From Ariolimax columbianus (taxonomy: Eukaryota; Mollusca; Gastropoda; Stylommatophora; Arionidae), in the NCBI GenBank assembly GCA_036924085.1, contig JAVGWX010000012.1:2349099-2413098 (forward strand): a stretch of DNA of 64,000 nt, written 5' to 3'. The position numbers and the translations under genes were made by a program. This document shows positions 1 to 64,000 of this stretch, piece after piece (position 1 is the first letter of the stretch; each line of letters opens with the position of its first letter). Below the pieces are notes generated by a model that ran no database searches, was not told the DNA's origin, and saw only the letters and a program-made list of their open reading frames with translations.

Positions 1-114
1 TCATGTGTTAAAGGTTGTTGTACAGATCATGTGTTAAAGGTTGTTGTTGTACAGATCATGTGTTAAAGGTTGTTGTTGTACAGATCATGTGTTAAAGGTT
101 GTTGTTCAGATCAT

Positions 115-1236
115 GTGTTAAAGGTTGTTGTACAGATCATGTGTTAAAGGTTGTTGTACAGATCATGTGTTAAAGGTTGTTGTACAGATCATGTGTTAAA
201 GGTTGTTGTGTACAGATCATGTGTTAAAGGTTGTTGTACAGATCATGTGTTAAAGGTTGTTGTGTACAGATCATGTGTTAAAGGTTGTTGTTGTACAGAT
301 CATGTGTTAAAGGTTGTTGTACAGATCATGTGTTAAAGGTTGTTGTACAGATCATGTGTTAAAGGTTGTTGTGTACAGATCATGTGTTAAAGGTTGTTGT
401 TGTACAGACCATGTGTTAAAGGTTGTTGTACAGACCATGTGTTAAAGGTTGTTGTACAGACCATGTGTTAAAGGTTGTTGTACAGACCATGTGTTAAAGG
501 TTGTTGTGTACAGATCATGTGTTAAAGGTTGTTGTACAGACCATGTGTTAAAGGTTGTTGTTGTACAGACCATGTGTTAAAGGTTGTTGTACAGACCATG
601 TGTTAAAGGTTGTTGTTGTACAGACCATGTGTTAAAGGTTGTTGTGTACAGATCATGTGTTAAAGGTTGTTGTACAGACCATGTGTTAAAGGTTGTTGTT
701 GTACAGATCATGTGTTAAAGGTTGTTGTACAGACCATGTGTTAAAGGTTGTTGTACAGACCATGTGTTAAAGGTTGTTGTTGTACAGATCATGTGTTAAA
801 GGTTGTTGTACAGATCATGTGTTAAAGGTTGTTGTGTACAGATCATGTGTTAAAGGTTGTTGTACAGACCATGTGTTAAAGGTTGTTGTTGTACAGATCA
901 TGTGTTAAAGGTTGTTGTACAGACCATGTGTTAAAGGTTGTTGTTGTACAGACCATGTGTTAAAGGTTGTTGTACAGACCATGTGTTAAAGGTTGTTGTT
1001 GTACAGACCATGTGTTAAAGGTTGTTGTGTACAGATCATGTGTTAAAGGTTGTTGTACAGACCATGTGTTAAAGGTTGTTGTTGTACAGATCATGTGTTA
1101 AAGGTTGTTGTACAGACCATGTGTTAAAGGTTGTTGTACAGACCATGTGTTAAAGGTTGTTGTACAGACCATGTGTTAAAGGTTGTTGTACAGATCATGT
1201 GTTAAAGGTTGTTGTACAGATCATGTGTTAAAGGTT
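115..1236 (+). repeat. Higher-order repeat block, copy 1 (matches 1790-2911)
   Basis: The order of spacer-length and t/c variants in about 115-1236 is reproduced at about 1790-2911, an offset of 1675 bp. An open stretch at 151-336 recurs identically at 1826-2011. This shows a block of some 40 units was copied as a whole. Boundaries were read by eye and may be off by one unit. Confidence 0.8.
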
Positions 1237-1789
1237 GTTGTTGTACAGACCATGTGTTAAAGGTTGTTGTACAGATCATGTGTTAAAGGTTGTTGTACAG
1301 ATCATGTGTTAAAGGTTGTTGTACAGATCATGTGTTAAAGGTTGTTGTACAGACCATGTGTTAAAGGTTGTTGTACAGATCATGTGTTAAAGGTTGTTGT
1401 TGTACAGACCATGTGTTAAAGGTTGTTGTACAGATCATGTGTTAAAGGTTGTTGTACAGATCATGTGTTAAAGGTTGTTGTACAGATCATGTGTTAAAGG
1501 TTGTTGTACAGACCATGTGTTAAAGGTTGTTGTACAGACCATGTGTTAAAGGTTGTTGTTGTACAGACCATGTGTTAAAGGTTGTTGTACAGACCATGTG
1601 TTAAAGGTTGTTGTACAGATCATGTGTTAAAGGTTGTTGTGTACAGATCATGTGTTAAAGGTTGTTGTACAGATCATGTGTCAAAGGTTGTTGTGTACAG
1701 ATCATGTGTTAAAGGTTGTTGTTGTACAGATCATGTGTTAAAGGTTGTTTTTGTACAGATCATGTGTTAAAGGTTGTTGTACAGATCAT

Positions 1790-2911
1790 GTGTTAAAGGT
1801 TGTTGTACAGATCATGTGTTAAAGGTTGTTGTACAGATCATGTGTTAAAGGTTGTTGTACAGATCATGTGTTAAAGGTTGTTGTGTACAGATCATGTGTT
1901 AAAGGTTGTTGTACAGATCATGTGTTAAAGGTTGTTGTGTACAGATCATGTGTTAAAGGTTGTTGTTGTACAGATCATGTGTTAAAGGTTGTTGTACAGA
2001 TCATGTGTTAAAGGTTGTTGTACAGATCATGTGTTAAAGGTTGTTGTGTACAGATCATGTGTTAAAGGTTGTTGTTGTACAGACCATGTGTTAAAGGTTG
2101 TTGTACAGACCATGTGTTAAAGGTTGTTGTACAGACCATGTGTTAAAGGTTGTTGTACAGACCATGTGTTAAAGGTTGTTGTGTACAGATCATGTGTTAA
2201 AGGTTGTTGTACAGACCATGTGTTAAAGGTTGTTGTTGTACAGACCATGTGTTAAAGGTTGTTGTACAGACCATGTGTTAAAGGTTGTTGTTGTACAGAC
2301 CATGTGTTAAAGGTTGTTGTGTACAGATCATGTGTTAAAGGTTGTTGTACAGACCATGTGTTAAAGGTTGTTGTTGTACAGATCATGTGTTAAAGGTTGT
2401 TGTACAGACCATGTGTTAAAGGTTGTTGTACAGACCATGTGTTAAAGGTTGTTGTTGTACAGATCATGTGTTAAAGGTTGTTGTACAGATCATGTGTTAA
2501 AGGTTGTTGTGTACAGATCATGTGTTAAAGGTTGTTGTACAGACCATGTGTTAAAGGTTGTTGTTGTACAGATCATGTGTTAAAGGTTGTTGTACAGACC
2601 ATGTGTTAAAGGTTGTTGTTGTACAGACCATGTGTTAAAGGTTGTTGTACAGACCATGTGTTAAAGGTTGTTGTTGTACAGACCATGTGTTAAAGGTTGT
2701 TGTGTACAGATCATGTGTTAAAGGTTGTTGTACAGACCATGTGTTAAAGGTTGTTGTTGTACAGATCATGTGTTAAAGGTTGTTGTACAGACCATGTGTT
2801 AAAGGTTGTTGTACAGACCATGTGTTAAAGGTTGTTGTACAGACCATGTGTTAAAGGTTGTTGTACAGATCATGTGTTAAAGGTTGTTGTACAGATCATG
2901 TGTTAAAGGTT
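1790..2911 (+). repeat. Higher-order repeat block, copy 2
   Basis: Second copy of the 1.1 kb block described at 115-1236. The two diverge again after about 2911, where a run of plain 26 bp t-type units begins. Smaller repeated variant patterns also occur at 3600-4480, where most units are the 29 bp form. Confidence 0.8.
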
Positions 2912-5900
2912 GTTGTACAGATCATGTGTTAAAGGTTGTTGTACAGATCATGTGTTAAAGGTTGTTGTACAGATCATGTGTTAAAGGTTGTTGTACAGAT
3001 CATGTGTTAAAGGTTGTTGTACAGATCATGTGTTAAAGGTTGTTGTACAGATCATGTGTTAAAGGTTGTTGTACAGATCATGTGTTAAAGGTTGTTGTAC
3101 AGATCATGTGTTAAAGGTTGTTGTACAGATCATGTGTTAAAGGTTGTTGTACAGATCATGTGTTAAAGGTTGTTGTACAGATCATGTGTTAAAGGTTGCT
3201 GTTGTACAGACCATGTGTTAAAGGTTGTTGTACAGATCATGTGTTAAAGGTTGTTGTACAGATCATGTGTTAAAGGTTGTTGTACAGATCATGTGTTAAA
3301 GGTTGTTGTACAGATCATGTGTTAAAGGTTGTTGTACAGATCATGTGTTAAAGGTTGTTGTTGTACAGATCATGTGTTAAAGGTTGTTGTACAGATCATG
3401 TGTTAAAGGTTGTTGTTGTACAGACCATGTGTTAAAGGTTGTTGTACAGATCATGTGTTAAAGGTTGTTGTTGTACAGACCATGTGTTAAAGGTTGTTGT
3501 ACAGATCATGTGTTAAAGGTTGTTGTACAGATCATGTGTTAAAGGTTGTTGTACAGATCATGTGTTAAAGGTTGTTGTACAGATCATGTGTTAAAGGTTG
3601 TTGTTGTACAGACCATGTGTTAAAGGTTGTTGTTGTACAGACCATGTGTTAAAGGTTGTTGTTGTACAGACCATGTGTTAAAGGTTGTTGTTGTACAGAT
3701 CATGTGTTAAAGGTTGTTGTACAGATCATGTGTTAAAGGTTGTTGTACAGATCATGTGTTAAAGGTTGTTGTTGTACAGACCATGTGTTAAAGGTTGTTG
3801 TACAGATCATGTGTTAAAGGTTGTTGTACAGACCATGTGTTAAAGGTTGTTGTTGTACAGACCATGTGTTAAAGGTTGTTGTACAGATCATGTGTTAAAG
3901 GTTGTTGTTGTACAGACCATGTGTTAAAGGTTGTTGTTGTACAGACCATGTGTTAAAGGTTGTTGTTGTACAGATCATGTGTTAAAGGTTGTTGTTGTAC
4001 AGATCATGTGTTAAAGGTTGTTGTTGTACAGACCATGTGTTAAAGGTTGTTGTTGTACAGACCATGTGTTAAAGGTTGTTGTACAGATCATGTGTTAAAG
4101 GTTGTTGTTGTACAGACCATGTGTTAAAGGTTGTTGTTGTACAGACCATGTGTTAAAGGTTGTTGTTGTACAGATCATGTGTTAAAGGTTGTTGTTGTAC
4201 AGATCATGTGTTAAAGGTTGTTGTTGTACAGACCATGTGTTAAAGGTTGTTGTTGTACAGACCATGTGTTAAAGGTTGTTGTTGTACAGATCATGTGTTA
4301 AAGGTTGTTGTTGTACAGATCATGTGTTAAAGGTTGTTGTTGTACAGACCATGTGTTAAAGGTTGTTGTTGTGCAGATCATGTGTTAAAGGTTGTTGTTG
4401 TACAGACCATGTGTTAAAGGTTGTTGTTGTACAGACCATGTGTTAAAGGTTGTTGTTGTACAGATCATGTGTTAAAGGTTGTTGTTGTACAGACCATGTG
4501 TTAAAGGTTGTTGTACAGACCATGTGTTAAAGGTTGTTGTTGTACAGATCATGTGTTAAAGGTTGTTGTACAGACCATGTGTTAAAGGTTGTTGTACAGA
4601 CCATGTGTTAAAGGTTGTTGTACAGACCATGTGTGAAAGGTTGTTGTACAGACCATGTGTTAAAGGTTGTTGTACAGACCATGTGTTAAAGGTTGTTGTA
4701 CAGATCATGTGTTAAAGGTTGTTGTACAGACCATGTGTTAAAGGTTGTTGTACAGACCATGTGTTAAAGGTTGTTGTACAGATCATGTGTTAAAGGTTGT
4801 TGTTGTACAGACCATGTGTTAAAGGTTGTTGTTGTACAGATCATGTGTTAAAGGTTGTTGTACAGACCATGTGTTAAAGGTTGTTGTACAGACCATGTGT
4901 TAAAGGTTGTTGTACAGATCATGTGTTAAAGGTTGTTGTTGTACAGACCATGTGTTAAAGGTTGTTGTTGTACAGATCATGTGTTAAAGGTTGTTGTTGT
5001 ACAGACCATGTGTTAAAGGTTGTTGTTGTACAGACCATGTGTGAAAGGTTGTTGTACAGATCATGTGTTAAAGGTTGTTGTACAGATCATGTGTTAAAGG
5101 TTGTTGTACAGATCATGTGTGAAAGGTTGTTGTACAGACCATGTGTTAAAGGTTGTTGTACAGACCATGTGTTAAAGGTTGTTGTACAGACCATGTGTTA
5201 AAGGTTGTTGTACAGACCATGTGTTAAAGGTTGTTGTACAGACCATGTGTTAAAGGTTGTTGTACAGATCATGTGTTAAAGGTTGTTGTACAGACCATGT
5301 GTTAAAGGTTGTTGTACAGACCATGTGTTAAAGGTTGTTGTACAGATCATGTGTTAAAGGTTGTTGTACAGACCATGTGTTAAAGGTTGTTGTTGTACAG
5401 ACCATGTGTTAAAGGTTGTTGTTGTACAGATCATGTGTTAAAGGTTGTTGTACAGACCATGTGTTAAAGGTTGTTGTACAGATCATGTGTTAAAGGTTGT
5501 TGTACAGATCATGTGTTAAAGGTTGTTGTACAGATCATGTGTTAAAGGTTGTTGTACAGATCATGTGTTAAAGGTTGTTGTACAGATCATGTGTTAAAGG
5601 TTGTTGTACAGATCATGTGTTAAAGGTTGTTGTACAGATCATGTGTTAAAGGTTGTTGTACAGATCATGTGTGAAAGGTTGTTGTACAGATCATGTGTTA
5701 AAGGTTGTTGTACAGATCATGTGTGAAAGGTTGTTGTGTACAGATCATGTGTTAAAGGTTGTTGTTGTACAGACCATGTGTTAAAGGTTGTTGTACAGAT
5801 CATGTGTTAAAGGTTGTTGTACAGATCATGTGTTAAAGGTTGTTGTACAGATCATGTGTGAAAGGTTGTTGTGTACAGATCATGTGTTAAAGGTTGTTGT

Positions 5901-6228
5901 TGTACAGACCATGTGTTAAAGGTTGTTGTACAGATCATGTGTTAAAGGTTGTTGTACAGATCATGTGTTAAAGGTTGTTGTACAGATCATGTGTGAAAGG
6001 TTGTTGTGTACAGATCATGTGTTAAAGGTTGTTGTTGTACAGATCATGTGTTAAAGGTTGTTGTTGTACAGACCATGTGTTAAAGGTTGTTGTACAGATC
6101 ATGTGTTAAAGGTTGTTGTACAGATCATGTGTTAAAGGTTGTTGTACAGATCATGTGTGAAAGGTTGTTGTGTACAGATCATGTGTTAAAGGTTGTTGTT
6201 GTACAGATCATGTGTTAAAGGTTGCTGT

Positions 6229-6725
6229 ACATATCATGTGTGATTAGTGCCCTGCTCTATGCCAGTGAAACGTGGACGCTGTCTCAAAAAAAAAAAATTG
6301 CTTTTCTTATGCGCTGTCTGAGACGCAAACTTGGAAGTTCATGGAGTGACAGAGTCACTAACGTGTTGGCCTGTGCACATATTTCCAGTTTAGTTACGAT
6401 CCTCCGCCAGCGCCGCTTGTGACGGCCTAGTCACGTGAGTAAAATGAAGGACGGGCGAATTCCAAAATTTATCCTATACGGAGAGTTGACCACGGGCAAA
6501 TGTAGCAAAGGTAGACCCTTCCTCCGCTACAAAGATCCTGCATGCGCTGGATATGATCACCTCTAACTGAACTTGGAGGAACCTGGCTGGAGCCAGGCTT
6601 TGTGTGCTGGTCTGCAGGCGGGGAAGACAAGATGCGACAGAGTGCAGACTCGAAACGTGTGAGGCTAACGTTAGGGCAACCACTGACTAAGACCCCATTG
6701 TCTCGAGACTGACAGGATGCCATCA
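6229..6725 (+). pseudogene. Non-LTR retrotransposon RT C-terminal fragment
   Basis: The plus strand encodes, across frameshifts, the region after the RT palm of an endonuclease-RT family: CVISALLYASETWTL, MRCLRRKLGSSWSDRVTN, then a segment like LYGELTTGKCSKGRPFLRYKD at 6470-6540, and a tail ending near tctcgagactgacaggatgcc. The same 3' tail recurs on the minus strand at about 10770-10800, so both are 3' ends of related elements. There are several stops and frameshifts and no start. It abuts the satellite at 6228. Dead fragment; clade not resolved. Confidence 0.8.
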
Positions 6726-6905
6726 ATCAATTCCTGTATCATTTATGGAGAATTATTCATGTAACATGTATGGATAAGTATTCCTGCATTACATATGGAT
6801 GATCGATCCTGCATCATTTATGGATAATTATTCCTGTATCAAATATGGATGATTATTCCTGTATCAAATATGGATGATTATTCTTGTATCATTTATGGAG
6901 AAATT
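6725..6905 (+). repeat. Degenerate ~25 bp array (tatggagaattattc type)
   Basis: About seven diverged units of the form tcatttatggagaattattc followed by ctgta/ctgca. The same unit forms the larger array at 8180-8590, so the RT fragment at 6905-8130 lies between two stretches of one repeat family. Confidence 0.85.
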
Positions 6906-8130
6906 CATTCATTCTCACACAGATGGTGGCCTATTCAATTGCCAAAGGCTGAAAGCCAAGACCAAAATAAACAGGGTGCTGATGAGAGAACTCTTTGCGG
7001 ATGATGCCGCAATTACGACTCACTCAGAGGAGGAACTGCAAAGCTTACTATCTGGATTTTCGGATGCCTGCTGTGAGTTCGGGTCAACAATCAGCAAAAC
7101 GAAAACATGTTACGGTCCAGTGTGCAAACAAACCACCAGTAATCTCCATTGATGATGAGGCTCTTGATGTAGTAAATCAGTTTACGTACTTGGGATCCTC
7201 AGTCAACAATAAACTATCACTGGACCAACAGATCAATATCAGGATAGGCAAGGCAGCAACAACAATGAGCAGATTAACAAAAAGGTGTCTGGCAGAACAA
7301 GAAGCTCACTGTTAAAATCAAAACACTTTTTTACCAGGCCTGTGTCCTCAGCACTCCTCTTTACGGCAGTGAGACGGGGTCTACCTACATGCGTCAGGAG
7401 AGACGGCTAAACAGCTATCACATGAGGTCTACCTACATGCGCCAGGAGAGGCGGCTAGACAGCTATCACATGAGGTCTACCTACATGCACCAGGAGAGGC
7501 GGCTAAACAGCTATCACATGAGGTCTACCTACATGCACCAGGAGAGGCGGCTAAACAGCTATCACATGAGGTCTACCTACATGCGCCAGGAGAGGCGGCT
7601 AAACAGCTATCACACGAGGTGCCTGCGCAGAATCTTGGGGGTTGGGTGGCAAGACAAGATCACCAACGCAGAGGTGTTGGAGACACAGGCACTGTCCCAA
7701 TATTTGCTATGCTTAGTCTTCGAAGGCTCCGCTGGCTGGGACACATTCAGAGGATGGATGATGGCAGAATACCAAAATATCTTCTCTATGGGGAATTAAA
7801 GTTGGGGAAAAGGTCTCGGGGCCGGCCATTACTTCGGTACAAGGATGTATGCAAGCGGGATATGACGTAGGCATCGATTTTGACTCATGGGAACAGGACG
7901 TCATGGATCGTGTTACATGGAGGGACAGGATTAAGCATGGAATACAGACAAAGGAGATGCTGATTACGGATAGGCAAAGGACTTAGAGTTTGAGAAGTCA
8001 CGCCCCACCATGCAATGCCGCAAACGGTCCTGACTTTCCTTGCACACACTGTGGAGGACGCTTCTCTGCCCGGATTGGTCTTACGAGTCACATTCGTTAC
8101 CGTCATGGACTGTAGTTGCATACCTTTTCA
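6905..8130 (+). pseudogene. Non-LTR retrotransposon RT fragment with C-terminal zinc finger
   Basis: Fragments in order: the RT catalytic region with FADDAAITTHSEEELQ (6995-7060), the thumb with FTYLGSSVNN (about 7180-7210), ACVLSTPLYGSET (about 7339-7374), then LRRILGVGWQDKITN, RWLGHIQRMDDGRIPK and LLYGELKLGKRSRGRP (7618-7830), and at 8040-8110 a terminal C2H2 finger with FPCTHCGGRFSARIG and the HIRYRH pair. Frame changes separate the parts and a 48 bp tandem repeat (7380-7618) interrupts it. The FADD motif is intact, but the ORF is broken and 5' truncated. It is the same broad family as 6229-6725. Confidence 0.85.
7380..7618 (+). repeat. 48 bp in-frame tandem repeat inside RT coding sequence
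   Basis: Five copies of a 48 bp unit encode RSTYMRQERRLNSYHM (16 codons) in one frame. The unit lies exactly between YGSET and LRRILG of the surrounding RT fragment, where related elements have a single such stretch (compare YSGHARRLNHFHTGCLRRI at 57.6-57.7 kb on the minus strand). It is therefore an internal amplification of coding sequence and not an inserted foreign repeat. Confidence 0.9.
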
Positions 8131-8179
8131 AAGCACAATTATTATCGTCTGACAAGATGGAAAGAGCTAATGATGTTGT

Positions 8180-8590
8180 GAATGTTTATTTATGGAGAAT
8201 TATTCCTGATTATTTATGGAGAATTATTCCTGTATCATTTATGGAGAATTATTCATGTTTATTTATGGAGAATTATTCATGTTTATTTATTGAGAATTAT
8301 TCATGTTTATTTATGGAGAATTATTCCTGATTATTTATGGAGAATTATTCCTGTATCATTTATGGAGAATTATTCATGTTTATTTATGGAGAATTATTCA
8401 TGTTTATTTTTTGAGAATTATTCATGTTTGTTTATGGAGAATTATTCATGTTTGTTTATGGAGAATGATTCCTGCATCATTTATGTAGAATGATTCCTGC
8501 ATCATTTGTGGAGAATAATTCCTGCATCATTTATGGAGAATGATTCCTGCATCATTTGTGGATAATAATTCCTGTATCATTTGTGGAGAA
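8180..8590 (+). repeat. ~25 bp array (tatggagaattattc type)
   Basis: About 16 units, including ttatggagaattattcctga, with drift to gaatgattcctgca at the right end. It produces chance ORFs in two frames (LWRII and YGELF types). Same family as 6725-6905. Confidence 0.95.
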
Positions 8591-9296
8591 TACATTGAGA
8601 ACATTTCATCAGCCCCATATTTTTATCCCGCATTCGGTGGCTTTGTCTGAGACTTGGGGAACGCGGAGGTTGGTCAGACATGAGGGAGGTAGCTGACCTC
8701 CTAACAAAGCAATACGGTTGGCATGGTTTTAGAGAAACATACCCGATAAACCTCCATCCATTTTCCGTCCCCATGTCAAGGGTCACAAAACTAAAAGAGA
8801 ATATGGCGTTTTCTGCATCGCTAAGGAAAGAATAACAGTGTAATGGTTTGGCGTTGTTCAATACATATGAAAGAAATGCATATGCCACGTAGGATAAAAT
8901 CGGTCTGATTCTCCGTGATGGTCAGTCCACTGCCCAACTGTGTCGCTCGTAAACAGGGAACGGGACAAGCGGCCCTGGTGGCTCCATATGGGAGTGCCAT
9001 AAACCCACCGTGCTATTCTAATGGCAATCACTGAGGAGCCAATAAAACTAGACGCGCTCCTTATGCAAAAGTTGGAATATACGCAAGATGGCCAAAAGGT
9101 TACTTTGAGAAAATGGGGAAGGTACCCTAACCTCCCATATCCGGAGTACAAGCGGGATAGTTTTAATGACGAGGGTCAACATCTGGAGTACTGTCTGAAC
9201 TTTATTTCCAAAATAACATGTCGTTAGTTATCACCATAATCGAATACACGATTTGTAGCACACATCATCTCATGATTTCATTTCGCGGGCCTCTCA
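8591..9296. other. Unassigned unique sequence
   Basis: About 700 bp with no tandem structure. Short open stretches exist on both strands (8577-8888 minus, 8858-9151 minus, 9021-9227 plus), but I recognise no domain and no convincing splice sites. Could be intronic or an old mobile element. Confidence 0.5.
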
Positions 9297-9475
9297 TCAC
9301 ACACTTCCCATGTTATATCACACACTTCCCATGTTACATCACACACTTCCCATGTTATATCACACACTTGCCATGTTACATCACCCACTTCCCATGTTAC
9401 ATCACACACTTCCCATGTTACAGCACACACTTCCCGTGTTACATCACACACTTCCCATGTTACATCACACAATTG
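9297..9475 (+). repeat. 21 bp minisatellite
   Basis: Eight copies of a 21 bp unit with core cacacttcccatgttacatc. The period is divisible by three, so both strands stay open by chance. Confidence 0.95.
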
Positions 9476-9529
9476 TTTTGGAAATGTACAATAAACATAA
9501 AAAAATAGATCTGTTACGTGTAAATGGCC

Positions 9530-9740
9530 CAATGTAAATGACCCTGTGTAAATGGTCCTGTGTAAATGACCCTGTGTAAATGGCCCTGTGGAAATGTCCT
9601 AAATGAAAAGCCTGTGTGGGTCCCGTGTGAATTATCCAGTGTGACTGGTCCAGTGTGACTGGTCCAGTGTGAATGGTCCAGTGTGAATGGTCCTGTGTGA
9701 ATGGTCCAGTGTGAATGGTCCTGTGTGAATGGTCCAGTGT
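9530..9740 (+). repeat. 14 bp minisatellite
   Basis: About 15 units shift from gtgtaaatgaccct on the left to gtgtgaatggtcca on the right, with a degenerate stretch at 9595-9635. Confidence 0.93.
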
Positions 9741-9992
9741 ACGCTGGGGAGTTGTCTGCTCTCCATGACTTAGTCAACCTAGTTAATTGTCTTTTACTGC
9801 GAGCTCTCAGTGTGCCAGTTGGTCAATTCTTGTGTCTGTCACACAAAAAGAGTAATCTACATCGAACAAAGTGGGCTGATTAATCACCTCGTGCATCATG
9901 CTTTCGTCTCTGTCACATAAAACGCTCTATGTAAACTAGCCGGGTATTATGTCCATGTCATGTAGCCATGTATTCTTTAGGGTCGTCAAGAA

Positions 9993-10205
9993 AGCGACCT
10001 GCCAGGACCAGACACACTCAGGTAAAACCTGCCAGGACCAGACACACTCAGGTAAAACCTGCCAGGACCAGACACACTCAGGTAAAACCTGCCAGGACCA
10101 GACACACTCAGGTAAAACCTGACAGGACCAGACACACTCAGGTAAAACCTGACAGGACCAGACACACTAAGGTAAAACCTGACAGGACCAGATACACTCA
10201 TGTGA
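9993..10205 (+). repeat. 30 bp minisatellite
   Basis: Seven near-identical 30 bp units (core aaaacctgccaggaccagac). Later units carry gacagg for gccagg. Divisible by three, hence open on both strands without being a gene. Confidence 0.96.
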
Positions 10206-10770
10206 ATCTATGAATATTCAAACTCTAGTATTTCTGGAAACGAAAATTCTTCGTCCTGCAATACAAAAGAGCCAAAAGAAAAACATCAGCGAACAACACA
10301 AGAAAGAATGACACATACAGCGATACTCGAAGGTGGGACACAGGCATGGACTGTAGCTGCTATCAGCATAAACAAGCTAACTAGCTATGGGATCTGTGAA
10401 TTACGGAGGGGGTGGGGGGCACTTGGTGCGACAGAGTCAGATCATGGGGTTCCCAAAAAGGGGTTGTAATTGAATTGTTAGAATCAGGGGTACAAGGGGA
10501 CACGAGAAGGGGATCATTCTAACACCGTCCCTTCAAGAAATAACTTCAGAACTGTGTCTAGAATCATATTGCAACTTAGACTCAAGTCTTGTCAAGTATT
10601 ATTACTAGACCAGTCCATATACACGATTTAATGACTCACTAGGTCGGGGTCAATCCGTACAAAGCAGACTTTGTTCAAAAATGGTACCTTTCATTGTTCG
10701 AAATCATGTCCAAGGAGAGCTAAACCACGTCCCAGTCAGAATTACTGTCTTGAGTTAACAATTCTGATTG
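10206..10770. other. Unassigned unique sequence
   Basis: No ORF of note, repeat or RNA gene is visible in this stretch. Composition is ordinary. Confidence 0.5.
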
Positions 10771-10995
10771 GTTGGTTGGCATCCTGTTAGTCTCGAGAGA
10801 CAATGAATTCACGCTAGAGAGGCGGAAGTCAGTTGTTGCCCTTGCTTTCGCTGCATACGTCTGGAGTTTGCATCTTCACTCATCTGGACTTCCAACACAC
10901 AAAGCCTGCCTCCAGCCGGGTCTGTCTTTAGCCAGCTCTTCCCAGTTGCTGGTGTTCAAATCCAACGCTTCCAGGTCAGGCTTGCAAACTGCATA
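10771..10995 (-). pseudogene. 3' end of an RT-type retrotransposon
   Basis: On the minus strand the sequence encodes DLEALDLNTSNWEELAKD, then RPGWRQALCVG, and ends with SVNSLSRD followed by a stop near ggcatcctgttagtctcgag. This is the post-RT tail of the family at 6229-6725 and 6905-8130; the phrase tctcgagac..caggatgcc is shared. Only about 220 bp remain, without catalytic residues. Confidence 0.65.
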
Positions 10996-11519
10996 ATGAG
11001 TGCAAACCTCACTAGTAGAGACAACGAAAGACTTACGAGACACACTGTAAAGATGTTTGCAGTTCTTATTATGCAGAGTTTATTATTGGAAAATGTGTAA
11101 ATCGCCAAGATTAGGTACACTTTTGAGGAGTTTTTGTTCTAAAAACCACCATCGCCCTGAAGGGGACGGGGGAGTTGGGCGACCAAAGCCGGACACAACC
11201 AGTTCTTTAGTAGGTTTGTGACAGTCTCATGTTGTAGAATGTTTAACTGGATAGCAACAGGTAATTATTAGACAGGTGTCAAGGATAACTTGGAACTTGA
11301 CAAAGCCGGTCCATCACAGGATGGACACGTGGAGATGGCACGTGAAAATGGCATGTCAAACTGGGGAATTATTTCCAGAATTGGACTAAGTATTTATGGG
11401 GATAAGGATACGTATACATGGGTAGGTTTCGTGACTTGCTTCGCAGCATGCACGGATCTGGGTAGCAGCCTGAAGGTCAATTGTTCTAAAACCACCCAGT
11501 ACATTTAATGTGGAGTGTC
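10996..11519. other. Unassigned unique sequence
   Basis: No recognisable coding, RNA or repeat feature. A 72-codon open stretch at 11290-11508 has no recognised similarity. Confidence 0.45.
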
Positions 11520-13170
11520 CAGTGGGGTGGATGGGTTTGCTGAGGGGTTTGATGGGTAGAGGGGTTTCCTGATGGGTAGAGGGGTTTGATGGGTAGAAGG
11601 GTTTGATGGGTAGAGGGGTTTGATGGGTAGAGGGGTTTCATGGTGGGTAGAGGGGTTTCCTGATGGGTAGAGGGGTTTGATGGGTAGAGGGGTTTGATGG
11701 TGGGTAGAGGGGTTTCATGATGGGTAGAGGGGTTTCATGGTGGGTAGAGGGGTTTCCTGACGGGTAGAGGGGTTTCATGGTGGGTAGAGGGGTTTCCTGA
11801 TGGGTAGAGGGGTTTGATGGGTAGAGGGGTTTGATGGTGGGTAGAGGGGTTTCATGATGGGTAGAGGGGTTTGATGGGTAGAGGGGTTTCATGGTGGGTA
11901 GAGGGGTTTCCTGACGGGTAGAGGGGTTTCATGGTGGGTAGAGGGGTTTCCTGATGGGTAGAGGGGTTTAATGGGTTGAGGGGTTTCATGTGTAGAGGGG
12001 TTTGATGGGTAGAGGGGTTTGATTGGTAGAGGGGTTTCATGGTGGGTATAGGGGTTTCCTGATGGGTAGAGGGGTTTGATGGGTATGGGTAGAGGGGTTT
12101 CATGGTGGGTAGAGGGGTTTCCTGATGGGTAGAGGGGTTTGATGGGTATGGGTAGAGGGGTTTCATGGTGGGTAGAGGGGTTTCCTGATGGGTAGAGGGG
12201 TTTGATGGGTAGAGGGGTTTGATGGGTAGAGGGGTTTCATGGGTAGAGGGGTTTTATGGGTAGAAGGGTTTCCTGATGGGTAGAGGGGTTTGATGGGTAG
12301 AGGGGTTTCATGGGTAGAAGGGTTTCATGGGTAGAGGGGTTTGATGGGTAGAGGGGTTTGATGGGTAGAGGGGTTTGATGGGTAGAAGGGTTTCATGATG
12401 GGTAGAGGGGTTTGATGGGTAGAGGGGTTTCATGGGTAGAGGGGTTTGATGATGGGTAGAGGGGTTTCCTGATGGGTAGAGGGGTTTCATGATGGGTAGA
12501 GGGGTTTCATGATGGGTAGAGGGGTTTCATCATGGGTAGAGAGGTTTCATGATGGGTAGACGGGTTTCCTGATGGGTAGAGGGGTTTCATGGGAAGAGGG
12601 GTTTCATGATGGGTAGAGGGGTTTCATGGGTAGAGGGGTTTCATGATGGGTAGAGGGGTTTGATGGGTAGAGGGGTTTCATGGGTAGAGGGGTTTCATGG
12701 GTAGAGGGGTTTGATGATGGGTAGAGGGGTTTCATGATGGGTAGAGGGGTTTCATGATGGGTAGAGGGGTTTCATGGGTAGAGGGGTTTGATGTGTAGAG
12801 GGGTTTCATGGGTAGAGGGGTTTGATGGGTAGAGGGGTTTCATGATGGGTAGAGGGGTTTCATGGGTAGAGGGGTTTCATGGGTAGAGGGGTTTCATGGG
12901 TAGAGTGGTTTAATGGGTAGAGGGGTTTCATGGGTAGAGGGGTTTCATGGGTATAGGGGTTTAATGGGTAGAGGGGTTTCATGGGTAGAGGGGTTTCATG
13001 ATGGGTAGAGGGGTTTCATGATGGGTAGAGGGGTTTGATGGGTAGAGGGGTTTCATGGGTAGAGGGGTTTCATGGGTAGAGGGGTTTCCTGATGGGTAGA
13101 GGGGTTTCATGATGGGTAGAGGGGTTTTTGGTTAGAGGGGTTTCATGGGTAGAGGGGTTTCATGGATAGG
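11520..13170 (+). repeat. G-rich minisatellite (gggtagaggggttt family)
   Basis: About 90 units of 14-22 bp built from the constant core gggtagaggggttt plus variable linkers gat, catgat, catggt or cctgat. One strand carries a GGG and a GGGG run in every unit, so it could form G-quadruplexes. Minus-strand proline-rich ORFs (KPLYPSNPSTH type) are shadows of the repeat. Confidence 0.96.
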
Positions 13171-13805
13171 AAATAATTGTGTAAAGATGGTTATCTAGGG
13201 AAATTTTGCTAGGTAACCATGGAGATGGAACACGGTTGGTCTCAGCTCTGACAAGTTGAATCGCGTGAACAGCTTTCCTTAGCACTCGAGAAACGAAGTT
13301 TTTAGGAGACACATTGCAATGAATGCAGAGAAGTTTCAGAAGACAAGCGTCAGTCAGAAGATCTTGATAGCAGAGCCAGACTGGATGATAGCACTCTGAG
13401 TGAGCGTCAATGAGATATCTTTGCAAACAGATTGACTGATTGACTTGAATGACGACTTAACTGATTTGACTGACATTTGACTGAAAAGTAAGTAACAGTG
13501 ACATGACTGAAGTCGACGCAGAATATTATCAGTGAAGAGAGAGAGAGAGACCTTGCCCTAGGAGACACAGATTGATACTGAAACGGACCGAAACATTGCG
13601 TCCATAGACCTAGATCTATCTGAGATCACAAGCCAACATTTCCACCGGGAAACTAGACAGAGCAGATATGACCACAAGCCACACGAAGGTGTGAGAAACG
13701 GTGGACGGAGAGAGAGCAAGAACTAGTCATTTTGTTACGAGAGAGAACAGATCAAGACATTAGAACCTGAGATTAGATTGGATAAAGGCATCATCAATGC
13801 TATTA
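13171..13805. other. Unassigned unique sequence
   Basis: No gene recognised. Contains a short gagagaga run near 13536. An 88-codon minus-strand open stretch (13160-13426) has no recognised domain. Confidence 0.45.
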
Positions 13806-13859
13806 CATGGAACCTCAGAGTTTAAAAAAAAACAAAAACAAAAAAAAGCTTAAAGCGGG

Positions 13860-14125
13860 GGCGCGACTTGATCGCCTCGAGTTTTTCCTATTTAGCTCGG
13901 TCTCTCTCGGCAGATGGGTACCCCATCGTGTGGGTGCCCCATCGTGTGGGTGCCCCATCTGTCGAGAGCATCGCACGAACCACGATCTCCGTAGCTCCAG
14001 CGATGAACCCAGGGATCTCTTGAAAAAAATGGACATTATGGACCGACCGTCGCAGCTTGAACTCGAACCCCGACCGTCTGAACACGTGGCAAACGGCTTG
14101 ACCACTTCATCACAGAGACACCCCC
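13860..14125 (-). mobile_element. Possible tRNA-derived SINE remnant
   Basis: On the minus strand, from about 14125 leftwards, a tRNA-like stretch has an A-box-like tggtcaagccg and, some 40 bases on, a B-box-like ggttcgagttc. The body continues to about 13860 with the direct repeat catcgtgtgggtgcccc. No target duplication was found, and the A-rich stretch at 13825-13850 is on the wrong strand for a tail. Tentative. Confidence 0.35.
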
Positions 14126-14164
14126 GCCCCCCCCCCCCCCACTCAGAGTTACTAGCAAAGAGTT

Positions 14165-14166
14165 TG

Positions 14167-14233
<67 letters not shown>

Positions 14234-14240
14234 TATATGC
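14165..14240. repeat. (TA)n microsatellite
   Basis: Almost pure alternating ta over about 75 bp, preceded by a C13 run near 14129-14141. Strand-symmetric ORFs across it are artefacts. Confidence 0.97.
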
Positions 14241-14389
14241 TGTACTGTTCAGAAAAAGCCATTCATCGTTTGATATTCTAAAGAAACTGTTTATGCCGGA
14301 TTCTAAAACTAAGAATATCTGGAAGAGAAAGGGGGGTAATTCAGTTGTGACTTCAACATACCGACAAAGAAACCACCTCATTTGCAATC

Positions 14390-14756
14390 AGTTCTCCATG
14401 GAAACAGACTTTCAGTCCTGCCAGCGAGATGGCGATATGATGTGAGGAAACTACGTCTTTAAACTGGTTTAGAAGGTTCTGCAGAGTCTGTATTATACAA
14501 CCAGTATCTTTTACACCACCTTGCTCTAAAAGCTATACGCAACCAATCTATTTTAGAATGCGTTAATTGTCCTTGCCTCCACTACTTCCGGTGGCAATGC
14601 ATTCCAAGCATTCACCACTCTCTGACTAAAAAAATTTATTAATATAAAATCTGAACCTTTCTTTAGTTAATTAGTAGCTATGCCCTCTTGTTACTGTAGG
14701 TGGTTGTGTTTTGAAAAACTTGTTATAGTCTAATTTATCGATTCCTCTGATCATCT
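14390..14756 (-). mobile_element. CR1-like retrotransposon copy 1, 3' segment
   Basis: The minus strand reads, just left of the insertion point, RGIDKLDYNKFFKTQPPTV, then RGHSY, stop, LTKERFRFYINKFF, SQRVVNAWNALPPEVVEART. This is the classic C-terminal tail of CR1/L2-type RT ORFs. It continues directly from the coding sequence at 22156 (ending ...IPGDNTGV and IRMIRGI) once the 14757-22139 insertion is removed, so both are one element. The 3' limit is uncertain. Stops show it is dead. Confidence 0.85.
14741..14756 (+). repeat. Target-site duplication, left copy
   Basis: attcctctgatcatct occurs here and again at 22140-22155, exactly bracketing the rRNA/retrotransposon unit. A preceding g is also shared (14740 and 22139) but may belong to the AAG tail. 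The word lies in CR1-like coding sequence, which resumes in register after the right copy. Confidence 0.95.
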
Positions 14757-15383
14757 GGGGTAGTTGTCTCGCCGCAGCGACTCAATTTCAACCAGTGTTC
14801 GTAAAGCGATCTCAGTCCCGCCAGGCGGAGCGATAGCGCGGGCTTGCGGAAAACGCTCGCCTGCCTTTCCCCGTAGTGCGAATTGGGTGCGGTTTGTGGT
14901 AGTGGCTCCTCCACCGAGGTGCCCTAGTCTGGTCCGTATCAGGAAACGTGGTCCGTCCGTGGTGATTTCTCTAAGGCTTATAGCAGAGCTCGACAGTACG
15001 TCTCGCTGGTGGTCCGACTCTCGCAAAGAGCTTGTGACCGGCAAATGGAAAGCAGGAATCGTTGCCTCGAGGCCCTGCCGTTCTCTCCCTACGGAGAAGG
15101 GCAGGCCAAATGGTGTCTCTAGTCCCAGTGAAATTCGTCGCCGAGGTCGTTGGGATCCGTTCTGCACAGAGCGCTGCCATCCCTCCTCGAGCGAGCCCGG
15201 TCGGTCGGTCGTCTGGTGCGTGTGGAAGGCCCCTGTCAGGCGGTCCTAGGTCGACGGAGTGAGGGACGGGTGGAACAAACCGTCCGTCCCGTCAGTCGGT
15301 CCCTGCGGCCGTCGTCCCAGCAAGGCTTTTTACACACCCTTCCTCCGCCGACCGGTGTGCGCAGTACGTACGTCTCCGACAGA
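14757..15383 (+). other. rRNA 5' external transcribed spacer (inferred)
   Basis: This GC-rich 627 bp lies directly upstream of the 18S start, inside the insertion. Its position makes it rDNA spacer; I cannot recognise the spacer sequence itself, since it evolves fast. The insertion begins at ggggtagttgtctcgcc. If that is the rRNA transcription start, the RNA intermediate was a complete Pol I transcript. Overlapping ORFs on both strands (14764-15249 and others) follow from high GC and are unlikely to be real. Confidence 0.65.
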
Positions 15384-16550
15384 TATCTGGTTGATCCTGC
15401 CAGTAGTCATATGCTTGTCTCAAAGATTAAGCCATGCATGTCTAAGTTCACACTGTCTCACGGTGAAACCGCGAATGGCTCATTAAATCAGTCGAGGTTC
15501 CTTAGATGACACGATCCTACTTGGATAACTGTGGCAATTCTAGAGCTAATACATGCTTACCAAGCTCCGACCCTCGCGGAAAGAGCGCTTTTATTAGTTC
15601 AAAACCAATCGTCGTTTCCCCTCGCGGGGTTGCGGCGTCCCCACTGGTGACTCTGGATAACTTTGTGCTGATCGCATGGCCTCATGTGCCGGCGACGCAT
15701 CTTTCAAATGTCTGCCCTATCAAATGTCGATGGTACGTGACATGCCTACCATGTTTGTAACGGGTAACGGGGAATCAGGGTTCGATTCCGGAGAGGGAGC
15801 ATGAGAAACGGCTACCACATCCAAGGAAGGCAGCAGGCGCGCAACTTACCCACTCCCGGCACGGGGAGGTAGTGACGAAAAATAACAATACGGGACTCTT
15901 TCGAGGCCCCGTAATTGGAATGAGTACACTTTAAACCCTTTAACGAGGATCTATTGGAGGGCAAGTCTGGTGCCAGCAGCCGCGGTAATTCCAGCTCCAA
16001 TAGCGTATATTAAAGTTGTTGCAGTTAAAAAGCTCGTAGTTGGATCTCAGGCGCAGGCGGGCGGTCCGGCTCGCGCCGGTTCACTGCCCGTTGTCTCCTG
16101 CCCTACCGTCTGCCGGCTCTCTCCCACGGGTGCTCTTCGCTGAGCGTCCTGGGTGGCCGGCGCGTTTACTTTGAAAAAATTAGAGTGTTCAAAGCAGGCC
16201 TCGGCTGCCTGAATAATGGTGCATGGAATAATGGAATAGGACCTCGGTTCTATTTTGTTGGTTTTCGGAACTGGAGGTAATGATTAACAGGGACAAACGG
16301 GGGCATTCGTATTGCGGCGTTAGAGGTTAAATTCTTGGATCGCCGCAAGACGAGCTACTGCGAAAGCATTTGTCAAGAATGTTTTCATTAATCAAGAACG
16401 AAAGTCAGAGGCGCGAAGACGATCAGATACCGTCGTAGTTCTGACCATAAACGATGCCGACTAGCGATCCGCAGGAGTTGCTTCGATGACTCTGCGGGCA
16501 GCTTCCGGGAAACCAAAGTGTTTGGGTTCCGGGGGAAGTATGGTTGCAAA

Positions 16551-16599
<49 letters not shown>

Positions 16600-16622
16600 G
16601 CGGCTTAATTTGACTCAACACG
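15384..16622 (+). rRNA. 18S rRNA, 5' portion only (~1240 of ~1800 nt)
   Basis: Starts with tatctggttgatcctgcc and contains the universal landmarks: gtgccagcagccgcggtaa (about 15970), cgaaagcatttgtcaagaa (about 16360), the gcgaagacgatcagatacc block (about 16414), and aaaggaattgacggaaggg (16561). Identity to 18S stops at gactcaacacgg (16612-16623), where a normal gene continues gaaaactcacc. The 3' third is missing. No decay is obvious by eye, so the copy is recent. It sits inside a retrotransposed unit and is not a functional rDNA locus. Confidence 0.97.
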
Positions 16623-17290
16623 GCCAACACTGAAATGAGTGACATGCCGAGACCACTCTTCTGGGGTCTAATATGGAACTGGTGCTGGACTTAGACCCCC
16701 AGAATTCTGGGGTTATGCCCCTGTGGCTCGGTTCTGTCTCCATCCAGTGTGTGATAAAGGAATTGACGGAAGAGCACTATCAGGAGTGGAGCCTGAGACC
16801 TAAGTTAACCTACCACGCAAATACTGCAGAATGACTATCAAAAGTACACCCTCGCGGGGTCTAATAGAGAACATGTGCTGGAATTAGACCCTCGAAAATT
16901 TTGGGGCTACCCTCTAAGAAACTTGATTGTCTCGCTAAGGGAATTGACGGAAGGGCACCACCAGGTGTGGAATCTGCGGCTTAATTTGACTGAACACGCC
17001 AATACTGTAGAACAACTGACAAATCGAGAGCACCGCCGTTTGGGTCTAATAATGAACGTACGCTGGTATTAGACTCACGGATGACAAGTCAGCACTCAAA
17101 CACTCAAATGAAAGAACGCTACGGAAATCGTGTTTTAACTCTGCAGAAACCGCAGATTTCAAATACCTGGTCATTGACAAACAAAAGCCCTCAATAAATT
17201 CGTCTGACCAAATAGTGAACGGGTGCTGGAAATAGATCATCTGAAGACAGGTCAGTTTTACCCTACGAATGACTGGGCGTTGCTACGGAA
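16561..17290 (+). repeat. Leader monomers with repeated 18S target segment
   Basis: Four tandem units start at about 16561, 16756, 16937 and 17111 (periods about 195, 181 and 174). Each opens with an 18S-derived stretch (aattgacggaagggcacc... to tttgactcaacacg). Unit 1 is perfect 18S, units 2 and 3 are mutated (gaagagcactatcagg; tttgactgaacacgcc), and unit 4 is barely recognisable. After the 18S piece comes element-specific sequence (ccaacactg / caaatactg / ccaatactg), then a ggtctaat...ttagac inverted pair around tggtgctgg-like words. The order of decay runs away from the true 18S. Confidence 0.85.
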
Positions 17291-18200
17291 AACCAGCTCA
17301 AATCGAGAGGTGCCGCAGACACTTTGGTTCACGTACCAGGCTGATAAGCCAAGGGCGCGAGGCTACCATGTGGGGGATTGCGGCCGAACCCTTGTAAGCC
17401 GCAATCCCGCCCAAAATCTCAGCACCACTGCAATGGGAGGCTCCTACATGCTCGGGACCTGGGGCTTGCGCCCCAGCCCTATCAGGTAGAGCCACAGTAA
17501 GAGGCCCTTACCGCCCGCAAGTCAAAGCGGGCGGACAACTGCTTGATACTCACCCTGTACGGCGATGGGGTGCGAAAAAACACCAACCAAAGACTTAGTA
17601 CCTGGTCGGGGTGTCGAAAACAGTAGAGCAGCCACCTCACTGTGAACTGTCAAGACTTAACCACCGACCATGAGAGTTGTCCGCACACCAGGCGAACAAC
17701 ATCTCTGTGACATTACCAGGCTTGTCCTCTGGCTGAATGCACTCCGGCTACGATATCTACCTCTGTACGTTATCAGCCATATAACTATCATACTGGACGC
17801 AGAAGAGATGCAGACCAGCGGACATTGCACACCTGCCCCACTGTGTCAACACCCCAGGTGTCGGGGAATGCTAGGCGTACCATCCCTGCATAGAAGCCAA
17901 GAAAATAAAGGGAAAAAGAGATACCCCACTCAAATGCAAATGCTACGTTTCTGGCAGGACGTGACGATCCTGGGATACAGACACACTGGACTGCCTCTCT
18001 TCCGGGTAAACCAGTCCATCTCATATATCACATATCATCATTGCACCCTATAGACACGAGTAGTGAAGACTCGATAGTCTGGTAAGACAACTTCCATAAG
18101 AGAGAAAACTCTGATCGTAAACAACTGCTGCCTTGCAGATAGGCTGGGGACAGCCAAAGGCTAAGGAGGGCATCCCTACAGAAACGCCTGTTGAAATCGG
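17290..18200 (+). promoter_or_regulatory. Structured 5' leader of the retrotransposon
   Basis: Strong perfect hairpins: gggattgcggc (17374-17384) with gccgcaatccc (17398-17408); ctggggc (17459-17465) with gccccag (17470-17476) closing a 4-nt loop; ccgcccgc (17511-17518) with gcgggcgg (17527-17534). No Gag-like ORF1 is seen. A 127-codon open stretch at 17670-18053 has no recognised motif. Elements co-transcribed with rRNA often need a self-cleaving ribozyme (HDV-like in R2) and cap-independent initiation. The hairpins are compatible with such roles, but I cannot fold them into a specific ribozyme by eye. Confidence 0.6.
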
Positions 18201-21200
18201 ATGCACGGGGCCGCAAGCCTAACAAAACAGTGCAACGTAAATCACAGTATGATGGCAGTACAACCTATTCGAAAAACATATGGCGCTCATCCTGAGGAGA
18301 CCCGCCAGGCAGCGATAGCGCCGGGCCTCACGCCTCGAAGGGGCCCACCCTTGACTACTGGTGGTCACCTACCCATGTGTCGTGGAGTCAAGGCACATGG
18401 CTATGGGGAAACGTCTATTGGCCAAAACTTCAAGACCCTCAGAATATTACAGTGGAATGCGGAGGGAGTCATTAACAAAAAACTTTCCCTAACACACCAC
18501 CTGCATGATGGTAAGATTGACGTGGCATGTATCCAGGAAACGCACCTCAACAATAACCATAAATTCTCAATCAGAGGATACCAGACCTTCCGTCTAGATA
18601 GAGAAGGCCACAAAGGAGGGGTCCTGATACTAACCAGAAACAGCATACCGAGTAGCGCGGTACCTGTCAATCACACCGGACAAGCAGAAATTGTAGGAGT
18701 TGACATAATGGCTCAAGAGACGAAGCTCCGCATTTTCAATCTGTACGGACCACCAAACAGAGACCTATCGCTCTCGAGTATGGAGGTCAGAGACTCCAAC
18801 TGCATAGTAGTTGGAGATTTCAACAGCCACTCGGAGAGATGGGGCTACTCTGACACAGACAGCAGAGGTGACGAAGTGGAAGATTGGGAGATAGATGCAA
18901 ATCTCTCCCTAATCAATAGGCCGGAGGATAGCCCTAGCTTCTATTCAAGAACATGGCATACCACCTCGACTCCAGATTTGGCCTTCTCCACACAGGACAT
19001 ACACTATAAAATAGACCGCCAGGTGCTAAACCAACTGGCAGGTAGCGACCACAGGCCGATCAGGCTAACCATTGACATGGAAGTAGGCCCACAGGAAACA
19101 AAACCGCTCCCACGTTGGAATTACAAACGAGTCGACTGGGACAGATTTGCAATCCTGACAGATGGGCTGTGTGAAACCATCAACACACGAAATACCAAAA
19201 TGAAGCCCATGGTAGAGAGCCTAAGCAAGGCAATAATGCAAGCCGCCACTGAAACCATCCCAAGAGGAGCTAGGAAAAACTATAAGCCCTACTGGAATGA
19301 TGAGTTACAGAAAGTGGAAGATGCAGTAACAAATGCTAGGAACGTGGCAGAACGTGAAAAATCCATGGAGGCAAACATCGCCCTCAAAGCCGCCACGGCG
19401 AAGTACAAACACACTCTCAAGCAAACAGCAAGAGAAAGTTGGAAAAACAAAACGGAAAGTTTAAACCTGGACAAAGACGGGAACAAGCTATGGAAGCTAG
19501 TCAGAGCCATGAACGACGAAACCCCGTCAAATAAACAAATTACTATCAAGCAGGGCGAGAACTTGATCACAGGTAAGAAAGCCGCAAACGCCTTTGTCGA
19601 TCACTATGCCAGAGCAAACCACATCGAGGTCCCTGCAGATAAGCATACAGACATTAGCGAAGAGCTAAAGCGACACGAAAACATAAATACGGCTCCTGAA
19701 GAGCACATGATGGCCAAACTAACCATGCGCGAAATGGAAGAGGCTATGAGAACACTAAAGAAAAGGAAATCTCCCGGAAAAGACGGGATAACAAACGAAA
19801 TGCTGATGGGGCTGGGCCAAACAGCGAAGAAAAAACTACTATCAGTCCTGAACCAAAGCTGGAAAAGGGGTATTGTAGCCCAGGCATGGAAGGATGCAAT
19901 ACTGGTACCAGTACCAAAAACAGGAAAGGATAAAACAGATCCGAATGGATACAGGCCCATAAGCCTACTGAGCTGTGTCGGCAAGCTGATGGAACGGATG
20001 ATAAACACCAGACTGATGTGGCATCTGGAAGAAAAACAAATTCTAATTCCACAGCAAGCCGGCTTTAGACAGCACAGATCCACTGAGGACCAGGTCATCC
20101 TCATAGCCCAGGAGATAGAAGATGCCTACCAGGCACAGAAGCACACAGTAGCTGTTTGGGTGGATCTGGAAAAGGCATTTGACAAAGTCTGGAAGGACGG
20201 ACTTAGAGTCAAGCTGAGAAGAAGTGATGTCTGTGGGAAGATGTACAAGTGGATCAACCACTACCTCAAACAAAGAACGGCCAGAGTCCAAGTACAAGGG
20301 CAGATGAGCAAAAAGGTGACACTCGAGCAGGGAGTACCCCAAGGGGGAGTACTGTCACCCACACTCTTTCTGGTATATATAAACGATATTACAGAGAATA
20401 TACCAAGAAGAGTCCATAGCTCAATGTTTGCAGACGATCTGGCTATGTGGACCTCTGAAAAGAATCTCACCATAGCAAGAAATCGGATGCAAACGGCCCT
20501 AACATCGCTGGAAGAGTGGGCGAACTCATGGCTGGTCAAAATAAACGAGGAGAAAACCACGTGCACAATATTCTCGCTCTCATTAAAACCCCAAAGTACC
20601 AAATTAAGCCTAAACGGCAAAATCCTGCAGCCAAACGACAACCCAACCTATCTGGGAGTCACATTTGATCGGCGCATGACATGGAAAAGTCAGATTGAGA
20701 GAAACCGAATGAAAGCCAGAGAAAGAATGGCGATCATGAGGAAACTTGCTGGCACAAGCTGGGGAGCAGACGAAAGCATACTAAAGAAACTGTACACTGG
20801 AAGAGTGAGACCAGTTCTCGAGTATGGCATTGCGGCATGGACAACAGCAGCGAAGGCGAACTTCGATAAAGTTAACAAACTTCAAAACCAAGCCATGAGA
20901 ATTATAACAGGTGGCATGAAGTCAACGCCAATTGTAGAACTTGAAAAGATTACAAGACTGCAATCCATGACCGATAGAAGAGACTGCAGAGCCCAGCTGC
21001 AGTCAGAGAAACTCCGAAGACTGACGGATCATCCAATGTACCAGAGACTAAACAATCTGGGAAATGGGAAACTGAAGCGGAGAAACTTTGCAGAAATAGC
21101 CAAAGCAAAGATGCACGAAGATCCCATAAACGCACTAACAACACCAAAACCCATCACTACTGTACGAAAACCTACTTGGAGGCAGGATATATTTCCAGAG

Positions 21201-22109
21201 GTGGTAGAAAATATACCAGGTATTGCAAACAAAAACTGCCAGAGTGAGAAAGAAAGGAGAGACACTACCCTAAGCTTCATAACGAAAAGCTACCCAAGCA
21301 TGGACTGGACCCATGCATACACCGACGGTTCTGTAACAAACACTACACAGAACGGAGGGGCAGGAGCATTCCTGAACCTACCAAATGGCAGAAAAATAAC
21401 ACTGTCATTCGCTACTGGTAAGTACACAAGCAATTTCAGAGCAGAGGCAGAGGCACTGAGGGCGGCAGTGGAAGAAATGGTAACACACAGTGAAAATGAG
21501 AGCCATATAGTCTTGCTGACAGATGCTCTCGAAGTAGTCACAGCGCTAAAAAGCCAGAAGAACACTGAGCTTAATGACTTAAGAGCAGCACTCTGCAAAC
21601 TGTGCCAGCAGTCCGCACCAAAAAGGGTGGTGGTACAGTGGGTTCCGTCACACTGCAACATCCTAGGCAACGAGGAGGCAGACAGACTGGCAAAAGAAGG
21701 TGCAAGGCTACCACAAACAGATACCAGTATGACGTACGAAGAGTCAAAACGGCTTATCAAAGCCAGATACATGTCCAAATGGGAAACCGAACATACTGGT
21801 TACACCAAAAACGATGCCTATTACCAGTTGAACCGAAGAGAGCAGGTCGTTGTCTTCAGACTTCGCACTGGCCACAACAGACTGAGGTACCACCTATTCA
21901 ACAAACTGAAGATAGGGTGTACCGACGAATGCCCGTGCGGTACTGGTAAAATGACCACTGAACATCTGCTGCAGAACTGCCCGACATACGAGGATCAGAG
22001 AGAGCAGATGTGGCCATTGCCAGTGGAACTGCAAGACAAGCTCTATGGTAGTGGCGAGAGTCTCAGGATGACCGCCGCTTTTTTCGAGAAAATAATGGTT
22101 ACTGTCTGA
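18201..22109 (+). CDS. Non-LTR retrotransposon polyprotein: AP endonuclease, RT, RNase H
   Basis: Uninterrupted 1302-aa ORF. Residues about 75-290 form an AP-like endonuclease: LQWNAEGVINKKL, CIQETHL, VVGDFNSHSERWGYSDT, and catalytic GSDHRPI. RT is about 520-830: SPGKDGITNEML, GYRPISLLSCVGKLMERM, QAGFRQHRSTEDQ, DLEKAFDKVW, QGVPQGGVLSPTLF and the active site FADDLAMW. RNase H is about 1035-1160: YTDGS, RAEAEALRAA, LLTDALEV, WVPSHCNILGNEEADRLAK, with all acidic residues present. The end carries a CPCGTG...TEHLLQNCP zinc-binding motif. This order fits the I/R1/LOA/Tad group; the exact clade needs a tree. The first ATG is used but lies some 70 residues before the endonuclease, so the true start may be downstream. 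The intact ORF implies recent activity. The ORF ends 30 bp before the right target duplication. Confidence 0.95.
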   Translation: MHGAASLTKQCNVNHSMMAVQPIRKTYGAHPEETRQAAIAPGLTPRRGPPLTTGGHLPMCRGVKAHGYGETSIGQNFKTLRILQWNAEGVINKKLSLTHHLHDGKIDVACIQETHLNNNHKFSIRGYQTFRLDREGHKGGVLILTRNSIPSSAVPVNHTGQAEIVGVDIMAQETKLRIFNLYGPPNRDLSLSSMEVRDSNCIVVGDFNSHSERWGYSDTDSRGDEVEDWEIDANLSLINRPEDSPSFYSRTWHTTSTPDLAFSTQDIHYKIDRQVLNQLAGSDHRPIRLTIDMEVGPQETKPLPRWNYKRVDWDRFAILTDGLCETINTRNTKMKPMVESLSKAIMQAATETIPRGARKNYKPYWNDELQKVEDAVTNARNVAEREKSMEANIALKAATAKYKHTLKQTARESWKNKTESLNLDKDGNKLWKLVRAMNDETPSNKQITIKQGENLITGKKAANAFVDHYARANHIEVPADKHTDISEELKRHENINTAPEEHMMAKLTMREMEEAMRTLKKRKSPGKDGITNEMLMGLGQTAKKKLLSVLNQSWKRGIVAQAWKDAILVPVPKTGKDKTDPNGYRPISLLSCVGKLMERMINTRLMWHLEEKQILIPQQAGFRQHRSTEDQVILIAQEIEDAYQAQKHTVAVWVDLEKAFDKVWKDGLRVKLRRSDVCGKMYKWINHYLKQRTARVQVQGQMSKKVTLEQGVPQGGVLSPTLFLVYINDITENIPRRVHSSMFADDLAMWTSEKNLTIARNRMQTALTSLEEWANSWLVKINEEKTTCTIFSLSLKPQSTKLSLNGKILQPNDNPTYLGVTFDRRMTWKSQIERNRMKARERMAIMRKLAGTSWGADESILKKLYTGRVRPVLEYGIAAWTTAAKANFDKVNKLQNQAMRIITGGMKSTPIVELEKITRLQSMTDRRDCRAQLQSEKLRRLTDHPMYQRLNNLGNGKLKRRNFAEIAKAKMHEDPINALTTPKPITTVRKPTWRQDIFPEVVENIPGIANKNCQSEKERRDTTLSFITKSYPSMDWTHAYTDGSVTNTTQNGGAGAFLNLPNGRKITLSFATGKYTSNFRAEAEALRAAVEEMVTHSENESHIVLLTDALEVVTALKSQKNTELNDLRAALCKLCQQSAPKRVVVQWVPSHCNILGNEEADRLAKEGARLPQTDTSMTYEESKRLIKARYMSKWETEHTGYTKNDAYYQLNRREQVVVFRLRTGHNRLRYHLFNKLKIGCTDECPCGTGKMTTEHLLQNCPTYEDQREQMWPLPVELQDKLYGSGESLRMTAAFFEKIMVTV

Positions 22110-22118
22110 CTGTGTACG

Positions 22119-22139
22119 CAGAAGAAGAAGAAGAAGAAG
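22119..22139 (+). repeat. (AAG)n 3' tail
   Basis: After the stop and a very short 3' UTR (ctgtgtacgc) the element ends in about seven gaa/aag triplets and then the right target duplication. A simple triplet tail in place of poly(A) is common in I- and R1-group elements and fixes the 3' end. Confidence 0.93.
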
Positions 22140-22155
22140 ATTCCTCTGATCATCT
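22140..22155 (+). repeat. Target-site duplication, right copy
   Basis: attcctctgatcatct, identical to 14741-14756. The CR1-like coding sequence resumes at once to its right (tatacacctgtattgtcacc). Confidence 0.95.
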
Positions 22156-24116
22156 TATACACCTGTATTGTCACCTGGAATTCTTCTCTCTTCTAGACAC
22201 CGTAGGCCGGGTTTTCTGAGTCTTTCCTCATAACTGTAATTCTGGAATCCCACTATCCGCGTTGTCGCTCTTTTTTGTGTCCTTCTTAACATGTTTATAT
22301 CCCCTCTATGATAAGGACTCCACACCTGTACACAGTACTCCAATCTAGGTCTAACTAAAGCTTTATACAGTTTGACTATCACTTCCTTGCTCCTATGTTA
22401 AATATTTCTTTTTATCATACCTAACATTTCATTTGCCATTTTCACTGCTACCTGGACTTGCTCACTCACCTTTTCTGTATGATCTATTATAACCCCTAGG
22501 TCCCTTTCCTTTTCTATCTTTCTAATATTGTTCTAGTCCATTCTGTAATTATGTTCCATTTTGGATCTACCCATGTGGATGACTGTACATTTATCTACAT
22601 TAAACTCTATTTGCCAGCTTACAGACCATTCTCGAATTTTATCTAAATCCGACCTGAATATATCCACTTCCGCTTTAGATAAGACACTACTACATATTTT
22701 TGTGTTATCCGCGAATTTTGCAAACATGAATCCTATATCAATGTCTAAATCGTTCATATATATATAAAAAGAACAAAATTGGTCCTAAAACCGAGCCTTG
22801 TGGCACTCCACTTTTCACTTCACACCAATCAGAGTACTCCTTATTTATGCCGACATTTTGACTTGTTCCCGTTAACCAATTGTCAATCTATTTTGCAACT
22901 TCTTCATCTATTCCGTGCGATTTTAACTCCCTAAATAATATTTGATGAGGTACTCTATCAACGGCCTTTGCAAAATCTAGATAAATAACATCCACTGGCT
23001 CCTCTTCATCTATCAAGTTTAGTACCCTCCTCCAATAGATGTGTTAAGCCTGATCTCCCTTTAGTAAACCCATGCTGACTATTTCTGATTAAACTTGTCT
23101 AAATGCATTACAATGTTTTCTATGATTATTGACTCTAACAATTTACAGACTCTGCTCGTGACACACACCGGTTTATGATTTGCTGGATCTGATTTCTTTC
23201 GTTTTTTGAACAAGGGGATCACTCCTGCATCTTTCCAATCCCCTGGAACAATCCCCCTTGTAAGTGATTGAGAACATAATATAGCCAATGGTTTTGCTAG
23301 TTGGTCTCTAATTTCAAGCAACAATTTTGGATGAATGCCATCTTGACCTGGACATTTATCTACGTTCAACCCGTACAATTTCCAATTTTTAAAAGCCATT
23401 TCGTCGGTAATACAGACTCATCTTAATCCCACTGTATCCATGGTTCTTTGCAAAATATCTTTAGGCTCTGTAATCTTGGAGCAGTCCTCTTTTGTGTAGA
23501 CTGTGCCAAAGTGCTGATTGAGTAGATTAGCTGCCTCCCTATTTTCACTTATTTTTTTTAGTTGTGCTATGAGGTGACCTACTTTGTCTTCCTGTCTATG
23601 TTTATTTCTGACATAAGAAAAAACGTTTTTACTATCAGTCTTGATCCCATGAGAGAGTGTTTTTTTTCGAAGTCTATTTTGCTTCTTCATTTACTTTCCG
23701 AGCTAGGTTTTACTTTGTCAAATATTTAAAATATTTTCCTTTTGATATACTTTACTCAATTTTTTTTCTCCATGATTCATTTTTAGTTCTTCTACATTTC
23801 ACTACAAATCTAGTTATCCACTTTTTACGCTTGGGGTTTACCTCCCTACATGGAACACATTTCTCTTTCAGCTTTTCTAGAACAGTCTTAAAACTCTCCC
23901 ACTCTTGTTCAACATCCGTTTCTCCGACAGTATATTTCCATATTATGTGGCTCACTGCTTCTTTTATCTTCTTACATCTACCTTAGAGTAGTCCTATGTT
24001 CGCATGTTTATATTTACTTCTTTCCCTGCTATAGGATCCCATGATGATCACTTAAACCAAACAGTTCCCCAAAGTTAACATTTTCAATAATATTTTCCTC
24101 TGTAGTAAACACTAGG
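22156..24116 (-). mobile_element. CR1-like retrotransposon copy 1, RT segment
   Basis: Read on the minus strand from 24116 to 22156 it gives, over several frameshifts: the endonuclease-RT linker (ENREAANLLNQHFGTVYTKE, 23500s), RT entry (NVDKCPGQDGIHPKLL, then GIVPGDWKDAGVIPLFKK), the palm with FAKFADNTKICSSV (D to N in the second catalytic position, about 22710), FNVDKCTVIHMGRS, and the tail LVRPRLEYCVQVWSPYHRGD. The element is inactive. Its neighbours on the same element are 27193-28235 (5') and 14390-14756 (3'). A second copy of the same family is at 60403-62690. Confidence 0.9.
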
Positions 24117-24129
24117 AAGGAAACACAGA

Positions 24130-27100
24130 GCGGAGAATAAACACTAAATGGGAACGTATAAAAACTAGTATCCATATAGGAAATACATATTTACCAGATA
24201 AAGAATTTAGGAAAAACCAAGAAGTAATGACAGATGACATCTTATCTAAAATTGTAGATAGTAAGTAGGCTAAAAACACCTTTGCATATTCATCACTACA
24301 CAGTGGGATGCATGCAATGTGCAGGCTGGCCAAAGAGCAGTGGTTGTAATAAAAATGGAAGGTTATAGAAGACATGGAACAAAAACACAGCACCCGAGAA
24401 ATGCATTTGGAAATAAAGAAAACAACAAAAAAGACACAGGTAACACACAATGGGGGATGCATCCGAGACAAGAATGGAGCCAATTTTGATGGGCGAGAAT
24501 GACATATCGAACATATGGGCGGAATTTACAAGGGGAGCTTATCAATATATGATAATGAAGGACCCAGCATCGTCAGATCAGGGGTGGTAAATGGGATAAA
24601 AACTATGAGAAAAGGGAAAGCAACAGGGTCGGACTCCATAAACATAGCAATAATAGAGGCCCTAGAGGAGTTTGGTAAAGATATACTAACTGATCTGTGT
24701 AATGATAGAGGAGTTTGGTATAGATATACTTACTGATCTGTGTAATGATAGAGGAGTTTGGTATATATATACTTACTGATCTGTGTAATGATAGAGGAGT
24801 TTGGTATAGATATACTTACTGATCTGTGTAATGATAGAGGAGTTTGGTATAGATATACTTACTGATCTGTGTAATGATAGAGGAGTTTGGTATAGATATA
24901 CTTACTGATCTGTGTAATGATAGAGGCGTTCGGTATAGATATACTTACTGATCTGTGTAATGATAGAGGAGTTTGGTATAGATATACTTACTGATCTGTG
25001 TAATGATAGAAGCCCTAGAGGAGTTTGGTAAAGATATACTTACTGATCTGTGTAATGATAGAGGAGTTTGGTATAGATATACTTACTGATCTGTGTAATG
25101 ATATAGGAGTTTGGTATAGATATACTTACTGATCTGTGTAATGATAGAGGAGTTCGGTATAGATATACTTACTGATCTGTGTAATAGTAGAAGCCCTAGA
25201 GGAGTTTGGTATAAATATACTTACTGATCTGTGTAATGATAGAGGAGTTTGGTATAGATATACTTACTGATCTGTGTAATGATAGAGGAGTTTAGTATAG
25301 ATATACTTACTGATCTGTGTAATGATAGAGGAGTTGGGTATAGATATACTTACTTTTCTGTGTAATGGTAGAAGCCCTAGAGGAGTTTGGTATAAATTTA
25401 CTTACTGATCTGTGTAATGATAGAAGCCCTAGAGGAGTTTGGTATATATATACTTACTGATCTGTGTAATGATAGAGGCCCTAGAGGAGTTTGGTATAGA
25501 TATACTTACTGATCTATGTAATGATAGAGGCCCTAGAGCAGTTTGGTATAGATATACTTACTGATCTGTGTAAGGATAGAGGAGTCTGGTATAGATATAC
25601 TTACTGATCTGTGTAATGACAGAGGCCCTAGTGGAGTTTGGTATATATATACTTACTGATCTGTGTTATGGTAGAGGAGTTTGGTATAGATATACTTACT
25701 GATCTGTGTTATGGTAGAGGAGTTTGGTATAGATATACTTACTGATCTGTGTAATGATAGAAGCCCTACAGGAGTTTGGTATAGATATACTTACGGATCT
25801 GTGTTATGACATTTACAATACTGGATGCATCCCAACTGACCTGAAAACATCTACGTATATAACACTTCCGAAAAAACCTCATGCAACAGAATGTTCAGAC
25901 TTCAGAACAAGTCTAATGAGTCACACAATTAAAATACTGCTCAAGATCCTACAAGAGAGAATAAGAGATAAAATAGAGAGAGAAGTTTCAGAAGAACAAT
26001 TTGGTTTTCGAAAGTTTAATGAAACAAGGGAAACAATTTTCTGTTTGCGAACTTTGACAGAAAAATATAAAGAAACACATAATGACGTTTATATTTGCTT
26101 CATAGAGTACCAGAAGGCTTTTGACAGAGTCCAACATGAGAAATTAATTAAATGTTTCCAAGAAATAGGTCTAGATGGTAAAGCCATAAGACTGCTCAGT
26201 AATCTGTACTGAGAACAAACTGCTACAGTAAAATCAGGAAAGTTATGCTCTCCAAGTACAGAAGTAAAAAGTGGAGTGAGACAGGGATGTGTATTATCCC
26301 CTTGTCTTTTTAATATCTAAACAGAACAAATATTCAAACAGGTAGAGGGGATGCCAGGGCTTGTCATTGGAGGAGTGACAATCAACAATCTAAGATATGC
26401 GGATGATACAGTTTAATGGCAGAAAGTGAGCAAGAATTACAGGAGATGTGGCAACAATAAACAAAATAAGTCAAGAGTTTGGGTTAGACATAAACATCAA
26501 GAAAACAAAGACTATGATAATTGAGAAAAGTGACAAGAAATCATGTATGCAGATAATAATAAAAGATCAATTACTGGAACAGGTACAGAGTTTCTCCTAT
26601 CTAGGTCATATAATAACGGTAGAAGGTAGCTGTGACAAAGAGATCAGAAAGAGAATAGGTTTGGCCAAGAAGATATTTGGGAACATGCGACACATACCGA
26701 CATCCAAACAGGTAAATCAGAAATTGAAAATGAGAATTGTCAGGTGTTATGTATACTTGTCACTACTTTATGGGGCAGAAACATGGACATTGATTAACAA
26801 GTTGGACAAAAGTATTGAAGCCTCCGAGGTGTGGGTAAATAGAAGATTGCGTCGCATTTCTTGGAAAGAGAATAAAACAAATTTGGAGGTATTGGAAAAG
26901 TTGGGGGGGGGGGGGGGGGGTGAAAATAGAATTAATGACCGAAATCAGGGTTAGACAGTTACGTTATTTTGGTCATATAACAAGACATACCTCCATGTTG
27001 AGGACCATACTGGAGGGTAGGGTGGAAGGCAGTCGTTCAAGAGACAGACAGCGTTTTAAGTGGGTGGGTAACATCAGGAGATGGACTGGAAAAAGCCTCT

Positions 27101-27186
27101 CAGATTACACCATCACCACAAAAGATAGAGAACACTGGAGATCCATTGCAGCCAGTCCTTGGATGTGGAGATGGCACCTGAACTGA
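24130..27186 (+). pseudogene. Reverse transcriptase pseudogene of the inserted element
   Basis: Collinear RT in pieces: linker (NTYLPDKEFRKNQEVMTDD), RT motif GKATGSDSINIAIIEALEEF (24620-24680), then a minisatellite, then LTDLCYDIYNTGCIPTDLKT (25770-25850), SEEQFGFRKFNETRETIF, IEYQKAFDRVQHEKLI, GVRQGCVLSPCLFNI followed by a stop, LRYADDTV followed by a stop (26390-26414), and the C-terminal FGHITRHTSMLRTILEGRVE (26960-27020). A G18 run at 26904-26921 shifts the frame at EKLGGGG. The YADD residues persist but stops and frameshifts make it dead. Confidence 0.9.
24690..25790 (+). repeat. Minisatellite amplified from RT coding sequence
   Basis: About 25 units of 42-51 bp of the type gaggagtttggtatagatat followed by acttactgatctgtgtaatgatag. 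The long unit reads MIEALEEFGIDILTDLC in the RT frame, and the array begins and ends at that very codon stretch, so normal RT sequence resumes in register at 25795. Short units lack the gccctag part. Confidence 0.95.
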
Positions 27187-27192
27187 ACTGAA

Positions 27193-28235
27193 AGTAAATA
27201 CTAGGTCGACATTGTTTTTGCTTCTGGTAGCTTCTTTTACATGTTCAATACAAAAATTATGCACTAAACAAAAGGTTTTGACTCTTCAAGAGCTTCTGCC
27301 ATATCCCATTTTATTTCTGGAAAGTTGAAATCTCCCATTAATAATAATTTCCCTTCACTTGCCTTTGCTATGCTACTAATCAGCTCCTCATCTTCCTCTT
27401 TTTGACTTGATGGACATCTATAGCACACTCCAATCACTGTTTTTTCACCCCCACTTTCTATTTCTCCCCATACACTTTCATTTTTGTTACCAGATGATAA
27501 ATCATTCTTGATAGTTATGATAAATGAATTTATACAGTATAATAAAACGCCACCTCCCTTAGCCTTGTCTCCAACTATCCTATCTTTCCTTAACATTGTA
27601 TATCCCTCTATTTCAAGTTTCCTATCTGCAATGTCCTCATATGTCCATGATTCTGTTTACCCTATTATATCTGGTTTTTCTTCTTCTACATACAGTTCTA
27701 ATTCTTATCTTTTATTTACTATGCTTCTCACATTTGCATAACACATTTTATTTTGTTGTTTTTTCAAATATCTGCTTTTACTTCATCATTTAAAATTTTT
27801 ATTTTCCACTACGTATTTCACACTTCCCTGACCCCAACTTTCCACTTTGACTGCATCCACTATATCACCCTGTTTTAGACCTATCTTTAGTCTCATACTT
27901 CTTAGGTCTTACTAGTTTACACTTTGAAGTCAGCGATGAAACACATACTTCGCTATCGCATGCTGTCTTATCTCATTTAGATGTAAATCTTTTCTTTCTA
28001 GCATTTTACTTTTGTCTATTTTCACTTTAATAAATTCCATCGCCATATCTGTTCTGTTTCCCCTATAGAATCTCCTTTACTTCTAACTCCTGCCCCTGTT
28101 CCCTTCTTCGACCCACACTTAGCTGATGGCAGTGGTCAACTTGACATACTTCCCAACTGAAGCTTCTTCAAAACTTCCTCAATTTTCTTTTACTTCTCTT
28201 CTATTTTGTTCAGCCTCGTTTCTGCTCCTCCCCCG
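27193..28235 (-). mobile_element. CR1-like retrotransposon copy 1, 5' segment (endonuclease)
   Basis: The minus strand encodes the AP endonuclease N-terminal half: CYANVRSIVNKR, EEEKPDIIGQTESWTYED, GYTMLRKDRIVGDKAKGGG (start at 27596), VIGVCYRCPSSQKEEDEE, and LLLMGDFNFPEIKWDMAE. Further upstream (27700-28230) the reading is broken, with a lysine/glutamate-rich stretch that may be the ORF1/ORF2 linker. It joins 22156-24116 after removal of the 24117-27192 insertion. The 5' end lies near the C-rich run at 28236-28257. Confidence 0.88.
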
Positions 28236-28346
28236 CCCCGCCCCCCCCCCCCCCCCGACACCCCAATAAGTAGGATTGCGTAGTGCAGGAGTGATAATTG
28301 AATGTAAGCTAGGTTTGAAATCACTTAGTGTCTAGTTTGACTGGAC

Positions 28347-28785
28347 ATGTCGGGGATTGGTCTGGGTATCACCACTTCTCCACCTACAGAAGGGATTGGT
28401 CTGGGTATCACCACTTCTCCACCTACAGAAGGGATTGGTCTGGGTATCACCACTTCTCCACCTACAGAAGGGATTAGTCTCGGTATCACCACTTCTCCAC
28501 CTACAGAAGGGATTAGTCTCGGTATCACCACTTCTCCACCTACAGAAGGGATTAGTCTCGGCATCACCACTTCTCCACCTACAGAAGGGATTAGTCTCGG
28601 TATCCCCTCTTCTCCACCTACAGAAGGGATTAGTCTCGGTATCACCACTTCTCCACCTACAGAAGGGATTAGTCTCGGTATCATAACTTCTCCACCTACA
28701 GAAGGGATTAGTCTCGGTATCACCACTTCTCCACCTACAGAAGGGATTAGTCTGGGTATCCCCTCTTCTGCACCTACAGAAGGGT
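28347..28785 (-). repeat. 39 bp minisatellite open on both strands
   Basis: Eleven copies of a 39 bp unit (core ccacttctccacctacagaa). As 39 is divisible by three, three or four frames stay open (up to 208 codons) but encode only the repeat (for example ITTSPPTEGISLG). No promoter, splice signal or flanking coding sequence supports a gene. Confidence 0.96.
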
Positions 28786-28974
28786 TTGACTGAACTACTG
28801 TGCTGACAAGCTGTTATAGTGGAACACATCACAAGCAGGAACACACACGCACAAACACACACTGACCAATACGTCATGATATAACCTAACAGATTACCAC
28901 CTGAGCTTCGAAGGGGCCTGGCTTCCCCAATCCAGACATGCAAGACTTCACAAAACAAAGTGACGGAAATAAAG

Positions 28975-29105
28975 AGGAGAGATTAAAGGGAAAAGGGAAA
29001 GAAAGAAAGAAAGAGAAAGAGAGAGAGAGATAGAGAGAGAGAGAGAAAGATAACGAGATAGAGAGAGCTAGAGAGTGCTAGAGAGAGATAGAGAGAGGAA
29101 CATGC
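28975..29105 (+). repeat. GA-rich low-complexity tract
   Basis: Imperfect gaaagaaag and gagagagata run. The flanks (28800-28975, and 29106-29795 apart from a 103-codon unassigned ORF at 29513-29824) show nothing I can name. Confidence 0.9.
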
Positions 29106-29795
29106 AGTATAGCCTAAGCAAAGACATATAATGTATTCATGTCACACAGGCAGGGCCATTCAGTGAGAAAGGTGACACTTTTTGGGGGCCCTAATCCGGT
29201 GTCGATCCATCAACCGGTGGACTTCCATTGTGGAGCAGGAAAGGAAACCAGTGACTCTGATATGAACCTTACCCGAATGTACACGACAGCTCAGTAGAAT
29301 GGCGACCAAAGAGCCAGAGTTATTAGAAATGTCTCTGATGTGTTGGCTAATGTGGGTCTGCAGTTCAAGGCCGGTGTCCCCGACGTGTTTGATAATGTAA
29401 CGGATCCAAATAATAGGGTAGTTTAGGGTTTTCAGGACTTACTGGAGAGCTCCTCTATTATCTCAACAGCTGGTGAACCTAACAGATAACTTCTCCCTGG
29501 AAGACTCTTGCCGTGTGTCGTCTTCCCGCTCTGTCTACCGGCTTGTTTAAGATATCGCGACTTGGGCAGACATTTGTACAATCTGTGCTTAGTCTGGGTG
29601 TTAGACCAAGAACTACATTTGTAAACGGCGCTTCTTTCCTGCATTGGGATCGTTCGAGTAAAGTAGGAGACTTACTTTACACTCAGTTTAGATTGGTGAG
29701 ATGTGAACAGTGTTTGGATGTTACATATAGTTTACTTTCGTATGATCTGATGAATGTAGTACATTCCATACAGCGTCGTTTAGAGAGTTTTGAAA

Positions 29796-30325
29796 AAGAT
29801 CAGAATGTATTTCATACCATTTAACGTAGTCTAGAGATCAATGCGGAATGTTAGAATGTATTACATAACATTTAGTGTGGTCTAGAGATCAATGCGGAAT
29901 GTTAGAAACTATTACATACCATTTAGCGTAATCTAGAGATCAATGCGGAATGTTAGAATGTATTACATAACATTTAGCGTGGTCTAGAGATCAATGCGGA
30001 ATGTTAGAAACTATTACATACCATTTAGCGTAATCTAGAGATTAATGCGGAATGTTAGAATGTATTACATAACATTTAGCGTGGACTAGATATCAATACG
30101 GAATGTTAGAATGCATTACATAACATTTAGCTTGGTCTAGAGATCAATGCGGAATGTTAGAATGTATTACATAACATTTAGCGTGGTCTAGAGATCAATG
30201 CGGAATGTTAGAATGTATTACATAACATTCAGCGTGGTCTAGAGATCAATGCGGAATGTTATAATGTATTACATAACATTTAGCGTGGTTTAGAGATCAA
30301 TGCGGAATGTTAGAATGTTATATAT
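29796..30325 (+). repeat. 51 bp minisatellite
   Basis: About ten copies of a 51 bp unit (gtctagagatcaatgcgg with ttacataacatttagcg). The first unit is the end of the 29513-29824 open stretch, so the array may have grown from it. Confidence 0.95.
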
Positions 30326-30960
30326 CGTTGGCCGAATCTGAAGAATGTAGAAATTGACATTTAACTAAAATATAAACAGATTTTGGCAACTGATACTGCT
30401 ACATATAGTCTATTGCCTGCACAACCAAGCGATTTGCTTTCAATCCCCAATTGATGCGGGATTTTTTCGATCGCAAGTAGTTCCAGTGCCGAACCGGCCT
30501 CTAGAAACCGGTACCCAAGCAAGTTCAGGAAATAAAGGCAGCCCGTGTGGTGCTGATCAGGTCACCCTTACTGTGACTGTGGTCAAGATAGTATATGGTA
30601 TAATATCAAATTCGCATAAAGACACGCAAGGTGTAAAAGGATGAATGTCTGTTTTGGTGAACTGGAGGAGCACTAGACATATAGTTAGATTCGAAATGTA
30701 GATTCTTGCATATAGTTTAGTTTGGTGAGGTGAGGTATGGCGAATGGGACATTTAGTTTAGTTTAGTGAGATCTGAAACATTAGAAAAATCTTATATATA
30801 GTTTGATATGGGACGATTTTGAGAATACAGAATATGGACCCATTTGTTTGGACTGTGAAGATTGTAAAATGTTGAATACTTGCTTGTCTGGGAAGTTACA
30901 TTCCCGAACATAGAGCGGTCAGTGAAGAGATCAAAGAGGGGAATGTCGAAGAACAGATTA
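30326..30960. other. Unassigned sequence
   Basis: No gene or clear repeat. A few tagtttagtttggtgag-type words recur loosely between 30710 and 30800. Confidence 0.45.
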
Positions 30961-31255
30961 TACACGTACACACACATCAAGATGCACGTACACACATCAA
31001 GATACACGTACATACATCAAGATACACGTTCACACACCAAGATACACGTATACATCAAGATAGAGGTACACACACCAAGATACACGTACACATCAAGATA
31101 AAGGTACACACACCAAGATACACATACACATCAAGATAGAGGTACACACATCAAGATACACGTATACACATCAAGATACACGTATACACATCAAGATACA
31201 CGTACACACATCAAGATACACGTACACACATCACAGTAGGTACATCCATTAAAAT
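30961..31255 (+). repeat. ~20 bp minisatellite (acacacatcaagatacacgt)
   Basis: About 15 units of 17-22 bp with variants aagatagagg and aagataaagg. Confidence 0.95.
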
Positions 31256-31436
31256 ACACTCACATCACGTCATACACATAAACACACACACATTAAGACA
31301 TCATGCTCTGCCCATTTAGATATAAATATAATCATAAAGACACACCCACACACACTGATGTTACGATCCACCCCCCTTCCCCCATAACTTGATATTACCA
31401 TCTCTTCTGTCCATCCTTCATCTTCACCTTGATGTA

Positions 31437-31655
31437 ACGATCCTCTCTGTTGATGTAACGATCCTCTCTGTTGATGTAACGATCCCCTCTGTTGATGAAA
31501 CGATTCCCTCTGTTGATGTAACGATCCCCTCTGTTGATGTAACGATCCCCTCTCTGTTGATGTAACGATCCTCTCTGTTGATGTAACGATCCCCTCTCTG
31601 TTGATGTAACGATCCTCTCTGTTGATGTAACGATCCCCTCTCTGTTGATGTAGGA
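31437..31655 (+). repeat. 21-23 bp minisatellite
   Basis: Ten units of gatgtaacgatcctctctgt and a ccctctct variant. The last unit runs into CR1-like coding sequence (gtaggaaagtagctaatcta). In the intact copy this is the ENREAANLL region, so the array borders or replaces part of that ORF. Confidence 0.95.
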
Positions 31656-31945
31656 AAGTAGCTAATCTACTCAATCATTGATTCGGTACAGTCTACACAC
31701 AAGAGGACTGCTCCAAGATCACAGAGCCTATAACTATTTTCAAAAGAGACATGGATACAGCGGGTTTAAGATCAATTTGTATTACGGAGGAAATGTTTTT
31801 GTTTAAATTGGAGGGGTTGAAAGTAACACAATGTCCAGGTCTAGATGGTATTCATCCAAAATTGCTGTTTGAAATTAAACACATGGCAGCAAAACCATTG
31901 GCTATATTATGTTCTTAATCACTTGCAAAAGGGATTGTTTCAGGT
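31656..31945 (+). pseudogene. CR1-like retrotransposon copy 3, linker and RT entry
   Basis: The plus strand encodes ANLLNHxFGTVYTQEDCSK, then ITEPITIFKRDMDTAGLRS, QCPGLDGIHPKLLFEIKH, and KPLAILCS, stop, SLAKGIVSG. These match 23100-23530 (minus) and 61150-61440 (minus) of the other copies. It breaks off at ggtgtagcag. Its RT continuation may be 37625-38890. Confidence 0.85.
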
Positions 31946-33780
31946 GTAGCAGATCTATGATATCCAGGTCACGTGAACCATTTATCAGTATACAAGTAAT
32001 AGAGCTTGTATTTCTTTAAGTCTGTGAGTTACAACATCTATTACTTGACGTTGAGACTTCAACATAGAAAACTCTAAAAGCTTATATGAACAATAAATCA
32101 AGGTATTCATTTATTACAAAAGTATTTGTTTACAACAGGGTTAAAAATGAGCTAAGTTAACTAAACATTAATAATTATTTCTAACTCAGAGAATATTCGC
32201 ATGAGCGAGGTGGAATCTCTGGAACTATAAAACCCAATTCGATAGTCTATCTTACTTTTTATGAAACTCTAAATAAGTCTTGTTCTAACTGCATAACTAC
32301 TATCTACTATGTAATCGTGTGCTCTCTGGCAGTTGGTGCTAATGTTGATCTCTGGCGGTCGTCGGTTCTGCGGTGTGCAATGATAGCTTCTTACTACGAT
32401 CGTGTGTGTGCTCCCTGAGGAGTCTTAAGGTACATCTCACTTTTGAGCAGGGAGCTATTGCCGACTCGTCTAACCTGACTATCTCAAATGCGCATCAAGA
32501 ACTGACGGCTGCTGAACTGACAGTGAGTTTATACCCCTAGTTTCGTTCACCCACAATATATCATCGGTGGTGACGACTGTGAAGGTTACAGATCTCTACT
32601 TCAACAGCACATCAAGGACTGACGGCTGTGAAGGTTACATATCTCTACCTCACGACTGACGGCTGTGAAGGTTACAGATCTCTACCTCAACAGCACATCA
32701 GTGACTGACGGCTGTGAAAGTTACAGATCTCAACCCCAACAGCATATCAAGGACTGACGGCTGTGAAGGTTACATATCTCTACCTCACGACTGACGGCTG
32801 TGAAAGTTACAGATCTCTACCCCAACAGCACATCAATGGCTGACGGCTGTGAAGGTTACATATCTCTACCTTAACAGCACACCAAGAACTGACGGCTGTG
32901 AAGGTTACAGATCTCTACCCCAACAGCACATCAATGGCTGACGGCTGTGAAGGTTACATATCTCTACCTTAACAGCACACCAAGAACTGACGGCTGTGAA
33001 GGTTACAGATCTCTACCCCAACAGCACATCAATGACTGACTGCTGTAAAGGTTACAGTAACGTTGTCCCAGTTCTGTCCCTCAACATATTTCCTTCCTTC
33101 CCAAATGCTTTACATGGCGTCCACCATCCCCACCTGTGACCAAACGAGCAATACTCTAGATTTATGATGGGAGAACCAGCCGTAAAATCTATGTCTCTCG
33201 AATATCTAATATGAAATCTCCTCTCTTTTATAGACTGATTTTAGCCCTCCAGTCGACTGTTCAGCCATCAATCCTATATTGGGAAATCCCCTTTAGAATC
33301 CTATTGATCCTAAGTCTACCTGTCAGTAAACTGTGACTGCCTGGCGTGCGAATCCGTGTCTCCAAATTCCCCACTCCCCCATCTCTGATACCAGTATCGT
33401 ACCAAGAATTGCCAGGTCTACCCCACTATCCCTAATCTTATTTTTTAATTTTATGTGTTTGCCTCACTAGTTTCTACTGGCGGAGGCGCGCCTATTCCGC
33501 CCCAGACCGTAGTCAATTTGGGCGATATTAAGACGCATAAACCAGTGCTTGGATGCGTGTGTGTATCTGTTTGTACCTAACCTGGTGTTTCCGTGATGCT
33601 CCTCCCGTTGTTCCTCGCTTTTGATGATCCTCGTTGTCCGCCGTAGTTATTTGCATAGATATGCACAATTGTTTTCCTGTGACCATTTTGGGAATGAGTA
33701 TATTAATTTCCTTGATACTTGATTCGGGTCTCTTTATTTATTTCCTGATTTAAATATATGTATCCCCCTTTTTTAAATAT
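31946..33780. other. Interrupting sequence in CR1-like copy 3, possible LTR-type insert
   Basis: CR1-like coding sequence stops at 31945 and tgtagcag begins. Another insert, at 48109, also starts tgtagcag and shares loose features (tcatttatt at about 170 bp, and later tcttttatagact). This suggests two members of one mobile family, perhaps solo LTRs, but ends and target duplications could not be fixed. Apart from the array at 32570-33060, no ORF is recognisable. Confidence 0.35.
32570..33060 (+). repeat. 37-49 bp minisatellite
   Basis: About ten units of gactgacggctgtgaaggtt plus acagatctctacc and caacagcacatcaa, with shorter units lacking the caacagcacatcaa part. Confidence 0.95.
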
Positions 33781-34315
33781 ATTTTTATTTTTTATTTTTT
33801 TTATAAAACTCCATCATACATTTTATACACAATTGTGAAGATAGCAGTGTAGTGAGGTGTACAACGAGAATGAATGAAATGGAATGATTGGGAAATATAA
33901 CAAACAATATACTGGATACATAAGGATTAAGAGTACAATATAAATTAATTGAAAAGTGTTTTCCTTCTGTTGTGAGGCCCATCTGTGTTGACTTCCTTCC
34001 GTCTGGTCTTGGTGTATCAGGTTTTGCCTGCTCTCATATATTTTTCTATCGCAGCCATGTACTCCAACTTGTAAGCGATTCACTGATTTGTGTGCCACTT
34101 TAAAGATCCTTCATTTCACCTGTGCCCTCTAGCTCTCGCAGTTAATTATGTGTTGAATGTGTGGTAGGCTCAGGAATATAAATCACAATTTTTTTTTTTT
34201 AAACAAACATCAAAAGAATAGAAAGGTAGATAATTGATTAAATAATTATAGATAAATAAGGTTGATGTAGTAGTAGTATAATTATATTAAGTGTAAATAT
34301 ATAGTGGTGAGGATG
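33781..34315. other. Unassigned AT-rich sequence
   Basis: No gene recognised. T-rich runs occur at 33765-33805 and 34190-34200. Confidence 0.45.
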
Positions 34316-34495
34316 CCCGCAGAAGGAATATACATATATAAACCTATATATACATACATAAGTGTAACTTAAAATGTCCCTATATATAAACCTATATATA
34401 CATACATAAGTGTAACTTAAAATGTCCACATATATAAACCTATATATACATACATAAGTGTAACTTAAAATGTCCACATATATATATACTCATAC
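34316..34495 (+). repeat. ~48 bp AT-rich minisatellite
   Basis: Three to four units of tataaacctatatatacata plus cataagtgtaacttaaaatg. Confidence 0.93.
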
Positions 34496-35995
34496 GTACA
34501 TATCTACACACCTACATATGTGCACACTGTAGCGTTCGTGAATTGTCACACCCACTTGCTACTTAACAGATGGGCTAATTGTAGTGTGGGTCCGTTACAT
34601 CATCAGTCGACGTATTTTCCCACTGAATCCACAAGCGGCGACCACCGATCAACACGTGCAAGGCACGGGTGACACAGAAACTGTTGCCAAGCTAGAGTAA
34701 TCTACCGAGTTTATCGCCACATGGGTACTTGTGTGTTAATTTACCCACGGATTATAATAGGTCAAATTTAATAGAGTGTAGCCACACGAAGCACCATATT
34801 TTTAAGTCGCGTGGTATACGTATGTCCAATGTCATTCTCAGATCTAGCTCCGTACGTGGAAGATGGATTTCTTGCACCGCAAGAAAATAACTTTGTGTGC
34901 AGTTTTCGCAGGAAAGACGATTTATACGCACCGTCGGACTGTGTACTAAACAACGTGTCATGACTTGTTATGTCTCTCACAGTTCACCAAGATCGTTAGA
35001 GATGGTCGCACATGTCAGCAGGACATTCCTGTTCGTTCTGGCACATGGTTAGAGGGCACACGTCTGTCCTATAGGGAGATTATTCTCTTCGTGTACTGAG
35101 TAAAGCGATGACTAGCATGGCTTTCTGTAAATCAGAGCTAGGAACTGCCAACAATGCTGCCATAAAATGGAACATTAACCTCCGTGAGGTTTGTGCAAAT
35201 TCATTAATTTCCCACAAAACTCACAAACCAGCATCAAGGACGTTTTTTGGGTCCATAAAAAACTACAAAACTGCACCCAACCAAGTGATAGCTGGACACA
35301 CAATTATTTTGGTACGGAAGACCGTGTGGTCATAGAATTTCAGAATGGATTAGCCTTTAGCACGCTCCAGGATGTCTGAGACGCCCAGCACGTCAATTTC
35401 ATTTTTTTTCCCTAGGTACGGAGACCCTACCAATAGCCATTTTTATACTGCTGGATTCGTCACGTCCATATACACACGCTTTTTGCCGGTAAAAGTATCG
35501 TATGTTAGATCACAAATGGCTTTTGAACAATTTATAATTTTTTTTCCACCGATTGTACCAGGCCGACTTTTTGGGGAAAGGTGAAGTAGGTTGTTGGGAA
35601 AGATCTTTATCGTGTAAATCTGTTTATTTTATTTGTTTAGATGGAAGAACTACGCTTGAATTGGAAACCAACAGTTGTGTCGATATTGTAAACACAGTAT
35701 CTATTCTTTGTTATGGTTTCCGTGGTTCTCCATCGGAGAGACTAGGCCTAGCCGGGAAAAGTTCAAATATTTAAATTTTTCCAAAAGATTTCACATTCAT
35801 CTTTTTGTATCTCTGAAACCAACAAACACACAACAACAACACCGACACCAACAAGTTCTTCATTCAATTGTGTCTATAAACACAAGAAAATCATACTTAT
35901 TGACCAACAAACAGAACAGTTACAATTTTTGAAATTTGCAAAATTAAAAAATGTGAAAAATTTTCAAATCTCAATGCAGTGTGCTAAAGGTTTAC
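34496..35995. other. Unassigned sequence with short open stretches
   Basis: Several 60-85 codon open stretches on the plus strand between 35108 and 35932 overlap in different frames. Merged readings such as RVVIEFQNGLAFSTLQDV and DPTNSHFYTAGFVTS look protein-like and could be remains of a frameshifted coding sequence, but I do not recognise a family. Confidence 0.4.
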
Positions 35996-36095
35996 CTTAC
36001 CGCTTTTTCTTTTACTTTCTGTTTCTTTTTTAATTGTTTGGTAAGATTTTTGGTTGTCTTCTGTTTTGTATTTCTTTAGAGCTTTTTGTCTTTTT

Positions 36096-37035
36096 TTAAA
36101 TTTGGTTAGTGCATTCCTCATTCCACCAGGGTACAGGTGTTTTGTTGTTTTTACGGTTACCGTAATGGTTTTCTTTTCCTGTGGATTGTATTAAGTTAGC
36201 TGGCATGTTTTTGTTGGGAATGGGCTTTATAGCTATCTGCAGGATGTTGGTTGTTAGGTTATGGTTGAATACGTCTAAGTTATCTGAGATTAAGTCTTCT
36301 CTTTTGAGTTTGAGCAGATCTTCTTGGAATATTTTCCAGTCTGCCTTATGGTAGTTGAAATAGGGTCTGATTGATCCAGTATTTCGTATGTATTTTTCTT
36401 TTAAATAAATTGCTATGGTCTGATCCTGCATTATCCAGAACTTCCCATTTGATGGTTGCTAAGTTTGGCGTCATTATTGTGATGTCTATAGCCGGATCTG
36501 ATCCATTTGGATTGTTATTTATTCTGGTCATTGACCCATCGTTAATTATTAACAGATTGTTTTCTTCGCAGAAGGTCATTATTTGTTTCCCTGCCGTGTC
36601 TATCGCGCTTCCTCCCCATGCTGGATGATGTGCGTTGAAATCCCCTACTATGATTGTTCTATTGTTTATTTGTGCTTTGATTGTTTCCATGTCATTTGGG
36701 GTGAATTTTCCTCTTGGGTTGTAAATGTTTATTATTGTGATGCTCGCTGGACTACTGTCTATTTTAATGGATAGGCCTTCTAGGTTTTCGGTATTAAATG
36801 GATCCCAGTCCATTATTTTGTATTCTTCATTAACTATAAAGGCTATTCCTCCTTTCGCTCCTGTCTCTCTATCGTTCCTAACTATATTGTATTTTGGAAT
36901 ATTGAGTCTTTTAGTTGGGTTGAGCATGGTTTCTTGAATCGCATATATTATTGTTTCTTTTCCCAGATTGGCCAGTCCTAGGTATGGCTTAAAGTTTTTG
37001 TGTAGGCCTCTGCAGTTCCATTGTATTATTTTCAT
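36096..37035 (-). pseudogene. AP endonuclease domain of a non-LTR retrotransposon (Jockey/I-type)
   Basis: The 229-codon ORF starts MKIIQWNCRGLHKNFKPYL and has AIQETML, GGIAFIVNEEYKIM, INIYNPRGKF, IIVGDFNAHHPAWGGSAID and NAGSDH, the full set of AP endonuclease motifs. After SDHSN it shifts frame, and the reading continues at 36431-36096 (RPYFNYHKADWKIFQEDLLK; PWWNEECTNQI), the linker before RT. No RT follows to the left, so the copy is 3' truncated in genomic terms. It is a different family from the 18S chimera and from the CR1-like copies. Confidence 0.88.
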
Positions 37036-37624
37036 TTTATGTTATTTTCACTTTGCTTGTGCTACGTGGAATTTTTAATCTTTCGTTAGGGTCAGGGTTC
37101 AATTCTTTGAAAGTATTGTTATGATTTGGAAGATTTTTTTTTGGTTTTTGATTTTTTGTTTGTTGTGTTGTTGTTGATTATCTATCTATGTGATTTTACT
37201 TGCAAGATTCTGACCTTGGCTGTTTTCAACTGTTTTCCAACAAAGTTTTGAATCATCAACATTAAAAAATAGCATAAATCATATTACCTTGATTCTGCAT
37301 GGGCGACGTTTTACATACCGATACTTGACACTGTTGCTTGTGCTTCCTGTTTTACAGCATTTCCGAATATCCTCTTCCCGATTTGTCTCGCGCGTCTGGC
37401 TCTGAGTAGATGGATAGACCTAGGGGTCCTACTTTTGTTTGTTGTTGACCGATTGATCCTTAATTCAGATAGCGAGTTCAAACTTATATCAAACGCTAAC
37501 GTTCTCACCTCTTTCTAATGCACTCGGCCCTGACATTGTGGCGTTGTGACCCTAGATTGACCTGGTCTTGCTTCATACTTTCTCAGACAATTTTCTCAGA
37601 GAATATGTCTCCATCCTCAATCTC
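37036..37624. other. Unassigned sequence
   Basis: Possibly includes the upstream end of the endonuclease element just to its left. No further motif is seen. Confidence 0.4.
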
Positions 37625-38077
37625 TACTGCTCCACAGGGATCTATTGCACAAGATATTTGAATCATGCAGGTGTGAGTCGGTGGATGTTTTTTATCTAAA
37701 TTTTGCAAAAGCCTTTGATAGAGTACCTCACCAAAGAATCTTTAGGAAATTAAAATTACATGGTATGAACGAATTAGAAAATGACTTTGAATCCATGATT
37801 GAAAAATTTGTGATTGATACAAAAATATGCAGAAGTGGATATATTGAGGGCTGATTTAGATATCATTTTAGAATGATTGGTGAGCTAGTACCTGGAGTTT
37901 AATGTAGATACATGTACATGCATTCACATGGGTAGATCGAACATCAAACAAAATTACAGAATTAGACTGAACAAATTGGAAAGGACGAAATGAAAAATAC
38001 CTAAGGGGTATAATACATCATACATATAAGGTGAGTGATCAAGTCCAGGTAGCAATACAATAGGCAAATGCAATGTT

Positions 38078-38447
38078 CTTAGTTCTTAGTTTTTAGTCTT
38101 CCTGTACCTTGTGCAGGTTCCAACTCTGGTATGAGCTGGATGTAGACGGGAGAAAAGTTTCCTGCTTAGCGGGCTAGGCTCGAGCAGCTTAATACTCCTA
38201 ATGCTCCTCTGGTTTGGTACAAGCGCTTACGAAGGGTGGTTAACCAATGTGCGAGTCCAACTGAATAGACTCAAACACTAAAGCAAAGTAGACCCGCAGC
38301 CTGTGCTGCTCCAAACAAACCACCTAGTCCATGATCGGTGTTATGCCATGTCACACAGTTAGTCGCCTCTTACCACATACTCTATGTGAGGCAGTGGTGC
38401 TATTCTTGTCTTTGTCATACACAAAAATCCCGACTGACCACTCGAAT
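38078..38447 (-). mobile_element. SINE-like insertion with target duplication
   Basis: A 370 bp insertion between aaatgcaatgtt (38066-38077) and aaatgcaatgtt (38448-38459) interrupts CR1-like coding sequence. On the minus strand it contains ggtaagaggcgactaac and ends in a simple tail (agactaaaaactaagaacta). No clear A and B boxes were found, so it may be 5' truncated or of another class. Orientation is inferred from the tail. Confidence 0.8.
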
Positions 38448-38522
38448 AAATGCAATGTTAGGTACGAAAAAAAGGAAATATTAAACATAGGAGCATGGAA
38501 GTGATAATCACACTGTATAAGC

Positions 38523-38745
38523 ATTAGTTAGATGTAGATTAGAGTACTGTGTACAGGTGTGGACCCCCTATTGTAGAGGGGTTAGATGTAGATTAGAGTA
38601 CTGTGTACAGGTGTGGAGCCCCTATTGTAAAGGGGATAGATGTAGATTATAGTACTGTGTACAGGTGTGGAGCCCCTATTGTAAAGGGGATAGATGTAGA
38701 TTATAGTACTGTGTACAGGTGTGGAGCCCCTATTGTAGAGGGGAT
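38523..38745 (+). repeat. 54 bp tandem repeat amplified from RT tail coding sequence
   Basis: Four units of 54 bp, 18 codons, each reading RCRLEYCVQVWSPYCKGD or a variant with a stop. The single-copy equivalent is LVRPRLEYCVQVWSPYHRGD at about 22300-22370 (minus). The coding sequence after the array (INML...) continues as in that copy. Confidence 0.93.
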
Positions 38746-39136
38746 ATAAACATGCTATAAACAATACAAAGAAGATCGACAAAGCTGAAAGTGGGAATCC
38801 AGAATTACAGTAATGAGGAAATACCCAGAAAAACATTTTGCAAATGTCTAGAAAAGAGAAGAATTCGAGGTGATATACATATTTTTTTCCTTCAGTGATT
38901 ATTGCTTCAACTTCTTCGATTTCGTACTTTCAAACTTCACATCTTTAACAAATTCTACACTTTTATTCTGTAATCCAAACTTGACATAGTGAACTAATTC
39001 TACATTATAATTTTGTCCTCCAAAGCAAGTCTAAACGGTTTACCAATACAAATTGTGTCGATGGGCACATGAACAGGCACATTACACTATTACCATAAGA
39101 AATAATAAGTTGACTTGTCAGGTCACTATTGCTGAC

Positions 39137-40574
39137 TCACAAAACTGTGACCTCAAACCTGACCAGAAGAGAGCCAGGCACGTACCCTTCCTTCTCTCCG
39201 TAGCCCTTCTCTATGACGTCAACACAAGACACATTTCCTATTTTGTGACCACGACCGGCGTTAGACGAGATATCCATTTCATTCATGGACATAATTCCCC
39301 CCCCCCCCCCCCCCCCCCCAACCCCAACCACTAGATCTGGTAAAACTTTATTGTTAATGTCACAGATAGTGGCCGTGACCTTGGTTTGTATGCCGGATCT
39401 GTATTCCAGCCCAACCTGTCCGGGGTGGCGTCCAAACACCATCCAGACCTCCATCTGACCATCCCTGCTGAAAGATGCACACCCCTTCACACACGACTTC
39501 ATCTCGTTGATGTACCAAGGACAGCTTTGAATATATTTCCCTGACCTGACAAACGATTTAAAATCCCTTATTGAAATAGTCGAACGTGTATTTCCCGAGA
39601 GATGGTAGAGGCCCATCTATCCGGTTTCTGACAATCTGAGCTTCTTTCTCAGTCACAGCAAAGATCTCCTGTTTGATCAAGTATATGTAATCTTTCAGGT
39701 CATCAACAGACTGTTTCAGTTTTGTTGGCACTTGGTCCTGTAATTTTTTGAGAGCTACAAACTCATATCTCATAGACTTGTGTCCGACATCAAAATCTGT
39801 TTCAACCTTTTCCATTTTCTTAACCACATCTGTCAGATTTGTCTCTAACGTGTCAAACTTTGTTGTAAGGGAAGTAACTGATGTATTGACCTGTTCCAAC
39901 ATCACACAATTATCTGCCCATATTACGCCACAGTTCGTCACCGATTTCATTATCTGTCTCTCCTGTTTATCTAATGTTTCAACAATCTGTCCCATCTGTT
40001 TATCTAATGTTTCAACAATCTGTCCCTGCTGTTTATCTAATGTTTCAACAATCTGTCCATTCAGAATAGCTTGCTCATTAATTTCCTTCTTGATCAACTC
40101 AAACCTCAGATTGACAGTTTCATCAATATCAGATAATCGATTCTCTACCTGCTTATCTAACCACACAAGCTCTGCCATCATTTGTCCGCTGATAACGTCT
40201 GGAATAGAATTGATCTCTGTCAGAGAAGTCTTCAGTATCTCCGTCAGAGAAGCCTTCAGTGTCTCCGTCAGAGAAGTTTTCAGTGTCTCCATCTTAAAGA
40301 CATCACCATCATGTGCCTGGATGTCCCGGAGATGTGCCAGAATTTCATGCTGGGCTCCGCTCAGTTGGTCCCTCATAAAAACCTTCTCTCTCTCAAGTGT
40401 GCTTGTCACCTGGGACAGTTTAACATCCAGCGAATCTTGTTTCTTGTTCTGACTTTCTAGAACATTTTGTACTGTGTCTAGTCGTACTGTCACGTGAGAT
40501 TGTTGATTTTGTATCTGGTCCAATCGTTGCAGGACCTGGTCAAACATACTTTCAACATGGCTGTCCATCTTGAC
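39137..40574 (-). pseudogene. Coiled-coil / MATH-like protein, 3' exon, copy A (frameshifted)
   Basis: Paralogue of 54594-55907. The ORF from 40568 (MDSHVESMFDQVLQRLDQIQ) runs through a long predicted coiled coil with an extra heptad-like repeat (QIVETLDKQ three times) to KYTFDYFNKGF, where one extra base near 39570 shifts the frame. The other frame then carries DFKSFVRSGKYIQSCPWYIN and RDGQMEVWMVFGRHPGQVGL. Near the C-terminus a C20-type run (39298-39319) replaces the copy B sequence and would encode glycines. The copy is a pseudogene, or the two changes are assembly errors at homopolymers. Confidence 0.82.
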
Positions 40575-40592
40575 CTGAAACAGAACACAATT
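40575..40592 (-). promoter_or_regulatory. Predicted 3' splice acceptor, copy A exon
   Basis: The minus strand reads attgtgttctgtttcag directly before gtcaagatggacagc. This matches the polypyrimidine-AG acceptor of copy B. Confidence 0.7.
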
Positions 40593-40637
40593 CAGTTATC
40601 CAAATTGTAAATATTATTGGAACTTAAATAATTTGGA

Positions 40638-40639
<2 letters not shown>

Positions 40640-40692
<53 letters not shown>

Positions 40693-40762
40693 AAAACAAC
40701 ATCAACAACAACAACGACAACAACAACAATAACAACAACAACAACATCAACAACAACAGTAT
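40640..40762 (+). repeat. (CAA)n/(CAT) microsatellite, copy A
   Basis: caacaacaacatcaac-type tract in the intron just upstream of the exon. The much longer equivalent is at 55965-56372. Confidence 0.95.
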
Positions 40763-40807
40763 CGAAGCTTATAAAACATCATAGCAAAGACAACTAACAC
40801 ACACTGA

Positions 40808-41178
40808 CTGGCCTATTTTGGTGGTCGGGGGTAACTAACGAAATCACTAACAAACTATGACTGGCCTATTTTGGTGGTCGGGGGTAACTAACGAAATCAC
40901 TAACAAACTATGACTGGCCTATTTTGGTGGTCGGGGGTAACTAACGAAATCACTAACAAACTATGACTGGCCTATTTTGGTGGTCGGGGGTAAATAACGA
41001 AATAACTAACAAACTATGACTGGCCTATTTTGGTGGTCGGGGGTAACTTACGAAATCACTAACAAACTATGAATGGCCTATTTTGGTGGTCGGGGGTAAC
41101 TAACGAAATCACTAACAAACTATGACTGGCCTATTTTGGTGGTCGGGGGTAAATAACGAAATCACTAACAAACTATCG
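40808..41178 (+). repeat. 53 bp minisatellite (expanded in copy A)
   Basis: Seven units (core gactggcctattttggtggt, then cgggggtaactaacg). Copy B has a single unit at 56410-56470, so expansion or contraction followed the duplication. Confidence 0.95.
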
Positions 41179-41334
41179 TCAGGACAACTAAGTCATAAAC
41201 ACTTTGAAGGCATCCCAGATATTATCTAGCAGGACGATTGTCATAGACACCCGATATCACACAACACGATGTAGACAAGGTCAAGGCTGGACCAGGTAAA
41301 ATAGATATTTGTGTGACTCACAGACATTCATCAT

Positions 41335-41640
41335 CATTAAGTGATTCAGTCCAGGGACTGGTTTGGGGCTCCGACCCCATCACCAAGTCAATCAGTCCAG
41401 GGATTGGTTTGGGGCCCGGACCCCATCATCATGTCAATCAGTCCTAGGACTGGTTTCGTGTCCCAACCCCATCATTAAGTCAATTAGTCCAGGGACTGGT
41501 TTGGGATCTCGTCCCCATCATTAAGTCAATCAGTCCAGGGACTGGTTTGGGATCTCGTCCCCATCATTAAGTCAATCAGTCCAGGGACTGGTTTGGGGTC
41601 TTGACCCCATCATTAAGTCAATCAGTCCTGGGTCCGTCTT
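41335..41640 (+). repeat. ~45 bp minisatellite (agtccagggactggtttgg), copy A
   Basis: About six to seven units. The homologous array in copy B (56597-57390) has about 17. Flanks at 41641-42060 contain a short direct repeat (agcccaatgccaacaccctt, twice at about 41798 and 41837) and otherwise nothing recognised. Confidence 0.94.
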
Positions 41641-42059
41641 CGACCAAGTATGACTTGACAACCATAAAACTGCATGTTTGTGTCTCAAAGGTATTTCTCT
41701 GCCTGCCTCATCCTCTCTCTTCTTGTGTACGGTCTTCCAAGACTTTATCCCCTGGGCCCTAATGACGTAGGCCAATCGATGTTATAATTTTTTATGTAGC
41801 CCAATGCCAACACCCTTTCGTTTGTTTTTCTCTCTAGCCCAATGCCAACACCCTTTCGTTTGTTTGTCTCTCTATCCAGCTTCATTTACTCATTCTTCGG
41901 CAACACCCCGTATTAAAGGCCTTCAAGTATTTCTCTTCTCCTTTATTTAGTTTCCATGTTTCAGAAACGCCACAGGTCATACACAAGTGGTCAGAGTTCT
42001 ATTGAGCAGTGTCATACTAGTCCTACCTGACATTACCACTCTCTTTTTCTCATTAAATG

Positions 42060-42300
42060 CCATCTCATGTCACGACGATTTATTTCTCTCTAAATGACAC
42101 CTCATGTTACGACGGTCTCTCTAAGTGACACGTCATATCATGACGTTCTCTCTAAATGACACCTCATGTCACGATGATTTGATTCTCTCTAAATGACACC
42201 TCATGTCACGACGATTTATTTCTCTCTAAATGACACCTCATGTCACGACACTCTCTCAAAATGACACCTCATATCAAGACTCTCTATTTCTCCCTAAATG
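42060..42300 (+). repeat. 34-37 bp minisatellite
   Basis: About six to seven units of ctctctaaatgacacctcat plus gtcacgacgattt, with indels. Confidence 0.9.
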
Positions 42301-42344
42301 CCAGCTTCGCCAACACTATTCAAATTCTCTTCTATGACATCATG

Positions 42345-42805
42345 AACCCTCTGTTATGATATGAGACAGGTAGGAGAACCCTCTGTTATGAGACAGGTAT
42401 GAGAACCCTCTGTTATGATATGAGACAGGTATGAGAACCCTCTGTTATGAGACAGGTATGAGAACCCTCTGCTATGAGACAGGAATGGGAACCCTCTGTT
42501 ATGATATGAGATAGGTATGAGAACCCTCTGTTATGAGACAGGTATGAGAACCCTCTGCTATAAGACAGGTATGAGAGCCCTCTGCTATGAGACAGGTATG
42601 AGAACCCTCTGTTATGATATGATACAGGTATGAGAACCCTCTGCTATGAGACAGGTATGAGAACCCTCTGTTATGATATGATACAGGTATGAGAACCCTC
42701 TGCTATGAGACAGGTATGGGAACCCTCTGCTATGATATGAGACAGGTATGAGAACCCTCTGTTATGAGACAGGTATGAGAACCATTTGTTATGAGACAGG
42801 TATTG
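42345..42805 (+). repeat. ~27 bp minisatellite (gacaggtatgagaaccctct)
   Basis: About 16 units alternate gttatgagacagg and gttatgatatgagacagg. The copy B equivalent at 62830-62915 has about three. Confidence 0.95.
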
Positions 42806-42894
42806 GAGCTGGTATAGCAAAGACCCAGACAATGATCAGAGTCAAAAAACCACCGGAAGGAAAGGTAGCCATGGAAGGGAATCAATCGAATATG

Positions 42895-43030
42895 GAAAAC
42901 AATTATTTTCTTGTATTAGACCTAGCTGTTTCGCAGATTTGATTGAGCACGGCTTTTAGATCTGTCTGTCTCTGCTCCAATAGCTGGTTAGCAGTTACTT
43001 GACTGTACATCCTTCTCTGTCTCTGTGTAG
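42895..43030 (-). pseudogene. Possible upstream exon of the MATH-like gene, copy A
   Basis: The minus strand encodes RMYSQVTANQLLEQRQTDLK followed by AVLNQICETARSNTRK, glutamine-rich and helical. The equivalent MYSQVTANQLLEQRQRK is tandemly amplified at 63040-63540 in copy B. Position upstream of the MATH-like exon on the same strand suggests the same gene, but splice sites are not certain. Confidence 0.45.
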
Positions 43031-43330
43031 CAGACCCTCTTTAAGATAAATTGTTAGTGTTTAATCCAACAAATTTTTCTCTGAAACTTTAAGATACATT
43101 GTAAGTGTTTAATCCAACAAATTTCTCTCTGAAACGTTAAGATAAATTCTTAGTGTTGAATCCAACAAATTTCTCTCTGAAACACTAAGATAAATTGATA
43201 GTGTTTAATCCAACAAATTTCTCTCTGAAAACTTTAAGATAAATTATTAGTGTTTAATCCAACACGTTTCTCTCTTAAACTTTAAGATCATTTGTTAGTG
43301 TTTAATCCAACAAGTTTCTCTCCTAAAACT
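43031..43330 (+). repeat. ~50 bp minisatellite
   Basis: Six diverged units of ttagtgtttaatccaacaaa plus tttctctctgaaac. Confidence 0.94.
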
Positions 43331-44233
43331 GAATTTAATGATTGCTAATGTTTTGTCAACACGTTTGTGAGACAGGATTTAAGGATTACCTTCTAAAGTG
43401 TTTACCAACACGTTTGTGAGACATGATTTAAGGATTACCTTCTAAAGTGTTTACCAACACGTTTGTGAGACATGATTTAAGGATTACCTTCTAAAGTGTT
43501 TACCAACACGTTTGTGAGACATGATTTAAGGATTACCTTCTAACGTGTTTACCAACACGTTTGTGAGACATGATTTAAGGATTACCTTCTAAAGTGTTTA
43601 CCAACACGTTTGTGAGACATGATTTAAGGATTACCTTCTAAAGTGTTTACCAACACGTTTGTGAGACATGATTTAAGGATTACCTTCTAAAGTGTTTACC
43701 AACACGTTTGTGAGACATGATTTAAGGATTACCTTCTAAAGTGTTTACCAACACGTTTGTGAGACATGATTTAAGGATTACCTTCTAAAGTGTTTACCAA
43801 CACGTTTGTGAGACATGATTTAAGGATTACCTTCTAAAGTGTTTACCAACACGTTTGTGAGACATGATTTAAGGATTACCTTCTAAAGTGTTTACCAACA
43901 CGTTTGTGAGACATGATTTAAGGATTACCTTCTAAAGTGTTTACCAACACGTTTGTGAGACATGATTTAAGGATTACCTTCTAAAGTGTTTACCAACACG
44001 TTTGTGAGACATGATTTAAGGATTACCGTCTAAAGTGTTTACCAACACGTTTGTGAGACATGATTTAAGGATTACCTTCTAAAGTGTTTACCAACACGTT
44101 TGTGAGACATGATTTAAGGATTACCTTCTAAAGTGTTTACCAACACGTTTGTGAGACATGATTTAAGGATTACCTTCTAAAGTGTTTACCAACACGTTTG
44201 TGAGACATGATTTAAGGATTACCTTCTAAAGTG
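43331..44233 (+). repeat. 49 bp minisatellite, highly homogeneous
   Basis: About 18 units of gtttaccaacacgtttgtga plus gacatgatttaaggattacc. Nearly all internal units are identical (single changes near 43540 and 44025), while the first unit differs, which points to recent expansion or efficient homogenisation. Confidence 0.97.
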
Positions 44234-44289
44234 TCACACTTCTCTTGGTTCTTAACGAAGAGGCAGATATTGAGACTTGGACCATTGGG

Positions 44290-44740
44290 GCTCTCAGTGT
44301 TTGTGTATGCCTGTGAGACTTGGACCATTACGGCAGACATCCAGGACAGAATACATGCAATGGAAATGGGATGCTTTAGAAGACTCTTAAATGTTACATA
44401 AAACGATCGTATCACGAACGTAGAAATACAACCAGGAGTGGGAAACGCAATTAAGCCTTTTGATGGTCTGTTCACAACTTTCAAAGAGGCGAAAGATGGC
44501 TTGGTATGGTCACGTCACGAGGTCCAGCGGAATTACAAATGCGATACTGCATGGTTCCGTACCAGGAAAATGAGGGCGGGAACGTCCAAAGAAGGCATTA
44601 GCAAAAAACATCACTGAGTGGTCGAACCTTCGTCCCAGTGAGGCACGACTGGCGGCAGCGGACAGAGAGATATAGCGTGGGATTGTGGGCGTGTCTTTCA
44701 TTATGCCCCAACGACCTGATAGGTTTCATGATGAATTGAA
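44290..44740 (+). pseudogene. RT element 3' end fragment
   Basis: The plus strand, with stops, encodes WYGHVTRSSGITNAILHGSV, then PGKMRAGTSKEGISKKH, the tail typical of endonuclease-RT elements (GHVTRSSGL..TVLQG), followed by a SVGLWACLSLCPNDLIG region near 44670-44720. Only the post-RT part is left. Confidence 0.7.
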
Positions 44741-45291
44741 CTGGGCTAAGGGAGAGACTAAGAATAGACACAAGGGATGTGAGAAGCCTATACGAGGGGA
44801 AACTAATGATGGTCTCAAACGAGAGGGAACGAACAAAGACGGACATAATGGGTATATCATAACACAAGTGGAAGGGCGAAGGGCATATCAAGACACAATC
44901 AGGAGGTATGTTTTTAATATTCTGGTGAAGGAAAAAGTGGACAAGGTGGCTTTGAAATCCCCATAACAAGGAAAACATCTGAGACATTATTTGGATCCAC
45001 CCCGGTCAATGACAGACTACTCTTGATTAGATTGCAGGAGAAGAAAAGAAACAAATCATTCAAGTTCACAACTGTCGTAGACGATGAAGAAATATATGTT
45101 TTTTATGAGGGCATACGCGAGGTTATGAAGGAAGTAGAGCAAAGGGACATTATTATAATGGATGGAGATTGAAACTCTCAGATCGGAGCAAAGAGAGCAG
45201 CAGAAGATAAGAAGCACGAGGGTGTTCTGGCATAGGGACGAGAAAGGTTGATTGACTTTTGCTTGGAGAACAAATTCGTAATCACGAACAG

Positions 45292-45500
45292 CTTGTTCGG
45301 ACAACACCCCAGAGTGCTGTACACATGGACCTCTCCAGAATGTTCGGACAACACCCCAGAGTGCTGTACACATGGACCTCTCCAGAATGTTCGGACAACA
45401 CCCCAGAGTGCTGTACACATGGACCTCTCCAGAATGTTCGGACAACACCCCAAAGTGCTGTACACATGGACCTCTCCATAAGGCTGTACACATGGACCTC
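45292..45500 (+). repeat. 47 bp repeat amplified from endonuclease coding sequence
   Basis: Four full units and partial ones (cggacaacaccccagagtgc then tgtacacatggacctctcc). The unit encodes FGQHPRVLYTWTSPE, the LYTWTSPDG motif of the endonuclease. As 47 is not a multiple of three, each unit shifts frame. KTRNQID, which normally follows the motif, resumes after the array. Confidence 0.93.
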
Positions 45501-46265
45501 TCTAGAAGACTGTACCTATGGACTTATGTAGACTGGAAGACTCGGAACCAAATAGATAATATGAAGGAGATGGATGTCAAACATGACCTCAACAAAGATG
45601 CTCCCGCCAGCAGACTGGACTCGGATCACCAGCTACCAGTTATCGATTACAAAACAAGACAGAAGAAAATCACATGAAGAGATACACCTGTACACTTCCA
45701 TATGGATGAAATACCAATCGAATATTGTATTGAAGTAAAAGTCAAATTCAAAGTGTTGATTGCGGCACACGAGAATATGTCAAACAATGAACTGACAAGG
45801 AAAATGTATAAGAAGCAGAACTATATCACAGAAGGTATGCTACAACTTATAGAAGACATAAGAAACATGTTGGACAGGTATAGAACGCAATAGCGATTAA
45901 TGCAGAGATTGCATTAGAGAAATCAGAAGAGAGCTCAGACAACACCAGAAATAATTCATAACAATCACTTTGCAGCAAATCGAAGGTCCTCAACAACAAG
46001 ATAAAGAAACAGACATTTTCAGAGAAATCAGAAAATTTAGGAGAGAATTCCAACCATCACAACAGGCAATCAATGACACGAATGGTTATGTGATGCCTGA
46101 GAACAAAGATATTCTAGAAAGATGGAAGGAATAATGAAGCGAGATGTACAACAACACCACAGAAAGGAAAGACTTGGTAACCAATGAGGAATAGAGAGAA
46201 CCAGAACACACACTGGACGAGGTATGTACAGCAATTAAAGCGTTGATAAAGAGGAATGCCTTCAG

Positions 46266-46665
46266 GAAGAGACGACATGATAGCAGAACTAATACAGACA
46301 GGAGGAGACGACATGACAGGAGAACTAATACAGACAGGAGGAGACGACATGTCAGGAGAACTAATACAGACAGGAGGAGACGACATGACAGGAGAACTAA
46401 TACAGACAGGAGGAGACGACATGTCAGGAGAACTAATACAGACAGGAGGAGACGACATTACAGGAGAACTAATACAGGAAGGAGGAAACGACATAACAGG
46501 TGAACTAATACAGGAAGGAGGAAACGACATAACAGGTGAACTAATACAGGAAGGAGGAAACGACATAACAGGTGAACTAATACAGGAAGGAGGAAACGAC
46601 ATAACAGGTGAACTAATACAGGAAGGAGGAAACGACATAACAGGTGAACTAATACACGAAGGAGG
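46266..46665 (+). repeat. 36 bp in-frame repeat amplified from RT coding sequence
   Basis: About eleven units of 36 bp encode GGDDMTGELIQT or GGNDITGELIQE, copies of the RT motif GRDDMIAELIQTGGD present just upstream. The frame is kept across the whole array (194-codon ORF from 46256). Confidence 0.95.
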
Positions 46666-46734
46666 AGTCGCATGCATACACATATACCTCGCATTGTGCA
46701 AAAAGATTTGGTACAGATCAGAATGGCCCGCAGA

Positions 46735-47195
46735 ATGGGAAAGTTCAGTCTATACTCCCATACCACATAATGGTAAAGTTCAGTCTATACTCCCATACCA
46801 CATAATGGTAAAGTTCAGTCTATACTCCCATACCATATAATGGTAAAGTTCAGTCTATACTCCCATACCACAGCATGGTAAAGTTCAGTCTATACTCCCA
46901 TACCACAGAATGGTAAAGTTCAGTCTATACTCCCATACCACAGAATGGTAAAGTTCAGTCTATACTCCCATACCACAGAATGGTAAAGTTCAGTCTATAC
47001 TCCCATACCACATAATGGTAAAGTTCAGTCTATACTCCCATACCACAGAATGGTAAAGTTCAGTCTATACTCCCATACCACAGAATGGTAAAGTTCAGTC
47101 TATACTCCCATACCACAGAATGGTAAAGTTCAGTCTATACTCCCATACCACATAATGGTAAAGTTCAGTCTATACTCCGATACCACAGAAAGGTA
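46735..47195 (+). repeat. 35 bp repeat amplified from RT coding sequence
   Basis: About 13 units of ggtaaagttcagtctatact plus cccataccacag. The founder reads ESSVYTPIPHNGK, the RT motif W..SV..PIPKKG. The 35 bp period breaks the frame each time. It is separated from the 36 bp array by about 70 bp of single-copy RT sequence. Confidence 0.94.
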
Positions 47196-47693
47196 ACCTA
47201 CAATTATTCACCAACGTCAGCACGATTGCCCTGATAAGCCATGTCAGCAATATTTTGTTACATCTCATAATGAAGAAACAAGAAAGTAGATTGTGAAATC
47301 CATGAAAAGCAATCATGATTGAAACAAGCCAGAAGCACAATAAATCACATCTTCAATCTGAGAATCATCTTTGAAAAATGCAGAGAATACAATGCTGACC
47401 TATATATATGCTTCACATATTACACCAAAGCTTTTAACTGAACAACATCAGCAACTATGACAAATAATGAAAGACATGGGCTTTGCAATACATCTGATAC
47501 ATCTAATAGAAACACTCTACAGTGACCAACAAGCTGCCGTCAGAATCCACGAAGACACATCAGAATGGTTTGAGATTCAACAAGTTGTTAGATAATGCTT
47601 ATCCTCTCCTCCTACTTATTCAACATATAAAAGAAGAATATTACGAGAAAGGTAAAAACAGAGGACATCTAACTGAATTTAACCCCATTCTCA

Positions 47694-47953
47694 GGGGGAC
47701 GGCGTGGCCTAGTGGTTAAGTGGCAGGGCTCACAACCAGAAGGTGCTGGGTTCGATCCCCATCACAGCACCGGCCGTTACCACGGGGAAGCAAACCCTTA
47801 GAAAATGCAGGAGGAAGCAGACCCTTACATAAAATGCATGATGAAGTCGGATGCACTGGGCCGACCGGCGCAAAATAAAAACCACAGTGTAACGTACACA
47901 CGCCTTGGGGAATAGATAAATAGGGCGAACGCAAAAAAACAAAACCAAAAAAA
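47694..47953 (+). mobile_element. tRNA-derived SINE inserted in the RT element
   Basis: Begins ggggacggcgtggcctag. It has a Pol III A box tggcctagtgg (about 47706) and a B box ggttcgatccc (about 47750), a body of about 180 bp and an A-rich tail (aaaaaaacaaaaccaaaaa). It is flanked by aaccccattctca (47681-47693) and aaccccattttca (47954-47966), a 13 bp duplication with one mismatch. RT sequence flanks both sides (47640s and IRDLRYANDTV). Confidence 0.92.
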
Positions 47954-48108
47954 AACCCCATTTTCAATCGGAGAAAAGGAGATCCGAGATCTAAGATATG
48001 CCAACGACACTGTTATGCTGTCAAACACCGCAGAGGGCCTGGTACAACTGTGTAGCAGGTTAGGCTTACTCGGTATTCTAGTCACGAATACCAATAATGT
48101 ACATGTAG

Positions 48109-49120
48109 CAGGGTCATCTTTGAACTGAATAGTTATCTAAGAGTTGACTGACTTAAGACATAGACTAAATGATAATTCAACACAGATTACACTAACAACT
48201 ATTGTAAGCTATTAAGATAAATAATATCATTTATTTAATGAATAATTGTTACATAATATCAACATCAGAAACAAAACTAAACTAAATACATAGGGTGCAA
48301 GCAATCAGCTGTTGATGTTGCCTGCGTAGCTAAAGTACACAGATTATAAGTCATATCTGCAATAACACGATTCATAGACTTTTATACGATCTAGTTACAA
48401 CTTAGAGGTTCTACCTAACGCTGCTGCACACTCGCATGTGATCAGACCTCTACTCAAGCAAGCCTGCACACTCGCATTTAATCAGATCTCGTACTGTTCA
48501 CAGGTTGTCCATCATGCACACCTATTCAGCTTTAATGGTGAGGCTCGAGGTATAAGATAGGATAACTACCCAGTAAACCCTCTCACATCTATCTCTACAT
48601 TATCTTTTATAGACTCAAGAAACAAACATGGCCGTCTAGTGCTCAACCCCAGTTGGGTGGTTAGCTATCCATTTAAATTGATCCCACCCAATCTAACATC
48701 TTATTGGCAGACATATTTACAAGTCATTGTCACTTTAAATGTGACGGCCTGCAATGGGAGTATTTGTTGACAACTAACCCCTATCCACTAAGGTCTGGTA
48801 CCAGAATGGTCAGTCTGACATCTACCCTCAAACTAGCTTAGTTTTCCACCTGTATCGTGAACCTTGACCCTTCACTTCAGTCTGCGCGAAGGCTTGGTGT
48901 TGTGACCGGGGTTTGATCTCTGCTCGTCCAATAACATTCAGCAACTTTTGATTCGCAGAGAATATCGTCGCCAGCACAATCACCCCTACATTAAACGCAC
49001 ATGCTCCACAGGGAACTGGGACTGTCATAACTGTTTACGTCCGATAAAAAGCACAGTGACGATTAGAATCTTCTCCAGAATTGAAAAAAAATAAACAGCA
49101 GAACAAAAAAAAACAAACGA
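48109..49120 (+). mobile_element. ~1 kb insert in the RT element, class unknown
   Basis: RT reading stops after LVTNTNNVHV at about 48108 and resumes near 49125 (VHWH...). The insert starts tgtagcag and ends in an A-rich tract (gaaaaaaaataaacagcaga). No ORF is recognised. No convincing target duplication was found. It resembles the sequence starting at 31946 only loosely. Confidence 0.5.
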
Positions 49121-49125
49121 ACAAA

Positions 49126-49322
49126 TATATGTCCATTGGCATACACAGATCTCAACCCAAGATAAGTCCATTGGCACACACATACCTCAACCCAAGATAG
49201 GTCCATTGGCACACACAGACCTCAATCCAAGATAGGTTCATTGGCACACACAGACCTCAATCCAAGATAGGTTCATTGGCACACACAGACCTCAACCAAC
49301 GATAGGTCCATTGGCACAAAAT
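49126..49322 (+). repeat. 35 bp repeat amplified from RT coding sequence
   Basis: Five to six units of gtccattggcacacacagac plus ctcaacccaagatag. The last unit continues as VHWHKIPQPKITIGNEETEH, the stretch before the RT thumb, so the unit comes from the codons for VHWH..PQPK. Confidence 0.85.
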
Positions 49323-49446
49323 ACCTCAACCAAAGATCACTATTGGCAATGAAGAAACTGAACACGTGGATGACCTTGAATACTTTTGCTAAATGATAAC
49401 ACACGACGGGGACTGCACACACAAGAAGGAGACGATTGTTCATAGT

Positions 49447-49785
49447 GATGCAGAAACTGAACAGCATACAACATGTGTGGCACAATAAACTGAACCGTTT
49501 ACATGTGTGGCACAATAAACTGAACAGCATACAACATGTGTAGCACAATAAACTAAACAGTTTACAACATGTGTGGCACAATAAACTAAACAGTTTACAT
49601 GTGTGGCACAATAAACTAAACAGCATACAACATGTGTGGCACAATAAACTGAACAGTTTACATGTGTGGCACAATAAACTGAACAGTTTACATGTGTGGC
49701 ACAATAAACTGAACAGAATACAACATGTGTAGCACAATAAACTGAACAGCATACAACATGTGTGGCACAATAAACTGAACAAAGT
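49447..49785 (+). repeat. 30/33 bp repeat amplified from RT coding sequence
   Basis: About ten units alternate a 33 bp form (gaacagcatacaacatgtgt) and a 30 bp form (gaacagtttacatgtgtggc). The 33 bp form reads KLNSIQHVWHN, the RT thumb helix following MITHDGDCTHKKE. The tail ECETWTI resumes after the array. Confidence 0.93.
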
Positions 49786-50129
49786 ATTTAAAATTGAAGA
49801 TTCCAGGACCATGCGTAATCCCCGTGGTAGTGCACGAATGCGAGACATGGACCATCATACAAATATCCAGGAAGAGGATCGGGCTATTGAAACGAAATGT
49901 TACTAGGGAATCCTCAAAAACCTTGAGTAAAGGAAATAACAAAGTCTTCCTGCAAGATCTGAGTATCGAAGAGAACTGTCTGATAAACCACGTCATGTCT
50001 CGGGAAATAAGGTTTTGGGGCCACATGAAGCGCCATGAAGCACTGGAGAAAGCCGTTCTGGAGGGAAATAACTTTCTAGAAACAAATTCATAAGCAAATA
50101 CTTGCTATTAAGGTAGAAACGTGTTCCAG

Positions 50130-53100
50130 CTTAAAGTGATGCACAAATAAGGTGTCTGCGTCGTGTTGGGGGGCGGGGGGAACCCAGTGGTCTCGAGGTA
50201 AGGTGTCTGCGTCGAGTGGGAGGGACCCAGTGGTCTCGATGTAAGGTGTCTCCGTCGTGTGGGGGGGGGGGGGGACACCCAGTGGTCTCGAAGTAAGGTG
50301 TCTGCGTCGTGTGGGGGGACCCAGTGGTCTCGAGGTAAGGTGTCTGCGTCGTGTGGGGGGACCCAAGGGTCTCAAGGTAAGGTGTCTGCGTCGTGTGGGG
50401 TGGGGGGGACCCAGTGGTCTCGAGGTAAGGTGTCTGCATCGTGTGGGGGAACCCAGTGGTCTCGAGGTAAGGTGTCTATCTCGTGTGGGGGGAGGGGGGC
50501 CCAGTGATCTCGAAATAAGGTGTCTGCCTAATGTGGGAGAAAAGGGGGGGGCGGGGGTGGATCCATTGGTCTCGAGGAAAAGTGTCTGCCTCGTGTGGGA
50601 GGGGAGGTGGGGGGGGGGAACGGAACCCAGTGGTCTCGCGGTAAGGTGTCTGCCTCGTGTCGGGTTGGGGGGGACCCAGAGATCTGAGGTAAGGTGTATA
50701 TCTCGTGTGGGGAAGGGGAGTGGACCCATAGGTCTTGAGGTAAGGTGTCTGCCTCGTGTGGGGGGTGGACCCAGTGGTCTCGCGGTAAGGTATCTGTCTC
50801 GTGTGGGGGGTGGACCCAGTGGTCTCGCGGTAAGGTGTCTGTCTCGTGTGGGCTTTGGACCCAGTGGTCTCGAGGTAAGGTGACTGTCGTGTGTGGGGGT
50901 GGACCCAGTGGACTCGCGGTAAGGTGTCTGTCTCGTGGGGGAGGGGAAGGGGTGGACCCAGTGGTCTCGAGGTAAGGTCTCTGCCTCGGGTGGGGGAGGG
51001 ACCCAGTGGTCTCGAGGTAAGGTGACTGTCTTGTGTAGGGTGTGGACCCAGTGGTTTCGCGGTAAGGTGTCTGTCTCGTGTAGGGGGTGGACCCAGTGGT
51101 CTCAAGGTAAGGTGTCTGTCTCGTGTAGGGGGTGGACCCAGTAGTCTCGCGGTAAGGTGTCTGTCACGTGTGGGGTGTGGACACAGTGGTCTCGAGGTAA
51201 GTTATCAGTATCGTGTTGAGGTGGGTGGTGGACCCAGTGGTCTCGAGGTAAGATGTCTCTCTCGTGTGGGGGAGGGACCCAGTGGTCTCGAGGTAAGGTG
51301 TCTGCTTTGTGGGGGTGGACTCAGTAGTCTCGAGGTAAGGTGTCTGCCTCGGGTGGGGGAGGGACCCAGTGGTCTTGAGTTAAGGTGTCTGTCTCGTGTA
51401 GCGGGTGGACCCAGTGGTCTCGCGGTAAGGGGTTTGTCTCGTGTGGGGGGTGGAGCCAGTGGTTTCGCGATAAAGTGGCTGTCTAGTGTGGTGGGAGGAT
51501 ATAGTGGTCTCGCGGTAAGGTGGGGGGTGGACCCAATATTCTCGAAGTAAGGTGTCTGCCTCGTGTGGGGGAGGCGGGTGGACCCAGCGGTCTCGAGGTA
51601 AGACGTCTGTCTAGTGTGGGGGGGGGGGGGTAGGAACCCAGAGGTCTCGAGGTAAGGTGTATATCTCGTGTGGGGGAGGGGGGTGGACCCATAGGTCTCT
51701 AGGTAAGGTGTCTGCCTCGTGTGGGAGGTGGACCCAGTGGTCTCACGGTAAGGTGTCTGTCTCGTGTGGGGGGTGGACCCAGTGGTCTCGCGGTAAGGCA
51801 TCTGTCTCGTGTGGGGTTTGGACCCAGTGGTCTCGTCGGAAAGGGTCTGTCTCGTGTGGGAGGAGGACCCAGCGGTCTCGCGGTAAGGTGTCTGCCTCGT
51901 GTGGGGGCGTAGGGTGGACCCAGTGGTTTCGAGGTAAGGTGTCTGTCTCGTGTGAGGGGTGGACCCAACGGTCTCGAGGTAAGGTGACTGCCTCGTGTGG
52001 GGGAGGGACCTAGTAGTCTCAAGGTAAAGTGTCTGTCTCGTGTGGGGGAGGGACCCAGTGGTCTCGATGTAAGGTGTCTGCCTCGTGGGGGAGGGGAATG
52101 GGTGGACCCAGTGGTCTCTAGGTAAAGTGTCTGTCTCGTGTAGGGTGTGGACCCTGTGGTTTCGCGGTAAGGTGTCTGTCTCGTCTAGGGGGTGGACCCA
52201 GTGGTCTCGAGGTAAGGTGTCTGTCTCGTGTAGGGGATGGACCCAGTGGTTTCGCGGTAAGATGTCTGTCTCGTGTGGGGTGTGGGCACAGTTTTCTTGA
52301 GGTAAGGTGTCTGCCTCGTGTTGAGGCGTGGACCCAGTGGTCTCGAGGTAAAGTGTCAGTCTCGTGTGGGGGTGGACCCAGTTGTCTCGAGGTAAGGTGT
52401 CTGTCTCGTGTGGGGGAGGGACCCAGTGGTCTCGAGGTAAGGTGTCTGCTTTGTGGGGGAGGGACCCAGTGGTCTCGAGTTAAGGTGTCTGTCTCATGTA
52501 GCGGGTGGACCCAGTTGTCTCGCGGTAAGGGGTTTGTCTCGTGTGGGGGGTGGACCCAGTGGTTTCGCGATAAAGTGGCTGTCTAGTGTGGTGGGAGGAC
52601 CCAGTGTTCTCGAGATAAGGTGTCTGCCTCGTGGGGTAGGTTAGGCGGTGGACCCAGTGGTCTCGAGGTAAGGTGTCTGCCTCAAGTGGGTGAGGGACCC
52701 AGTGGTCTCGAGATAAGGTATCTGTCTCGTGTGGGGGGTGGGCCCAGTGGTCTCGCGGTAAGGTGTCTTTCTGATGGGGATGGGGTGGACCCAGTGGTCT
52801 CCAGGTGAAGTGTCAACCTCGTGGGAGGGAAGGACCCAGTGGTCTCGCGGTAAGGTGTCTGTCTCGTGTGGGGGTGGAACCAGTGGTCTCGCGATAAGAT
52901 ATCTGTCTTGTGTGGGGGGAGGGAAGGGGGTTGACCGAATGGTCTCGCGGTAAGGTGTCTTTCTGATGTGGGGGGTGGACCCAGTGGTCTCCAGGTGAAG
53001 TGTCAACCTCGTGGGAGGGAAGGACCCAGTGGTCTCGCGGTAAGATATCTGTCTTGTGTGGGGAGAGGGAAGGGGGTTGACCGAATGATCTCGAGGTAAG

Positions 53101-53830
53101 GTGTCTGTCTCGTGTGGGGGTGGACCCAGTGGTCTCGTGGTAAGGTGTCTGTCTCGTTTGGGGGGGGGGGAGTGGATCCAGTGGTCTCGCGGTAAGGTGT
53201 CTGTCTCGTGTGGGGGTGGACCCAGTGGTCTCGCGGTAAGGTGTCTGTCTCGTGTGGGGGGGGGGGGGTGGACCCAGTGGTCTCGCGGTAAGGTGTCTGC
53301 CTCGTGTGGGGAAGGGACCCAGTGTTCTCGAGATAAGGTGTATGCCTCGTGTGGGGGGGGGGGGGACCCAGTGGTCTCGGGATAAGGTGTATGCCTCGTG
53401 TGGGGGGACACAGTGATCTCGAAATAAGGTGTATGCCTCGTGTGGGGGGACCCAATGGTCTCGAGATAAGTTGTCTTTCCCGTGTGGGGGGTGGGGGGGG
53501 GGGGAGGGACTCAGTGGTCTCGAGATAAGGTGTCTGCCTTGTGTGGGGGGGGGGAGCCCAGTGGTATCGAGGTAAGGTGTCTGCATCGTTTGGGGGGGGG
53601 GGCAGTGGTCTCGAGGTAAGGTGTCTGCCTCATGTGGGTGGGGGGGGGGGCAGTTTTCTCGAGCTAACGTGTCTGCCTCGCGTGGAGGCGGGGTGGGGGC
53701 CCAGTGGTCTCGAGCTAAGGTGTCTGCCTCGTGTAGGGGGTGGACCCAGTGGTCTCGAGGTAAGGTGTCTGCCTAGTTGGGGGGGGGGGGGGGGGGGAGG
53801 ACCCAGTGATCTCGAGGTAAGGTGTCTGCT
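50130..53830 (+). repeat. Large G-rich minisatellite derived from a SINE head
   Basis: Roughly 80 units of 40-50 bp: acccagtggtctcgaggtaa plus ggtgtctgcctcgtg plus a variable G run with ggtgg. The unit equals the tRNA-like A-box half (ggtctcgaggtaaggtgtct) of the SINE at 53800-54200, which closes the array and alone has the B box. Units vary by cgaggt/cgcggt/cgagat and by G-run length (up to about 17). Long ORFs on both strands here (up to 257 codons) are repeat by-products. Confidence 0.93.
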
Positions 53831-54200
53831 TCAGGTGTCGTAGGGCGCAGGTTTGAATCTCGGTGGTGACTGAGATTTTTCTTCATGTGGATCGTCTGGT
53901 AAAAATTGTCCTGATCTCTGGGTAGTGTGATCGGACCCCTGATCTCTGTGTAGTTAGATTGGTCCCCTGATCTCTGGGTAGTGAGATCTGACCCCTGATC
54001 TGTGGGTAGTGAGATCGGTCCTCTGATCTCTGGGTAGTGAGATCGGACCCCTGATCTGTCGGTAGTGAGATCGGACCCCTGATCTCTGGGTAGTGAGATA
54101 GGACCCCTGATCTCTGGGTAGTGAGATCGGACTTCCGTGTTAAGTGTCGAGCACGTTAAAAATTCCTTTAAAATTCTTTTGTTTTGTGGTCCCAAACATG
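53800..54200 (+). mobile_element. tRNA-derived SINE ending the array
   Basis: Last array unit agtgatctcgaggtaaggtg (A-box half), then gtgtcgtagggcgcaggttt followed by gaatctcggtgg, where ggtttgaatctc is B-box-like, and a body with an internal 28-29 bp repeat, ending near aagtgtcgagcacgttaaaa. A related SINE head with a B box occurs at 47694. Downstream, gtggtcccaaacatgatatc occurs twice (about 54187 and 54232). Confidence 0.7.
53905..54135 (+). repeat. 28-29 bp minisatellite in the SINE body
   Basis: Eight units of ctgatctctgggtagtgaga plus tcggacccc. Confidence 0.94.
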
Positions 54201-54235
54201 ATATCTTGGACACATTCCATTCTTTGGGTTTGTGG

Positions 54236-54590
54236 TCCCAAACATGATATCTTGGACAAATACCACGACTTGAGATTCACCTGCTAATTTCTTCTTCCTG
54301 TTTCATCACACGGTCACACCTCCCTCCCCAAATGCTACGGCCCCCCCCCTCCTCTCCCCCGACAATTCAACGATATGTTTGTGTTTAGAAGAAAAGATAC
54401 ACCAGGAGAAAATAAAATCAACAGAGGTTCTCATGTTAAGTAGTGGTAAATGTGTAAGCTAGTTACTTTAGATGACCTTTGAGCAAGTATAAACTGTTTA
54501 CCAATACAAATGGGTTTTATGGGCACATGAACAGGCACATTACACTGTGACAATAAGAAATAAGTTGACTTGTCAGGTCACTCTTGCTGA
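54236..54590. other. Downstream flank of the MATH-like gene copy B
   Basis: No gene. 54480-54593 matches the 39030-39136 flank of copy A (gtttaccaatacaaat; gggcacatgaacaggcacat), which marks the left edge of the duplication. Confidence 0.6.
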
Positions 54591-54593
54591 CTC

Positions 54594-55907
54594 TCACAAA
54601 ACTGTGACCTCAAACCTGACCAGCAGAGAGTCAGACGCGTACCCTTCCTTCTCTCCGTAGCCCTTCTCTATGACGTCATCACAAGACACATTTCCTAAAT
54701 TGACACCACTATCAGCGTTAGACGAGATATCCATTTCATTCATGGACATACTTGCCTCCCCAACCACTATATCTGGTAAAACTTTATTGTCAATGTCACA
54801 GATAGTGGCCGTGACCTTGGTTTGTATGCTGGACCTGTATTCCAGCCCAACCTGTCCGGGGTGGCGTCCAAACACCAACCAGACCTCCATCTGACCATCC
54901 CTGCTGAAAGATGCCCACCCCTTCACACACGACTTCATCTCGTTGATGTACCAAGGACAGCTTTGAATACATTTTCCTGACCTGACAAACGATTTAAAAT
55001 CCTTTATGAAATAGTCGAACGTGTATTTCCCGAGAGATGGTAGAGGCCCACCTATCCGGTTTCTGACAATCTGAGCTTCTTTCTCAGTCACAGCAAAGAT
55101 CTCATGCTTGGTCGCGTATATGTAATCTTTCAGGTCATCGACAGACTGTTTCAGGATTGTTGGCAATTGATCCAGTAATTTTTTGAGAGTTACAAACTCA
55201 TCTCTCACAGACTTGTGTCCGACATCCAAATCTGTTTCAAGCTTTTCTATTTTCTTCACCACATCTGCCAGATTTGTCTCTAACGTTTCAAACTTTGTTG
55301 TAAGGGAAGTAACTGATGTATTGAGCTGTTCTACCTCCATCTGCAACACTCTCCAATTATCTGCCCATGTTACTTCAAAGTTCGTCAGGGATTTCATAAT
55401 CTGTACCTCCTGGTTATCTAATTTGTCAACAATCTGTCCACTCAGAATAGCTTGCTCATTAATTTCCTTCTTGATCAGCTCAAACTTCAGATTGAGAGCT
55501 TCATCAATATCAGATAATCTATTCTCTACCTGTTGATCTAACCACACAAGCTCTGCCCTCACATGTCCCCTGATAACGTCTGGAATAGAATTAATGCCCG
55601 TCAGAGAAGTTTTCAGTGTCTCCATCTTAAAGGCACCTCCATCATGCGCCTGGATGTCCCGGAGACGTGCCAGGATTTTATGCTGGGCTTCGCTCAGTTG
55701 GTCCCTCATAAAAACCTTCTCTCTCTCAAGTGTGCTTGTCATCTGAGACAGTTTAACATCCAGCGAATCGTGTTTCTTGTTCTGACTTTCTAGAATATTC
55801 TGTACTGTGTCGAGACGTACTGTCACTTGAGATTGATCATTTTGTATCTGGTCTAATCGTTGCATGACCTGGTCAAACATACTTTTCACGTGGCTGTCCA
55901 TCTTGAC
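54594..55907 (-). CDS. Coiled-coil protein with C-terminal MATH/TRAF-like domain, 3' exon
   Basis: Exon with an acceptor at 55908 (ttttctgtttcag|gtcaag). The first in-frame ATG (55901) gives 435 residues MDSHVKSMFDQVMQRLDQIQ... to RFEVTVL, stop. Residues about 1-270 are a heptad-rich coiled coil (LDQIQN, LEREKVFMRDQL, TTKFETLETNLADVVKKIEK). Residues about 275-400 look like a MATH/TRAF-C beta-sandwich: KYTFDYFIKDFKSFVRSGK, SCPWYINEMKSCVKGWASFS, EVWLVFGRHPGQVGLEYRS, ending with VRFEVTVL. No RING, B-box or TIR is seen in this exon, and earlier exons must lie further right. Known MATH proteins mediate oligomeric protein contacts, often in ubiquitin or immune signalling; no specific role can be assigned. 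Copy A is frameshifted. Inference: this is the functional paralogue. Confidence 0.8.
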   Translation of the reverse strand, partial: VKMDSHVKSMFDQVMQRLDQIQNDQSQVTVRLDTVQNILESQNKKHDSLDVKLSQMTSTLEREKVFMRDQLSEAQHKILARLRDIQAHDGGAFKMETLKTSLTGINSIPDVIRGHVRAELVWLDQQVENRLSDIDEALNLKFELIKKEINEQAILSGQIVDKLDNQEVQIMKSLTNFEVTWADNWRVLQMEVEQLNTSVTSLTTKFETLETNLADVVKKIEKLETDLDVGHKSVRDEFVTLKKLLDQLPTILKQSVDDLKDYIYATKHEIFAVTEKEAQIVRNRIGGPLPSLGKYTFDYFIKDFKSFVRSGKCIQSCPWYINEMKSCVKGWASFSRDGQMEVWLVFGRHPGQVGLEYRSSIQTKVTATICDIDNKVLPDIVVGEASMSMNEMDISSNADSGVNLGNVSCDDVIEKGYGEKEGYASDSLLVRFEVTVL

Positions 55908-55925
55908 CTGAAACAGAAAACACTT
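55908..55925 (-). promoter_or_regulatory. Predicted 3' splice acceptor of the MATH-like exon
   Basis: The minus strand reads gaagtgttttctgtttcag followed by gtcaagatggac: a pyrimidine-rich tract and AG just before the conserved start of the exon. Copy A has the same arrangement, and intronic (CAA)n tracts follow upstream in both. Confidence 0.72.
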
Positions 55926-55964
55926 CAATTATCCAACTTGTAACAATTATTGCGACTTAAACAG

Positions 55965-55982
55965 TTTGGAAACAACAACATG

Positions 55983-56037
<55 letters not shown>

Positions 56038-56092
56038 GCAACAACAACAACAACTACATCAACAACAAGAACATCAACAACATCATCAACAA

Positions 56093-56159
<67 letters not shown>

Positions 56160-56188
56160 GACAACAACATCATCAACAACAACATCAT

Positions 56189-56282
<94 letters not shown>

Positions 56283-56305
56283 AACATCATCAACAACAAC
56301 ATCAT

Positions 56306-56370
<65 letters not shown>

Positions 56371-56372
56371 GT
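55965..56372 (+). repeat. (CAA)n/(CAT) microsatellite, copy B
   Basis: About 400 bp of caacaacaacatcaac pattern with a 15-18 bp secondary period. It is about three times longer than in copy A. The 148-codon INNNN ORF and its leucine-rich complement are artefacts. Confidence 0.97.
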
Positions 56373-56596
56373 ATTGAAGCTTACAAAACATCATAGCAAA
56401 GACAACTAACAAACTATGACTGGCCTATTTTGGTGGTCGGGGGTAACTAACGAAATCACTAACAAACTATCGTCAGGACAACTAAGTCATAAACACTTTG
56501 AAGGCATCCCATACATTACCTAGCAGGACGATTGTAGAGAAGCTGAAGGCTGGATCAGTTAAAATAGATTGTTGATTGGCTCACCGACAACATTCA

Positions 56597-57390
56597 TCAT
56601 CATCAAGTGCTTCAGTCCTGGGACTGGTTTGGAGTCCCGATTCCGTAATCAAGTGCTTCAGTCCTGGGACTGGTTTGGAGTCTCGATTCCGTTATCAAGT
56701 GCTTCAGTCCTGGGACTGGTTTGTGGTCCCAATTCCGTCATCAAGTGCTTCAGTCCTGGGACTGGTTTGTGGTCCCGATTACGCCATCAAGTGCTTCAGT
56801 CCTGGGACTGGTTTGTGGTCCCGATTCCGTCATCAAGTGCTTCAGTCCTGGGACTGGTTTGTGGTCCCGACTCTGTTATCAAGTGCTTCAGTCCTCGGAC
56901 TGGTTTGGGGTCCCGACCCCATCCTAAGTCATTCAGTCCAGGGACTGATTTGGAGTCCCGACCCAATCATCAGCAAGTCATTCAGTCCAGCGACTGGTTT
57001 GGAGTCCCGACCCAATCATCAGCAAGTCATTCAGTCCAGGGACTGGTTTGGAGTCCCGACACAATAATCAGCAAGTCATTCAGTCCAGGGATTGGTTTGG
57101 TGTCTTGACCCAATCATCAGCAAGTCATTCAGTCCAGGGACTGGTTTGGAGTCCCGACCCAATCATCATCAAGTCATTCAGTCCAGGGACTGGTTTGGAG
57201 TCCCGACCCAATCATCAGCAAGTTATTCAGTCCAGGGACTGGTTTGGAGTCCCGACCCAATCATCATCAAGTTATTCAGTCCGGGGACTGGTTTGGAGTC
57301 TCGACCCAATCATCAGCAAGTCATTCAGTCCAGGGACTGGTTTGGAGTCCCGACCCAATCATCAGCAAGTCATTCAGTCCAGGGACTGTC
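56597..57390 (+). repeat. 46/49 bp minisatellite, copy B
   Basis: Two sub-arrays: about seven 46 bp units (aagtgcttcagtcctgggac) and then about ten 49 bp units (aagtcattcagtccagggac plus tggtttggagtcccgaccca). The array ends by fusing to RT sequence at cagtccagggactgtctatc. Homologue of 41335-41640. Confidence 0.95.
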
Positions 57391-58957
57391 TATCTGGCAA
57401 CTTTTCAGTGAGTCCTTCAGACCGTCTTTAAAACGTTTCTTTGGGCGCCCTCTCTCGCGCCATCCCTCTCTCAGCTCGCCGTAGAGAAGCTTTTTTGGGA
57501 GCTGCTCGTCTGACATACGGACGAGGTGTCCGGCCCATCCTAGTCGTGCTTTTTCTAGCAGTGCATGGATGCTGGGCATGTTAGCCCCCGAGAGTACCTC
57601 GATGTCAGTGACACGATCTTGCCATAGGATGTGGAATATTCGCCTCAGGCAACCTGTGTGGAAGTGGTTTAACCTCCTTGCATGTCCAGAGTATACAGTC
57701 CAGCTGTCGCAAGCGTATAGTAGGGTTGGAATGATGGTTGCACGGTAGACTTTGAGTTTGGTCTTGACGCTAATGCCACGACGTGCCCAGACCATCGAGC
57801 GTCTTCTGCCAAAGGCTGTGCTGGCCTTTGCTATTCATGTCCACAGTTCCTCTTCCGGCTCTGAATCAACATTGGCTTTCTGGGAGGTGGTGGCTTTGTT
57901 CAAGGTGTTTGTTGAGCATGTTTAGCAGTAAGCGCGCTAGGATCTTGCCTGCTACGGAGAGTAGCGATATTCCACGATGATTGTCGCATTCCTGACGGTT
58001 TCCTTTTCTTTTGTACAGGTGAACGATTGAGGCGTCCTACAGCCCACATGTGACAGAAGAGTTCAGTGATCCTTTTGGTGAGGGATCGGCCAGCTGTCTT
58101 ATATATCTCTGCTGGTATTGTATCAGCTCCTGGAGCTTTTCCTATAGATAGTGAACTGTTTGCCCTGTTGACTTCCCCCTCAGTGATGACTTCATCAAAC
58201 GCCAGGTTCAGTTCCACCTGCGGCATTCGCCGGATGGCCTCTTCATTTATGGACGATGGGTGGTTTAGTATTTTGCAGAAGTGGTCTGCCCATCTGTCTA
58301 GAATCTGAACCTTATCTGTTAGCAGTACCCAATCTGCACTGCGAACTGGAGTATTACTAGAGGGCTGCGGGCCGTAGAGAGCTTTCAGTGCATCGTAAAA
58401 CCGTTTGGTGTCATGACGCTAGGCGAACCTCTCAATTTCGTCAGCTCTTTTGCTTAGCCAGGAGTCTTGCGTCTCTGTAAGCCTGGTCTGGACAGCTTTG
58501 CGAGCAGTATTGAAGGCAGCTTTTACTGCCGGAGATAATGTGTCTCTCTGGTATGCCCTGTGCGCTTCATGTTTTGCATCGAGAAGGCCCTGTATTTCCA
58601 GATCGTTCTCATCAAACCAGTCCTTATGCGTGTGCGTGAGTTGGCCAATGTGTTTAACAGCTAAATCGTAGAGTGTGTTTCTCAATGATGCCCAGTTCTC
58701 TTCGATGTCGTTCTTTTCAAAACGAAGCTTAGATAGTCTGCCCTCAAGCTCTTCATGGAAGCCTCCTCTCGTGGGTTCGTATTTCAGCTGAGAGACATTT
58801 AGCCTCCTCGGTGGTTTCTTTCCCTGGAGGCGCATTTTGGGCTGGACCTTGAAGTTTAGCTTGGCAATGACAATGTACCACACATGCTCTTCGTTACCAT
58901 AGCATCCGCTCGATCCCTACGTCTGATGATAATGTACTCAATGAGGTGCCAGTGGGT
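57391..58957 (-). pseudogene. Endonuclease-RT element, RT part with palm deletion
   Basis: The minus strand from 58957 reads: endonuclease end (HWHLIEYIIIRRRDRADAM), linker (HIGQLTHTHKDWFDENDLEI, 58600s), RT entry (LSIGKAPGADTIPAEIYKTA, 58140s), HRGISLLSVAGKILARLLL (57960s), FRAGRGTVDM (about 57840), then directly AKASTAFGRRRSMVWARRGI (57800s). The roughly 750 nt coding the RT catalytic palm with its DD motif is missing between TVDM and AKAS. The tail continues RATIIPTLLYACDSWTV, LGWAGHLVRMSDEQLPKKLL to LKDSLKSCQIDS, then fuses with the array. Confidence 0.88.
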
Positions 58958-59254
58958 CAAAATGGCGCCGGACATGATCGCAGTCAATTTCCCTCTAGAT
59001 AAAACGATGTTTTGTTTGTGTTTTCTATGATAACTCTCGGACTATTAACGTGATTCCTGGATATAAATGTGCCGACTTGTGAATTAAGCATACTAATGTG
59101 AAAGAAGTGATGCAACGAAGTATATAACAGTGTATTTTTAGTCGTGAAAGGTAGACTAATGTGTACAGTTTCGATGGGACAAAGCGTGGCCGAAACTTGA
59201 CCCGGTCAAAGGCTAGTGTCGCTCCGTGCTGTATCGTGACCCAGATAACGAAGC

Positions 59255-60398
59255 ATGAAAATTGAAACGAAGGAGGTCATCCTGACCCCGTCAAACAGAC
59301 GGTACTTCAGAAAGGAGCTCATCGCGCTTCGATCAGCACACTACGTCCCTTCAAAATCAGATCTACATCTGTTGCGTGTGCTGAAAATACACTTAACCGA
59401 GGAGGCATCGGAACTCACAAGTAAACAATCAAGGCGAAAGACCAGAGGAAAGAGAGGTGAAAGAAGAATACACAAACAAATGCACTCAGAAACAGCTACC
59501 TCAAAGCTCCACCCCAGAGATAAAAGAGAATGGAAGGGCTACCGAAAAAATGAGGCACACCATACTGTCTGCATCCGAACCCTTCACTAGTAGTCTTGAC
59601 AATGTCTTGCATCTAGAACATGTTGAGCCCGGACGAGAGAGTGAGGAAGATCCTGCGCACATCTGCCTCACTATAAACACATTGCGCAACTCACGACATC
59701 ACCCTACAGATCACACCCTGACTAGCAACTCGCAACTGGCAGGGCCCCCAAACTGCAGCGGCGGAACAGGCAGAAAACGATCACAAAAACTACCCATTAC
59801 GCTTGCAACTTGGAATGTCCGCACGCTACTGGACAACGCCAAAGCGAACAGACCCGAACGACGGACAGCACTGATCGCCAGAGAACTGGCTAGATACAAC
59901 ATCTGCATAGCTGCCCTGAGCGAGACACGACTGGCAGAGGAAGGGCAGATCACAGAAGAAGGCGCTGGTTATACTTTCTTCTGGAGCGGCCGCAGCAAAG
60001 AAGAACGCAGTGAAGCTGGAGTTGGCTTTGCCATCAAGACCAACATGGTCGTAAAACTCACAAGCATGCCCAGAGGAATTAATGACCGCCTGATTACACT
60101 GCGTCTTCCCCTAATAGGAGGGCGCCATGCAACACTCATCAGTGCATACGCACCCACAATGACAAATCCTCAGGAAACAAAAGATAAGTTCTATGAGGAC
60201 CTTGAGGCGCTCATCGCTGCAGTCCACAAATCTGACAAACTGATCATCCTCGGTGATTTTAACGCTAGGGTTGGCACAGACCATACATCCTGGGAGGGGG
60301 CCATTGACAGACATGGTATCGGAAAATACAATAGTAACGGAATGCTCCTTCTGAGGACATGTGCCGCAAAAGAACTACTCATTACACCTTACCTGTAT
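59255..60398 (+). pseudogene. Endonuclease domain of the same element, inverted relative to its RT
   Basis: Opposite strand to 57391-58957. Overlapping ORFs from 59255 and 59457 encode a basic N-terminal part ([20 protein letters not shown]) and an AP endonuclease: [55 protein letters not shown], ending at [16 protein letters not shown], where it joins CR1-like sequence at about 60400. The catalytic histidine-containing end is not here; the HWHLIEY stretch that normally follows is the start of the minus-strand part. 58958-59254 is probably its 5' UTR. Confidence 0.87.
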
Positions 60399-60402
60399 AA
60401 TT

Positions 60403-62690
60403 TATTATAACCCCTAGGTCCCTTTCCTTATATATATTCTTCTAATATTGTTTTCTCCCATTCTGTAATTATGTTCCAAATTGGATCTACCCATGTGGAT
60501 GACTGTACATTTACCTACATTAAACTCAATTTGCCTTCTCACAGACCATTCTAGAATTTGATCTAAATCCGACCTCAATATATCCACGTCTGCTTTAGAT
60601 GAGACACTGCTGCATAGTTTTGTGTCATCAGCAAATTTTGCAATCATGGATCCCATATAAATGACCAAATCATTTATATATATCAACAACAAAAATGGTC
60701 CCAAAAACCGAGCCCCGTGGCCCTCAACTTTTCACTTCACACCACTCAGAGTACTCCTTATTTATTCCCACCCTCTCCCTTCTTCCCGTTAACCTGTTTC
60801 AATCCATTTGGCAACGTCCCCACCTATTCCATGTGATTTTAATATTCGAAATAATCTTTGATGAGGTACTCTATCAAAGGCCTTTGCAAAATCTAGATAA
60901 ATAACGTCCACTGACTCCCCTTATCTATCATTTTGTTAACCACCTCCGTGAATTCTAATGGATTTGTTAAGCACGATCTCCCTCTAATAAACCCTTGCTG
61001 ACTATTTCTAATTAGATTAAACTTGTCTAAATGCATTACAATGTTTTCTTTGATTATTGACAATTTACAGACTATGCTCGTTAAACTCAATGGTCTATAA
61101 TTTGCTGGATCTGATTTGTTGTCCTTTTTGAATAAGGGGATCACTCCTGCATCTTTCCAATCCCTTTTGTAAGTGAATGAGAACATAATATAGCCAATGG
61201 TTTTGCTAGTTGGTCAATAATTTCAAATAGCAATGTTGGATGCATATCATCTTGGCCTGGTCATTTATCCACTTTCAACCCCTCCAATTTTCTAAAAACC
61301 ATTTCCTCTGTAATACAGATTGATCTTAATCCCGCTGTATCCATGTCTCTTTGAAAAATATCTATAGGCTCTGGGATCTTGGAGCAGTTCTCTTTTGTGT
61401 AGACTGTGCCAAAGTACTGTTTGAGTAGATTAGCTGCCTCCCTATTCTCACTTATTATTTTTCCTTTACTGTCTATGAGAGGGCCTACTTTGTCTTTCGT
61501 TCTTTATTTATTTCTAACATAAGAGAAGAAGCTTTTACTATCAGTCTTGATCCTCTGATCAAGTTGTTATTCGAAGTTTATTTTTGTTCACTTTCTGAGA
61601 AATGTTCTGTTAGACCAACTATTTTAAATGTGTTCCTTTTGATTTACCCTGCCTCTATATATTTTTTCCATGCTTTAATTTTTTGCTCTTCTACATTTCA
61701 CTACAAATCTAGTTATCCACTTTTTACACTTGGGGTTTACCTCCCTACATGGAACACAATCCTCTGTTAGCGTTTCTAGAGCTGTTTTAAAACTCTACCA
61801 CTCCTGTTCAACATCTGTTCCTCCGACAATGTCTTTAAAGATTATGTGGTTCGCTGTCTCTTTCATCCTCTTAACATCTGCCTTAGAGTAGTCGTATGTT
61901 CGCGTGTTTATGTTTACTTCTTTCCCTGCAATATGATCCCAACGGATGATTTGATGGTCACTTGAGCCAAACAGTTCTCCAAGGAAACGTTTTCAATCAC
62001 ATTTTCCTCTGTAATAAAAACTAGGTCGAGTACGTTTTTGCCTCTGGTGGCTGCTTCTACATGTTGAATTTAAAAATTATCAGCTATGCACTTAACAATA
62101 GGTTTTGACTCTACAAGTGCTTCTGCCATGTCCCATTTTATTTCTGGAAAGTTGAAATCCCCCCATTAATAATAATTTCCTATCACTTGCCTTTACTATG
62201 CTACTAATCAGCTCCTCATCTTCCTCCTTTTGGCTTGATGGACATCTATAGCACACTCCAATCACTGTTTTTTTCACCCCCACTTTCTATTTCTCCCCAT
62301 ACACTTTCATTCTTGTTACCACATAATAAATCATCTTTGATGGTTTAATTAACTGAATTTATTCAGTATAATATAACACCACCTCCCTAAGTCTTGTCTC
62401 AAATTACCTTATTTTTCCTTAACATTGTAGATCCTCTATTTCAAGTTCACTATCTGCAATGGCCTGACATGCCCATGATTCTGTTAACCCTATTATATCT
62501 GGTTATTTTTCTTCTACATACAGTTCCAATTCCTCTCTATTTTTACTATGCTTCTCACATTTGCAAAAAAGCATTTTAGTTTGTAATTTTGTTGTTTTTC
62601 CACTTTTTTTGCTTTTGCTTCATCGTTTTAATGTTTACTTGTCCACTACATATTTCACATTTCCCTGACCCCAACACCACATGTAACACT
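60403..62690 (-). mobile_element. CR1-like retrotransposon copy 2 (uninterrupted but 3' cut)
   Basis: Same family as copy 1. The minus strand from 62690 reads: endonuclease (VIGVCYRCPSSQKEEDEE and LLLMGGFQLSRNKMGHG, about 62110-62280), linker (NREAANLLKQYFGTVYTKEN, 61400s), RT (DWKDAGVIPLFKKDNKSDPA, 61100s; GPFLLLIYINDLVIYMGS and MIAKFADDTKLCSSV, 60590-60700; FNVGKCTVIHMGRS). FADD is intact here. It stops at ttataacccctagg (60403), where copy 1 continues for another 600 bp of coding sequence. It provides the empty-site reference for both insertions in copy 1. Confidence 0.9.
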
Positions 62691-62699
62691 ACATATAAG

Positions 62700-63040
62700 A
62701 AGGATCCGAGTATATCTTATCTCCTTTATTTAGTTTCCATGTTTCAGAAACGTCACAGACCAGACACAAGCGGTCAGGATTATATCCAGCAGTGTCATAC
62801 TAATGTTACCTGATGTCACCACCTTTGTTACGATAGGAGCCAGTTATGGTTACCCTCTGTTACGATATGAGCCAGGTATGGTTACCCTCTGTTAAGATAT
62901 GAGCCAGGTATGGGAACTGACATAGCAAAGACCCAGACCATGAACAGAGCTAAATAACCACCGGAAGTGATGGTAACCATGAGAGGGAAAAACCGAGCAT
63001 ATAAAACAATGACTTTCATGTTGAAGACTTGATGCTTTCA
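62700..63040 (+). repeat. Segment homologous to copy A 41920-42960
   Basis: ctcctttatttagtttccat and gcaaagacccagaccatgaa match copy A. About three units of the gttatgatatgagacagg-type array lie at 62830-62915. Confidence 0.85.
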
Positions 63041-63540
63041 TGATTCTATTGAGCAGAGTTTCTCTGTCTCTGGTTAGTAGTTACTTGACTGTACATCTTT
63101 CTCTGTCTCTGGTTAGCAGTTACTTGACTGTACATCTTTCTCTGTCTCTGGTTAGCAGTTACTTGACTGTACATCTTTCTCTGTCTCTGGTTAGTAGTTA
63201 CTTGACTTTACATCTTTCTCTGTCTCTGCTCCAATAGCTGGTTAGCAGTTACTTGACTTTACATCTTTCTCTGTCTCTGCTCCAATAGCTGGTTAGCAGT
63301 TACTTGACTTTACATCTTTCTCTGTCTCTGCTCCAATAGCTGGTTAGCAGTTACTTGACTGTACATCTTTCTCCGTCTCTGCTCCAATAGCTGGTTAGCA
63401 GTTACTTGACTGTACATCTTTCTCCGTCTCTGCTCCAATAGCTGGTTAGCAGTTACTTGACTGTACATCTTTCTCTGTCTCTGCTCCAATAGCTGGTTAG
63501 CAGTTACTTGACTGTACATCTTTCTCTGTCTCTGCTACAA
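63040..63540 (-). repeat. 39/51 bp in-frame repeat derived from a probable exon
   Basis: About eleven units. The 51 bp form encodes MYSQVTANQLLEQRQRK on the minus strand and the shorter 39 bp form lacks the ctccaatagctg part. Both lengths are multiples of three. Copy A has one unit at 42965-43010. Confidence 0.93.
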
Positions 63541-63825
63541 TTGCTTGGTTATCAGTAACTTGATTGCCTCCAGTTGATCTTCGTTTATCTTGACCCCCAA
63601 ATCATATTTCTTCACAACCTGTGTTATCATCCCCTCTGAGAATGTTTCGAACAGTCCAGGTTAAAGTGGACATCCTTATCTCCCTTCTTTCAGTCCGGAC
63701 ACTGGAACTGATTGATATGATGGCCTGTTGATTTGTATTGAAGTTTTGGATCAGACGAAGGACCGACTCATCAATTTCGGCTTGTATATGGATCTCAAAT
63801 AGCACTTTCAAGGACTCGGTCAAAC
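63541..63825 (-). pseudogene. Possible upstream exon of the MATH-like gene, copy B
   Basis: Minus-strand readings ESLKVLFEIHIQAEIDESVL then RLIQNFNTNQQAIISISSSV, and in a second frame GLFETFSEGMITQVVKKYDL then GVKINEDQLEAIKLLITKQL, stop, look like helical host protein and lead into the repeated MYSQVTANQLLEQ units. A frame change near 63690 could be an exon border or decay. The connection to 54594-55907 is inferred from strand and duplication. Confidence 0.45.
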
Positions 63826-64000
63826 GCTTCTCTGTAGTATATGAAGCAGAAAAACAGGGATCTTCTCAGACAAATCATCCTGTCTGTAAGGAATTTCAAT
63901 GTGCCAACATCCTTTTGGTGCCCGACTCTTTTGTGAATCCAGACTGGTTTTTGTACCCCACGAAAGTGTTTTGCTGCTTTATTTCTGATTATCGTTGAGA
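63826..64000. other. Window end, unassigned
   Basis: The last 175 bp show no recognisable feature. A short plus-strand open stretch is the complement of the exon-like region. Confidence 0.4.

Follow-up and report, generated by a model that had tools for sequence, protein, structure and literature searches.

A LINE family of Ariolimax columbianus dispersed with a 5' ETS and 18S rRNA leader, and its probable residence in 18S genes

How retrotransposons resident in rDNA are expressed, and whether they are able to leave it, are old questions. Both are raised by a locus in the Ariolimax columbianus assembly GCA_036924085.1 (contig JAVGWX010000012.1, positions 2,349,099–2,413,098 of the forward strand; this whole stretch of 64,000 nt is referred to below as the window). 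Here, a single target-site duplication (TSD) encloses 5' external transcribed spacer (ETS), 1,237 nt of 18S rRNA, a leader, an intact open reading frame (ORF), and an (AAG)n tail. Why does a retrotransposon carry the front of the rRNA precursor?

Organization of the window locus

The locus was divided into the following features:

14740..14752, + strand: 5' TSD, 13 bp; the next four bases, ATCT, are also present at the 3' copy (17/17 repeat; ATCT in 17/21 copies)
14753..15386, + strand: 5' external transcribed spacer (same 5' start in 20/20 copies chosen by similarity and 7/8 copies from the junction list)
15387..16623, + strand: first 1,237 nt of 18S rRNA, ending ...GACTCAACACGG (RF01960 to 16560, remainder by eye)
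16624..16754, + strand: leader unit 1, where the element proper starts, CCAACACTG... (RNA strongly folded)
16755..16935, + strand: leader unit 2, a degenerate 18S-derived segment of ~64 nt, then a relative of unit 1 (D1, D2, D3)
16936..17249, + strand: leader unit 3, a second degenerate 18S-derived segment and the sequence after it (D1, D2)
17250..17680, + strand: degenerate 28S 3'-terminal domain (RF02543 match at 17276–17678)
18201..22109, + strand: ORF of 1302 aa (APE endonuclease aa 83–284, reverse transcriptase aa 575–822, RNase H aa 1039–1168)
22110..22138, + strand: short 3' UTR and (AAG)n tail
22139..22151, + strand: 3' TSD, 13 bp, or 17 with ATCT (17/17 repeat)

The flanks form a direct repeat with 17 of 17 bases identical (14740–14756 and 22139–22155, GATTCCTCTGATCATCT); the duplication reported in the initial annotation is present, but its length had been given as 16. 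The tetranucleotide ATCT stands directly 5' of GGGG in 17 of 21 copies of the family (window counted) and probably forms the 5' end of the element itself, so that the true TSD of the window would be 13 bp, with ATCT shared through microhomology. Rfam assigned 15387–16531 (946.6 bits) and 16533–16560 to SSU_rRNA_eukarya (RF01960), and the 18S sequence was extended by eye from 16560 to 16623.

The leader between 18S and the ORF contains 18S-derived repeats, as had been described. Judged by eye, its degenerate 18S segments stop where the 18S stops at the junction, a match suggesting that the element has long been associated with this site. Leader unit 1 has a folding energy of -54.6 kcal/mol (z -4.4; 0/200 shuffles). 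An HDV-like ribozyme at the 18S/element junction, as in R2-type processing, was rejected: the region folded into one long hairpin, and no HDV-like ribozyme was matched by Rfam at E ≤ 0.1 within 14600–22200. In this respect, the family differs from R2; a ribozyme of an undescribed type is possible. Another block of the leader, overlooked previously, resembles the 3' end of 28S, with 17276–17678 matching positions 3007–3399 of the 3401 positions of the RF02543 model (63.9 bits, E 1.2e-12). We take this block to start 5' of 17276, at 17250, as placed by eye against 28S.

The ORF is intact, as claimed earlier, and its APE endonuclease, reverse transcriptase (RT), and RNase H domains were all found. 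Judged by domains, the combination of APE endonuclease, RT, and C-terminal RNase H is that of the I group of non-LTR elements (I/Ingi/Nimb-like), and the APE-type endonuclease in place of a restriction-like endonuclease separates it from the R2 and R8 clades. Among the 120 protein matches listed, the nearest species-named ones were from gastropods (Littorina saxatilis and Batillaria attramentaria), the others carrying domain names only. In viral contigs, three stretches fit a pattern for relatives, and none was confirmed.

Dispersed copies and the source of their rRNA part

A pattern search of the 2.29-Gb assembly yielded 5,813 occurrences of the exact 18S/element junction, nearly equally distributed between the strands (2,879 and 2,934 sites), and no matches for the reversed pattern. 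Loose first-look candidate numbers were 377 and 1,655. The observed dispersal is far larger than the earlier description of a single locus. The initial annotation had suggested looking for further dispersed copies with ETS+18S leaders and had argued that an absence of copies in 18S, together with a 5' junction differing in every dispersed copy, would favor one-off template switching; one junction at 5,813 sites rules out a one-off event in the window and makes the family a source of dispersed 18S pseudogenes, as proposed, by the thousands.

Two samples of copies were analyzed, 20 fetched by similarity to window positions 15000–15500 and 8 from the junction list. All 20 of the former and 7 of the latter (27/28 in all) started at the same ETS base. 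Judged from this shared 5' end, position 14753 (the A of ATCTGGGG) may be the +1 position of pre-rRNA, the Pol I start. The dispersed copies have the ETS+18S leader, TSDs of 10–14 bp, and an (AAG)n tail. Clean separate TSDs beside (AAG)n were found in 15 of the 20 similarity copies; these and the window are each bracketed by one TSD, in agreement with the earlier claim that ETS, 18S, and element were integrated at once. Of the exceptions, L018 had no clear TSD, L019 and L024 had none beside their 5' ends, and L014 and L017 had a TSD only beyond 3' extensions. A subfamily lacking the ORF, about 3.5 kb long, is dispersed with the same ETS+18S leader.

The rRNA part and the body of the element differed in how their variants were distributed. 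In 16 autonomous copies (window counted), all 24 variable 18S sites were singletons, whereas 24 of the 47 variable sites in the leader past the junction were shared. Outside the search query, shared sites numbered 2/1,370 in ETS+18S vs. 140/5,489 in the body (Fisher p 1.6e-11). One of the two shared ETS+18S sites is the boundary base 14753. Distances in the leader and the ORF were correlated (Mantel r 0.73, p 0.0002), while those in ETS+18S and the leader were not (r 0.07, p 0.30), and ETS variants were scattered over the body clades. Consensuses of two subfamilies were identical in ETS (633/633 positions, plus one indel) and in 18S (1237/1237), and their bodies diverged by 7–23% from the junction onward (identity in successive blocks past 16623: 93, 89, 82, 80, 77, and 82%). 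Seven list copies differed from the window-family consensus by 5.7% in ETS and 0.87% in 18S (p 1.5e-57, a value that is too small because the copies share history). The ratio of 6.5 is as in working rDNA, and the stronger divergence of ETS implies that the source of the leader is under rRNA selection. The 20 similarity copies are biased for the ETS result; region 15501–16623, the list copies, and the step at the junction are unaffected. These data support the view that the ETS and 18S sequences derive from working rDNA and were not inherited with the element.

Chimeric junctions and probable residence in 18S genes

All 22 loci read with rRNA past the junction were chimeras, for which template switching by the RT, with 18S, pre-rRNA, or 28S as the new template, is the best explanation. 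Their partners were 18S, ITS1, 5.8S, and 28S, which suggests that pre-rRNA is present during reverse transcription. As in known LINE/RNA chimeras, the other RNA is joined in sense to the 5' end of the LINE; in L029, a 12-bp TSD surrounds a double leader. The three read back to the 5' end (L029, L050, and L052) had the same start base, and L050 had only 8 matching flank bases, ATCT among them. Nine of 21 18S-3' loci shared an end point in 18S (TTCGCC or the base after it); TTCGCC was joined to the start base in L029, L044, L045, and L049, and L038 and L042 shared one junction. Since non-canonical junctions recur, a repeated junction need not imply rDNA residence, and hot spots or re-mobilised chimeras exist. 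Contiguous 18S was kept upstream of the junction before the switch in L035 (4 nt), L046 (16 nt), L049 (22 nt), and L050 (about 800 nt); L041 and L051 were broken at about 16622.

Two patterns of different geometry, each joining the 3' end of the element to 18S beyond it, had no matches in the assembly. There was no native rDNA unit among the loci read and no native 28S among the scored matches (best 40 of 331 candidates, with a 28S sequence as the query). On the basis of this query and these 40 candidates, the rDNA array seems to be absent from the assembly, and the lack of matches is therefore weak evidence; native units could be among the unscored or unread candidates. None of the 28 junction copies analyzed had recognisable native rDNA upstream; L019 and L024 share an 18S fragment there. 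Thus, the earlier interpretation stands as regards single integrations, the fixed ETS start, the rDNA-derived leader, and pseudogene dispersal, but no copy within 18S genes was seen.

Thousands of insertions carrying the front of the rRNA precursor suggest transcription from inside rRNA genes and spread via their transcript. We consider it likely that the family is a LINE resident in 18S genes whose read-through RNA begins at the pre-rRNA start and is retrotransposed to other sites. At least some copies would reside in 18S genes right after GACTCAACACGG, and the rRNA promoter would give rise to one read-through RNA of ETS, 18S, and element, as the fixed 5' end indicates. The element protein would copy this RNA into ordinary sites by target-primed reverse transcription, to which the TSDs and tail point, usually reaching the extreme 5' end of the RNA. 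The RT may also jump from this template to 18S, pre-rRNA, or 28S; such jumps would often occur within the structured leader or on reaching the 5' end of the RNA. Thousands of dispersed rRNA pseudogenes would be the outcome. Residence would be unnecessary if an element RNA made from its own promoter were extended by template switching in trans alone, the RT jumping at about 16622 to a hot spot in 18S or pre-rRNA and running to the pre-rRNA start. The genome has many chimeras with 18S, pre-rRNA, and 28S, L041 and L051 break at the expected place, the common end point of nine loci and the recurrence of whole junctions show that discrete RNA ends can be hot spots, and no rDNA-resident copy was found. 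We still regard this as rather unlikely, because the same two-sided junction would be required 5,813 times and in two diverged subfamilies, the four chimeras that kept contiguous 18S upstream would need two switches each, and the relic 18S segments of the leader stop at that position too.

The constancy of the junction across thousands of copies could also mean that ETS and 18S were captured once as the 5' UTR of the element and have been vertically carried since. This is contradicted by the near-absence of shared variants in 18S and their frequency in the body, the lack of Mantel correlation, the junction step between subfamilies, and the conservation of 18S relative to ETS in list copies; we rejected it as very improbable, constant conversion from rDNA being its only rescue. 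rDNA is often misassembled, and chance, an assembly error, or collapsed rDNA might be suspected behind the window locus, but the separate TSDs of 15 out of 20 loci and thousands of junctions on both strands, against none for the reversed pattern, reduce the probability of an artefact to almost nil.

There is about an even chance that the regular mobile RNA is a full-length Pol I read-through product of rDNA, with 18S genes as promoter and nursery, thousands of copies departing with the front of pre-rRNA attached, dispersed leaders as a dated record of past rDNA haplotypes, and an RT that routinely copies unprocessed pre-rRNA. Being uncapped, such an RNA would depend on cap-independent translation, in which the 18S/28S-like leader might help. 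The RNA used seems to be preserved exactly in the insertions, its start included, and a single genome can thus be read for transcript ends, past rDNA variants, and template switching. Since it generates 18S, ITS, and 28S pseudogenes on a large scale, the family is relevant to rRNA-based species identification and to rDNA assembly.

Relation to known elements

According to earlier papers, R2 is transcribed together with 28S, Hydra R8 is located in 18S genes, R1 occurs also outside 28S (PMC5035012, PMC2718515, PMC3774820), and R2 has internally deleted relatives (PMC3414825). Like the R-type elements (R1, R2, R8, R9), the slug family may be tied to one rRNA-gene site. Its APE endonuclease and RNase H make it neither R2 nor R8, and it is not mostly confined to rDNA as R elements are, with thousands of dispersed junctions, an ETS+18S leader, and a fixed start in 27 of 28 copies. 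The EN-RT-RNase H ORF is shared with gastropod Ingi-type elements (I superfamily), a likeness in domain content. Several gastropods are rich in Ingi (PMC11203168); in that paper, '18S' and 'ribosomal' occur 0 times and 'rRNA' once. Among the literature matches listed, which cover the field in part, no report of an ETS+18S-led LINE family was found. LINE-1/cellular RNA chimeras resemble the family in that one TSD encloses the LINE and, joined in sense to its 5' end, another RNA; 28S/L1 chimeras have been reported at 18 loci, with a median of 269 nt (PMC13174262, in which '18S' occurs 0 times). In contrast to these, the slug family has one junction repeated 5,813 times, a leader that begins at the ETS start and measures 1.87 kb, and ITS1 and 5.8S among its chimera partners.

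The window element and its dispersed copies

The assembly searched comprised 2.294 Gb in 401 contigs, with the window at G000:C12:2349099–2413098. The locus agreed with the initial annotation, which had described a flanking direct repeat, 18S rRNA, 18S-derived leader repeats and an EN-RT-RNaseH ORF of 1302 aa; its anatomy had overlooked one block, matching the 3' end of 28S rRNA. The parts are as follows (window coordinates).

14740–14756 and 22139–22155: flanking direct repeat, 17/17 identical
15387–16623: 18S part (Rfam as far as 16560, the remainder by eye)
leader from 16624: two degenerate copies of the ~64 nt of 18S that immediately precede the junction, both with a relative of leader unit 1 behind them
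17276–17678: Rfam match to the 3' end of 28S rRNA, inside the leader
ORF: 1302 aa; APE endonuclease, RT and RNase H domains

The element probably starts at 14753, with a target-site duplication (TSD) of 13 bp plus a shared ATCT, because ATCT directly precedes the starting GGGGTAG in 17 of 21 copies (window counted). The 28S 3'-end-like domain (17250–17680) was 77% alike between the two subfamilies and may act in processing or translation or be a relic. A protein search with the ORF gave 286 matches; among the 120 listed, the closest full-length ones were unnamed proteins at 65–67%, and those named to species came from Littorina saxatilis and Batillaria attramentaria, reaching at best 51% over 70% and 49% over 84% of the query. 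A gastropod host is therefore probable.

A search with window 15000–15500 yielded 1,655 first-look candidates. Forty of these (window included) were scored, and all were 99–100% identical and spread over many contigs. Twenty of the 39 other places were retrieved as 9.8-kb stretches: 15 held autonomous copies, which matched the window end to end at 98.2–99.7% identity, and five held ORF-less copies of ~3.5 kb (L009, L013, L021, L023, L024) with ETS, 18S and first leader unit in common with the autonomous ones. The 5' start lay at GGGGTAG in all 20. A clean TSD of 10–14 bp stood right behind (AAG)n in 15 of the 20; L014 and L017 had flanking repeats only beyond 3' extensions, none was found at L018, and none adjoined the copy at L019 or L024. 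Of the 16 autonomous copies (window counted), 8 had a fully open ORF. The 27-nt 18S/element junction (≤1 mismatch) occurred at 2,879 forward and 2,934 reverse sites (control 0). Further dispersed copies with ETS+18S leaders, which the initial annotation had proposed to seek, were found in 20/20 retrieved stretches; the junction sites total 5,813.

Two copies, L019 (autonomous) and L024 (ORF-less), were preceded by an additional piece of 18S (65 bp and at least 753 bp, respectively). Both pieces ended at the same base, CCCTTTAAC (window 15944), and the start base followed directly.

Source of the ETS+18S leader

Among the 16 autonomous copies, all 24 variable sites of the 18S were singletons, as were 6 of 9 in the ETS and 23 of 47 in the leader; many shared sites were present in most other body parts too. 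Outside the search query, shared variants occupied 2 of 1,370 ETS/18S columns, one of them the boundary base 14753, versus 140 of 5,489 body columns (Fisher p 1.6e-11), and the shared-to-singleton ratio was 2:26 versus 140:142 (p 5e-6). Distances in the leader and the ORF were correlated (r 0.73, p 0.0002), as were those in the two ORF halves (0.88). ETS+18S distances showed no correlation with those of the leader (0.07, p 0.30) or the ORF (0.22, p 0.14). ETS polymorphisms were shuffled across body clades: at site 14800 the close trio of the window copy, L015 and L027 read C, G, G, and so did L011, L019 and L022. The subfamily consensuses were identical at 633/633 ETS and 1237/1237 18S positions (one indel); directly beyond 16623, identity in successive blocks was 93, 89, 82, 80, 77, and 82%.

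Since these similarity-chosen copies had been selected by part of the leader, a second sample was taken from the genome-wide junction listing (8 of the first 9 sites; C1:3738510 skipped). The full leader began at the same start in seven of the eight, L056 being truncated within 18S. Relative to the window-family consensus, these seven differed at 246 of 4,337 ETS and 74 of 8,521 18S positions (p 1.5e-57, which is too small because the copies share history), with shared variants in 33 of 629 ETS versus 2 of 1,237 18S columns. A leader formed by an element-borne 18S pseudogene was considered and rejected, as such an 18S would not remain conserved relative to its ETS. The leader source has been working rDNA under rRNA selection, repeatedly sampled through time.

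Chimeras, probably from template switching, and proposed residence in 18S genes

With an 18S piece from just 3' of the junction as the query, 377 candidates were obtained, and 40 were scored (all 98%). L029 was read at length and 20 others as 701-nt stretches; all 21 were chimeric. In most, 18S or longer pre-rRNA was fused to the element's own sequence; in L036, L044, and L045, its partner was a second ETS leader, and the stretch ended inside that leader. ITS1 was reached within the stretch in L031 and L040. In longer reads, L052 broke within ITS1, and L050 contained complete 18S, ITS1 and part of 5.8S, then the 18S of an 18S-element sequence. L035 was a patchwork of 18S, 18S end/ITS1 start, and element. 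A 28S search gave 331 candidates, of which the best 40 yielded 65 matches, none better than L051; there, part of 28S adjoins the element at ~16622, and the ETS is not reached. Overall, 22/22 loci read with rRNA beyond the junction were chimeric, and in 14 the element-side break fell between ~16600 and ~16930, in and near leader unit 1. The predicted fold of this unit was strong (z −4.4), and those of units 2 and 3 were not (z −0.98 and 0.20). An inverted element 3' end lay directly 5' of the L051 chimera (L051:6366–6436), as in twin-priming inversions.

The 18S broke at TTCGCC or one base on in 9 of 21 chimeras, four of which (L029, L044, L045, L049) also had the other junction side in common; L038 and L042 shared one junction. 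Therefore, not all chimeras are independent events. The TTCGCC break in L029–L049 could reflect a defined end of an 18S fragment, a loop sensitive to nucleases, the insertion site of a different element, or copying of a single event. In five chimeras (L029, L036, L044, L045, L049), 18S abutted the start base of a further leader, the pattern expected of an RT that reached the RNA 5' end, fell off and jumped; an element nested in 18S and read through would give identical joins.

Residence of the element in 18S genes is suggested by the single junction, by its presence in two diverged subfamilies, by relic 18S segments in the leader that end at the same position, and by chimeras retaining a contiguous 18S run of 4 to ~800 nt before they break. 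Counting against it, some non-canonical junctions recur too. Nor did the assembly show an element 3' end running into 18S, in either of two geometries sought; this negative is weak because the assembly, judged by the 28S query, seems to lack the rDNA array.

The family is placed among the EN-RT-RNase H LINEs and was not confined to rDNA. It would resemble R-elements in read-through from rDNA (PMC3774820, PMC5035012, PMC2718515) and LINE-1/RNA chimeras in mode of working (PMC13174262); it differs from both in scale and in its constant ETS+18S leader, and from R2/R8 in endonuclease type.

Other repeats in the assembly and window

Short partial 28S matches (~32–58 nt), mostly to the query's first half around the R2-site region, recurred in tandem at three places and may belong to a satellite derived from 28S or to a different rDNA element. 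Minisatellites were very abundant in the window (84 Tandem Repeats Finder rows), which also held an ORF that is probably a fragment of another LINE.

G000:C7:48610821–48611716: tandem 28S matches, ~50 bp apart
G000:C14:13844100–13844618: tandem 28S matches
G000:C19:48036841–48037126: tandem 28S matches
window 1–6241, 11542–13169, 50148–53829 and many others: minisatellites
window 59457–60410 (+): ORF of 317 aa with an APE-type endonuclease domain
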